Part shown: positions 1 through 64,000 of the stretch, in pieces
How the letters are laid out: each line of letters opens with the position of its first letter
How positions within the stretch are numbered: the stretch's first letter is position 1
Origin: Cenococcum geophilum 1.58
Taxonomy: Eukaryota; Ascomycota; Dothideomycetes; Gloniales; Gloniaceae
Length of the DNA: 64,000 nucleotides
Assembly (NCBI GenBank): GCA_001692895.1
Contig: KV748220.1
Span: forward strand, 1,364,358-1,428,357
Direction of reading: 5' to 3'
Program-made: the position numbers and the translations under genes
The notes under the pieces: model-generated
Told to the model about the DNA's origin: nothing
The model's input: only the letters and a program-made list of their open reading frames with translations
Databases searched by the model: none

Positions 1-591
1 TCCTATCCAGTCAGTTAACATTATATCTCTCAAGCACCACATTGTTTAATATGAACTGGAAATAATAACAGAGAAATGAACCACCGTTACAGTGTAACCT
101 AGAAATAGTATCTCCTATACTAATGTCCCCCTCATAACCTACAGAGTAGGAGACAGAAGTATAATACCTCGAGGTACTGCTTGTACAAGAAGAGAATACA
201 ACATAACGTTCTTCCTATAAAATTCTCAATACCATAACTACGTGTATACGCAACCGGAGACATATACTAAGGAAAAAACTATAATGGGCGCGTTAAGTGG
301 CTAGATATAGTAAGGTAATAAACTTAAACGGCATAACATAGTAATTAGTTACCACTCGATACTTTAATGTAATTTCTTGTAAAATTATAAATAAAAGTTA
401 TTTATATTAGCCCAAATCATAATTATAATGGTTTACTTAATATAATCTAATTTATCTCAATATTAAATCGTTTATATAGTTACTACTCGAGCACCTCTCA
501 ATCTCTAGACCGTGCTTTAAATTAACTAAAACTAGCTTCTCCGACTTTCTACTAGTAGTTATTAAACATTGTACTTAAAGCGTCCGTAAAT
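1..591 (-). mobile_element. LTR remnant of gypsy family B (right part) and unassigned sequence
   Basis: The stretch from about 440 to 591 resembles, on the minus strand, the start of the LTR of the plus-strand family B element at 56869; the shared block ends at the motif ACTTAAAGCGTCCGTAA, which corresponds to the LTR's 5' tip. The first ~290 bases keep many CA and TG dinucleotides, so they are less RIP-altered than what follows, and I recognise nothing in them. Boundaries on the left are unknown because the window starts here. Confidence 0.5.
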
Positions 592-1541
592 ATGAGCCTA
601 GGGGGCGGGAAATAAAAGGGCGGCGGCCCTATACGGTACCGCTTAGAAGATAGGTATAGGTTAAGTATTACGGTGGCGCGGTTTCTATTGTCTAGGCTCT
701 TAATAGTTCTATTAGCTTAGTCCTTACTAACGCGCTATTAGTATAAAATATATATAGTATATGGCCTTAGTTCTAGGTATTAGGCTAGGCGGCTAGGGGT
801 TTAAATAGTTGCCTAGGTTAGGGTTAGATTTTTTAGTTAATAGCGGTAATAAGCGGACCTTTTTTTTAGTCTTAGTAGGGCTGGCTAGGCCCGTTGTTTA
901 GATCTAAGTGCTTAGGGTAGTTTAGTCTTTCTCTATTTATTCTTTACAGCTATACAGGCCTCCCCTTTATTAGGAACGTCTTCTACTATTAGGGCTTTAA
1001 TATAGTCTTTAGGCACTGGTTAGTAGTACTAATTATCTATATAGGCGTCCTTATTTACCGCTTGGTTATCCCTACGGGAGGGTAGTGCCTAAAAGTAGTA
1101 GGTCTAAGTTAAAGCGGATTTTAAGTTTCTTAAAGCTAGGATAAGGGCTTATACTTCTAAAGCTAAAGTATATATCTAGGATAATTGGGGTAGGTAGGTA
1201 AGAGTTTAGTAATAAAAAAGAGGCATGGCTTTAGTATAGAGGGCCAATTAATATTTAGGCGGTAAGTAGTCCGTAATACATCGAAGTTGGGAATGCCCTA
1301 TCTATAAGGCGCAGTAGCCTATCGGTACTAGCAGCTTTCTTAGTTATATTATAACGTTATACTTTCTTATAATAGACTCTGCGTTAGTAAATGCTATTAT
1401 AGTACTACCGGAGTCTACTAGGCTTACTATATTAATATAAACTTTTTTTTAATTTTTTTTTATATCCATTATATTATACTACGTATAATACTACGCATGC
1501 AGCCTTGGGCTATGGCGCTATAGTTCTATATATATAAATCC
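592..1541 (-). mobile_element. Decayed LTR-retroelement pol fragment (protease region)
   Basis: AT-rich, RIP-altered sequence. On the minus strand near 1380-1430 the translation contains VDSGST, the aspartic-protease motif of retroelement pol, followed by short pol-like stretches toward 600. No LTR pair or clear ends are visible. It is broken many times over. It could belong to family B, whose LTR tip abuts it at 591, but I cannot prove the link. Confidence 0.45.
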
Positions 1542-1733
1542 TGTTACGGCACTATAACGCGTAACCTAGATAGGGAGCCTAGTTAGGGGTTCGGCTAAGG
1601 ACTTGGCGTCATAACGCGTATATGTTACGCCTCTACCTCCTATACATACCTCTCCTCTTCTCCTTAGCTTAGTATCTTTGTAAGATAGCATTCTATAAGC
1701 TTCGGTTTAGAAGCATTTATACAAGCCGTTACA
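1542..1733 (+). repeat. 5' LTR of element A
   Basis: Begins TGTTACGGCAC and ends near ...CCGTTACA, so TG..CA ends are kept. It matches the sequence at 7459 over most of its length, including the shared block starting GGGAGCCTAGT and the block CTTAGCTTAGTATC. Confidence 0.8.
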
Positions 1734-4700
1734 TTATACTAAACTTACCCTACCCTGCCTGAGAAGGCCTTAATAATATCCCACCCCAAAAGAAACTTCG
1801 TCTGCAACGACGCGTTAACGCGTTACACTTAGATATTAAAACAACTCTATATTGCCTGGGAAGGCCTAAATAATATCCTACCTTATAAACTAGATAGGAC
1901 TGGACCTGTACCCCTGGAATTAAAACTAAAGCGTATAATACCGACGAACCTTAGGAAGCTAACGATGGCGCCTAAAGTAAGCTTATTTAAAAGAGCTGCC
2001 TCTACCTAAGAGGAACCTAAGATCTAATTAGGATTAGAAATTGAAGATAATAATAACGTTATAGACGTACGCGAGTAGATTTGCGCCCTCGCAGCTAGCT
2101 AGGAAGCCGATCGTCTTAAAGCGAGAAATATATAAGAGACCCTATAAGAGATCCTAGAAAGCCTCGCGGCCCTATAAAATAGCCTAGCTTCCCCTTNTNN
2201 AAGCCCTAGCTAACCTATTTACTNNACTAAATGNGATATACTAGGGAGTANNGATANAATAANAAAGTAATTAAAGTCCGTTAAGCTCCCTAACCCCCTA
2301 CTACTATCTAATGGGATAGACCCTACCTTTAAGAATTAGAGGATTTAAGTATAAGGAAAGCTCCGTATTAACTATAACTATTTCCTTTCTAAAGAAGCTA
2401 AATGCTCTACCTCTTTAGTTAAACCACTAGGGACGCCCAACGGCACCTCTAAGCTAAGTTTAAGGATAATTCCCCTATCCAATTTATATCTGTTAATAAG
2501 ATAATACGGTACCTAGCGGCTATCTATATTAACCTAAATAAAGTACAGGACGCCTAGTATAACTATAATTGCCTAATAATAAAACCGAACTAACCCTTTA
2601 CTAAATTCTAGACTTAATTCCTACACCTTATAGAAGAAGGCTAGGTTCCCCTTAAGAACTACTAATTAGACCTATACGATAAGCTAATAATTCGGCTATA
2701 AAAGAAGATTACTGTAACCTTAAATGACCTACTAACTTACAATAGACTCGTAGCCCGTTATCTATTATTAGACTTAAAACTAAAGCGGATTAAAGCCCGT
2801 CCTAATTAGTAGAAGTAACTTTATAGCGACCGGAACTCACTAGCTATACCTATAGGAGCTAGAGCAGGAAGATAAGTTATAACTACTCTTATACTAAGAG
2901 CGGTTATAACTATGCACTAGTAAGCGACGCCTAACCAGCTATATACTACGCCATTAACTAGTATTCGCCATAATACTCTAATTAACCCTACCTTGGCCAC
3001 GTGCTACAACTGCGATAAGGAGGGTTACTTTGCCTTATTTTGCCTGGAGCTAAAGGATATAGGCAATATCAAGGAGATAGAGAAAGGAGAGACGTCTAAT
3101 AAGTCGGGAAAAGAAGAACCCTAGGGAAAGACTTCCCCCTAGGGTACCCTATTAATCTTAAAGAGATTAATCTAAGTTAGTTAATAGGTGGAAAATACTT
3201 TACGGTTCTATATATAGTATCTTAAAATAGATACGGTGTTAATATAACCGCCCTTATTAATACTAGAGTAAATAGTTTTGCCTTTATAAATACTGCCTAT
3301 ATAAATAACGTTGCTAAGTTTTTAAATATAAAAGCCACTAGACTAGAGAAGCCTGTCTAAGTAAGAGGATATAGCGGTTAGGCCGGTAAGCCAGTTACCT
3401 ACGTCCTAAAGTTATATATTGCTCTTAACGGACGATACCAGTATAATATCCCCTTTTGCATCCTAGACCTAAGGTCCTATAATATAATCCTTAGCCGAAA
3501 ATAGATGTCCTATTTTAATATTTAGCTAAATATACGATGAAGATAATTTATCTAGCCAGAGGATAGACTGAAATTACCTTCCTTTACTAGGGAAATCCGA
3601 ACTAACCGCAAGACACTAGCCGCGAGGGCTAACCCTACCTATTAGTAGGATATTAGGGACCGCGACCTAGTCTTTACCTAAGAAGATACCCATTATAAGG
3701 CCGGAAGGAACTCTTTTATACCAATAAAGATACTCCCCTAGAGCGCTATAGTTGACAAGGACTTTACGTATAGTAGTAGGATAGATAGTAACGTAGATAA
3801 CGTCTAAATTACGTAGATCTAACCAATATGGAAGAGAATATACTAATAGGACATAAGAGATGACCTCTAAAAGATACGATAGGAGCTAAAAGGAGCGATA
3901 ACAACGCCTTTACCCTAAAAGCCCCTAAGGTCCTATATACCCCCATTGTCACGCGACCCCCCTATAGTAGATATTGCGGCAATTAGCGCTATAATATTCC
4001 ACTTTAATATATACAGGAGGGATAATAAGGTCTTTATAACTAGCTTATATAAAATTAACCGGATTATTAATAAGAGGGAAGAAAAGCTAGCTAAGGAAAC
4101 TAATAAGGAACTAGTTAAACGCCTTCTCCCTACTACTTATATAGGATATAAGAATGCATTCTTAAAAGCGGCTTTAGATAAGTTACCTCCTTACCGGATA
4201 TATAATTATAGGATTTAATTAGAAGCCAATAACTCGCTAGGATATAGCCCTCTATACTAATAATTGACGGATAAGCTAAAAGTAATAAAGTAGTACTTAA
4301 TTAAGAACCTTAATAAAGGGTTTATCGAGCTGAGCCAAGCCCCTTTTACTTTCCCTATCCTATTTATAAAAAAGCCTAATAGAGGCCTTTACTTCTATAT
4401 TAACTACTAAAAGCTAAACGTTATTACTTAAAAGGATTGGTATCCTATTCCTTTAATTAACGAGACCCTTGCACGTCTAAGCTAGGTAAAGATCTTTACT
4501 AAACTTAATATCCGCTAAGCTTTCTACCGAATTAGGATTGACCCTATATCTAAAGATTTAATAATATTCCGTACCTGTTACGGGTCCTATAAATATAAAG
4601 TCCTTTCTTTTAGACTAATAAATGGGCCAGCTATATACTAAAGGTATATAAATAATGTCCTTTTTAACTACTTTAATAAATTCTGTATAGCATACCTAGA

Positions 4701-7458
4701 CAACATCCTTATATACTTAGACAACGAACTTAAGTATAAAGTTTATATAAAGAAGGTCCTAGAGAGACTACGGAACGCAGGCTTATAAGTTAATATTAAG
4801 AAATGCAAATTTGGAGTAAAACATATAAAGTACCTTAGGTTTATTGTTACTATAGAAGGAATTAAAGTTAATCCTAAGAAGGTTAAAGCAATCCGTAACT
4901 AGAAACCCCCTTATACTATAAAAAGGATCCAGTCCTTCTTTGGTTTTTGTAACTTCTACTACCGGTTTATCTATAACTATAGAGTTGTAGCTAAGCCTCT
5001 AGTATAACTTACCCAGAAAGATACGCTTTTTATCTTTAATAGTGACTATATAGAAGCCTTTAAAGAGTTAAAAAAGCGGCTTATCTCTTCTCTAATCCTT
5101 TATTACTATAACCTAGACCTCGAATTAATATTAGAAACGGATACTTCTAACGGAGTTATAGCGGGAATCCTATCGCAGCTATATTAGGACGGCGAATAGT
5201 ACCCTATTACCTTCTTCTTAAAAATAATAAACCCGGCTAAGTGTAACTATAAAATATATAATAAAGAAATGCTAGCTATTATTTAATCGCTATCCTAATG
5301 GCGCGCGGAGCTTAAAGGTATGAACTCCCGGATTAAGATATATATAGATTATAAGGCCCTAGAGTACTTTATAACTATAAAGCAGCTTACTAAACGGTAA
5401 GCCTAGTGGGCTAAAGTACTCTCCTAATTCTTCTTTATAATTATATATTGTTCTAGTAAGTAAAACTCTAAGGCTAATGCCCTAACTTAAAAAGAATAAG
5501 ATATAGGACCCTAGGATAAGCTAAAGACCTAATACCGGACGCGTGTACTTTTTTATCCCGAATAGCTTAACCTGCGGATCCTTAAGGAGCTAAACTCCTA
5601 ATTAAACGAGCTAGCACTAATAGAGGAGTCCTTAAACAAACTAATAGGGCTAATTAACCGCCTTCTAACTGTAAACCATACGGCTAACGCCCTAAAGGCC
5701 CTTCGCGATTAAGCTGTAAGAGGAAACCCCAATCTTAAAATAGAGGAAGGATTGCTCCTATATTAAGAGCGGCTTATAGTCCCTAATGGTAATAATCTAC
5801 GTACTAAACTAATTTGCGAAGCCCATTGCTAAGTCTTTACGGCATACCCTGGTAAAAACAAGACCCGTAAAATTATTAGCGGCCGCTACTACTGGCCTAG
5901 GATGGCTATAGATATTAATTAATATATACGGAACTGCGATAACTGCTAAAGAGCTATAATCCCACGAGATAAGACCCTAGGACTACTAAAACCGCTCCTA
6001 ATACTAGAGCGCCCCTAGCAATATATTTCTATAGACTTCTATAAACTACCTATAGATCGTAACGGATATGATACAGCCACAATTCTAGTTAACCACTTTG
6101 GCAAGCGCCTATTCTTAATCCCCTACTATAAGAATATTAATGCTAAAGAGGCGGCCTAGCTATATATCCACTACGTCTACCGAATTTACGGACCGCTAGA
6201 TACTATTGTATCTAATCGCGGGCTATAGTTTATATTAGCCTTCTAGAACGAGTTTACCTAGATCCTAAGCATTAAGCTAAAGCTCTCTATGGTATATTAC
6301 CCTTAAACAGACGGTTAGATAGAGATTATAAATTAGTATTTAGACTAGAGACTTCAGCCCTTTATTAACTACTTCTAGGACAACTAGTTTAAACTACTCC
6401 CCTTAATAGACTATACCCAAGCAACCCTACCCTATAACTCCATAGGGTTTACCCCTATTTAGCTAGAAATAGGTTACTTACCCTATATAAGCTTTGACTG
6501 GAAAAAACTAGAAGAACCCTAGACTATACGTGAGAAACTATCCTATAGTAAGGCCTAGCAGTACACCAAACGCTTAAAAGAGGCCTGGATAGTAGCCCAT
6601 AAAAACTTAAAAAAAAGCCTAAAGGTTAATAGAATAGTAGGTGAATAAACACCGCTAGGAACCTAACTTTGCCCCTAGTAATAGGGTCTAGGTTATAATA
6701 AAGAATTAGAGAACTAAGCGGCCTAGCCGTAAGCTAAACTACTAAATAGCAGGACCGTACGAGGTCCTAAAGAAGGTAAGTAACTTATATAAGGTAAAGA
6801 TCCCAGATTTAATTAGAGTTTACCCTATTTTCTTACCAAATAGGTTACGGAAAGCTGTAAGCAACCTATTACCCGGGCAGAAGAACGAGCCTCCCCTACT
6901 AATTTAAGTTAGTGGCGATAATAAATAGGAAGTTAAGGAAATACTAGCATATAGGCTAGTGCGAGGAGCGCTAAAATACCATATCTAATAGAAGGGCTAT
7001 AACCTAGACCCAACCTAGTACCCCGCTTAGAATTTTATAGGCTGCCCCTAAAAGCTTAAAGAGTTCTATAATTAATACCCCAACTTACCCGGACCCCTAA
7101 AATACCTAGATAAGTAGATAGAATGTTAGTATAATAAAAATAATAAGTTGCCGGAAGAGTATAGAGATAAAAATACCCTAAGGCCTAAGGAACGAAGCCT
7201 ACTATAATATACGGCCACCTAGATTTGCGCGTTACGTAAGGCCTTTAGATATTTAGGAACTTTAACCGCCGGTTAAAGTTCTCTAATTAGTTAGATCCTT
7301 GCCAAGAGTTTTAACGCCTACCCTTTCCACTTTAGTAATCTACGTGACCTACGGTCGCCTTATATACTTAGTCCAAACACACTCGCGTCTCCTTTCTCTA
7401 GTTCTACTTTGTTTCTAATAAAGCCTAAAAGCAGGCTTTCTTTTAAAGGGGGGGGTAA

Positions 7459-7659
7459 TATTACGGCACCGTAACGCGTAACCTGGACAGGGAGCCTAGT
7501 CAGGGGTTCGGCTAAGGACTTGGCGTTATAACGCGTATATATTACGCCTCTACCTCCTATACATACCCTCAACTCTTCTCCTCAGCTTAGTATCGTCATA
7601 GCTAACATAGCATTTTACAAGTTTAGAAGAGCAAGCATCATAATATAAACCGTTAATAT
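7459..7659 (+). repeat. 3' LTR of element A
   Basis: Begins TATTACGGCAC directly after the polypurine tract and aligns with the 5' LTR at 1542; the right edge is set by the AATCC repeat at 7660-7664. The end is uncertain by 1-3 bases because the terminal bases are mutated. Confidence 0.75.
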
Positions 7660-8026
7660 AATCCTTTCTAGGCAGCTTAATATATACTAGTACCTATCAC
7701 AGTAGTTTATAAACCCCAAATTAGGATGTTCATAGTTTCCTAGTAAAATACTTAAGGAATACTAAACTACTAGGGAAAGAGAAAAGGTAGAGAACAACAA
7801 GAAATCCTAACCCCTGTCCCTGATCCCTTTTGCAATTTATTTCTGACCCTTTGCCTCTAATCTACATCATTTAAGAGCCTAGTAGGAGTTACCCCCTTCT
7901 AGAATACTATCCGTTTTATTCTTCCATAGAAACTTCTTCGACATACTAGTTTAGCAGCTTTAGAGTCTCGCAAGATCTTTACTATTAGCAAAGTGTTTTT
8001 CTTTACAATTATGCAAGGAGGGGTAG
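7660..8026 (-). mobile_element. Tad-like LINE: end of ORF1 and start of ORF2
   Basis: On the minus strand 8026 to about 7950 reads HNCKEKHFANSKD, the last zinc-knuckle-like motif of a LINE ORF1 gag-like protein. This continues the protein cut at 10896. A shift of frame follows, then a short basic tail. Near 7730 a new reading frame opens with MNILIW, the usual first residues of the endonuclease domain of LINE ORF2; it is cut at 7664 by element A. The rest of ORF2 is not recognisable on the other side of A (before 1541), so this copy is probably incomplete. Weakly RIP-altered compared with its neighbours. Confidence 0.6.
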
Positions 8027-8290
8027 CATCAGGAAATTTATTTTTTGGGCGCGTTGTGCAAACAAAATCGGGGTCTGCAAAACCCTGCGTAAGTCGCAAT
8101 GTTGGCAATTGTGGCGATTTGCAAGCAGATTTGCTATAAACACATAGGCTAGCTATGCACGGCTGCCCTATCTATGCGCGTAGCAAAATGGCTGCAAATT
8201 GCACGCAAATGCTAAAATTGCGACTTACGCCTGCAGGTTCACACCCCGATGTTTACTGCACAAAACGTGCCCAAAAAAAAATTCCTGATG
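8027..8290. repeat. Foldback inverted repeat at left end of composite copy 3
   Basis: Two arms of about 125 bp in opposite orientation, each starting from CATCAGGAA and sharing TTTTTTGGGC, ATCGGGGT, GCGTAAGTCGCAAT and the central ATAGGCTAGCTATGCA region. The arms are imperfect but align along their whole length. The same outer motif, inverted, closes the composite at 10895. Confidence 0.75.
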
Positions 8291-9245
8291 CAGAGGCTCT
8301 GCACGAGGCTCTACACAAAGCTCTGCACGAGGCTCATTTATAACAAAGCTCTGCACGAACCTCAACACGAAGCTCTACCACCAAAGCTCTATACAAAGCT
8401 CTCTGCGCGAAGCTCTACACAAGCTTTGCACGAGGCACTAACACGAGGCTCTACCACAGAGCTCTGCGTACGTAAAGACTCTGTACAAGGCTTACACGAA
8501 GCTCTACACAGACGACTCTAAGCTACGACAGCTCTACACCAAGCTTACACGAAGCTCTACCCAAACTGCACGAAGCCTCTCGCACGAAGCTGCGCTGTCT
8601 CCGAAGCTCTGCACGAAGCTTCTGCACGAAGCTCTACACGAAGCTCTACACGAAGCTCTGCACGAGGCTCTGCTAGAAGCAACGTACACACGAAGCTCTG
8701 TAGAAGATCTACACGAAGCTTTACACATGCTACGAAGCTCTACACGAAGCTCTACACGAAGCTCTACAACGTCTATACGAGCTCTGCACGAAGCTCTACA
8801 CGAAGTCTGCGCAAAAAGCATTCACGATGCTCTACACGAAGCTCTGCGTACAGAGGCTTCTCACGAACGAGGCTCTACACAAGCAGAAAGCTCTCGTACA
8901 GAAGCTCTGCCACGCGCAACAGAAGCTCTGCAGACAGAAGCTGCATCTACACGAAGCTCTACACGAAAGCTCTCTACAACAAGCTTTGCACGAGGCTCTA
9001 CACGAGGCTTTCTACAACAAAGGCTCCTGCATACACATCTAGATGTGAGACATCCTGCACGAGGCTCTGCACGAAGCTCTACACGAAGCTCTACACAAGG
9101 CTCTGCACGAGCTCTACACGAAGCTCTGCACAAAGCACGATATGAAGCTCTACACGAAGCTATGCATAAAGCTCTACGAGCGCTACACGAGGCTCTGCCG
9201 CGAAGCTCTGCATACGGAGGCTCTACAACGAAGCTCTACACAAAA
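8281..9245 (+). repeat. 12-bp minisatellite array (type b), about 80 units
   Basis: Tandem units close to GAAGCTCTGCAC / GAAGCTCTACAC with scattered variants and indels. The consensus unit has no stop codon in any of the six frames, so long apparent reading frames of the EALHEALH, SSAR or CRAS type arise automatically; none should be taken as genes. Confidence 0.95.
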
Positions 9246-9486
9246 CCTTTGTGTGTGCGCGTGACACACTACTATCGGGTTTCCCCGCTATATTCCCGAT
9301 ACCTCTTAACACGTGGCCTCTGCCAAGTATAGCGCCTATATACACCTAGGTAGCAACTCATTTTTCTTACCTACTTACAAACTACCTAACCATAGGAAGA
9401 CTACAGAACGACAGCAAAAGCAGAAGACCGAATCGAAGGAAGCAATAACGACAGTCGACCAGACGAAGCTGACAAGACGACACGTC

Positions 9487-10200
9487 AGAGCGCAGTATGA
9501 CCGTCGTCAGAGCTAGACGACCCTCTGCCGAGCCAAGATGACCGTCGCCAGAGCTAGACGACCGTCAGCCAGACGACCGTCGTCAGAGCTAGACGACCGT
9601 CGCCCGAGCCAGAGTAGACTCGTCGCCAGAGCTAGACGACCGTCAGAGCCAGACGACCGTCGTCAGGAGCTAGACAACCGTCGTCAGAGCTATGACGACC
9701 GTCGCGGAGCCAGATGACCGCTTCGCCATAGAGCTGGACGACCGTCGTCAGAGCTCGGACGACCGTAGCCGGAGCCAGATGACCGTCGCCAGAGCTAGAA
9801 CGACCGCTCAGAGCCAGACGACCGTCAGTCAGAGCTAGACGACCGTCGCCGGATGCCAGATGACCGTCGCCAGAGCTACACGACCGTCAGCCAGACGACC
9901 GTCGTCAGAGTCTAGACGACCGTCACCGGACCCAGATGACCGCCGCCAGAGCTGGACGACCGTCGTCAGAGCCGGCGAACCGTCGCCGGAGCCAGATGAC
10001 CGGTCGCCAGAGCTAGACGACCGTCAGAGCCAGACGACCGTCGTCAGAGCTAGACAACCGTCGTCAGAGCTAGACGACCGTCGCCGGAGCCAGATGACCG
10101 TCGCCAGAGCTGGACGACCGTCGCCGGAGCCAGATGACCGTCGCCAGAGCTAGACGACCGTCGTCATCGCCACACGACCGTCGCCAGAGCCACACGACAA
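9487..10200 (+). repeat. About 20-bp minisatellite array (type c)
   Basis: Tandem units around GACGACCGTCGTCAGAGCTA with variants containing GCCAGATGACCGTCGCC. The core GACGACCGTCGTC is a near palindrome. The same array type follows the 12-bp array in the other two composite copies (26926 and 35765). Confidence 0.95.
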
Positions 10201-10261
10201 CCGTTCGAACGACCAGCCAGCGAACACGATAAACGATTTGATCGATCGATCGAATCAAGGT

Positions 10262-10332
10262 GACATAGACAGGTAGGCACAGACAGGTAGGCATAGACGG
10301 GTAGGTATAGACGGACGGACAGACAGACAGGT

Positions 10333-10379
<47 letters not shown>

Positions 10380-10396
10380 TAGGTAGGTAGGTAGAT
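10262..10396 (+). repeat. GGTAGGCA / GGCA microsatellite array (type d)
   Basis: Starts with AGACAGGTAGGCAC units and runs into a pure GGCA stretch (about 10330-10378) and GGTA repeats. It holds the same position as the AGGTAGGCAGATGCAGAC arrays at 27366 and 36068. Confidence 0.95.
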
Positions 10397-10560
10397 GATT
10401 TAGAGCCTCTGCGAGAGGCTTCCCCCTTGACGCCCAAAGTAGATAGCTCTACATTTTATATAGTTATAATATAAATATATTTAAAAGTATATTATAGAAA
10501 TCTATGGGAATATGTGATAATTTGGTTATTATATAATATAATTATAATTTATTATATAGT

Positions 10561-10690
10561 TACAATTTGTACAGTTTTTACAATTCGTACAGTTTGTACA
10601 ATTCGTACGGTTTGTATAATTCGTACGGTTTATACAATTCGTACGGTTTATACAATTCGTACAGTTTTTACAATTCGTATAGTTTGCGCG
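10561..10690 (+). repeat. 18-bp tandem repeat, about 7 units
   Basis: Units of TACAATTCGTACAGTTTG and close variants (GGTTTA). This array is not present in the two other composite copies. The stretch 10691-10895 that follows is unique apart from its end motif, which repeats the outer motif of the foldback at 8027. Confidence 0.9.
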
Positions 10691-10895
10691 CTATTTATTT
10701 ACAGGGTAGCGTTTTACTGCAATTTATTTATAGGGGTAGCATTTTACCGCAATTTGCTATCAGGTGCTGCGATTTTGTTGCAAAACGTGCGTTTTGCGCA
10801 AATTGCTATCAACCATATCCACCTGCCGCAACCGTACGGTTTGCGGCAATTTGCCGTAAACCGCAACAACGAGCCCCAAAAAAAATTTCCTGATA

Positions 10896-12550
10896 AGTAT
10901 GCTGGCAAGGCCTGCCTGTTATTATACAGGTAGAACAGGAATGGTCTTTAGATAAATGTGCAGCTGCATAGTATCTGCAGGCCCTAGTAGAGCACCTGTC
11001 TCCTATATGGCCAAATTTTTGGCAGCTCGTACACTGCGTAGTAGGAGAGACTTCGAGGTATTTTACTACCTTAGTAGCTGTACCTGCAATTGATATCTCT
11101 TTTTGCTTNAGGATTTCTTGTCTTTTTTCTTCGTTCTCTATAGTAAAAACTATAGAGCCAAATCTGGTCTGTGGATCGTGTCTTTTTACACTAGATNAGA
11201 TCCATCTAGGTAGTCCTTGTAACTTTATAGGATTAAAGGTCTTAATTTCTTCTTTTAGAAGCTTAGAGCCTCCTTCTCCTAGAAAAGGTAGGGTAGGAAC
11301 CCCATGGGCTATAATTTGAACCCATNGTTCTAGTTTTTGTTCTCTTTAAAAGGTAAAGCAATTATACCAGATTTCCTTGTATTTGACTAGGAAATCCGCA
11401 TTATACTCTTCCGTAGTCGTAAGAAGGATATTTTGTTTTCCCTTAGTTCTAGCTATAGATACTAAAATAGGTTTTTCTACTTGCAGTTTTAATACAAATA
11501 GTTGATTGACTTTGTTTCGTATAGAGAAGGTATCTAAAGGTTGGTCCTTTTGGTCTATAATTAGGACTAGCTTTCTTTTTTATAGCTGCTTTTTCTTACT
11601 TCTAGTAGAAGTAGAAGGAGTAGGAAATGGTAGTGACGAGGAGGGTAGAGAGGACGAAGTAGGGAGGTCCCTCTTTAGCCTCTCTGCGTAGATTTCTTTA
11701 GTAGGGGCTACCTCCTTACGGAGAGCTCTTACTTCTTCAACTAGTCCTTTTAGGACATCTTTTATCTTTTCTTTTTCTTTTCCTTTTATAAAGGGGTTTT
11801 CTCCTACTAGGATACTACGTGTATAGTCCTCTAGCTGTTTAACTTATTCCTTTTTATCTTCTTCTTTTTCTTCTTCTAGCCCTTTATAGGCCTGAGTTAG
11901 GCTATCTAGAGCCTTTTATAGGTGTTATTCTGGAGAAAGGGGAGAGAAAGATATACTAGGTATACCAGCCGTAAAAGTCATTAGTTTAGTTGTCTTTTTT
12001 GCAGGTTTTTAGTTTTCTTTTTTAGTAAAAGACTGAGGATGTCCTCTTTTTTCTCCTGTCCCAAATAGGCCAGGAGAAGGAGAAGGGCTAGAAAAAGTAA
12101 ATGTAGATATAGACTTATTATCACTTATTTCTATAGGGGTTTCTTTTTAGGCCTGCCGGGCCTTGGCATTTTGTAGGGGGAGTTTTCTGGTTTTTACTAT
12201 CCTTATACCCTTTTTCCTTACTAATCCTACTAGAGGATTTCTGGGGAGATTAGGTTTAAAGGTAGTAGTAATACTAGACCCCTAGTATTGGTGGTAGTAG
12301 TAGTAGTAGTAGTTTTGGTGTTCCTGTCCGTGCCTCGCTTATAAGCTAGGACTACCCCTAAGAAGAATTTTCTGTTGGGGGAAAGGGGGTAAAACGACAA
12401 TTAAATCCACCTATAGCTCGCTAAGCAGTAGGAATTAGGTCTTGAAAGTTGGAAAATCGATTGTTTTTGGTGGTAAGATGGGTATGCGTAAGTTTTGAAG
12501 TGCGGCGCTACCTTTTGGTAAGGTTGTATGTGTGGTGAAAATGTTAATAT
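10896..12550 (-). mobile_element. Tad-like LINE: 5' region and most of ORF1
   Basis: On the minus strand this encodes a gag-like ORF1 protein of a non-LTR retrotransposon. From about 12300 downward come a Ser/Pro/Lys-rich N-terminus, an EEVRALRKEVAPTKE coiled-coil-like stretch (~11740-11690), WVQIIAHGVPTLPF (~11330-11280), NPIKLQGLPRWI (~11230-11190) and zinc knuckles CTSCQKFGHIGDRC and CRYCAAAHLSKDHSC (~11045-10940). The protein stops being readable at 10896, where the composite element is inserted, and resumes at 8026. A few frame breaks, in-frame stops and ambiguous bases (11109, 11197, 11326) are present, so this copy is dead, but it is far less RIP-altered than the LTR elements. The upstream part (12450-12550) is probably 5' UTR. 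Confidence 0.75.
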
Positions 12551-12639
12551 AAACTTAGGGGTATAGGTTATATAATAAGNANAGTTAGGTTTAAATAANG
12601 ATTAATTTCTTATTACTATTTACTAATNTAANATTAANT

Positions 12640-14582
12640 GGCAGCTTACTAATAGAAAGGACTAATTAATCTAGTAATAGGGACCTAATCTTCTTGTCTT
12701 CCTCCTTATATAGTTTAGACCCTTAGACGCGACTTAGTTTAAAGGTTTGCCTTCTAACAACTAGGGTATAAGGCTGTTTTAATAGGGCGGTCTAGTATCT
12801 GTTTATCTAGCGGTGTCGGTTTTAGTCTTAGTTAGGGTATAGGAAGATAATACCTCGCCGATAATATAGCCGTGTTTATATTCGCTAGCGCGGAGTTACT
12901 AATATTAGGCGTTGTTAACGGGTTAGGCTCTTATATAGGGCATAGTTTAGAGTAACTAAGCCGTAGGGTTAAAGGGGGGGGGTTATCCGCCGCGGCTATA
13001 ATAGGCTCCGTAGTTGCCTCGTCTATAATAGACTCCACAATTGCCATGTCCGCAGTTATTAGTTCGCGTTGTTTAATAGGGTAGTATTAGGACTAGGTTT
13101 ACTATCTTAGCGGGGTTATAGGCGTCCTTTTAGTAGCTAGGTAGGCTATAGGCAAGGTATAATCTATTATTAACGCGGCACTTACGCTCTATATCTAAGA
13201 TTCTATTAAGGTCTATAGGTTCTTTAATTACTACTAGGGTTAGGGTTAATATAGGGGCAGGGGCTTAGGTAGGTAGGCGGTGGTTAGCGGTCTTCTTAAG
13301 GTTAACTTAGTATATATAGTTCGCGAGGTTCTTAGCAAATATATCTATCTACTTACTCTAACCTATATAGTCGCTGTTATTAATTTTATAGGTAAGTCTA
13401 AGTACTAGCTCTTCCATCTCTAGAGAGATAAACTTTTAAAGTAGGTCTACCTTCTATTCGTCTATCTTCTTAGCGCGGACTATTAGCTTATTAAGCTCTC
13501 CCTTTTAGGACTAGTAATTACGCTCGCCCTAGGGGAAATGGTTAAGCTTATTCTTTATAACCTAGGTTATATTAAGGACCTTATAGTAGGCAGTAAGGTC
13601 TTTAAGCATATTTTCCTTAGTAGGCTATTTCCATGTAGATATATTATTTGGGTTCTCGTGTATAAGCTTTAGGCCCTACTTAATAAACTTATAGGCCTTA
13701 TTCTTTAGTATATCCGAGATATAAAGGATCTGGGACTAAACTATATTAAAGTAATCCTAGTCCTGGTTAAAGACTCCCTTAATCTTAATGTGCCAGGTCT
13801 TAAAATTAGCTTATTATTCTAGTGGGGTGCCTTTTCCGCTAAATATTAGCGGGTTTTTAGATCTCCATTTTTTCTGCTAGGTTACTACCGTTATTATAGG
13901 GGTTAATTATTTTAGAACGGCAATAGTCTCTACCTAGAAGTTAATAGTTCCTATCTAGAAAGCAATAAGGGTACTAAGGTTTTTATTAGCTTTTTTATTA
14001 GCGGTGTTTATATTATATATACACTATAGTCCTACTTTAATATTATTAAGGAACTCGTTAGTATAGTTAATAAGGGTAAGATAAACTTTACTAGGCTTAA
14101 AGGTCTTAGGGTACGGTAGGGAGCGGCGGATTATCCACGCGATATTAGGGTATATCTCTGTAAAGAGGTTTACAAAAACGTCGCGGGGGTTCTAGGTTTC
14201 GGCCATCTTGACGTCGTTAGTGTTACCTATCTAGGCGCTAAGTAAAAACTAAGGATTATTCTAGGACTGTGCTAGGGATATATTAGTTTTAGCAAAGGCG
14301 CGTATAGGTCGCGATTGCTTTAGGGTAAAGGTTAATTAGCTAGGGTATAAGGAATTAGTAATCGCGATAGGGTGTAAATTAAAGATACTACAAACTGTTA
14401 TAGTGCTGTAATAAAGTAGACTAAATAACTACGTTATAGTATAAAGAGGGAAAGAAGGTGGAAAGGGGGTATTGTATATAAATAGTAGGGCCGGCTGCTA
14501 AGTCACTAGTGGTGGGCTAGCCAACAGTAGGAAATAGTACGAGACAGTATAAAACAGTATGTGTTAGGTCAGTGCCGTAACA
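12640..14582 (-). mobile_element. LTR element E: one LTR and a gag gene, minus strand
   Basis: The minus-strand LTR is at 14396-14582. A gag-like reading region begins at an ATG about 14206 and runs to about 12700. It includes TFKPSKVYLTLI, IFSGKGTPLE and FKTWHIKIKGVFNQD, which fit the Ty3/gypsy gag fold, and a Gly/Tyr/Arg-rich tail near 13000. No protease, reverse transcriptase or integrase and no second LTR can be seen before the run of ambiguous bases at 12580-12640, where it meets the LINE. It is broken and RIP-altered. It stops the copia element D at 14583, so it probably inserted into D. Confidence 0.6.
14396..14582 (-). repeat. LTR of element E
   Basis: On the minus strand it starts TGTTACGGCACTG and ends in ...TATAACA. 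The two tips are inverted repeats of each other (TGTTACGGCACTG versus TGTTATAGTGCTG). The first 11 bases equal those of the LTR of element A, though the bodies differ. Confidence 0.75.
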
Positions 14583-16194
14583 CTAACTAGCTTATTAAAT
14601 TATAGGAGATTATATAAGAATTATCTTCTTACTATTATTGTTATAACCTTAGATAATAAGCCTTAATTTCTTAAATAGGGCGTTAGTAGCTTTGCCCTTA
14701 ATCTTATTAACCATTCTTAACTTAAAGATACGAACTTTATTAAACTTAGTAGGGTTATACTTCTTAAATTTAAAGACTCCTCTTATAATAAGGCCGTTAA
14801 TTTCCTACTTATTAGATACTTAGAAAGGAGCTCCTAGGGTTATAATACAACCTTCCTTTTAGAGCTATTTTGCGAGCTTAAAGTTAGCCTTCTCTTTAGC
14901 TATTATAAAGGCTATTAATAACTTAACTCTATTCTTAATGGCGGCAATAAATTGTTCTTTAAAATTAATAAGATATTAGCAATTTTATAATCCCTTTAGG
15001 CGACCTCTACTGCGTTATAGTTATAGTGTATCTACTATAATTATATTAGGATTATAGTCGCCTTTTAAAGCACGTTAATTATAGTTTTTCTTTAGGGCAT
15101 TTTCTAGGGCATCCTGTAAAGGCTTAGAGTTATTATCTTTATAGTAAGGCTTAATAACTATTAAACGGAATTAAGTGGGTCCGTAAGGCATCTAAATAGT
15201 ATAAGTTTAACTATTAATTATAATAAGTTAATATAGGCCTAACTATCCTCCCTTTTTATACTATATGCGTACCTTAGACTAGAGTAGCAGATTAAGCGTA
15301 GTTAAGGTATTTAGACTATTTCTTATTCCTAGTATATTATTAACCTAGTATATAGCGTAGAGACGTCATACCTTCTTTATTGCCTTATAAATAGCCTTAG
15401 CTTATTATATAACGGAGAGAGATAGTAGAGAATTATTAGTTATTTAAGGGTAGGCACTAAAGACTAGTAATGTAGGTATAAGTCTATCTAGGCTAGCGGA
15501 ATTATTAATAGCTTTAACAGCTATTTATAAGGTAAGTTTTTTACTAGCGTTCTCTAGTTCTAAAGAGATAATCTTATATATATGGCGTAATGGCGTATAA
15601 TATTATTCTACTTTTCTAATACTATTATGTGCCTTAATGGGGACTTCCTTAACCTTAATTGCTATTGCCTTTATCTATTATCGGAACTCTATAAATAAGA
15701 TATTCTTTTCTATATTATATATAATTTAATTAGGGGGTCCTAGATAAATATTAATCTAGTATAATTAAAGGGTATCCTATGCGTTCTTAGCTAATATATC
15801 CTTTTAAAAAAACATGCGGCTTAGAAGGAGGTTAAGAAGTTAATAACTTAGAGTACTAGCTTGCCGCTAAAATATATAACGTTAATAATAATATAGAAGT
15901 TAAAGTTATAGTTATCCTTAAGGGTGAACTTAAATCGGCTAGGGGACTTCTAGTTTATTTAGTAGTAATAATAGTACTTTATAAAATGCTTAATTGCCTT
16001 AACCTTAACTTTATAACCTACTTGCTAAAGAACCCTAAGCAATTAATAAACGGATAGGTGGCTAAAACGACGGTATAGTTAGCGTAATTCCGACTTAGTT
16101 AAGTAGCTCTAAGCAATACTCTTTTTTAGTTAATAAAGGAGCAGCTAGGGATAACCCTACTTACGTATAATAAGTACCTAATTATCTCCCTAAA

Positions 16195-16409
16195 TGTAAG
16201 GGATATTATTGCGGACACCTTGGGTTGCCCTTAGGACAACCCCCGGACGCCCCTTAGATGGTCGCCAGTTACGTGCCGGAGGCACGTGCCCGTAGTATAT
16301 AGTCTCCACAATCCTAGAGGCCTTACCTCCTTAAGGATTCGTCTCTCTTACTAATCTATCTTGTTCCAATCGTGTCCTTATAGCCCCCTGTCTACAAGAT
16401 CCCCTCACA
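16195..16409 (+). repeat. 5' LTR of element C
   Basis: TGTAAGGGATATT...CCCCTCACA, 215 bp. Against the 3' LTR I count about 17 differences, all of them transitions, which is the RIP pattern rather than ordinary divergence. Confidence 0.92.
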
Positions 16410-19400
16410 TTTAAATCCTTCCTACTCTTTTTTAGAAGGGTAGTTGGCTTTAAGGACCAGATTGTTTGTTTATATTATTTGTTTATAACTACTATCCTCC
16501 CTTAAAATCTCGTGACGACCTAAACGGAAACTCCACGGATACCTTATAGAAAGCCGTCGCGTAAAGGCAGGAAGGTCCCTCTAACAGCGAGAGATTACGA
16601 TAATATAACCCTCTGGGTAAGACGGCCGAACGAGCCCTAATACCTAGATGCTCTAGGAGCTTAAAAACTTTCGCATACCTACAGTTACCGGCAACGCTGA
16701 GGAAAATATAAACACCCTCTATAACGGTCGCAATACTGCTAAAAAGCAGCCGGAACCCCTCTGGCCCTACCTAGGCTAATTGGAAGATTAAGCGCTAGAG
16801 GCGACTTTAAGATCTTTCCTTAAGCTAGAAATGCTAGAGGAATATACTAACGTGTTTAACTAGGGAACTAACCAAAACCCTCCCGGAAGACCACCAGCCT
16901 ATAATTAGCATAGTAGCGGTATATAGACTGCTTACAAGCCAAGCGGGCCTACCCCTTTGGGTAATCTAAGCCAATTACTAACTTAAGACCTAAGCCCCGT
17001 TAGGAAGCCTATACTAGCTACTAGTACTAATACTACCTCTATAGCAGGAGCCTCCTTAGGCCTAAGTTTAGAAGGTTAAGAGCCCTATACCGATCTCCTT
17101 TAAGATGGATATTAAAAAGCTGTTATAAGGCTCTCGGAAGCTATGCGGGAGGAAGCTACTAATAAATATATTAGAACCCTCTAAGGGCAAATCTAAATCT
17201 GGTAGGGTCTAATCTAAGCTAAATAAATTCTTTTATAACTTAGTTAAGGCTAAGGGCTTCCTAGGGGTTACCTAGTACCTACCTAAGGAGGTATAGAAGA
17301 CTTAAAAAGGCACCTATATAATAAACGGAAAAAGGATATAAACCGACTGGCTAAGGCCTTTAATAGTTTAGAACTTCGTTATAAACCCAACGCCTAATAG
17401 CTGGACAATTGGGTTCGTAAGGTAGACAACTTCTTTAAGATGCTGATAATACGAGATGATACTAAAGAGCGTACACGCTGGATTATTAGCAAGATTAAAG
17501 ACTAATCGCTAAACTAGATCGCGCTTAATTAACTTAATAAAGAGTAAATTATAATATAGCTATAGCTACAGACCTTCCTAAAGGGTTAGACCTAAGATCT
17601 GTATATTATATAATACAATAATGCAGAATAATTCTGGAATAGTACGCAGCTAGACTGTTAAGACTTCCGCCAGTTTATAAACTTTATAGAAACTTATGCT
17701 TAATAGATGGATCTAAAGCCCTTTAAAAATAAGGACGGCAGCGTTTATAAGAAGGAGAAGATCGGATTTATCTAGGCTAAAATTAAGCTAGTAATTCGTG
17801 ATAAAATAAAGCACGTAGGAGTCCTATTGCGGATTACCGTATATACGGATTTTAAACGAGCGGTTCTAAACGCTAAGGATACGGTAAGAAACTAGACCTC
17901 TTTTGGCAGGAAGCTAGGGGGTTACTAAAAGTATAGGCACTTTAGTAGTAATATAGGGCAGATTTAACCTTTAAAGAAGCCGTTCTTAAAGAGAACTTTA
18001 AAAGGGTTAAAGTTAGGAACCTTAAACAACGGGAAAGACTCCTAGGGCCAACCCGATACCCGTCCGGTACCTTTATAGGAACACTCTAAGAAGTTAAGAA
18101 AAAACTCCGGAGGTAGATCCCATTAGAAAAATAAGTAGGGTAATAACCGCACTAACGATTTAAAAAAAGAAAAGCCCTAGTCGCGGACCTTTCCTAGCTG
18201 TAACTAGGGCAAGATATAGAAGAAAAGACTCTCCGTATTACTGTTAAGCTAGAAATAATACTCCCTATAGGTAAGGTACAATAGTTCTAAGCACTATATA
18301 ATAGCGGCGCTAAAATTAATCTTATACAATATGATTTGGTAAAAGAGTATAAACTTATCCTATTATAAAGGTGGTAGAAACCTATTATAGGCTTTTTAGA
18401 TAAGCATTGGATTAAACTATATAGTGCCTATAAGCTTATAGTATTAGTGGCTAATATATATAACTGCACTAAGGTGGTCGGCCCGCAACCCTTTTAGGCG
18501 GCTGACTTTGTAGGTTATAACCTTATCTTTAGATACCCTTAGCTAGCGAAAGTAGATTCTAAGATACGCTTTAAGACTAGAGCCTTTAAATAGTGGAACA
18601 ATGAAGATTTAGAAGGGCGTATATTACTAATAAGCCTAAAGGATATTCTAGAAAATATAGCCCTAGGCGAAATAGTATACGCTCTATACCTAAAGGAGTA
18701 TTAGATCTAACCCCTATTTAGTAGTAAGATGGGTATAGAGCCTAGTATAGGTAATAACCCCTCTATAACAGAGACCTTATGGGGAACTACCGGATAGGTC
18801 GCGGAGACATTATAGGGAGGTGGTGATCTTGAGGATCTTATGAGATACTTTAACCGCTACGGATTACTCTGGCTTAAGCAATATACGGAGAGCATACTAT
18901 AGTATCTTAAACGCTGCGTTAAGGAGTTCTCTACCCTTTATTGGCTACCGTATGAAACGGTTTAACGTATGGTGGCAACTATATATAAGCAACTACTATA
19001 ACGTATAATACTGCCCGCGAGTATCCTAAGGGAGCTCTGGGACCTACCTGATAATAACGCGGAGGATAAATACAACCCTGATTTGTTAAATATCCTAGTA
19101 GGCCTAAGGGACTTATTAAGGGTATTTTTAGGTAGGAGAGTAAAAGTCCTACCGTAGAACTTGGAGTACGATTATGTAATTAATCTAGAAGAAGGTAAAT
19201 AACCGCCGAACCTTTTTATTTATAACCTCTCGCGTAAAGAGCTTAAGATCCTACGGGAGTACCTTAATGGGTTACTGGAAAAGGGGTGGATCCGGCCTAG
19301 TAAGTCGCCGTTAGGCATACCAATTCTCTTTATTTTAAAACTAGATAGAACTATAAGGCTATGTATAGACTATCGCGGTCTTAATAAGATTATAATTAAG

Positions 19401-22400
19401 AACCGTTACCTACTACTACTAATTAGTAAAATGCTAGATTAACTATCTAGGGCGAAGATCTTTATAAAGCTGGATCTACGAGACGCCTACTATAGGCTCC
19501 GTATTAAAGAAGGGGATAAGTAAAAGACCGCTTTTAAGACCTAATACGGCCACTTTAAGTATCTAGTAATGCCTTTTAGGCTAGCCAATGCGCCTATAAT
19601 ATTTTAATTGTATATTTATAGAGCCTTAGGGGAACTAGTTGACCGCATATACGTTATCTATTTAGATAACATCTTAATCTACTTAGAAGATAAGGATTAA
19701 CACAAATAATATATCCGCGAAGTGCTGGAATGTTTAGATAATTGGGGCCTCTACGCTAAGGCGTTAAAGTATATCTTTAATACTAAGTAGGTTGAGTTCC
19801 TGGGTTATATTGTAACGCCTATAGGTGTAGTTATGGACCTAATATAGGTATAGATGATCTAGGAGTGGCCGGAGCCAGAGAGCTACTAGGATATTTAAGT
19901 GTTCCTAGGCTTTGCCAATTTCTATAGGCGCTTTATCTATAACTACTTAGATATTACCTAATACCTATCTAATTATATTATAGAAGCTTTTTAAGACCTG
20001 ACCTAAAGAGCAAAAAGCTTAAAGGTGGTAAGGAAGAAAACTAAAAAGGGACTAACTAAATAGTATAAGCTATAGTTATAGCCCGGAAAGGTTTAGGAGG
20101 CCTTTTAAGAACTTCGCGTAAAGTTTACGGAAGCTCTATTGCTGCGGCATTTTGACCTAGATTAGCTATTAATAATAATCACTAATATATTAAATTTTGC
20201 CTTTATTGGTATCCTATTACATCCTAATAGGTATCCGGACGCTACCTAGCTCTATTAAAAACTAGTAGTATTTTATAATAGAAAATTCCAGGGACCTAAA
20301 GTTAGGTATTATACCCATGATAAGAAACTACTGGCTATAGTTAACTGCTTTAAATAGTGGCGACACTACCTTAAGCACGCGAGCTATACCACTCGTATAC
20401 TTTTAGATTACTATAATTTACGCTACTTTATAACTATAAAGGAGCTTATACCTTAATAAGCCAGATAGGTAGAGGAGCTTACGCGATTTGATTTTAAGAT
20501 TAAATATAAGCTAGGGGAAAATAACCCTACTAATAGACCGTCACGACGGCCAGATTATGCTAAAGGCTTTAAAACGGGAGAAGGAAAACAGATAATAGAT
20601 ATCTTACTCCCTATATTATAGAATAAGCTCTAGGTGTGGGATACTTGAGCACCTATAGCTCTATACACCGAGTCTTAGGCGGTGTAAGCCCTATTAGTTT
20701 CTACTAACGTTTTGGCTGGTACCCGGTCCGTTGCTAATAAGGGTCCGAATATACCTAAATAGGACGTCCCTAATACATTCTCGGAACCTAGTAATACACC
20801 ATCTCTAATTGCTAAGCTATCCCCTTAAATAAATAGCGAAGCCATAGAGTAATCGGAACTTAGAGCCCTGTAATAATTAAAGGACTTTAACCTTATAGCG
20901 GCCTTCCTAACGTACACGCATTAAAGAGTTATAAGATCTATAGTACTATTTAGTCTTATACTTAAAGTAGTATGGGATAAAATAGCTTTTACCCGGGAAC
21001 TATCCAAAGGGTTAACAGATTTTATCTATGAGGTATAATAGAGGGACGCTTTTTATGCCATTTTTAATACGGAAGTAGACTGGAAATGTAACGGAAAGGA
21101 AGCTGCTAGGCGCTACTATTAGGAACTAGACCCAATGGGCCTACTGCGTAGAGGTAGCAAGGTTTAGGTGCTATAAAAAGCAAATCTACAATAGAAGATT
21201 CTTATAAAGAATTACGATAATCCTTTAGGCGGCCACTATGGTTAAGCAAAGATAGTGGAATTACTTTAGCGCAAATACTATTAGCTAAGGCTTAATCAGG
21301 AAGCAAAGGAGTACATTAGCTATTGCGAGAAGTGTTAAGTATATAAGATCCGCAGGTATAAGCTATAGGGTCTACTTAAATCAGTTCCCCCCGCTAGTAA
21401 GTTATAGCGATATTACGCCATAGACTTTATTACGGATCTCCCGCCATCTAAAGATGGCTAAGGACGAATATACGATTTAGTCCTTATACTTATTAATAGG
21501 TTTTTAAAGTACGTCTAATACCTTCCTATTAATAAGACGATTAACGTATAAGAGCTCGCCAACCTAATTAAGGAGAAATGCTTTCTTAAAGTAAATCAGC
21601 CGCACTCCATTATTACTAATAGGGGCAGCGTCTTTATAAGTTAGTACTAGTCGGATTTATGCTTCTATTTAAAGATAGACCACTAGTATAGTACGGCTTT
21701 CTACCTATAGATAGATAGGTAAACGGAACACTAGAACTAGGAACTAGAGTCTTACCTACAGATGTATTTAAACTACTAGTAAGACAACTAGTACGAGCTA
21801 CTTCCGTATGCGGAGTACGCTTATAATTTAAAGCAATATATATTGTATAAGTATACACTAATCCAGATTACCTATAGCGTTTAACTATTTAGGTTTAATG
21901 GTATACCCGACGATTACTAGCTAAGGCCATATAATTAGTTATGGGATTCTACTAGGAAGTTTAAAAACATCTACTAGAGAGTATAAGAATACCTTTAGGA
22001 ATGGGAGGAGTAATAGAAGTATGTAAAGTAGAGCCTATAAGATACCCAAGAGTAGTAGAGACTTTGGTATAACTGTAAGCACTAGGATAAGCATTTCGGA
22101 GTAGGCGATAAGGTTTTATTACGTTTAACGAATATTAAGACCCGTTAACTATTAAAGAAGCTTGATATAAGATACCTAGGTCCCTTTTAAGTTAAGGAAC
22201 AAATTGGTAAGCTAGCCTATTATCTCTAGCTACCCCTATTTATAACCTATATATATCTAGTGTTTTACGTAAACCTACTAGAGTTATGGTATAGACTACC
22301 GCCGGAAAAGAACTTCCGTCTAGGTCTAATTGAACACCCTAAAGTAGTAGGCGAGTGGTATAAGGTTAAGGCTATACTACGCTATAAGTCTGTTAAGAAC

Positions 22401-22559
22401 AAGCTTTAATTTAAAGTTAAATAGCTAGGCTAGCCCGCTAAGGACTCTATATAGGAACTAGAGGATTACCTTAATTATTACAAAAATATTCTAAAAGAAT
22501 ATTGGGACTAAGGTCTACAATCTGTAAGTCGCAGAAAGCGCTCTAATACTATAGTATTA

Positions 22560-24880
22560 TCGCAACCTATAAAGAAAGCTCGTAAAAAGAGTAAATAGGT
22601 TAAATTGGATATAGAACGGATAGGCTCCGGAAACTATAGGGATAGGGCTATAGCCTAAGGCAGGACGGGTCCTTAGCCTTTTTATGTATATAGCATAGAG
22701 TTAATAGGGCATTTTGCTAGAATTGCATTCCTATTTATTAATCTATACTAGGAATATTATTCCTAGGGCTTCTAAGCCCTTTCTGAAAGCCTTATAAGGC
22801 CTTCCTAAGCACCTAATTGAGGTCCTTAATTACTACTATGTATAAGAACGAATCCTAAAAGTCTAAACTATAAATACCTAATTTGAAAAGCCACTACGCC
22901 TTATTATTAGGAGTAGGATTAGTATCTATTGGGCTACTAAGTAATGGCTAACGAGAATGGGATCTAGATACCTTAGTAGGCGTATAAGTAGGCATAAAAA
23001 TAGGGGTAGGATGATAAGGTATAGCTAGAGCAGAGACTCTTAAACGCTTAATACTAATATTAGGTCCAAACTAATACTAATGAAGCTCTTACGGCGTAAG
23101 CTTATAGTTAATAAAAATACGCTTAAGCCTAGAATAAACAGAGATATTGGCTAGCTAGTATAATCCAGAACCACCAAGACCTTACTACGGCAACTATTAG
23201 TTACCTATCCGGTAGGTATCTAAAGGGTAACCTACCTAATAACGCATTATATTATGCTCTTTTAAAACTTAACGCGCATGCGCAAACTCCTTTCTATAGT
23301 AGATAGCAACCTTCTTCTTATTACCCCTATCCCTTACCCTATCCTTAGTATACCAACCTTACTCTTGTATTAGGCGTTGCTGGCTAGCTTGCTAGGAATT
23401 ATAGGCAGTATAAATAGCCGTAGCATAGTCTTAAATTCGGCTAAGTCGTTTAGCATTTACGCTAGAATGAGAGAGAGCCTAGGCGATGTAGTAGTTAAGG
23501 ACATTAAAGGAACGTCGCCACTTAGGCCTAGGCTATTAAAGCTTAAAGTTAGTAATGGAAATTTATTAAGAATAGAAAAGCTCACCTTAATGTAACTGCC
23601 GCTCTTGGTATGTATATATCGATTATAAGGACTAAAGGTATTAGATTTAATATAGTGCGTCTTATTATAAGCCTCCAGAATCCTATTATTAGATTTCTGG
23701 TCTTTCGAAGACGTGCAGGCAAAATAATTTAGGTAGGACTAGCACTAGTTATAAGTTAGCGGAGGTTAGGGTTCTATGTGCAAAGGTAGGGCTAGGATAC
23801 GCTATGGAATCTACTTAGAAGAGCAGTTAGTAGGAGAACGAAGAGGCATATTGAATTATTAATGGAAAAAAAGAAAATCTTAATAATATATCGAAGATAC
23901 GTCCAAAATTAGACGAAGGTTAATAATGGGAAAGTAAGGTGTTAAGGAAAAGGAGCTGCTTAATAAGTAAAGGTGTCCTTATACTTTACCATCTAATACC
24001 CTTCCGGTAAATAGCCGTAACCTTACTAATATAACTCTGTTATAATAGCGCTATTTAGAAGGAAGGAAACACGCGTATAAGTTATTTAACTATTACTTCC
24101 TTATAAAAACTAACTACGCGGCTAGGAGAAGGCAATTAAGACGTTAAATTAAAGATATATATGGGTTAAATTAGACCTAAAATAATATTATAGTATTAAA
24201 GAACAATATTATAGACGTTCTTAACAATCGCATAATAGCTATAATTGTTATCGCAAAATGTCCCTATTTGCTGGGTAGTAGAGCTACGCCAAATATATGG
24301 CATAGGACTACTAGATTTAAAACTATATGCACCAAATCTTAAGAGATAAGTCTCTTTAACTAACTAATTAATACCTTAACTGTATCTAATAGCCTAAAGG
24401 CAAATGCGGGAGCAATGCGTTAGTAACGTAGAGGATTATAAGAAAAGGATTATAAGAAAGAATTATAGACTATATCTTAGTAGTTAAAGATAATAGCAAG
24501 CTAAGGCTTTATACGTTAAATCCTATACTAAAAGGTTCTATAGAACTATATTAGAATATTAAATTGCCTATAATACTTATAATTAATTACACACTAGCAT
24601 AAAGGCTTAGAAGTAGAGTTATATAAAAATCCCTATGTTAGCCTAGGTAGTTACTAGTATACTTCCGGTAGACTTCTAATAGGTCTCCTAGTAATCCTTA
24701 CGTCTTTTCTCTAGTTACGTTTTTCCCTTATTAAGGTTTTTTAGGAGTTTAAAGCAGGGGTTAGATAGATAGATAATATATAGCGGCATACCAACACCTT
24801 TCTAATATCTCTCTAAACCTCTTCTGGGACAAGCCCTTATAATCTCCCTACTGTAAGGTAATAGCAATTGGGGGCTAACC
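22560..24880. other. Unassigned internal segment of element C, after the chromodomain
   Basis: About 2.2 kb between the chromodomain and the polypurine tract, longer than the short tail usual in chromoviruses. I find no convincing domain on either strand. A 72-residue open stretch lies at 23377-23595 on the plus strand. It may be an extra reading region, an antisense gene or an older insertion; RIP has removed most of the information. Confidence 0.4.
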
Positions 24881-24899
24881 GCAAGAAGGGGGGGGGTAA

Positions 24900-25114
24900 T
24901 GTAAGGGATATTATTGCGGACACCTCGGGTTGCCCTTAGGACAACCCCTAGACGCCCCTCGGATAGTCACCGATCACGTACCGGAGGCACGTGCCCGTAG
25001 TATATAGTCTCCACGATCCTAGAGGCCTTACCTCCTTAAGGATTTATCTCTCTTACTAATCTATCTTGTTCCAATCGTGTCCTTATAGCCCCCTGTCTAT
25101 AAGATCCCCTTATA
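24900..25114 (+). repeat. 3' LTR of element C
   Basis: Same length as the 5' LTR, starting TGTAAGGGATATT straight after the polypurine tract, ending TATA where the 5' LTR has CACA. Followed by the target duplication CTAAA. Confidence 0.92.
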
Positions 25115-25525
25115 CTAAATAAGTATATTCTTAAGGTTATTAAGCCTAACGCCTAATTTATTTATATCTTTAATGCAAAATAGAAATGGAGTGTTTATAA
25201 GAATAATGTAGAAGGTAATATACCCTAAGGGGGTTTAGACCCTAATTATGCTAAGAGAGATTATAGTACCCTTGCTAAAACATATTATATATTATCCTGC
25301 CATTAATTAGTTAATCTAGATAGAAGTATTAAGTTATTAAAGAGCTTAAACTTAAGGTTCTCCTGCTATAGATACTCCTATAGCTCCTATATCTAGTATA
25401 ATACTATAAAAGACGTTCGCCGAGTATTTATTATTAAAGGAGAACGCGGAACTTTCCTTTAGCTTATTAAAGATATCTAACTTTATAATAAAATGGAGCG
25501 TAAATTAATTATTAAAAATAGTAAC

Positions 25526-25769
25526 TGTTCGTACCAATTTAATGGCACGAGTGAGTCAGATCTAGGGGCACGAAATACGTATAGTATCGTATGCTCTTTT
25601 GGATGATGGTGACTGTCTCTTGTATTGAAGAAGACTACGTAGTCTATATACTAATGCGTCCTCCCCCTGATTAGTCAGTGCTTTATAAGTGCACCAGACG
25701 CGTAAGCGAGTGGTTGGTGCACCGAACGCGTAGGCACGCGGTTGGTACGACAGGTGCTGTAATTATACA
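25526..25769. mobile_element. Solo LTR, 244 bp, with perfect target duplication
   Basis: TGTTCGTACC...ATTATACA flanked on both sides by GTAAC (25521-25525 and 25770-25774). No internal region is attached, so it is a recombined solo LTR. It keeps CA and TG dinucleotides, unlike the element D sequence around it, so it is younger than the main RIP episode or escaped it. It resembles none of the other LTRs in the window. Confidence 0.85.
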
Positions 25770-25974
25770 GTAACAGTTTATATACTATTTACCTTATTAT
25801 ACTTAGTAAAGTATTAGTTAAGGGAGTGGTTCTTAATTTCTATATCTATAAGGAGCTATTCGGCCTTATTAACCTTACCCTTAAGATCTTCTATACCTTT
25901 ATATTAAACTAGGAACATCGGGAAAATATTCGCAGGATGAGATTCAAGTAGACTTTGATTTTCGCGTTTCGCGT

Positions 25975-26275
25975 AATTGACATGCAATTTGACCAACTCG
26001 ACACGCAATTGACCAACTTGACACGCAATTAACCAACTTGACACGCAATACAACCAACTTGACATGCAATTGACCAACTTGACACGCAATTCGACCAACT
26101 TGACATGCAATTGACTAACTTGACAACTTTAAAAGCTAACTATATATTTCTTGACACGCAATTAACCTACTTGGCAACTTTAAAAGTTAAATAACACGCA
26201 GTTCCTTAACACGCAGTTAACCTACTTAGCAACTTTAAAAGTAACTAATATAATTTCTTAACATGTAATTAAAGG
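25975..26275 (+). repeat. 20-bp tandem array (type a) in composite copy 1
   Basis: About seven units of CAACTTGACACGCAATTGAC, followed by longer, looser repeats that combine ACACGCAGTTAACCTACTT with AACTTTAAAAGTTAA. The same array, RIP-altered, stands at 34755-35065. Confidence 0.9.
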
Positions 26276-26363
26276 TAAAGTTATATGCTTATATATTTAA
26301 CTTATATATTATCTAATATAATCTTATACAATCTTATACAATCTTATATAGTCTTATTACTTG

Positions 26364-26795
26364 GAGCTCTGCACGAGGCCTCTGCACGAGGCTCTACACG
26401 AAGCTCTACACGAAGCTCTGCGTACAGAGGTCTGCACGAAGCTCTGCGCATAGAGGCTCTGCACGAAGCTCTGCACGAAGCTCTGCACGAAGCTCTACAC
26501 GAAGCTTTGCATAAGGCTCTACACGAAGCTCTACACGAAGCTCTACACGAAGCTCTGCGTATAGAGGCTCCTGCACGAAGCTCTGCACGAAGCTCTGCAC
26601 GAAGCTCTGCACGAAGCTCTGCACGAAGCTCTGCACGAAGCTCTGCACGAAGCTCTACGTACAGAGGCTCTGCACGAGGCTCTGCACGAGGCTCTGCGCG
26701 AGGCTCTGCGTACGGAGGCTCTGCACGAGCTCTGCACGAAATTCTGCACGAGGCTCTGCGCGAAGCTCTGCGTACGGAGGCTCTACACGAAGCTC
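26364..26795 (+). repeat. 12-bp minisatellite array (type b) in composite copy 1
   Basis: About 36 units of GAAGCTCTGCAC, very regular between 26560 and 26660, broken at intervals by GCGTACAGAGGCTCT-type variants. Open in all six frames for the reason given at 8281; not coding. Confidence 0.95.
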
Positions 26796-26925
26796 TGCAT
26801 CGGGTCCCCGCCTATATTTCCCGATAGCCTCTACACGTGTCTCTGCCTATGTAGCCGCCTTTTTTTTACCTTCCTTCCTTCCTACATCCTCCTACCTAGG
26901 GAGGCACTAGAACGGCAGCCAGCAG

Positions 26926-27315
26926 AGGACCGTTGCTAGAACTAGATGACTATCGCTAGAACCAGACGACCGTCGCTAGAGCCAGACGACCGTCGCCAGA
27001 ACCAGACGACCGTCGTCAGAGCCAGACGACTATCGCCAGAGGCCAGACAACTGTCGCTAGAACCAGACGACCGTCGCCAGAACCAGACGACCGTTACCCA
27101 GAACCAGACGACCGTCGCCAGAACCAGACGACCGTCTCCAGAGTCAGACGACTGTCGCCAAAACCAGACGACTGTCGCCAGAGCAGACGACCGTCGCCAG
27201 AACCAGACGACCGTCTCAGAGTCAGACGACCGTCGCCAGAACCAGACGGACTGTCGCCAGAGCCAGACGACCGTCGCTAGAACCAGACGACCGTCGCCAG
27301 AGCCAGACGACAACG
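26926..27315 (+). repeat. About 20-bp minisatellite array (type c) in composite copy 1
   Basis: Near-regular units of GACGACCGTCGCCAGAACCA. The long overlapping reading frames on both strands here are by-products of the stop-free unit. Confidence 0.95.
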
Positions 27316-27365
27316 ACTAGCCAGCGAACACTATAAACGATTCGATCGATTGATCGAATCAAGGT

Positions 27366-27670
27366 AGCACAGACAGGTAGGCACAAACAGGGAGATGCTG
27401 ACGGGTAGGCAGATGCAGACAGGTAGGCAGATACAGACAGGTAAGCAGATGCAGACAGGAGGCAGATATAGATAGGTAAGCAGATGCAGACAGGTAGGTA
27501 GATACAGATAGGTAAGCAGATGCAGACAGGCAAGCAGATGCAGATAGGTAGGCGATGCAGACAGGTAGGCAATGTAGACAGGTAGGCAATGTAGACAGGT
27601 AGGCGATGCAGACAGGTAGGCAATGTAGACAGGTAGGCGATGCAGGCAGGTAGGTAAGTCAATAGGTAGA
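27366..27670 (+). repeat. AGGTAGGCAGATGCAGAC array (type d) in composite copy 1
   Basis: 18-bp and shorter units (AGGTAGGCAATGTAGAC, AGGTAAGCAGATGCAGAC). It corresponds by position to the GGCA array of copy 3 and to 36068-36505 of copy 2. It ends with an ambiguous base at 27675. Confidence 0.9.
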
Positions 27671-30600
27671 TAGGNAGAAGAGAACCATCGCTATATTATA
27701 TTAAATTATCTAAAATAATANTNTTTATTTTACTAGCCTTATAAATAGCTTTAAANTAGCTTTTATTTATTTAAAATATGCTATTAGTATAAAAGAGGTA
27801 AATATAATTATAGTTGCCAAATGCGCAGATTGCTGGCAGGTTGCGCGCAGGCTGCGTGTCAAAAAAACACGACATAGGCTAGTCGGTCGAGTTGCTAAAT
27901 GACCTCAACTGCGCGCCAATTGCGTCAACCACCAACCATTGAGGCTATTGAAAGGGTACCATATTTTGCCGATGAAGCTTTAAAAGTAGGCTATAGTAAT
28001 TTTATAATTTTTAACGTTTCTTATACTCTAACGAAACTTATTATATACCTCCTTTCACTTATTAAGGGAGTGTCTAGTTAATTAATAATTTGGCTTCTTA
28101 TATATATAGTACTTCTTTTAGTAATTACTTTAAAATAAACCTCTATAAGGACCTCTATAATTGCTTTATAGTTAACGTTAATCGTACCCTCTACCGTAGT
28201 CCCTACTACAACCACTATATATTTAATTAGTCCAGTTATAGTTATATTGGTTAGGAATACTTAGTTAGGTAGGGGTTTTAGTATAGAATTATTAAGATTC
28301 TTATATTTATATTATAGTACCTATATTGGAGTGTAGCTTAGCATATACTTCTTTAAATATATCTATAGGTTTATATAGCGCTAAATTGCACTTAAGAACG
28401 CTATAGTAGGCTAAGATAACCTAGTCCCTTAAACTGTTCTTATTTTAGTAAGTTTTAGTAAGACTATATTAGATTTTCTAAAGTTTATTAAAGAGTAATT
28501 AAAGGCACTCTAAACGAGTTTTTATTAGGTTAAAAGTAATAACTCTCTAGAATATAGTCTCCCGCCATTTAGATATATAAAGTTGGCGGTTTTTATTAGT
28601 CTTAAAGTAGGCTCTAGTAAGCTAAAGTATTATATTAAAGCTATAGTTTTTATCCATAATATAATCGTAATAGAATATTACTGCTTGTCCCTTTAATATA
28701 ATAGAGAAAGCGTAATAGTACTAGTGGCATTAAATTCTAACCTTATTGCAATAGTTATAAAAAACCTATAGTTTTGCTCTAAGTATATTATACAGTTCTC
28801 CTTTAAATTTCTTCTCTTTGTCCAAATATACCTTCATTAAATTCGTGACTTTTTATAGTAGAGGCTTACCGGTTAGTTAGAATAGAGGAGGTAGAGGCGG
28901 TGAAGGAGGTAAAGGAAGGGCACCTCTAGGTAAAAGGGTACCTTTAGGTAAGAGGGTAGCGTTCTGGGGGTTTAGATATAAATTAAAGTTCCCTTTTAAA
29001 GAATATAGGTTAGTTCTAGGTTTCCATAGTTAACGTATAATCTTAGCTTTTATCTATACTAATTCTTCTATACTAATAATAACGGCCTAAATATTACTAG
29101 TAATTGGGTTACCGTTTTTAGTAATATATACCCTATTCCTATAGAGGAAGTCTCGAAAATTCTAAATAATATTAACGTTGCTAAGTGCCTAGGTATTAGC
29201 AGTCCATCCTATAAAATCCTCTCTAAAATACTCCCACAGTTGTAAATCGGCGTAGTATCTATTTCGGTAGAATATAATATAGTGTAAGAGAAAGCCGTTA
29301 ACTTATTTTGCGGTATAAGTTATTATATTAAAGGCGAATTCGTCCTAATCTTTATTAATAAGTTTTACGTGCTTAGCTACCCCTAATAGTAAGGAGTCTT
29401 TTTAGTTGTTTAGCGTAGCCATACTTTCAGAGGAAGGGAAGTATTATTGGTGTAGGGATTATTGTTTAGTACGCGTTCGTAATAAGAATCTGCAATTATA
29501 GGGCTTAGGACTAGTTCTAGCCTTAAATCGCGAAGGTTTATAAAGTATATTATTCTGTGTAATAGACGCAAGAATCTATAATCTTAGAAAGGCTTAGGAC
29601 TAGTTCTGGCCTTTTAGATCCTTAAATTTGTAGAAGAGTTTTATTTAAGGTTTAGGACCAGTTCTAACCTTAAAAGATAGCTTCCTCTAGTATAAGTAGC
29701 ACTAGTACAGTAGCTTGTCTCTTCTTAGTAGAATACCTAGCTGCTCTGTGGTATAACAGTAAAGTTAACTACTAATTAGTGTTGGTTTTATAAGGTAATA
29801 TTACGTATCTATAAGTTATAGATAGTATAATAATTGTTAATTACTCCTTAATGGAATAAGGAAGGATAAGGAGCTTAAGACTCCTCGCTACGCTAGTGCC
29901 GCGGCGATACGTAACGACCGCTTGCCTTATTCCTGATAGCCTTTTTACTTAATATATCTACTCTTATATTCTTAATGCCCTTAGTATACTAAATCTTAAA
30001 ATAGTATTTTATAAGCATCTCTACCTATTTAACTTATCTCTAATTAAGTTCTTTAGTTATTAGGAACTCCGTTAGGTTCTTATAATCTATCTTAACTATA
30101 AATAGTTTTTCTACGCCTTATAAAAATGCTCTTTATTTCTTAAGTACTATAACTATACCTAATAACTTCTTATTATAGATATTATAGTTTAACTCTAGTA
30201 GTGTTATTTTCCAACTATAGTATACTACTAGGTGCTATGCGTTCCTATACTTTTATAGTAAATATACTCCTAGTGCAAGGTTTAATATATCCGTTTTTAT
30301 AACTATATCTAATCATAATTAATAGATCTTAAGGATTGGCTCCTAGGTAAATAACTCCTTAAGTTCTTTAAATAGCTTTTCTATTTATTTCCCTATACCT
30401 ATAATTCCTCTTTCTTTATAAGCCTAGTAAATTGTTTAATATTCTTTAACTATTATACTATAAACCTTTTATAGTAGTTATAAAACCCTAGAAATAACCT
30501 TAACTATATTATATTTTCTAGTTTTTACTAACTTACTATAGCTTTAATCTTTTTTAGATCTATACTAATATAACCTAGTTTTATAATAAATCTAATAAAA

Positions 30601-31391
30601 TTAGTCTTTCTAGTAAAAAACTCGCATTTCTTAATTACTACTAGTCTTTTTTTATAGTCTTTTTAAGACCTATTTAATATATTCCCTGTATTCTTTTTTA
30701 GTTATTAAGTAGATAATAATATTATTAAGATATACTATAATAAACTTATTAAGGTGTTTTTCTAATATATTATTAATTTGTTTCTAGAATATTACTAATA
30801 CATTTATAAGTCTGAATTATATAACTAATAGCTTATATAGTTCTTTCTTTAACCTAAAAGCTGTCTTTTATTTATTGCCTTTCTTAATTCTAATTTAATA
30901 GTATACCTATCTTAGATCTATCTTTATAAAGATTTACGTATTACCTATCTAATCTTAAATTTCGCTAATTAAGGGTAAAGGATACCTATCCTTCTAAGTA
31001 ATGCTATTTAACTATCTATAGTTAATATATAGCCTAAGTTTTCCATTCTTCTTTGGTATAAATAATACTGGATAACCTACTAATAACTATAATAGTCTAA
31101 TATATCCCTTTTATAGGGTTTCCTAGACAAACTCTAAGTACTTTTAACTCCTTTTAAGTAAGCTTATAGGTTAAAAAGAACCTTAGACTTATTTCTAGTT
31201 TTAACTCTATTTTATAGTTCTATGCTATATAATTTACTAGCTTTTTACTTTTTAGGCTCTATAGTTTCTTGCTATATTTATAGTATTTCTTTAATATATA
31301 ACTTAAGCCTTGCTTAATCTCTTTATATATTACTCTAACTTAGTTTGCTATTATATTTTATAGCGTTAAATATTTTAATATTAACTTAACC

Positions 31392-31622
31392 TGTAACTAT
31401 AAGGTGAGGATATAGATAGGGAGTCCAATAATAGAACAATAGGTATATTGTATAGACAGAGACGAATCCTTAAGGGAAAAGGAGGAGTCTGTGTGCGAGG
31501 TAGGAAGGGTTTTCCCTAGGCATGTATAGCGCACGTGCCTTACGGGCGAGTCACCCCTAGGTTGCCCCAGGGTCGCCTATACCTTACGGCTATATAGCTA
31601 TCTACTTAGGTTTTACCTAACA
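31392..31622 (-). mobile_element. Solo LTR related to element C, inside B-minus
   Basis: 231 bp with TG..CA ends (minus strand TGTTAGGTAAAACC...TATAGTTACA). It shares CCTTAAGGATTCGTCTCT with the C LTR and has a similar GGCACGTG block, so it belongs to a sister family. TAACC occurs at 31387-31391 and 31624-31628, a possible target duplication that leaves the right edge uncertain by one base. It is much less RIP-altered than its surroundings. Confidence 0.65.
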
Positions 31623-34600
31623 GTAACCTAATTAACCTTTAGATTATATTTTTATAACTAAGGTATATCTAATACTACCTTATCCTATCCTAATAGTAGA
31701 ATATTAAAAAATATCTTAATTTGTCTCCCTTTAATAGTTATCTAAATAGGCCCTATTTTAAGATTAATAATACCTCCTTTATAGGCTATTAGATCTCCTA
31801 AAATTATAACTAATAGGTAAGGGTACTCTTTTTATCTATAAGGTAGTCCTATCCGTTTTACTACTACTAGTAAGATATAGCTCCTTATTACTCTACTATC
31901 TATTAATACTTTAAACTACTAATTTTACTAATTAACTTGTAAATTTAGGTATTGTTTTTAAATTCCTTTAAGGGTTTAAGGCTTTACTACTAGCTCCCTT
32001 TAGTTTTATAGGCCTTTACTTTTTCTAACTATTAGCTACTTAATTCTATTATACGTAACTTGTTCTTTAGCTAATACCTAATTTATATTTTATCTTTAAT
32101 ATACTATAGATATATATTCTTTAGGCATTCCTACTACTATTATTTATTAAGGCATTTTCCTATAAGAAATCTTCCTAGTTAAAGTATTAAGTTACTTCCT
32201 TTTAAACTTTTACTAAATACCATCTGTATATATACTTAGTATTTCTATACTATTACTTATTTAGCGCTTAATATATTCTTATAAGGTATTTCTAATTCTT
32301 TTCTTTTAGATTTTTATGTATATTATTTATATTATTTATATATATAATCTATTCTAATATATAATACGCTAGGTGCTTTAAGTTAACTCTTAACTTATCT
32401 TTATTTTTAAGTTTAAATCTCTATTACGTTAATCTAAACGTTATAACTTTATTTATAGGTACTAAGATTTACCTTTTACTTCTCTAGTCCTCTAATTATT
32501 CTTCTAGATCCTTTACTGTTATAATTAAGGCTCCCTTAATATAACTTATAGCTTTTTCTATAATAGGGCAGTTTTGGATAACTCGCTTATCTAACTATAT
32601 ATAAAAATCTTCCTACTTATTATCATGTTGTTATCTGTACTACTTTTAATATAGCTGCTAGAGTATATATAGCTTATCCGTAAGAAAGTATCTTTTTATT
32701 ATTATATTATAACAGCCCTTTATATATTATTCTTTAAATCTAATAAAGATCCCTAGATTCTCTTCTTATTCTAGTTTAATAAGCTATTTTACTCTTAGCG
32801 TACCTACCTTAGGCCTATTAGTAATTCTTTATATAGGTACTCTATCCCTAGTATAACTTAGTATACTAGATCTTTAGTTTAGTTTCTATTCTTACTATAT
32901 AAGGATTTTCTATCTAAATTCCTTTATAGTTTCTTTACCTACTTACCTTATAAGTAGATCCTTAAAGTCTTCTTACTTCTTAATCTTATTGTTATTTTCT
33001 TTAATAGTCCTTATTTATATATTAAAGTCTTAGTTTTATAGGATTCTTAATTTTAAGCTTACTTCTTTCTTAAGCTTAGCTCCAGCCTTAGTCTAATTAG
33101 GCTTTTACGATGTTCTTATCTTATTTTAAAAGTCTTAAATCTTACTTATCTTGTCTTAAGAATCTTATGCCTTTAGGAAGCTTCGTCCTAAGCTTATTTA
33201 TATATTACTAAACTAAGCCATTGCTTTACTCTATTAGTTATCGTCTATTATAGATCCTTAAGCTTGCCTTATCTCGTCTTAAGAATTTTAGTTGTCTTTT
33301 ATCTTATCCTAAGAATCTTAAGCCTTTATCCTTTTACCTTTATTAATTAGTAAGCTAGCACTAGCAGTCGTCTACTTACTTAATCCTTTTTCTTAGATAT
33401 TTCTCCTTCTGTCTTATAAAATAATAGATATTATATCTAATAGGGTTATAATTTCTATTACTAATTTTTGTTTTTATAAAGGTTTTAGTTTTTACTTCTA
33501 ATATAACTATTTTAAGGTCTATACGCTCCTAGTAAGCTGCCTTTATTACCTTATTATTACTAAATATTTTGCCTATATTAAATTTATCGTCCTTAATATC
33601 TAATTTATAAGATAGTTTGTTAGTTTCTCTAAACTTTAATAATTTTAGCTCCTATAGCTAATAGCTTACGCCGTACTTAGCGTCTTTATAACTTTAGTAT
33701 ACGTTATTATAATAAAACGTAAAACTCTTAATTAAATACTCCTTGGTTCCTTATAGTATACTATTATCCCTTTATACGTGTGTATTATCTACTAGTCTCG
33801 TTTCTTTTACTATATAGTAACTCTAACTACTTTTATAGTCTTTAATAAAATAACCTTATTTTCCGTAATTTATATAAACTTTTTCTTTAAACTATTTTTG
33901 TTACTATAGAGTCTACCTAAACGTCTTTTACTACTAAAATCCCTAGTTTAGCCTTTACTTCTTAGTCCTATAATTACTTAATCCTTAACCTTTAGGTTTC
34001 TATAGTTTCTTTATCTATTTTTTAAAAAATTTAATACCGCTTAAGTCTATTAGTTCTGCACTATACCATAGTTTCTAACTTTAACTTTATTATTATATAC
34101 TTTACGCCTTATATAACTATAAAACTCTATCCTAACCCTTCTTAGTCTATTCCCTTTAGTAAATCCTATTATTAATCTTAATTGCTTAATTAATTAGTTC
34201 TCTTAGGGTATTCGCATCTTCTATTAAGATAATTACATCCTAGACTTTTGTCTTAAGTCCCTACTTATACTATGCCATAAGCGCCTTATTATTCTATTTA
34301 ACCTATATTACTAATATTTAAAACTATATTATATACTTAATTACTAAGATTCGCTATACTAAGCCTTAAAGCTTTCTTTCTACTATTGTAGTTGCCTCTA
34401 GGTCTCTAAATATTTATGTTAATTATTCTATAAACCTATTTTAACTAGCAAATATATATTATACTTCTTAATTAGTAATTACTATACCGTTTTTCTATAT
34501 CTCTATTAAATAAGGTTTAAACCACTTAAGTGCCCTTCCTATTAGGAATAGTCCTGCGTAGGCTATTTAGTCTATAGCTGTTACTAGTTTTACTCCCTCT

Positions 34601-34693
34601 TATATAACCCTAAAGTGCATTTACGTAAGAAACCCCTTCAACTTTAACTTCTCCCCTAAGAATTACTTAATAGATAGTAGCTTAATCTTAGCT

Positions 34694-36830
34694 TATTATG
34701 AAAATATTCGCAGGATAAGATTTAAGTAGACTTTGTTAAGCGCGTTTTGCGTAATTGATATATAATTTAACCAACTTGATACGCAATTAACTAACTTAAT
34801 ACGCGATTAACTAACTTAATACATTTAAAAGTTAAACGACACGCAGTTAACCTACTTAATAACTTTAAAAGTTAACTGTATATTCCTTAACATGCAGTTA
34901 ACCTACTTAACATATTTAAAAGTTAAATAATACGCAGTTAACTTACTTAGTAACTTTAAAAGCTAATTATATATTCCTTAACACGCAGTTAACCTACTTA
35001 AAAGTTAAATAACACGTAGTTAACCTACTTAATAACTTTAAAAGCTAACTGTATATTTCTTAATATGCGATTAAGGTAAAGTTATATACTATATATTTAA
35101 CTATTATATATAATCTTATACAATCTTATATAATCTTATACAATCTTATATAATCTTATATAATCTTATATAATCTTATAGTCTTATTACTTAAAGGCTC
35201 TATATAAGGCTCTGCATAAAGCTCTATATAAAGCTCTATATAAAGCTCTATATAAAGCTTTATATAAGGCTCTATATAAGGCTCTATATATAAAGGATCT
35301 GTATAAAGCTTTATATATAGAGGCTCTGTATAAGGCTCTATACGAAGCTCTATATAAAGCTCTGTATTAGGTCCCCGCTATATTCCTAATAGCCTCTATA
35401 TATGCCTCTGCCTATATAGCCACCTTATTTTTTACCCTTTCTTCCTTCCTTATATCCTCCCTACTTAGGGAGGCACCAGAATAGCAGCTAGTAAAAAACC
35501 ATCGCTAGAACTAGACGACTATTGCTAAAACTAGATAACGACCGTTTAAATAACTAGCTAGCAAACACCACGAATAATTTAATTAATTAATCGATTTAAT
35601 TGAACCAGAGCTTTAATATTGGCCTATTACTAAATCAAATTAAGGCCTCCTAGAAAGGTACCCTAGATAACTACCGTTTAAATATAATTAGGGCCTTTAA
35701 TCGGGCCGACCCCTCCCCTAAATTAAATTATATACTAATATAGGTAGGTAAGTAGGCAGGTAGAAGAGGACCGTCGCTAAAACTAGACGACCGTCGCTAG
35801 AGCTAGATAATTGTCGCTAGAGCTAAACGACCGTTACTAGAGCTAGACGACCGTTACTAGAACTAGACAACCGTTACTAGAACCAGATAAACGTCGCTAG
35901 AACTAAACAACCGTTACTAGAACTAAACAACCGTCGCTAGAGCTAGGCGACCGTCACTAAAGCTAGACGACCGTCGCTAGAACTAGACAACCGTCGCCAA
36001 AGCTAGACAATAACGACTAGCCAGCTAACACTATAACCGATTTAACCAATTAATTAAATTAAGGTAATATAGACAGGTAGGCATAAATAGGCAGGTGCTA
36101 ACGGGTAGGCAGATATAGATAGGTAGGTAGATATAGATAGGTAGGTAGATATAAATAGGCAGGCAGATATAGATAGGTAAGTAGATATAGATAGGTAAGT
36201 AAATATAGATAGGTAAGTAGATATAAATAGGTAAGTAAATGCAGATAGGCAAGCAGATGTAAATAGTTAGGTAAATGCTAACGGGTAGGTAGATATAGAT
36301 AGGTAGGCAGATATAGATAGGTAGGTAGATATAGATAGGTAGGTAAATATAAACAGGTAGATATAAATAGGTAGGCAATATAGATAGGTAGGTAGATGTA
36401 GATAGGTAGGTAAATATAGATAGGTAGGTAATATAGGTAGGTAGGTAGATGTAAATAGGTAGGCAATGCAGGTAGGTAGGTAAGTTAATAGGTAGATAGG
36501 TAGATAGGTAGAAGAGAACCATCGCTATATTATATTAAATTATCTAAAATAATAATATTTATTTTGCTAGCCTTATAAATAGCTTTAAAGTAGCTTTTAT
36601 TTATTTAAAATATACTATTAGTATAAAAGAGGTAAATATAATTGTGGTTGCTAAATACGCAGATTGCTAGTAGGTTGCGCGTAGGTTACGCGTAGGCTAC
36701 GCGCAGGCTGCGTGTCAAAAAAACACGACATAGGCTAGTCGGTCGAGTTGCTAGATGCCCTCAACTGCGCGCTAATTGCGTTAACCACCAACCATTAAGG
36801 CCATTAAAAGGGTACTATATTTTGCCGATG
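34694..36830 (+). mobile_element. Composite minisatellite element, copy 2 (2.1 kb), RIP-altered
   Basis: It shares both ends with copy 1: GAAAATATTCGCAGG at 34700 and ATATTTTGCCGATG ending 36830. It is inserted in gag of the B-minus element; the plus-strand B copy is continuous at the matching place (about 57510-57535). Arrays: type a (34755-35065), AATCTTATA units (35112-35180), 12-bp units now reading GCTCTATATAAA (35195-35370), a short type c piece, a 220-bp extra segment (35545-35765) that repeats part of the next linker, type c (35765-36012), linker, type d (36068-36505), then the 3' tail. Nearly all differences from copy 1 are C-to-T or G-to-A. Confidence 0.75.
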
Positions 36831-37195
36831 CTGCTCTAATCCCGTTAATCCTTTCTTTAAGTATCCTATTATTATCTATTAATTAATTAACTATTACTTA
36901 TAACTACCCAATCGTAACTAATTATAAGTTAGTATCTGCTATACTAGTGTTATTACCTAACCCCAATATAGTCGCTGCTATAGACGCTGTTATAACTACT
37001 ACTTTTAGTAGCATATTATTTGACTTTATTAATACTATAACCTTAGTAGTAAATGTATAATAAAGCCTTATAGGAAATACTACGGTAGACTTATTAATGG
37101 GCTAGGTATATAGGTAAATAAGAAGTTAATAATAATAATATAATTAGTAAAGTAGTTTCCTAATAGATTAACTCTAATTATATTCTAAGATTTAC

Positions 37196-37670
37196 TATAA
37201 AGAAGAGAACTATCTAGGTAGGGACTGTGGTCCTTTAAATATATAATACTGCGCCTAAGAAATACTTAGGTATATTAGTATATTAAATAATCTAAGTATA
37301 TAACGTTCTAATAGATCTTATAAATTCTACGTTCCAAACTTGTAACGTAATTAACTATATAACTTAGTTACCCCTTATCCTATAGTTTAACTGGTTCTAG
37401 CACCTCCCGTACTTCTACCGCTAGTCCGTTTATATCCCTCTTTAGTAGTTGTACTACTGCCGATATAAGGTCTATAACACTGTATTTATAGAGCCTTCGG
37501 CTTCCCTCCTTTTTAATATTACGAACCTTACGGAATACATTCTTTTTTTCTCTTCTTACTAACTGCTTTACTGACTACTTCTAACTAATTATAACTGACT
37601 GATTAATAGACAGATAGACAGACCGACTGCACTGTGACTTCCTATCTAAGAGTAGTCGTACCCTCCCACA
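37196..37670 (-). repeat. LTR of the B-minus element
   Basis: On the minus strand it starts TGTGGGAGGGTACGACTACTC. Its final part (37196-37290) matches the end of the 56869 LTR, while the first two thirds do not. The inner end is placed at the TATA before TTTAC by analogy with the plus-strand copy. Confidence 0.5.
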
Positions 37671-38290
37671 ATACTAAATCTATTTTGGTTTTAGTGTTAT
37701 AAACTTATACTAGAAGTATTATATATACTTATTAATAAACTAAATAAACTATAGAATATAGTATAGGCTATAATAAAACCAGTAAAACTATATAATAAGT
37801 GGTAAGTAAGGTTATATAATATTAAATATATTAAACGCGTTAAACGGATTAAATGTTATTAAGGCTTGCGTTTAATATAGATAATATATATACCTTACGT
37901 ATAAAGGGATTTCTTAGGTATATAGTTGTATATTTAAGGACCCTTAGTCCCTAACGTAAATAGTTCTCTCTTTATAGTAAAATCTATTAAGCACCTACTC
38001 TACTAGTTAGAGCTTGTTGTTTTACTTCTATCTATATACCTAGCCCATTACTAAGTCTACTGTAGTATATCCTATAAGACTTTGTTATATCTAGCTTTTC
38101 TAATATTTTTTCTAACGTTAGTATATAATAATGCTTATAGACTAGAGGATTTCTATAATTTTTTCATTAAAGGAATTAAATCCATAATCTCAATCGTTCC
38201 CTTAATAGTATTAGAAGTAAGAGATAATCTAAAATCCTTAATTTCTTAAACTCCGGAAGATATATCGTACGATATTATATAGATAGAAGA
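37671..38290 (+). mobile_element. Family B LTR and leader fragment, plus orientation
   Basis: The stretch 37895-38100 matches the LTR end and downstream leader of the plus-strand B element (ATTTCTTAGG, then ATATACCTAGCCCATTA). It faces the opposite way to the B-minus LTR beside it. No further domains follow before the RIP-altered block ends at about 38290, so this is a fragment. Confidence 0.45.
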
Positions 38291-38762
38291 TAACCTTAAA
38301 TGCAGTATAAAATGTTAGTGTGCCAAGAAATATTGGCAATACCGGTGTTTTATTGGTTCGTATTGGATAAGATTTGATTGGTGCCAGCACTGTTTTGGTG
38401 AGGACAAGCGTGTATGAGCCGTTCGCGTACACGAGCCGGCCGAGCCTTCTACCCGTAACTAAGTCGCAGATAGTATACGAGAGAGTATAGAAGGCAATAG
38501 AATTGATTTAAAAAGAAGATAATGCTTAAAATTTAGCAGCTTGTACAGGCTTTAGACCAGTAATAATATTGGACCGGTGCAAACTGAAGGGGAACCGCTT
38601 GGCTGAGATTCGAGGTGTCGGTTTAAAATCTCGTTTAGAAATGCGAGTTGGCTAAAGCAAGAATAAATAATATATAGTACAATAAAACTTTTGTGTCCAC
38701 AAAATTGCCCGCTGTGAGTGAACTTCCTGTGTGTATTTTTCAAACAAAAACTAATTAAATAA
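38291..38762. other. Transition sequence, no gene seen
   Basis: Base composition changes here from AT-rich RIP-altered sequence to ordinary sequence with CA and TG present. Two short open frames on the minus strand have no recognisable content. I see nothing else. Confidence 0.5.
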
Positions 38763-38905
38763 CAGTGGCTCAGTGGTACAGCGTCTGTGAGTAAATGTCA
38801 ATCTGTGTTCATCACAGCCTAACCCATTTTAGCACTCGTAGAATCTCGCGTTATGAGAAGATCCCCGGCTCGATTCCGGGAGCGGGCACGTCCCTTTTTT
38901 GTTGT
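38763..38905 (+). ncRNA. tRNA-like Pol III unit (tRNA pseudogene or SINE head)
   Basis: An A-box-like TGGCTCAGTGG at 38766-38776 and a B-box-like GGCTCGATTCC at 38867-38877 are followed by a run of six Ts at 38895-38900, a Pol III stop. The B box lies in a perfect T-arm (CCCGG / CTCGATT / CCGGG). The spacing of 100 bp between boxes is much longer than in a plain tRNA, and the bases before the A box do not pair with AGCGGGC after the T-arm. It is therefore not an intact tRNA gene: either a decayed tRNA with a long intron or the head of a tRNA-derived SINE. Confidence 0.45.
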
Positions 38906-39018
38906 TTGGTTTGGTCTGTGTTAGCGTTAAGTTTTTAGCAAAAAATCATTTTTGGGGTGGTCTAGCAATTTCCTATGAACTTCTAGCAGCTTTGAAGTTT
39001 GAAGCTACAAGTTACAAT

Positions 39019-39860
39019 ACAGTCATCGACGAAATATCGGTAACTCGCTTAGAGCCGAACGTCGCGCGTTACCCACCCTCTTAAAACGATATACCCCCCA
39101 TAACTTTACCAATATACCTTTATACTTTATAGATAGGGCCTTATTTTATAGCTCTTTACTAAAGCTATAAAACGAGCCCCTATTTACATAATTTAGAGCT
39201 ATATTGGTAGGACTGTAGGGGGTAGAGCCGAATATTGCGTATTACCTACCGTAATAAAACGATTTACCCCTTATAACTTTATCAATATACCTTTATATTT
39301 TATAAATAGGGCCTTCTTTTATAGCCCTTTACTAGGCCTATAAAACAAGCCCCTATTTATATAAATTAGAGCTATATTAGTAGGACTATTGGGGGTATTA
39401 TAGGGTACTAGTTTTTGGGGCGGGGTAGCTAAAATTAGTCAGCGCAGAGCCTCAATTCAAAATTTCACAACTTTAGTAAAACAACCCCCACAGCTCCGCT
39501 AATATAGCTTTATATTTTGGAAATAAAGTTTTATTTTATAGCTTTAGAATAAAGCTATAACATTAGCTATTATTTATATAAATTAAAGCTATGTTGGTAA
39601 AGTTATGAGGGGTATATTATTTTAAAAGGGCAGGTAATACGCGACATTCGGCTTTACCCCCTACAGTCCTACTATAATAGCTCTAAATTATATAAATAGG
39701 GGCTCGTTTTATAGCTTTAGTAAAGAGCTATAAAATAAGGCCCTATCTATAAAGTATAAAGGTATATTGGTAAAGTTATGGGGGGTATATCGTTTTAAGA
39801 GGGTGGGTAACGCGCGACGTTCGGCTCTAAGCGAGTTACCGATATTTTGTCGATGACTGT
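39019..39860. repeat. 842-bp inverted repeat with arms of about 225 bp
   Basis: ACAGTCATCGAC at 39019 and its inverse ending at 39860 open two arms that agree at nearly every base for more than 200 bp, including GTTACCCACCCTC and ATAGGGCCTTATTTTATAGC. The middle (39246-39619) holds further copies of a roughly 145-bp, itself palindromic, unit running from CCCCxxATAACTTTACCAATATA to TATTGGTAGGACTGTAGGGGG. This looks like a foldback or MITE-type element in non-RIP sequence. Confidence 0.8.
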
Positions 39861-40324
39861 ACAGCTCTGTGCGAGATTTCAAATTCGCTACGCGCATCCA
39901 ATCTCGCCTGATTGCCACCAACTGTACATAGTAATTGTAGCGAAGCCGTATGCTTGGCTGCAAGAACTTCAGCTGTTCGCGATCGGCCTTCCTCCGCAGT
40001 GTCGTGATCTTTGTCAAATATCGTAAGGTTTCCACCCGTACGATACTGCCAAATTTCATCGGCAATTGCAGGGACAGCGTTGTATTCGCGTTTTGGCAGA
40101 GGCATAGGCAAAAGAGGAAGCGTATGTCGAGGAAGCGTACGTCAGGCAAGTTCTGAGTTGCTTAAATTTTGATTCCCCTGGCCAACCTGGGCGATTCCCA
40201 GGGCAACCAAAAAGGTCCTTGCGTGTAGCCATAGCCGTTCGCTACAATTACTATGTACAGTTGGTGGCAATCAGGCGAGATTGGATGCGCGTAGCGAATT
40301 TGAAATCTCGCACAGAGCTGTACA
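39858..40324. repeat. Second inverted repeat, arms of about 92 bp
   Basis: GTACAGCTCTGTGCGAGATT at 39859 is mirrored by a copy ending at 40323. The arms carry CGCTACGCGCATCCAATCTCG and ACTGTACATAGTAATTGTAGC. It touches the inverted repeat on its left and shares its last bases with the one on its right. Confidence 0.8.
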
Positions 40325-40712
40325 GCGATGTTCACGACCAGCTTCACCCCCCCCTTTAGCGAGCGCTGCGAGATTTCAAATTCGCTACGCGCATCCAATC
40401 TCGCTTGATTGCCGCCAGCTGTACATAGTAATTGTAGCGAAGCCGTATGCTTGGCTGCAAGAACGTCGCGATCCCGCAGTGTCGTGATCTTCATCAGATA
40501 TCATGAGGTTTCCACCCGTATGATATTGCTAATTTCATCGACCTCTCTGCAGGGCAACCAAAAAGGTCCTTGCGTGTGGCCACAGCCGTTCGCTACAGGT
40601 ACTACGTACAGCTAGTGGCAATCAAGCGAGGTTGGATGCGCGTAGCGAATTTGAAATCTCGCAGCGCTCGCTAAAGGGGGGGGGTGAAGCTGGTCGTGAA
40701 CATCGCTGTACA
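40319..40712. repeat. Third inverted repeat, arms of about 125 bp
   Basis: The arms start TGTACAGCGATGTTCACGAC and include a C8/G9 run and the same 90-bp core as the neighbouring inverted repeat. The core therefore occurs four times between 39860 and 40670, alternately forward and reverse. Confidence 0.8.
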
Positions 40713-41525
40713 CTAGGGTGTGGAGAAAAGCTAGACCGGCGGAGGAAGATAACGACCGAGGAAAAACGGAAATGGATGGGCACGACAGGTACCCAGGTGA
40801 GTACCATCTGTAACGGGACCCTCGTTTTGCTCGAAGATAGAAGCATGCAGATAAGGGAGATTTACTATAACGCCACTAGAGGGATTTCACAGGCTCAAAC
40901 AACATTATACTTATATACACCTTATAGAATACAGCCGGAGAATTATAAAGAATAGTCATATGAAACTTGCTAGCAAACTAATAGCAAACGACGCGCTAGT
41001 TATGCCAGTATAAAACACCTAAAATGGCTCTAAAGCTCTATTACTAGTAGTATAATTATTATGAATAGCCCTTGAAGCCCTTCAAGCTTATATATACGAA
41101 TGGTGCTTTTCGCGATCGGTTTTCTCACCGCACAGCCTCGCCTCCAAGTTTTAGACGGCCACCCGGGAGGCAGGGATACAAACTTTGGTACATCTGGTAG
41201 CCCTTCCTATGTGGGCTTGCATTATGACAAATCAATTGAGTCTCGAAGGAAAGCTTAGCCTCCGGTTTAATGGTGATACGTACAAATCTTCACTTGCCAT
41301 TTTGCATGTGATCATACTTCCTCCAAGAGCCCCGCGGAAATTCAGGGAAAGAGACTGGGTTGCCGTCGGCTATTCTTTTTGAGTGGTCCAAGCTGACCCT
41401 CGGTATAATGCGGTAACCCGCTTCCAAGCGACGTCGCAGTCCATCCCTACTGACAACTGTTTACAGAACTTTAAAATTCCAATACTTCAATATTCAGCAT
41501 TTCACTTTAGATTGCATACCTAAAC
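40713..41525. other. Intergenic, upstream of the acyl-CoA dehydrogenase gene
   Basis: About 0.8 kb before the start codon at 41526. The promoter must lie here, but I see no element I can name with confidence. Short open frames at 40632-40955 and 41185-41382 have no recognisable content. Confidence 0.4.
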
Positions 41526-43054
41526 ATGGCTTCAATATCGAGAGCTCTACGACCACTAGCACGTGCTGCTGCTTCCACCTCTAGGACTTCGCGAACTGCA
41601 ATTCCCAAAGCAGCCGCGCAGTAAATCTTCCTTCCACCAAACCGTTACATCTCCAAAACACTCCAATTCTAACGCTACTTTCCATACAGGATACGGTGTC
41701 TCTCTTCCACTCAGCCACGCCGGACGGTCGACATCACCGACTTACCTCCAACACCTATAACCCACCTCTCCGAAACCGAATCGTTAATGGCGGACCAAGT
41801 GTCCAAATTCTCACAAGAAGTGATTTTACCGAAAGTCCGCGACATGGACGAAGCGGAAAGCATGGACCCGGCAATCGTCGAGCAGTTATTTGAACAGGGA
41901 CTTATGGGAATTGAGATTCCGGAGGAATACGGTGGTGCTGGCATGAACTTTACCGCAGCGATTGTTGCGATTGAGGAGCTAGCGAGGGTAGATCCGAGCG
42001 TGAGCGTTATGGCAGATGTCCACAATACGCTATGTAATACAGCAATTCTAAAGTATGCAAGCGAGCGGCTGAAGAAGGAATGGTTGCCGAAGTTGGCAAC
42101 GAACACAGTTGGTGAGCCCTAGAGGTCATGGAATGAGGTTGTGGGTGGTAAGACTGACTTTGCTACAGGATCTTTCTGCCTTTCTGAGCCGGTTTCGGGA
42201 TCAGACGCTTTTGCTCTTGCCACTAAAGCCACAAAGACGGATACAGGATACAGGATCAACGGGGGCAAGATGTGGATAACGAACAGCATGGAGGCTAACC
42301 TCTTCATCGTTTTTGCCAACCTTGACCCAAGCAGGGGCTACAAAGGCATCTCGGCCTTCTTGGTCGAGAAAGGAACGCCCGGCTTCTCGATTGCGAAAAA
42401 GGAGAAGAAACTCGGTATCAAGGCTAGCAGCACGTGCGTCCTCAACTTTGACGATGTCGAGATTCCTAAGGAGAACCTGCTGGGTGAGGAGGGTCAAGGG
42501 TATAAATACGCAATCAGTCTTCTAAACGAGGGACGGATTGGTATTGCAGCGCAGATGACTGGGTTGGCGCTAGGAGCATTTGAGAATGCTGCTGGGTAAG
42601 TTTCTACTATTTCAGACTTTATTTTACACGAAACGGAACGAGTGCTCTGCTTTGAGCTGTTGGAATTATTTGCTGATAGCGGATTAGCTACGTCTGGAAC
42701 GACCGAAGGCAGTTCGGCAAGCTCGTCGGCGAATTCCAAGGCATGCAGCACCAGATGGCACAAGCCTGGACGGAACTCTGCTCCGCGCGCGCTCTCGTCT
42801 ACAACGCCGCTCGTAAGAAGGAAGCCGGTGAGGACTTTGTCCAAGATGCTGCTATGGCTAAACTTCTCGCGTCTCAGGTAGCGGGTAAGATTTCCGGTCA
42901 GGCTGTTGAGTGGATGGGTGGCATGGGCTTCGTGAGAGAGGGATTGGCCGAGAAATACTTCAGGGACAGCAAGATCGGTGCAATCTATGAGGGTACGAGT
43001 AATATCCAGTTGACCACGATTGCGAAGTTGTTGCAGAAGACTTATACGAGGTGA
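41526..43054 (+). CDS. Mitochondrial short/branched-chain-type acyl-CoA dehydrogenase
   Basis: Exons 41526-41620, 41690-42111, 42169-42595 and 42688-43054 join in frame to 436 residues; the introns (69, 57 and 92 bp) are GT..AG. The start is the first ATG and opens a presequence rich in Arg, Ser and Ala ([18 protein letters not shown]), typical of mitochondrial import. The mature part has the whole family pattern: EEYGGAG and the [13 protein letters not shown] helix, FAD-binding [15 protein letters not shown] (from about residue 175), [48 protein letters not shown] and MGGMGF...[16 protein letters not shown], whose Glu (residue 416) is the expected catalytic base. Known role of the family: FAD-dependent alpha,beta-dehydrogenation of acyl-CoA in the matrix, passing electrons to ETF. 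It is closest in motif order and length to animal ACADSB, so 2-methylbutyryl-CoA or short straight chains are likely substrates. It appears intact, with none of the RIP seen on either side. Confidence 0.93.
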
Positions 43055-44349
43055 GGTGAAGGGAGAGCGACAAGCTTTATTTGATAGACTGTACGGATTT
43101 TGGAAAATTCATTCATGGCTGAAGAAATGATTGATTATTGAGAAGAAAATGAAGTGCAACGAAGAGTAACTGGACGGGTAATAGAAGACATTTAGTCCTC
43201 AACACCACGGCATGTTTATATAACCTCGGCCTTGAATGCCAATCACAGTATATCTACCTCTGTCTAATACCCATAGCCAAGTGAAATCAAATTTACATGT
43301 GCAGTATCTATACCTGAAGAGCGTGTATATTCATGCTTGATTTTATTTTACCAGAACTGGCTAAAACACTACGATACAATTTCATTAAATAGTATACAGA
43401 TAACTCTATAGCATTGAACAACCCCTGACCAAGCCATCACAAGCTAGCGTAACAGATTCGCACAAGTTCCCTGCATATATCTCGCTCTGGAAGTACTCAC
43501 TCGCTTATCAAACTGCCAATTGCGACGCCCTGCCCATCATCATGGCTTCCCTGCACGGAAGCCTCAAGATACCAGCCGTTAGCGAATCTGCATGACTCTA
43601 GAATCACCTGCTTGCACAATGTTCCTCGGTTGCAAAATGCGTGGCGCTTTGAATCAGCGTACCAGTGGGCCTTTGCTCCTTCCAAGGCTGGCGTGAGGCG
43701 TCGTACTGCAGATCTCCATAAGACCAATGTGACACCATGCAGTGGCCCCAGTGGCTGCAGCTTTTCGTTGTGGAGAAAATTGCACCAGCAACTTTTCTCA
43801 TCACAGCGGCCGCCCGGAGCACGACGGGTTCGTGGCAGCCGGATATTCCTGTCCACGCAGGCGGCGTGATCTTGTCGCGCTTTCATTGTTCCTTTTCTGC
43901 CCGACGCGTCGACGAGTACCACATCATGGTCGTGAGACCGCCCGCCCTACCCTCTTCCAAGCTTCCGAGTGCACACTAAGCCTGCATGAAGCTTGCAGTG
44001 CTCCACTCTCCGCTCAGCCTGGCTGTCCCGAAAAATTGGCGCGATAAAAAAAAAAGATCCGTTGCTCACCATATTTTTTCCTTGGCCTTGCTGTATTCCT
44101 TCATTTCCTACAATGACTGACTGACTGGTTATCAGCGTGTTTCACCAGTCGCCTTATTGTTATTCTGTCTGTTTACGTTAAACTTGAATGCTCTAACAGC
44201 TCGTTTGCTCTGCGCACTCCACGTTTTCCACAGACCGCCGAAACATGTCCTCGTGGCATGCCGATGCCCACACATTACTTTTTTCCCGAACCAATCTACT
44301 CGGGCTCCACAGCTAACACCCGGATTCTGACTCTACACCATAAACACTC
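43055..44349. other. Intergenic region between the two genes
   Basis: It begins with the 3' UTR of the dehydrogenase gene. Overlapping open frames on both strands at 43497-44047 have no recognisable domain and mutually exclude one another. The last part, with pyrimidine-rich stretches, probably holds the promoter and 5' UTR of the next gene. Confidence 0.4.
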
Positions 44350-47300
44350 ATGGCTGCCCAAGACACAGCTTCTGTTTTCATGGCCACCATGGAGCAGCTC
44401 ATCACCGCCGAGGCCACGCCAATGGACCGCTCTATAGCGAGCATGCCTAGCATGCCCAAAAGGAACAGCTTCATGAGCAGGAGCTTCACAATGGAGCATT
44501 CACATCCAGATATCGAGCTCTCTCTCCTACCGGCTTCACGCTCCTCCGTCATCTCCACCACCTCAGACGATGAAGCAACCCCACAGCTCACAAATTGGGC
44601 ATACATCTCCCTCATCAAAAACCAGCGAAACTATTTCCGCGAAGGGCTCAAGCTCGAAAAGCTAACCAGCGGTGAGCAACGCGCTTCAGTTGCTGCTCTC
44701 CGCCGACTGGCCTTCCGCCTCGCTGTCAACATCACAGTTAAGGAAACCCGGATAGCGAAATCGGCCCGCCAACTTGCCCTATCGCGAAAGAAAGAGTATC
44801 TCTCCGGTAAAAGCGCGGAAGCTCGAATAGAACAGCTAACTCAGTCACTTGAGTACCACGAGAAGAGAAATCGCGAGATCCTGGAGAGCCTGGAACAAAC
44901 AGCTATGCTGACGTTACAATGTGTGTATCCCCTTTCTTCCCAGCAATTCAACAGACTATCACTATTTCCTACACATATTTCGAATTTCTAGGAAACAAAA
45001 CTAACCACTATCTTCTCATCCACGACAGACTCCACCGCGAGCCCAGCATCCCCTCGCTACTCTCTTCCCGCAACTGTACGACCCCTCTCCCCACCCCCTT
45101 CCCCACCAACAAAAATCTCAAGTTTGGCACTTCAGCGCCCTCGAACGCCTCGATCGCCGGCTTATACGCCATCATCATCCAAGACATGGGACAACCCCAA
45201 TATAACTTCCAGGCCTACTCCCCCCAAGCGCCCCAGCACCGAAGTAATAGATATTCGCACGTCGAACGAACGGCTGATAAAGGCTAAGCGGGATTCCGAC
45301 CATGCCCTACTGGTTTGTCGGAACAGGATTGAAGCTCTGCAGGCGGACTGCCTGCGCAGCAAAGAGTCGGCACGTGCATTGGAGGTACACCGGACGGGGC
45401 TGGAAGAGGATATTCGGGACTACAAATCACGCGTCTCGGCCCTCCAGACATCCAGGGCTGCTGTGGAACAAACTCTGCGGGCAACGCAACTCAAACTTGA
45501 GAATTCTACAAGGTCGGAGGCGGAGCTCCGCGTAGAACTGGAGCTCAAGGGCCGGGAGATTGAGCAGCTGGAGGAAATCAGCAGATTGAGTCAAGACAAT
45601 GTAGATGTGCTGAAGGAGTCAAAGATAATGCTTGAGGAGGAAGTTCGGAATCGCAATTCCCAGATCGAGCGGCTGGAGATATCGATGACGGCCTTGGACG
45701 GTGAGGTTAAGGATCTGCTGGATAAACAGGACGTTGCTGAAAACTATGAGGCCGAGTTACAGGCCAAGTTGACGGCAAATGAGAGCCAACGCGGGGCAAT
45801 GATACAGCAACTCGAGAACAGCATGGCAAATGTTGTAGCTTTGGAGAAATCGGTAATGTCCTTCGAGGAGCAGATTCAGGAGTACAATGCCCGGATGAAT
45901 TCACTCGAGGAGTCGGCATTCGGGCTTGGTAATGAGCTACGGAGTACCCAGGAGCTCAAAGTGCAGGCCGAACAAGAATTGGTGGCAGTACAGTTGTCGG
46001 TATCGGAACTGGAGTCAAGCCTGCGATCTGCTACAGAGACAAATGCGAACTTGCAAGCAGATATAGAGGACGTCCGCAGAAGCAAAGCTGAGCTCGAGCT
46101 CGATTTGGAATCCACGCAGGAAAAGGCTACCGTCGAAGCTGAAGCTAAGGAGTCGTTGCAGCGTGAGTTCAACTCTCTTCAGGTCCTGATGTCCGGTCTG
46201 GAGGACGAGTTACGGACTGCCCATGAGAGAATATACACCTTCGAGCAGCCAGACCCGGAGATCGAGAGAGAACTGGAGGATTTGAGAACATCCAAGGCAT
46301 CCCTGGAACAACAATTGGAGGCACTCCAGCAGTCGTCTTCAGGCCTGCAAGATGATCTTCAAATCACTCTAGAAAAACTGAGCTTGATGGAAGCCTCCAC
46401 GATGGAGCTTCAGTTTAAACTACAAGACTCCGAATCCTCAAAGCTCGAGCTTCAGTCCAAACTCCAGAGCTCCGAGGCCTCCATGGCTGATCTTCTGTCA
46501 ATGTTGCGAGACTCCGAAACTTCTACAGGTGATCTCCAAACCAAGCTTCAAGAGTATGAAGCTTCCACAGCCGAGCTTCTGGCCAAGCTCCAAAACTCCG
46601 ATACCTCCGCTGCCGAGCTTCAATCTAAGCTACAAGAGTATGAGGCATCTACTGTCGAGCTCCAATCCAAGCTTCAAGGCTCCGAAACTTCCACACTAGA
46701 GCTCCAATCCAAGCTCCAGGACTCCGAATCCTCTACAGTTGACCTAATATCCAAGCTTCAAAATTCCGAAGCCTCAACGGTTGAGCTTCAGTCTAGGCTC
46801 CAAGAGTGTGAGGCATCCACGCTTGAACTTCAATCCAAACTCCAGGAATCCGAAGCATCTACCCTTGAGCTTCGATCTAAGCTTCAGGCCTCCGAAGTCT
46901 CGAAGGCTGAGCTCCAAAATGAAGTTCAGAGCGCACAACAGGCTAAATCCAAGGTTGAAGAGCAACTCCGGAATGCCCTCGAATCCAAAGCGTCCCTCGA
47001 AAGCGGTCTGCACAGTGCAAATTCCCGCCTCAATGTTGCCGAAACAGCAGAGCTCGACCTTCAAGCCAAGCTCTCCGTCGCCGATGTTGAGATCCAGGAA
47101 TTACGTCGGACAAATGCCAATCTTGAGGATTCCGAACGACATATGACTGCAACATTGAATGTCGCGGAGAACGAACTTGAGGTTTTAAAACGCGCCAATG
47201 AAGAGCTGGAGGCTTTTCTCAACCAGGCTGAGCAGGAGATGGCGGCTGCTGAGGCTTCTACCTCTGAGTGTGAAAGACGGCTTGACTTGTTCCTCGATGA

Positions 47301-48398
47301 ATCCAATGCCAAAATGTCTGCTGCGCAGCAATCGAAAATCAAGTACAAGCGCCGACTCATCACCAGTGGGAAAGAGCTAGCAACTCTTAAAACCGAAAAC
47401 AGCAGCTTACAATCTCAAATCGAACAGAAGGATCACGATATCAAGAATTTGAAGAGCATTGAGAGTCAACTACAGGCTGAGCTGAGCTCTAAGAACACAA
47501 CTATCGAAGAACTGCAGACGAGGAAGAGCGATTTCAGTGCTAGTATGAGTGAGATTGAAGAAGAGCTCCGCATGCTACGCGAAACAAAGAAGACATTCGA
47601 GACAGTTGTTCAGACTCTTCAAGAGAAGGCAACTAATCTGAATGTGCCAGCTGAGGTGGAGCAGCCTGCTGAAATTGCTGAAACGGCTGAATCGTCAGAA
47701 AAAGAGGATTTCGATGGCTTCATACCGTCGCCAATGGTGCAACGGATCCTGCGTAGTCGCGCGGATACATTAACCGGCGAGCCAAGGTCGTCGAGGTCAC
47801 GGCCAATGAGCCAATGCACGTCTGTGACAAACGGTGATGATTGGAATAGTTGGGCACTAGAGATTGAACGGGTCAGAATGCTGAGGGATGAGACAGCCAT
47901 GCAGCTGAAGGGAATGGAGAAGGTCAAGTCGGCATTGAAAAAGACTTTGAAGGCTAGCGAGGCAGAGCTGGAGCGGCTAGAGAAGAAGTCGAGACCGTGA
48001 GTCATCCTAAGCTCCTGCATCATGAGGTATTAAATTGAGACTAACCGTTATCCAGAAACAGTAAAGCCCCCTCCGATAAGAAGGGAAAATCTCCCTTCTC
48101 CCCCTCACCAGATAGGCCCGCAACGAGCGACGGCTGCCGAACACTAAACTCGGTTGTCGCCGTTGATCCGGACACAAGAACCTGGACTAGTCCAAAGAGC
48201 AACCCAGGGTCTGACAGCGGCACCAAAACTCCACAGAGGCCAAGCACAGCGAATCGGCTTGGCATGATGGGCAGCTTCAAGAGGAGCCCTTCAACTCTCA
48301 AACTCGAGGCTAGCACGCTCACTCACGAGCGGAGGAGTTGGAGCACAATGTTAAAACACGCGTTTACTCCAAGTAGGAAGTTGCAGGTTGAACGATGA
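44350..48398 (+). CDS. Long coiled-coil protein with 14-residue repeats (1306 aa)
   Basis: Exons 44350-44922, 44992-47996 and 48056-48398. Intron 1 (44923-44991) ends TTTCTAG. Intron 2 has GTGAGT, a CTAAC branch site and CCAG, and removes an apparent stop just after 47996. Residues 1-80 are low-complexity Ser/Thr/Met-rich. Residues 83-190 form an ordered segment (WAYISLIKNQRNYFREGLKLEKL) that turns into a coiled coil. Residues 192-270 are Pro/Ser/Thr-rich and likely disordered. A long parallel-type coiled coil runs from about 274 to 1100, with thirteen 14-residue repeats at 660-841. A conserved-looking segment (WNSWALEIERVRMLRDETAM) precedes a basic, Ser/Pro-rich tail encoded by exon 3. No signal peptide, membrane span or motor domain is seen. 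This fits a cytoskeletal, spindle-pole, septal or Golgi tether type of protein, but I do not recognise the family. Confidence 0.85.
46396..46941 (+). repeat. 42-bp coding tandem repeat, 13 units
   Basis: Each unit encodes 14 residues of the pattern STxELQSKLQxSEA, i.e. two heptads, so the coiled-coil register is kept whatever the unit number. Synonymous variation between units is high, so the array is old rather than freshly expanded. Confidence 0.9.
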
Positions 48399-48931
48399 TG
48401 GTATGTGATATGAATGGACGCAATATGACATTTCTTGTACAATGGGTGGGTGGTTACTTTGTCGCAGGAAGGCCAGCCATCGGATTCTACGACAAGGCGT
48501 TTATGGGAATAGGAGGACCGCGCATAGCGATGATGCGCGAAATACAATCGGTTTTAAGACGTGCACTCCCTTGGTATAGAGGGCAATTCCCTGAATGAAG
48601 AATGGACGGAAAGAGACGGAAAGGACTAAAGAGAGGCAGTCACCTCGTGTTTGCATGCCAAGGCCTTATTGTAGTCAACTGTAGAAATTCTATCTCAATA
48701 TCAACTATGTGTATTTGGAAAAGTCGGACTGCAGCATCACGTCCCCCTACAGAAAACACATGCGCTAGCATACTACCATGCATATTAAATTTATATCCAC
48801 TGTACAATGAGGCTTACTTTTCATTCCGAACGACGCCTAGGTATCCTGAAGTAGTGTCGATCGGTAGTCCGTGCACCGATGAGTAAGTAAAGAATGAGGA
48901 CTCTGTCTATTCAAACTATGAAGAAAAGAAG
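48399..48931. other. 3' flank of the coiled-coil gene, no further gene seen
   Basis: It contains the 3' UTR of the upstream gene. Open frames of 60-95 codons on both strands overlap each other and have no recognisable content. Confidence 0.4.
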
Positions 48932-49419
48932 CTATTTATACATGAGGTAGGTGTCTGGAATAGGAAAGGGAGGGGGGGTATGTAACTGAAACGGGGGTAG
49001 TAGTACAACCGGAATAGGAACAAGGATAGGGTAATAGGCTAAATCTAACCTGAATTGACAAGTAGTTATACTTTAAGCGTCATTAGATGTTCCCCACAAG
49101 CTACTAATGCTCATAAAAGCACTCACGGTATAGGCACCTTCTCCGCCAGCCCATACTGAGCTTTATCAGAGCTCCATTCTGCTTCAGTGCCAGTCCTCTC
49201 TTCGCTGTCCGGATCCGGCCTACCTCCATGTTTCTGTAACCGCACGTCCATCTCAGCACTAGCATATCCCACAATTGCCTTTAGCTTGTCGAACGCGCTA
49301 GGAAACACGGGCAACGCCGCTATATCTCCCTTGCCACCAAACCTCGCAGTCGGATTCCACGGCATAATGTTAATCGCCAGCGCCAAGCACCAGCTCACTG
49401 TGCAGAACCACTCAAGCTC
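48932..49419 (-). CDS. Possible 3' end of an unidentified minus-strand gene
   Basis: A minus-strand frame runs from about 49419 to 49127 with a protein-like composition (LEWFCTVSWCLALAINIMPW, then DIAALPVFPSAFDKLKAIVG). No ATG begins it; a CTAAC followed by GAG just upstream could be a branch site and acceptor. Its stop coincides with a canonical donor (CC|GTGAGT at 49126). Using that donor and the CAG acceptor at 49050 gives a 77-bp intron and 39 further codons to a TAG at 48932-48934. The added part is Pro/Leu-rich and could be chance. No 5' exons are recognised in 49430-49690, so the gene may be a remnant. I do not recognise the product. Confidence 0.3.
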
Positions 49420-49688
49420 GCAGCACCGTTAGATTACGCTCAAGACTGGTCGGCGTACCCAATGCTGCGTTGTGGACTGTTTCTGATTCCCTCACTCACT
49501 CCCAATGATTGCCTAGAGATTTTTCTGTGTCGCTAGGTGAAGCTTTAGTCTCCAATAACATACTCTCTTTCAAGCTCCACTTCGTGATTGCTGTTGCTGA
49601 TTTGCTTGGAACAGATACTAGAACCACAAAATCAAGCCACATTCAAGACCCTAACTTGGATGCAGGCATAGCACTTTTAAGTCCAGGG
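49420..49688. other. Short intergenic stretch before the MITE
   Basis: No domain, RNA gene or repeat recognised; it may hold upstream exons of the possible minus-strand gene. Confidence 0.35.
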
Positions 49689-50215
49689 TACTCGTGGCAC
49701 CCACTAGTAAGCAGCGCTTACTAGTGGTCCCGGGCTCAATGCAACAACCGAGCTCAATGCAACTTTTATATTTGTATGGCGTCTCATACAAAATCGACCT
49801 TTTTCCAAGTTGAATAACTTAACAATACTACATAGAAATTATATAAGAATTTAAAGGCTTATATATAATCCTTTAAAAATCAATAATATAACTTATTTAA
49901 AGCTAATATTTATTGTATTTATTGTATTTCTATACTTTTTATTATTATATTTTATTTAAGGCCAGTAAATACTAAAACTTCTATAAAATAGAAAATTAAT
50001 ATTAAAATTAAGTTTCTTTATACTTATTTAGGTATAAAAAAAAGAAGTATATATATTTAATAATTTATTATAGCGTTGTTGTTGAGTTATTCAACTTGGA
50101 AAAAGGTTGATTTTGTATGAGACGCCATACAAATATAAAAGTTGCATTGAGCTCGGTTGTTGCATTGAGCCCAGGACCACTAGTAAGCGCTGCTTACTAG
50201 TGGGTGCCACGAGTA
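49689..50215. mobile_element. MITE with 125-bp terminal inverted repeats and TA flanks
   Basis: TA at 49689-49690 and 50214-50215 bounds an element beginning CTCGTGGCACCCACTAGTAA and ending in its inverse. The terminal inverted repeats stay nearly identical for about 125 bp (to AAGTTGAATAACT) and each contains the small palindrome CCACTAGTAAGC..GCTTACTAGTGG. The 250-bp centre is AT-rich and non-coding. TA duplication and a long TIR point to a Tc1/mariner/pogo-mobilised non-autonomous element; the autonomous partner is not in the window. Confidence 0.85.
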
Positions 50216-50927
50216 TCCCTTAACCCGCTGACTCTGGTTCACCGTTATCGATAAGGATCAGCCAATTAGAGGCTCTTGTTTGATAAGAACTGCAGCGACG
50301 TGAGGTTATTCAAATCCATGATTTCTATGTATATATATATTTGTAAGCTAGTCCTTAGAGTTAAGCTTTGCCAGGTGTTTCTCCCAACAGGGCCCTGTCG
50401 TGCAGAACGGAATCCTACACACAGAACAGCCCCATCGTTAGTGCACGGTGCAGCTTGGCATTGCACCTTAAGGGATAGCATCAATAATTGTAACTAAGCT
50501 TTAGAAAACGCTGCTGCCCTTACGTCAACATGTCCTAGGCTGCGATCATGATCACCAAGCCAGTATCGCCGATAACACTTGAAGACACCGAAGACACTTC
50601 CAGTACCCTTGTGGAAAGGTGTTAAAAGTCCCACAGGGTCACGTGTTAAGAAGTCCGAATACTTAAGGGGGAATTAGGTTAAGATATTTAGGAAAAATTC
50701 TATTAACTACCTAACTATCACTCTATCTCCGCTACCTGTTGTGGAACGGAAGGATTAAGAAATGAGAACTCTCCCCTATTAAGAGTGGCTCTTAAGCCTC
50801 TCTATATACACCCCCTGTCAATTCCGGTAGTCACAGACTAAAACTCCCCTTGGCATAATCCGACACGGTTAGTCAGCATCGCCGCTATACTTAGGCGCCA
50901 AGCACCCTTGCCTTACCCGCTGGCTTA
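50216..50927. other. No feature recognised
   Basis: Ordinary-composition sequence turning repetitive toward 50900. A TGTTAAAAGTCCCAC start at 50620 looks LTR-like but has no matching end or target duplication. Confidence 0.4.
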
Positions 50928-51040
50928 CCTCAGCGAGCTCAGACGTGATTTTTTAGCTAGCGTCGGAATAACCTACGCCGTCTTCCGAATTGCAAAATCA
51001 CGTCTGAGAGGCTTTGGCGAGTTTTGTTAAAAGCATAAGC
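50928..51040. repeat. Hairpin module, copy 1
   Basis: CCTCAGCGAGCTCAGACGTGATTTT... with AAAATCACGTCTGAG as the other arm (13-bp stem or longer), followed by GCTTTGGCGAGTTTTGTTAAAAGCATAAGC. It recurs almost unchanged at 51450-51560. Confidence 0.75.
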
Positions 51041-51275
51041 AAAAATCTTAGTTTTAGCAATTTTGTACGGGGATTTCCTCTACAACGTAATAAAATAAAG
51101 TCTTCAAAAGTTCATAGATATATCTTAGGTGGCTACTTTATATACTAACAGCTTTAGAATTATAATGTCCCCTCCTGAATCTGAGATTAATTTCGTTAAA
51201 GTTAAAATTCCCGTTGTTAAAAGCATAAGCACCTTTACGTACCCTTATATACGGGCCCACGTAAGGTATAAAAAG

Positions 51276-51560
51276 CCTAAAATCTCATAATCTATAGAGC
51301 TAGATCTCCTAAGTAATTTGATATAATTTTTACCTTAAAATACGTTATGGGGAGATTAATTAATTTTGTTGGGGTTTATAAGTTTTCCTTACAAAAAAAG
51401 CTTATGCTTCCATACAAATCTCGCCAAAGTCCCTCAGACCTTACCTCAGCGAGCTCAGACGTGATTTTTTTAGCTAGCGTCGGAATAACCTACGCCGTCT
51501 TCCGAATTGCAAAATCACGTCTGAGAGGGTTTGGCGAGTTTTGTTAAAAACGTAAGCAAA
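51276..51560. repeat. Hairpin module, copy 2, with left flank module
   Basis: A left module (AATCTCATAATCTATAGAGC ... GGGGAGATTAATTAATTTTG) leads into GCTTATGCTTCCATACAAATCTCGCC, then the same CAGACGTGATTTT hairpin as at 50928. The outer parts (TCTCGCCAAAGTCCCTCAGAC versus GTCTGAGAGGGTTTGGCGAG) are themselves inverted repeats, so the whole module folds back. Confidence 0.7.
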
Positions 51561-51910
51561 ATCCGCAAAACGGATATTGCGGATATCTAATTTATTTATT
51601 CACATAACGCGTTATTATTAAACCCCATAGTCACATTTTTTTTAAGACTTAGGGCTTCTAAATGGTATTAATTTTATTATACGGCTATTGCTTGGTCCTG
51701 ACATTAATTTCGTTAAAGTTAAAAAACGCGTTGTTAAAAGCGTAAGCATATATTATATCTTATTGAATAGTCTACTAATATAGATAAAACTATANAGATA
51801 TATAGATATCTACTACTTAAAGCTATTNCAACACCTAGNAGGTGCTATAGTTNGGTCCTTCCTTAAAAATATCCTCCCTTNGCCCGGAGTGTCTCTGCTA
51901 CTACTAGGGG

Positions 51911-52217
51911 GCAGAGCCTCGTGCAGAGCCTCGTGCAGAGCCTTAGTAGAGCTTCGTGTAGAGCTTAATGCAGGGCTTCGTGTAGAGCTTCGTGCAGAAC
52001 CTTAGCAGAGCTTCGTGCAGAGCTTCGTGTGGGGCTTCGTGCAGAGGCTTCGTGCAGAGCTTCGTGCAGAGCTTCGTGCAGAGCTTCGTGCAAAGCCTCG
52101 TGCAGAGCTTCGTGCAAAGCTTCGTGCAGAGCTTCGTGCAGAGCTTCGTGCAGAGCTTCGTGCAGAGCTTCGTGCAGAGCTTCGTGCAGAGCTTCGTGCA
52201 GAGCTTCGTGCAGAGCC
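51911..52217 (-). repeat. 12-bp array (type b), reverse orientation, first block
   Basis: About 26 units of GCAGAGCTTCGT, the complement of the type b unit of the composite elements. The other arrays of the composite are not next to it, so it is a fragment or an independent expansion of the same unit. Confidence 0.92.
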
Positions 52218-52399
52218 ACGTTGCAGGCGTACAGACGTGTAACTGTGCAGACGTGCAGACGTTCGTACGGGCGATTAATTGCAGAGACGTTTGTAGAGAC
52301 GATTGTATGGGCGCTCGTACGGGCGTTCGTACGGGCAATTGTAGAACCTTCCTAGTATATTAGCGCTGCGTGTTAGTAGAGCTTTGGAGCTCTATATAG

Positions 52400-52600
52400 G
52401 GCTTCGAACAGAGCCTCGAGCAGAGCCTCGGGCAGAGCTTCGAGCAGAGCTTCGAGCAGAGCTTCGAGCAGAGCTTCGAGCAGAGCCCCGAGCAGAGCTT
52501 CGAGCAGAGCTTCGTGCGGAGCCTCGTGCGGAGCTTCGTGCAGAGCTTTTGCAGAGCTCCGTGCAGGTCTCCCCCTGAGCTTCGTTCCGCAGAGCTCTCG
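52400..52600 (-). repeat. 12-bp array (type b), reverse orientation, second block
   Basis: About 16 units of GCAGAGCTTCGA, a one-base variant of the first block. The 180 bp between the blocks hold GTACGGGCG and GCAGACGT repeats, not seen elsewhere in the window. Confidence 0.9.
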
Positions 52601-52744
52601 CAAAGCTCTACGCAGAGGGCTGGCGGCGTGGGCGTAAGCGTTCAGCGTTGGTGTTTACTGCGCGGCTCGGCGGTGCAGAGGNAGAATTAGGGCCTCTACG
52701 GCGACGNNTTCCTCTTAACGTCGCGCGCGTATAAGGAGCTGAAG

Positions 52745-53090
52745 ATCTCATAGCTTTATAGAGTAGGCTTTTCTCTATAATTTGGTGTAATTTTTATGTC
52801 GACAGGTATTGTGGGAGGGTAGATCAATTTTGTCAAAGTTGATGAGGTCTTCTCATATAAACGATGTTTAGGTTTTCTACAAATCTCGCCAAAGTCCCTC
52901 AGACTAAGAAAACGATTGCCGTCCTAAATCAGCTTAGCGGACGGTGCGGATATTCCTATATCCGCACAATCGATTTCTTAGTCTGAGCTTCTGAGGTAAC
53001 CTCAGACCAAGAAATCGATCAAATATCCGAAGGAGTTTAGCGCGCCAGCGCAATCGATTTCTTAGTATGAGTCCACTGAGGTAACCCGCT
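52745..53090. repeat. Hairpin module, copy 3 (diverged core)
   Basis: The left module matches that of copy 2 (CTACAAATCTCGCCAAAGTCCCTCAGAC). The core is replaced by two other palindromes: CTCAGACTAAGAAAACGATT..CAATCGATTTCTTAGTCTGAG, with an inner TGCGGATAT..ATATCCGCA hairpin, and then CCTCAGACCAAGAAATCGATC..GATTTCTTAGTATGAG. It ends at GAGGTAACCCGCTGG, which resembles the sequence before copy 1. Confidence 0.65.
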
Positions 53091-53590
53091 GGCCCTGCTT
53101 AGGCTGCTTAGTCACATTCCTACTCCTCTACCTTAGCAACTAATTATGCCTTAAAAATGCTACGTCCTTATAATGCGAATTGTTAACTCTATATAATAAT
53201 CTTAAAGGGCCATATTTGGGGTCCCTGGGGTTCCTAAAACTAGGCCCTCCTTAAAATAGAGCATTTGCCCGTCCTAAGCTGCATCTATATTATAATATAG
53301 CGTCCCTAAAGGTTTTAGTTAAAGAGGAGGCACCTTATTCCTCTTATTATAAGATCTCCTCCCGACTATATCCGTTTACTCTATTTTACCTACCTACCGC
53401 TTAATTTTTATCCTATCCCCTCTTCTCTTACCTACTATTCCTTAGCTTTTCCGCCTATCTGTTCTTCTAAGCTTATCTTTATATTCTTTCTTCCCTTCCT
53501 TTTTATACTAACTTTTACTTGCCTTATATATTCTCTATAAAATACTATAAAAAAAACCCCTTACTAGTTCTTTACTATAGTAAGAGTAAA
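53091..53590. other. AT-rich spacer, nothing recognised
   Basis: Pyrimidine-rich, RIP-like composition without repeats or open frames of note. Confidence 0.4.
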
Positions 53591-54723
53591 GTGTAACGAT
53601 CGCCTACCGAGCCAAACGAACGCAACTGGCCAAAAAGGTATAGTGTCGAACCGAATGGTTTAACTGGCTCGGTAACTAATATATATACGTTCGTCCCTGT
53701 CATTACCTAACATAAAGGGTTTTAAGCAAAGTAGGGAGGGTATAGACGGCACTAAAGTTTGAAAGTATCTCTAGCTAAAGATAGAGAGAGTTTACTAGAG
53801 GAAGGTAGAGCTATAGAACTAGCAAATTATAATTAACGTACTATAGCGGCCGGAATCTATCCCGCCCTAACTCTCTAACTCTTTACTAAATAGATATGCT
53901 AAAGAATATCTTAGTGCTACCTTATATAATATAAAGTCGCTAAAAGATTTTGTTAAGAATATAGTATACGGTATTAATAGCGTTAAGGATAATCCAAAAG
54001 CAGCCTTAACTACCGTTAGCTAGTACTAGAAAGATTTTACGGCTAGCTAGCGCCATAACCACCCTATAATACCCACGAACATAATATACTTAATTATAAA
54101 TATACGTCCTATCTATATCCCTCCTATTTTCTTTTTATTAGAGGATTTAATCTTATTTGGTTTATTAAAGGCCCGCTAGCCAATAAGCTAAAATTACCTT
54201 TATATAAAAGGCCTTAAAGGTTTATAACTAAGAACCACTTTATTTATTTAGAAAGGAGGTTATAGACAGCAGATTAGCTTATATATAAACGGCTAGTAAC
54301 AAAAGTAAATAATTAGGTAGATCTTATAGCTATTATCTATTCTTCTATATAAGTTAGTAAATATATTAAGTCTAGCTGTTAAGCGAGTTCTAGCTAGGGT
54401 TTATACTATAAAGTAAAAACCCCTCCCTACCCTTCCTCCTTTCCCCCCCTAGGGATATATATATATAACGTAGTAAAAAATAGACTAACTTAATCCTAAT
54501 ATAGAATATAACGTTTATAATATTTCGCAACAAGTATAAAAACGCGGAGTTTGCTATTTAAGTTATTTAAAATATTAAGAATATAACTATAATACTAGAT
54601 AAGAGGTAAGCGCTAGGTTACTAAGCCTATTAAACTAAGCGGCGGTTTCTAATTCTTAAGTTAGTAGGCTAGAGCACTCTCTATATAAAGGCTTAGTACT
54701 AATACCTCTTATTTACAACTTAA
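53591..54723 (+). other. Decayed element, family not recognised
   Basis: It begins near TGTAACGATCGCCTACCGAG (53592) and is strongly RIP-altered. Short protein-like stretches appear on the plus strand (KDRESLLEEGRAIELAN about 53780, PIYIPPIFFLLEDL about 54110), suggesting a former gene of a repeat family. I could not assign these to a transposase, gag or pol. It ends where the LTR of element A2 starts. Confidence 0.35.
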
Positions 54724-56868
54724 TATAACGGCACTAGAGCGCGTTACCTGCCATATTCTGCCCAAGTTCTGCTATATTCTGCCACCTGTTATACTATCTT
54801 ATATTATCGCGTACTATCTAGTACTGTTTTCTACTATTAGCTCGCCTACTACTAGCGCCTTAGCGGCTCGCGCTACTTATTTATTTACACTAGCCCTAGC
54901 GACCCCCTTTCCTTCTCCTTAGCTTAGTATCTTTATTAGATAGCAATCTACAAGCTTTGGTTTAGAGGCATTTATACAAGCTATTATATTATACTAAGCT
55001 CTCCCTATATTGCCTAGGAAGGCCTTAATAATATCCTACCCTAAAAGAAATTTTGTCTATAATAACGTGTTAACATACTATACTTAAACACTAAAATAAC
55101 TCTATACTACCTGGGAAGGCCTTAATAATATCCTACTTTATAAGCCAGATAGGACTAGACCTCTACCCCTAGAATTAAAACTAAAGCGTATAATACTAAC
55201 AAACCCTAAAAAGCTAATAATGGCACCTAAAGCTAGCTTATTTAAGAGAGCTGCCTCTACCTAAGAGGAACCTAAGATCCAATTAAGATTAGAAATTAAA
55301 GATAATAATAACATTATAAACGTACGCGAGTAGATTCGCGTTTTTGTAGCTAGCTAGAAAGCTAATTATCTTAAGGTAAGGAATATATAAGAGACCTTAT
55401 AAAAGATCCTAGATAGCCTTATAGCCTTATAAAATAGCCTAGCTTCCCCTTTTTAAAGCCCTAGTTAACCTATTTACTCTACTAAATATAATATACTAGA
55501 AAGTATAGATATAATAATAAAGTAATTAAAGTTTATTAAACTTCCTAACCCCTAACCACTATTTAACAGGATAGACCTTACTTTTAAAAATTAGAGGATT
55601 TAAGTATAAGAAAAGCTCCGTGTTAACTATAACTATTTCCTTTCTAAAAAAGCTAAAATACTCTACCTCTTTAGTTAAACTACTAGGGACGCCTAATGGC
55701 ACCTTTAAGCTAAGTTTAAGGACAATTCCCTATTTAATTTATATCTATTAATAAAATAATACGGCATCTAGTAGCTATTTATATTAACCTAAACAAAGTA
55801 CGGAACGCCTAGTATAACTATAATCGCCTAATAATAAAACCGAACTAACCCTTTACTAAATTTTAGACTTAATTTCTATACCTTATAGGAGAAGGCTAGG
55901 TTTCCCTTAAAAACTACTAATTAGACCTATACAATAAGCTAATAATCTAGCTATAAGAGAAGATTACTATAACCTTAAATACCCTTTTAACGTATAATAG
56001 ACTCGTAACTTATTACCTATTATTAGACTTAGAACTAAAGTAAATTAACACCCGCCCTAATCGGCAGAAGTAACCTTAGAATAATTAAAACTTATTAGTT
56101 ACACCTATAGGAGCTAGAGTAGGAAGATAAGCTATAACTACTCTTATACTAAAAGCGGTTATATCTACGTACTGGCAAGCCTCGCCCGACTAGCTATATA
56201 CTATACCCCTAACTAGTACTTATTATAATACCCTAATTAACCCTACCTTAGCTATATGCTATAACTATAATAAGGAGGGTTACTTTACCTTATCTTACCT
56301 AAAGCTAAAGGAGATAGAGAAAGGAGAAACATTTAATAAGTTAGGAAAAAAAGAACCCTAGGGAAAGACTCCCCCCTAAGGTACCTTATTGATCTTAAAG
56401 AGATTAATTTTAGTTAGTTAATAGGTAGAAAGTATTTTATAGTTCTATATATAGTATCTTAAAATAGATATAGAGTTAATATAACTACACTAATTAATAC
56501 TAGAGCAAATGGCTTCGCCTTTATAAATACTACTTATATAAATAATGTTGCTAAGTTTCTAAATATAGAAGCTACCCGACTAGAGAAGCCTATCTAGGTA
56601 AAAGGCTATAACGGCTAAGTCGGTTAGCCGGTTACCTATATCTTAAAGTTATATATCGCTTTTAATAGACGACGCTAATATAGTATCCCTTTTTATATCC
56701 TAGACCTAGGGTCCTATAATATAATCCTTAAATAAAAATATATGTTTTATTTTAATATTTAGCTAAACATATAATAAAGACAGTTTATTTAGCCGGAGGA
56801 TAGACTAAAGTTGCCCTCTTTTATTAGGGAAATCCAAACTAACCGTAAAATACTAGCCGTAAGGGCTA
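54724..56868 (+). mobile_element. Family A gypsy fossil, second copy (5' third)
   Basis: From about 54900 it aligns almost continuously with element A from 1665 to about 3635: LTR end, leader, gag, zinc-knuckle region (about 56255-56300) and protease. Its LTR (54724 to about 54988) starts TATAACGGCAC like A but is longer, and the first ~180 bp differ. The element is cut at 56869 by a family B element; the rest presumably lies past the window edge. More RIP-altered than element A and broken many times. Confidence 0.8.
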
Positions 56869-59800
56869 TGTTACGGACGCTTTAAGTACAATATTATGAC
56901 TACTTAGAAAAGAGTCGGAAGAAGCTAGTTAGTTAATCTAGGCACGATCTAGAATAGAGCCGGTAGAGCTATGTGATGAGGAATGATAACTAAGGTCACG
57001 TAGGGTAATCTATATAATCTATATAATCTATATAATCCGCAATAGAGCAAATAGAGTATACGTACATTACGTATAAGAAGGATTTCTTAGGAGTATAGTT
57101 ATATATTTAAAGGACCACAGTCCCTACCTAGATAGTTCCTTCCTTATAGTAATTCTTAGAATATAATTAGAGTTAATCTATTAGGTAACCACTCCACTAG
57201 TTATTATTACATTATTAACTTTAACTTGCTTTACCTATATACCTAGCCTATTAACGAGCCTATCGTAGTTCTTGCTATAAGGTTCCGTTATATAATTACT
57301 ACCTAGTTATAGTAATAAGTGCAGAAAGTTAAATAATATACCACTAAAAGCAGCCACTACGACGCTATTAATGGCGGCAACTACTTTAAGGTTAGGAGAA
57401 GACACTAGTATAGCGGATACTAACTTTTAGCAACCTATAACGGTCGGATAACTATAAGAGATAGTTAACTAGTTAATAGCTAACAATGCAGTAATAGAAG
57501 AAAGGGTTAATAGGATAGGAGCGGTAAGGATTAAGTTACTATTAATTAAGAGGTATTTAGGAGAAAGATTAAAGCTTAAGGGATTCCTTACGTAAATATA
57601 CTTTAAGGTTACGTAAGAAGGAGCTAAGCTACCTACACCTATAGATTGAATAGCCTATGCAGGACTGTTCCTATTAGGAAGAGCACTTAAGTGGTTTAAG
57701 CCTTACCTTACGGAGATACAGGTAAATGGAATGATAACTACTAACTAAGAAGTGCGGTTTATGTTCTTAAGCTAGGAAGGCTTTATAGAGCGACTTACGT
57801 AAATATTTAGAGACATAGAAGAAACTACTATGGTAGAAAGGAAACTCTAAAGTATTACGCAATAAACCTTAGCAATTAAGTATATAATATAGTTCCAGAT
57901 ATTAGTAATATAAGTAGAGTAGAATAATAAGGCGCTTATAGTATAGTATAAGTAAGGACTTAAGGCTAAAGTCTAGGACGTAATTATCCTAATAGAAGAT
58001 GCGGACACCCTATAGGAGTTAATAGATTAAGCGATTAAGATTAATAATTAGATCTACTAAAGGGAACAGGCTAAGAGAGGTTAGGATAGAGTTCTATAGT
58101 TATATAAGGCGCAGACTACGTATTAACTAAAGCTAAGTTAGAAACTATAGTATAGCGCAGAGCTAATAGACCTAAGTGGTACTAAAGAAGCCTATAAAAG
58201 ATAGAGTAAAAAACTATAAAAACCTAGAGGTTAAGGATCTAGTAATTATAGGACTAAGGAACAGAGGCTAAACTAGGGATCTTAGCAGCAGAAGACGTTT
58301 AGGCGGACTCTATAGCAAAGTTAATAGTTTAAAGATAGAGCTTATATAAATTGCGGAAAATAGGGTTATTTTATAAGGGATTGTAAAGATAGTTAAAGTT
58401 ACTATATAATAAAGGGAACCTAACCAGTAGAAGACATATACGTATAAAGGGATAATAGTATACTACGAGGAACAAAGAAATATTTAATTAAAAGTTTTAT
58501 GTTCTGTTATAATAACGCATACTAAATTTATAAAGACGCTAAGTATAGCGTAAGCTATTAGCTATAGGAGCTAAAATCTATAGAGTATAGAGGAACTAAT
58601 AAACTAGTTTGCAGATCGGATATTAAGGATAATAACTTTAATATAGGCGAAACATTTAATAATGATAAGGCGATAAAGGTAGCTTATTAGGAGTATATAA
58701 ACCTTAGAGATATTATAATAGAGGTAGAGGATAATTCTACTACAGAATAGGGAATATTAGTAGGGATTAAGACCCTATTAGATATAATATCTATCGCTTT
58801 ATAAGACGCAAGAGAAGTAGGATAGTAAACTACTTTGGCACTTAATAAAGGCAAGAAGCTAAAGGCTTAAGATTTTTAAGACAAGATAAAAGATAACTAA
58901 GATTCTTAAGACGAAATAAGGTAGACCTAAGGACCTATAATAGATAGTAACCAATAGAGTAGGGCAGTAGCTTAGTTTAAAGACATACGAATAAGTTTAG
59001 GACAGAGTTTCCCGCAGGTATAAGACTCTTAAGATAAGATAAGAACACTAAGTAAGCCTAGTTAGACTAAGGTAGGAGTAAAGCTTAAGTTAGAAGCAAG
59101 CTTAGGATTAAGAATCCTATAAAACCAAAAATTTGGAGTATAAATAAAGACACCTATAAATAAGAAGTAAGGAGCTTCCTTATAGATTAGAGAATCTATA
59201 GTATAAATAGTAACTAAACTGGGAGATAGATATATAGACCTAGAAGACTTACTAGGGGAATATAGTGTTCGGTTTAAAGATCGGAAAGTTAATATTAAGA
59301 TTAAGATTAAGAAGTAAGAAGGCTTTAAGCATCTATCTATAAGACGCAAATTAAAAGAAACTATAGAAGAATTTAGGCAAAGAATTATCGCATAGTAAGA
59401 GCAGAAACTAGACAAGAGATCTAGTATATTAGGACGTATAAAGGATAGAGTACCTATACAAAGAATTACTAATAGGCCTAGAGCAGGCACACTAAAAGCT
59501 AAGTGGCTTACTAAACTAGAAAATAAAGAGGATTTAGGGATTTTAACTAGGTTTAAAGAATAACATATAAAGGGCTGTTATAATGTAGTAATAAGAAGAT
59601 ACTTCCTTACGGACAAGCTATATATACTCTAGTAGCTATACCAAAGGTGGTATAGGCAAAGGCACAATAATAAGTAGGAAGATTTCTATATATAGCTTAA
59701 TAAAAAAGTTATCTAAGACCACCCGATTACGGAAAAAGCGATAAGTTATATTAAGGGAGCCTTAATTATAATATTAAAGGATCTAGAGGAACGTTTAGAG

Positions 59801-62800
59801 GACTAGAGAAGTAAGAGATATATCTTAATACCTACGAATAAAGTTATAACATTTAGATTAACACGAGAAAGGTTTAAACTTAAGGAAGAAGACGAGCTAA
59901 GAGTTAACCTAAAGCATTAAGCACACTATATACTATTATGGATTACATATGTAGATAATACGTACAATATATACAAAGCACCAAAAGATAAGTATAAGAA
60001 ATACCCTATAAGAATATATTAGCTAGTAAAAGAATAAAGGTATTAAAACGCCAAGTATATATATAGCTGGCATCTAGTAGAAGTCTAGAAGTTAGGTAAC
60101 TTAACGCTTTAGCTAGAAAAATTTCTTACGGAAGAATGCCTAGATGGACGATAGTGGTGGGAATGCCTAAAGAATACGTGTCTATGGCATATTAAAGACA
60201 AAAAGCGAACTAAGTATTGGCCTAAGTTAGACTAAGTATAAATAGGATTAAGCAGCTAATAGCTGGGAAAAGTAGAGGCCTACGGGATTAGAGGAAGCTA
60301 GTAGTAGAGCCTTAGACCCTTAAAGGAATTTAAGGACGATACCTAAATTTATAAGTTAAATGGTAAGATTAGCAGTTTAAAGTATTAATAGATAGTAAAG
60401 TAATAAGAAACCATATCTTACTAGTAGCAGTTAAAAGAATGGGATTACTATATAAGAAAAAGGAGCACCTTTACCTATTAGTAATAATTTTAGGAGATCT
60501 AATAACCTATAGAGGAGGGATTATTAATCTTAAAACAAGACCTATTTAGTTAACTATTAAAGGGAGATAAATTAAAATGTCTTTTGATATATTACTATTG
60601 GGAAATAATAAGGCAGTACTAGGAATATCTTAGTTATAGGAATATAATCTAAAGATCGATTGGGTTATAAGTTAGGTTAATATTAGAGATACTTAACGCT
60701 ATAAGATATAATAATAAGCCAAGTTGGTATAGTACCAAGTAGGAGCGACCTATAAAGAAATGGAAAAAGGACTAAGTTATATACTAAAGAAATACTATAA
60801 GTATGGTAAGAAACTATGGTTACTAAAAAGTAAAAAGCTGTTAGAATATGTAGTATAGGACTATAAGATAGAATTGGAACTAGGAATAAGTCTAAAGTTC
60901 TTTCCAATCTATAAGCTTACTAAAGAGGAAGGCAGAGCGTTAAAAGAGTTTATCTAGGAAAATCTATAAAAGGGATACATTAGACCATCGCAGTTATTAG
61001 TAGGTTATCTAGTACTATTTATACTAAAGAAAAATGGTAAACTAAGGCTGTATATCGACTATAGGTAGTTAAACAGCATTACTAAAAAGGATAGATATTC
61101 TTTACCCTTAATTAGCGAAATCTAAGATAGGATAGGTAATATATAAATCTTTACGAAAATAGACCTAAGATAGGCGTACTATTAGATTAGAATTAAGGAA
61201 GGCGACAAATAGAAGGCAGCCTTTAGATTAAAGGAAGGACTATATAAACTATTAGTTATATAATTTAGGCTTATAAACGCACTAACAACGTTCTAGAAGC
61301 GCATTAACAATATATTAGGAGAATACTTAGATAAATTTGTTATAGTATACCTTAATAATATTATTATCTACTTAATAACTAAGGAAGAATACGGGGAATA
61401 TATTAAATAGGTTTTAAAGAGACTATAAGAGGAGCAGATGCTAATAACAATTAAGAAATATAAGTTCTTTACTAGGAAGACTGATTTTATTAGATTTATT
61501 ATTAAATTAGGCCAACTTAGTATAGATCTAAAGAAGATTAAGGCTATAGTAAATTGGTAAGAACTAGAGAATATTATACAGTTAAAATTGTTTCTAGGGT
61601 TTTGCAATTACTGCAGAAGGTTTATAATATAGTAGTTAAAGAATATTAAGCCATTTACGCGGTTAATAAAGAAAGAAGAATTATAGGCATAGGGAGAGGA
61701 ATAGCGAGAGCTATTTAAAAAAAGTTAAAGAGTTGTTTACCTAGGAGCTAGTTCTTAAGATCTATTAACTAGNANTAGAGANAGTTATAAAAATAGATAT
61801 ATTAGACTATATACTAGGGGCATACTTTATATAAAGATATTAAGATAGATAGCACCTAGTGGTATACTATAGTTGGAAAATAACACTACTAGAGTTAAAC
61901 TATAACATCTATAATAAGGAATTATTAGGTATAGTTATAGCACTAAAGGAATAAAGAGTATTCTTACAAGGTATAGAAAAACTATTTATAGTTAAAACGA
62001 ATTATAAGAACCTAATAGGATTCCTAATAATAAAGGAACTTAACTAAAGATAGGTTAGATAGGTAGAGATACTTATAGAATACTATTTTAAGATTTAGTA
62101 TACTAAGGGCATAAATAATATAAGGGCAGACGCTTTAAGTTAGAAGGCTAAACTATAGAACGACGAAAAGCTATTAGGGGCTTTACTGTAAAAAGATATA
62201 GACGGATTAATTAGGTATAATTATCCAAAAATTATAGCAACTTAAGAAGAACTAAATAGAGTTTATAAGTTACCGAAAAGCCTTTAGGTATAAAGAATTC
62301 TAGAAGTATAACTAGAAGATCTATAGTCGGATATATACAAAAATTAGAAAGCTAAGTATATCCTAAGAAGTATAGCAGAGTAATTTATAGAAGATTTCTA
62401 TAGGGGAATAACTTAAGGATATAATAGAGCCATGGGCTTAGTGTTAAGACTTTAAAAGGAGTATATTATTAACAGAATCTAGGGCTTAGCACGAAAAGTT
62501 ATAAAGGAATATCTAGATTACTAAAGAAATAAACTAATGAGGTATAAGCTATATAGAGGGCTATAACCTATTAAGACACTAGAAAGACTATAAGGGGTTA
62601 TATTATAGGACTTTATTATTAAGTTACTAAAGTTAAGAGACCCTATTACCGGATAAGATCACGATATAATTTTAGTAATAGTAGATAAGCTTATAAAGTA
62701 GGGATACTTTATAGCATATATAGAAGAAATATTAGCAGAAGATATTGCTAGAATCTATATTAAAGAAGTGTTTATAAGATATAAAGTACTAAGTAAGATT

Positions 62801-64000
62801 ATATTAGATAGAGATCTAAGATTTATAGCAGTATTTTAGGAAGTATTCTTAGCGGAATAAGGAGTTAGAGCAGTAACTTCCACCGTATATTATTTGTAGA
62901 TAGACGGTTAAATAGAAAGACTAAACTAGATACTAGAGCAGTATTTAAGGCACTATATTAATCACGCACAGAATAATTAGGTATCGCTATTACTAGTTAT
63001 ATAGTTTACATATAATACAATACCTTAAGAAGAAATAGGCACATTACTATTTAAGGTAAATTACGGATATAAGCTAAAAACATCGTTATTACTATAATAA
63101 GCGAAGAAAATAAGTAGTATAGCAAAAGAAAGAATAAAGACGTTAATAAATCTTTATATAGACCTTATGGAATTAGTAAAGAAAGTATAAAAGAGAATAA
63201 AAAAGTACTATAATACTAAGAGATCTAAGGGACTAGATCTTAAGGAGGGAGATAAAGTGTGGCTACTATACAAAAATTTTAAGAGTTGACGACTAAGTAA
63301 GAAGTTGAACTATATCAGACTAGGACCTTTTAAAATTACATAAAGAATTTCACTAGTTATATTTAAGCTAGACCTACTAGCTAAAATAAAGATCTACCCT
63401 ATATAGTATATTATAATGCTAGAGCTAGTATACAGGAATATTAAGCTACTAGTTTATAAAGTAGATATATATAGAGAATAAGAAGAAGACAAATGGTAAG
63501 TTTTAAAGATTATTAGTTATAAAAACGTTAACAATAAAATATAGTATAAGGTTAAGTAGATAGGCTACACTAAGACTACCTAGAAACTACTAGAAAATTT
63601 AAAGAATGCTATAGGAAAGGTATAGAAGTATTAGAAGAAATTAGGTTAGGCAGTATTAATAAAAAAGGATTACTAAAGAATAAGTTACCTAAGGGGGACC
63701 TAAGAAAAGCAGTTGCCGAACTACTTAGATCTATTTCCTTCTCTATTAGAAGAGAATCCATTCTTTTATTACTAAGTTCTTATAAACCCTATTCTATAAG
63801 TTTCCACTCCTTAGAATAAACCTTCTTACATACCTTCTTAAGACGAATTAATTAAGTAGACGCTATAAGACGAGACTTAAGGGCCCGTTATTAAGTATTA
63901 GTAGCCTCTTATTTAGCATTATAAGAATGGCATAACTCCGCCAGAGTAATAGACAGTTTATTATCTAGCCGCGTAGTAGTAGATTAAATATAAGACCTTA
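56869..64000 (+). mobile_element. Ty3/gypsy chromovirus fossil, family B, plus-strand copy (runs off the window)
   Basis: It starts TGTTACGGACGC directly against element A2. LTR to about 57148; gag about 57350-58400; zinc knuckle at 58330-58385 (NCGK..GYFIRDC); spacer; protease-like region about 60370-60640; reverse transcriptase 60930-61600 (LRLYIDYR near 61040); RNase H 61750-62150; integrase 62260-63300; chromodomain about 63480-63610. The 3' LTR is not reached. It aligns throughout with B-minus (29939-37670) but lacks the composite insertion in gag. RIP-altered, with many disabling changes. Ambiguous bases lie near 61773-61782. Confidence 0.8.

Follow-up and report, generated by a model that had tools for sequence, protein, structure and literature searches.

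Three minisatellite blocks in a 64,000-nucleotide stretch of Cenococcum geophilum 1.58 DNA (the whole stretch is called the window here) belong to what are very probably non-autonomous terminal inverted repeat (TIR) transposons, large and MITE-like, whose families, at least A, B and C, share one non-coding minisatellite cassette, exchanged between B and C, and depend on a transposase supplied in trans. The elements are discrete insertion units with TIRs, target-site duplications (TSDs) and empty sites, and they carry the same core between different ends. This suggests a block of minisatellites that has been passed between transposons in a large genome.

Three elements in the window

The blocks are real, with array order and linkers present, and the coordinates given for them in the original prediction coincide with element ends: 8027-10895 (copy 1, 2869 bp), 25916-27974 (copy 2, 2059 bp) and 34694-36830 (copy 3, 2137 bp). 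The dinucleotides on their two sides match: AG, AA and CT, respectively. Family A is defined as the 25916-27974 type with TIR CATCGGSAAAATAT, family B has the TIR CATCAGG and includes copy 1, and family C has the TIR CGTCAGG. The features are:

25916..27974, + strand: copy 2, complete family A element, from its TIRs, AA/AA TSD and order of parts
25914..25915, no strand: left TSD of copy 2, AA, from flank comparison
27975..27976, no strand: right TSD of copy 2, AA; the site closed on one AA gives empty-site matches with no net gap
25916..25929, + strand: 5' TIR of copy 2, CATCGGGAAAATAT
27961..27974, - strand: 3' TIR of copy 2, CATCGGCAAAATAT
25977..26125, + strand: 5' 20-bp array of copy 2, its units containing the subterminal motif TTGAC(N0-2)GCAATT
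26099..26357, + strand: 51-bp and 10-bp arrays of the 5' lead, copy 2
26365..26799, + strand: core 12-bp array (GAAGCTCTGCAC), copy 2
26799..26922, + strand: core linker 1, with ATCGGG..CCCGAT, copy 2
26923..27311, + strand: core 20-bp array (GACGACCGTCGCCAGAACCA), copy 2
27312..27362, + strand: core linker 2, with palindrome ATTCGATCGATTGATCGAAT, copy 2
27389..27654, + strand: core third array, 18-bp, GGTAGGCA-type, copy 2
27655..27974, + strand: family A 3' tail of copy 2, the first ~45 bp past the array common to family C
34694..36830, + strand: copy 3, second family A element, TSD CT, with heavy C-to-T / G-to-A mutation and a degenerate 5' terminus
8027..10895, + strand: copy 1, complete family B element, TIR CATCAGGAAATTT..., TSD AG, with empty sites
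8027..8283, + strand: family B 5' foldback, TIR then inverted TIR, matched at identical places by both strands, up to the start of the 12-bp array
8289..9244, + strand: core 12-bp array, copy 1
9260..9420, + strand: core linker 1, copy 1
9499..10198, + strand: core 20-bp array, copy 1
10199..10260, + strand: core linker 2 with palindrome, copy 1
10261..10391, + strand: core GGTAGGCA/CAGG array, copy 1
10392..10895, + strand: family B 3' tail with TIR, copy 1
57212..57819, - strand: paralogue of the host repeat of copy 3 that lacks the insertion, an empty site at 73% identity

All three blocks had been predicted to hold the same array series; the order and the linkers bear this out, but the third array of copy 1 is of a 4-bp CAGG/GGTAGGCA type, and only copies 2 and 3 have the 18-bp array. 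The 5' 20-bp array and ~300-bp 3' tail attributed to copies 1 and 2 are actually common to copies 2 and 3, which additionally bear 51-bp and 10-bp arrays in their 5' part. The proposal that the three blocks are copies of one unit is not supported; copy 1 lies in a separate family whose TIRs differ and whose subterminal sequence is unrelated. In copy 3 the palindrome, the 12-bp array and the 5' terminus are degraded, chiefly by C-to-T and G-to-A changes, and its 20-bp array is interrupted by ~220 bp (35540-35765).

Reading 8027-8295 as a separate MITE beside the arrays was rejected; at least part of it recurs in that place in 18/18 fetched family B loci. It was kept as the family B 5' end because of this recurrence and of matching outer dinucleotides, which are present in most of those loci with a 3' end located. 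Five ORFs of at least 130 aa (130-201 aa) overlap the window copies, and the Pfam scan, which covered the ORFs of these copies, returned no match for them (E 0.01). Rfam (gathering score) gave no match to a known functional RNA at positions 25001-38000.

Copies across the genome and their insertion sites

The source's own genome (177 Mb) was searched, and it contains 302 exact 5' ends and 210 exact 3' ends of family A. The copies are dispersed, with fixed ends and a shared array order that is not due to chance. Loci found with linker 1 of block 2 showed lead, linker 1, linker 2 and tail in unchanged order in 20/20 fetched, and among 20 fetched loci of the copy 1 type BLAST detected linker 2 in all and linker 1 in 19 (linker 1 of L041 is too decayed for detection). 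The 12-bp and 20-bp units are recognisable in 43/43 copies, comprising the three in the window and 40 fetched ones, which were chosen among the best-scoring matches and are no random sample. For C1-C12, 74 of the 3' ends are listed. An exact 5' end lies 1.56-3.46 kb from 36 of them, correctly ordered and on the same strand, and no pairing within 4 kb has the order or strand wrong. Seven 3'-to-5' pairings span 5-20 kb and might conceal autonomous copies, but at least one of them (C3) is false, since copy L022 has no 5' end. The family A TIR and 3' tail also occur in two MITEs, 497 and 520 bp long, that have no arrays.

In a set of 36 copies for which both ends were located, 33 have identical 2-bp flanks (the exceptions are L011, L043 and L050), compared with 0-5/36 at each of 25 control offsets. 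Fourteen of the 33 matching TSDs are non-palindromic. Tc1/mariner transposons, including pogo/Fot1, duplicate strictly TA, and movement by such a transposase, with the other duplications explained by decay, would agree with TA in 17/33 matching TSDs and with a Fot1-like element nested in L032. The other 16/33 (AA, TT, AG, AT and CT), however, still match on both sides and are therefore not the product of TA decay, which makes this origin quite unlikely.

Copies 1-3 sit inside other elements, as originally described, and the empty sites are other copies of these host repeats, matched by the closed flanks of the window copies. For copy 2, 40/40 scored places matched with no net gap. For copy 1, 40/40 matched across the junction, 8 without a net gap, 31 one base short and one a base long. 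Copy 3 had 8 empty-site matches among the sequence examined, and the closed flanks of the family C copy L046 also match an empty site; some closed-flank matches among the sequence examined needed net gaps.

The refuting case set out with the original prediction, a tandem locus, subtelomere or segmental duplication, is excluded because the copies are dispersed, end in TIRs with 2-bp TSDs and have empty sites. That window copies 1-3 lie within other repeats would suit segmental duplication or exchange between subtelomeres, instead of transposition, as the means of spread. The 40 scored linker-1 matches are scattered over 30 contigs, however, and the sharp ends, the TSDs and the clean empty sites contradict this explanation, which is extremely improbable. 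Dispersal, TIRs, 2-bp TSDs, empty sites and the five ORFs with no Pfam match lend good support to the proposal that the element is non-autonomous.

One core between different ends

In all three families the core runs in the order 12-bp array, linker 1, 20-bp array, palindromic linker 2 and GGTAGGCA-type array. Family C was found in two loci, read in letters, and coordinates suggest a third on C15. The outermost ~11 bases are alike in A, B and C, a length on which BLAST is uninformative; beyond them, BLAST between families (E 1e-5, plus strand; 41 5' ends and 37 3' ends) gave no cross-family match. Only B and C have a foldback, on their 5' side; none was seen in A.

The cores of L052 (family C) and L054 (family B) differ at one of 208 aligned bases. 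Cores this close are joined to ends unrelated beyond ~11 bases, so either the core or the ends were swapped recently. An alternative in which one ancestral core-bearing element gave rise to all families, the ends diverging with no exchange of core, draws on the ~11 terminal bases and 2-bp TSD similar across A, B and C, on the ~45 bp that A and C share past the third array, and on the last 80 bases of B and C, where 50-52 positions match, slightly above chance (95th percentile of shuffles, 49). It is nevertheless unlikely, given B and C cores as little as 1/208 apart between ends with no BLAST match and a core tree in which both C cores are nested within B (inner supports mostly weak). For family A, whose cores differ from those of B and C by 12-16% on average, a relation by simple descent is possible.

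The same core, with the same internal order, in three types of ends could also mean that it is an independent mobile unit inserting into MITEs of several families. Its borders, one where the 12-bp array begins and the other a little past the third array, and the two coreless MITEs with family A ends fit this idea, but inspection of the borders by eye showed neither TIR nor TSD, no free core was present among the copies examined, and the right border in B is unlike that in A and C. We consider an independently mobile core improbable. Under the favoured reading, exchange between B and C, the cassette, or the ends around it, would have been swapped recently, most likely either by recombination or gene conversion via the repetitive core or by composite transposition after MITEs had inserted beside the core. 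B and C elements start with a MITE-like foldback adjoining the core.

We tentatively extend this reading, at somewhat below even chances, to a three-part minisatellite cassette that serves DNA transposon families as a transferable module: at least three of them, with different ends, would have captured it, order and linkers being kept, and it may benefit its carriers. If so, the advantage might lie, for instance, in more transposition, in retention or in chromatin effects, and the module would parallel, among DNA transposons, the conserved domains that SINEs carry.

The arrays would be inherited with the element, their unit number changing afterwards. Units of the 20-bp array vary as much inside a copy as from one copy to another (3.52 against 3.60 edits in family A), which gives no sign of homogenisation after insertion. 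The motif TTGAC(N0-2)GCAATT of the 5' 20-bp array units, a pattern picked after the arrays had been seen, is found again, inverted, 46 bp from the 3' end, and it occurs in inverted orientation at the two ends in 19/19 family A copies with both ends. MITE L034 has no forward motif site and none 46 bp from its end. The 5' 20-bp array of family A would be an amplified subterminal motif, probably offering extra transposase-binding sites.

Mobilisation and known relatives

A transposase made elsewhere would recognise termini of the form C-A/G-T-C-A/G-G..., and insertion would generate a 2-bp, A/T-rich TSD. We infer this supply in trans, the Plavaka-like type of the enzyme, the route of exchange and the binding-site role. 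Neither an autonomous copy nor a transposase turned up among the ORFs of the window copies or the TIR-pattern matches L029-L034. Candidate L032 was rejected as a MITE with a nested Fot1-like element, identified by eye, that bears its own TIRs, and L030 was rejected with no 3' end within 4 kb. A window element at 39024-39855 with a similar-looking TIR was set aside, its repeat extending outward and TA flanks fitting (by eye). The linker 2 palindrome pattern had no match in viral_contigs or genome_contigs, as expected because these collections hold viral and prokaryote sequence.

Terminal inverted repeats, a 2-bp TSD (33/36) and empty sites place the elements among TIR transposons. Helitrons and DINEs have neither TIR nor TSD and are ruled out by the presence of both. 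Foldback elements, with long inverted repeats at both ends, do not fit a foldback on the 5' side only, in B and C. A genome search for PF02992 (CACTA) gave no match and is uninformative, control searches being equally silent in 14 genomes; CACTA/EnSpm was rejected on its CAC..GTG termini (PMC12730594), which are CATC or CGTC here. ISL2EU (PHIS) duplicates AT within A|AT|T (PMC4482050), and AT accounts for only 2/33 matching TSDs.

PlavakaB (CMC/CMCT group) of Agaricomycotina ends in 5'-CATCA..TGATG-3' and makes TSDs of 2 or 3 bp (PMC12730594). Family B resembles it in its CATCAGG..CCTGATG ends and 2-bp TSDs, and by sequence its termini and TSD length appear compatible with these transposons; A (CATCG; CATCGG) and C (CGTCA; CGTCAGG) are one base off. 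PlavakaB was described from Basidiomycota with coding copies, whereas no coding region was seen here. Mycosphaerella graminicola MITEs also have 2-bp TSDs (TA in eight families, CT in one), and some share a TIR around different internal sequence; the portion available mentions no internal minisatellite cassette (PMC4522978). A fungal family of this build was not encountered among the titles and abstract openings of the literature searched.

The BrickBuilt MITE of Porphyromonas gingivalis is dispersed and has small inverted-repeat ends and a leader and tail around one 23-bp minisatellite; another element of that bacterium has similar TIRs and other repeats (PMC4596501). That bacterial case, as far as described there, has similar ends with different repeats; here the ends differ and the repeats are the same. 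Pearl-family and DTC84 elements of bivalves are modular MITEs with internal repeats, DTC84 having a conserved palindrome close to a repeat junction; these are animal elements, and one cassette across families with different ends goes unmentioned in the text available (PMC5139131). Tetris, like Galileo a foldback element of Drosophila, is non-autonomous with internal tandem repeats and 8-10 bp TSDs, and the TIR-internal repeats of Galileo reportedly provide extra transposase-binding sites (PMC4079207), which parallels the role suggested for the family A 5' 20-bp array. The repeats of Tetris and Galileo lie within TIRs, whereas foldbacks here are limited to the 5' side of B and C. The conserved V domain of SINEs is also found in the MER6 MITE (PMC6887750); it is a single, retroposon-derived domain, unlike the minisatellites in DNA transposons seen here.

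Transposition can seed dispersed minisatellites across a genome with their array order kept, and families with differing ends can have the body of a non-autonomous DNA transposon in common. With hundreds of copies in one genome, and with their TSDs and paralogous empty sites, the expansion of arrays, C-to-T/G-to-A decay and the exchange of modules become datable, and the candidate subterminal binding motif and terminal signature offer a means of looking for the transposase. Tandem-repeat MITEs are known; what is new is one three-array cassette common to several TIR families.

Ends and genomic distribution of the three blocks

The limits of all three minisatellite-bearing blocks in the window (C45:1364358-1428357; the genome searched comprises 177.19 Mb in 162 contigs) are element ends. 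The blocks belong to two families of terminal inverted repeat (TIR) elements, A and B:

8027-10895: block 1, family B; termini differ (CATCAGGAAATTT...); AG on each side
25916-27974: block 2, family A; 5' start CATCGGGAAAATAT, 3' end the inverse of CATCGGCAAAATAT; AA on each side
34694-36830: block 3, second family A copy; degenerate 5' terminus; CT on each side
57212-57819: empty site for block 3, one of the places matched by its closed flank

The predicted series of a 12-bp array, linker 1, a 20-bp array, palindromic linker 2 and a GGTAGGCA-type array (the core) is present in all three blocks. Blocks 2 and 3, and not blocks 1 and 2 as in the original prediction, have in common a further 5' 20-bp array and a 3' tail. 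That the three blocks are copies of one unit is not supported, since block 1 falls in family B, the ends of which have no BLAST match to those of family A.

A genome search with linker 1 of block 2 returned 1069 first-look candidates, the best 40 of which (92-100% identity, one being block 2) are dispersed over 30 contigs, and the lead (5' part of the family A element), linker 1, linker 2 and tail (3' part) are in the same order in 20/20 fetched linker-1 loci. The exact family A 5' terminus occurs 302 times in the genome (control with the backward pattern, 1) and the 3' terminus 210 times (control, 0). Ends were paired using the first 100 listed places of each terminus. Among the 74 listed 3' ends on contigs C1-C12, 36 could be paired with an exact 5' terminus at a distance of 1.56-3.46 kb, correctly ordered and on one strand; no pairing within 4 kb had the order or strand wrong, and for the remaining 38 the lists contain no exact 5' terminus so close. 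Dispersal, array order and fixed ends thus agree with the original prediction.

Family B comprises block 1 and 18 fetched loci, and has a 5' foldback (the TIR, then the inverted TIR, adjoining the first array unit; matched in part only in L047, L048, L049, L053 and L054) and a separate 3' tail of its own. A third family, C, is represented by loci L046 and L052, with TIR CGTCAGGAAAAAATTTACCAGC, target-site duplications (TSDs) TA and AG, its own foldback (L046 is without the inner end) and a different tail; its 5' end gave 240 first-look genome candidates, and many of the best 40 scored match part of the query only. Comparison of 200-bp 5' ends (41) and 250-bp 3' ends (37) by BLAST at E 1e-5 on the plus strand detected all within-family pairs and zero cross-family pairs. 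Similarity across families is limited to about 11 terminal bases; in the final 80 bases, 50-52 positions match between one B copy and the two C copies, slightly over the value of 49 for the shuffled 95th percentile.

Target-site duplications and empty sites

TSDs were compared in 43 copies, namely the three window copies, 20 loci fetched as family A and 20 fetched as the block 1 type (18 family B and two family C); for 36 of them (19 A, 15 B and 2 C) a script located both ends. Identical 2-bp flanks occur in 33 of these 36 (TA 17, AA 8, AG 3, TT 2, AT 2, CT 1), the exceptions being L011, L043 and L050; flank comparison at 25 shifted positions matches in 0-5 of 36. Fourteen of the matching TSDs are non-palindromic and hence true direct repeats.

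Flanks were closed by removing the element together with one TSD copy. The block 2 closed flank (240 bases, one AA kept) gave 1267 first-look candidates in the genome, and the best 40, which were scored, all span the junction without a net gap at 91-93% identity. For block 1, 40/40 scored genome matches span the junction; 8 do so without a net gap, 31 lack one base and 1 has a base too many, at an uncertain position. For block 3, a search of the window and the fetched sequence matched eight places at 72-75% identity with a gap-free junction. In the same sequence, 15 of 36 closed flanks have a junction-spanning match; among these 15, L037 and L042 matched their own locus alone, several others have small net gaps, and the best match of family C copy L046 has no net gap. 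The blocks are real insertions. The original prediction had looked to related strains for empty sites; here, the filled sites of blocks 1, 2 and 3 and L046 were matched closed in other copies of the host repeats within the genome itself.

The core and its arrays

Mean core distance is 0.060 within A and 0.092 within B, and 0.058 (B-C), 0.123 (A-C) and 0.161 (A-B) between families. In a FastTree core tree, both C cores are nested in B and the B+C clade has a support of 1.000, with mostly weak inner supports. The closest cores, those of L052 (C) and L054 (B; its 3' end was missed by the script, and B termini with AG/AG flanks are seen there), differ at 1/208 aligned bases, gap-free. A near-identical core within unrelated ends implies a recent exchange of core or ends between B and C. 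For A relative to B and C, at the distances found, simple descent without exchange is possible.

Script counts of recognisable units per copy range from 2 to 31 for the 20-bp array and from 10 to 114 for the 12-bp array. The 20-bp units are equally different within and between copies (3.52 vs 3.60 edits in A, 4.11 vs 4.05 in B), and the 12-bp units (1.77 vs 2.00 in A, 2.06 vs 2.25 in B) and family A 18-bp units (4.44 vs 4.91) are slightly closer within. The arrays thus move with the element, variants carried along, and change mainly in unit number.

In block 3 (35540-35765), an early degenerate palindrome like linker 2, then other sequence, lies ahead of the main 20-bp array, as if that array were interrupted or rearranged. 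Linker 1 (26800-26826 and 9273-9301) contains an inverted pair, ATCGGG..CCCGAT, similar to the family A TIR CATCGGGAAAATAT, which may represent fossil termini inside the core. The three window copies overlap five ORFs (130-201 aa), all without a Pfam match at E 0.01.

A fourth array of the core 12-bp unit (51911-52566, minus strand; 23 units at up to one mismatch) has its best matches to A and B elements in their 12-bp arrays; no linker was seen beside it and its repeat context differs. A direct copy (27 bp) and an inverted match (40 bp) of a different repeat (51400-53080) with ends CAAATCTCGCCAAAGTCCCTCAGAC flank it, and sequence similar to this repeat is nested, by eye, inside the MITE L029.

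Subterminal motif, sequence decay and relation to known elements

Two MITEs, L031 and L034 (497 and 520 bp; TA duplications), have the family A TIR and 3' tail without arrays. In 19/19 family A copies with both ends, the motif TTGAC(N0-2)GCAATT (one mismatch allowed; picked after the arrays were seen) is located in the 5' array region and, in inverted form, at 46 bp from the 3' end. It is repeated in the 5' array region in 17/19, and was not found on the wrong strand at either end of the 19; from shuffled ends, the motif would be expected in about 0.1 and 0.16 of 19 copies, these being related copies and not 19 independent events. The cores hold one match over all copies; of the MITEs, L031 carries a forward site plus two inverted ones, and L034 a single inverted site, elsewhere than 46 bp. 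Its opposite orientation at the two ends makes the motif a candidate for transposase binding, amplified on one side.

Family A tails differ from the majority sequence by 0.4% (L012) to 8.1% (L028), the closest pair being 0.5% apart, and 94/143 differences are G-to-A or C-to-T. Judged from these tails, family A was active recently, and many copies show a pattern like that of repeat-induced point mutation. Block 3 is among the strongly altered copies. On contig C66 (about 593086-597102; L032/L056), a Fot1-like element (transposase likeness judged by eye), the TIRs of which (AGTCCGTGCCAAGCCGTGC) are 19 bp or longer, is nested in a MITE with family A ends. Other features of the window are:

39024-39855: further TIR element with inner motif CATCGACRAAATATCG and a 173-bp tandem duplication; by eye, the repeat reaches outward to CAGTCATCG with TA flanks
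42141-42599: host gene between repeats, acyl-CoA dehydrogenase middle domain (E 3.4e-24)
45124-48000: host gene between repeats, a 958-aa ORF that contains repeats of 42/84 bp and matches ATG16 (E 2.9e-11), which may reflect coiled coil only

Tc1/mariner is opposed by the 2-bp TSD, A/T-rich yet not strictly TA, and a typical CACTA element by the CATC/CGTC termini. PlavakaB elements have TSDs of 2 or 3 bp and termini 5'-CATCA..TGATG-3' (PMC12730594), a signature that family B ends fit exactly and families A and C fit with one base changed; this is a likeness of ends, not membership, and no transposase for these elements was found in the window copies or among the TIR-pattern hits L029-L034. MITEs or foldback elements that contain tandem repeats are known from bacteria, bivalves and flies (PMC4596501, PMC5139131, PMC4079207). 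The titles and abstract openings of the literature searched describe no cassette of three arrays in fixed order that is carried by three TIR families whose ends differ. Tandem-repeat MITEs being already known, the new part is one three-array cassette in several TIR families.
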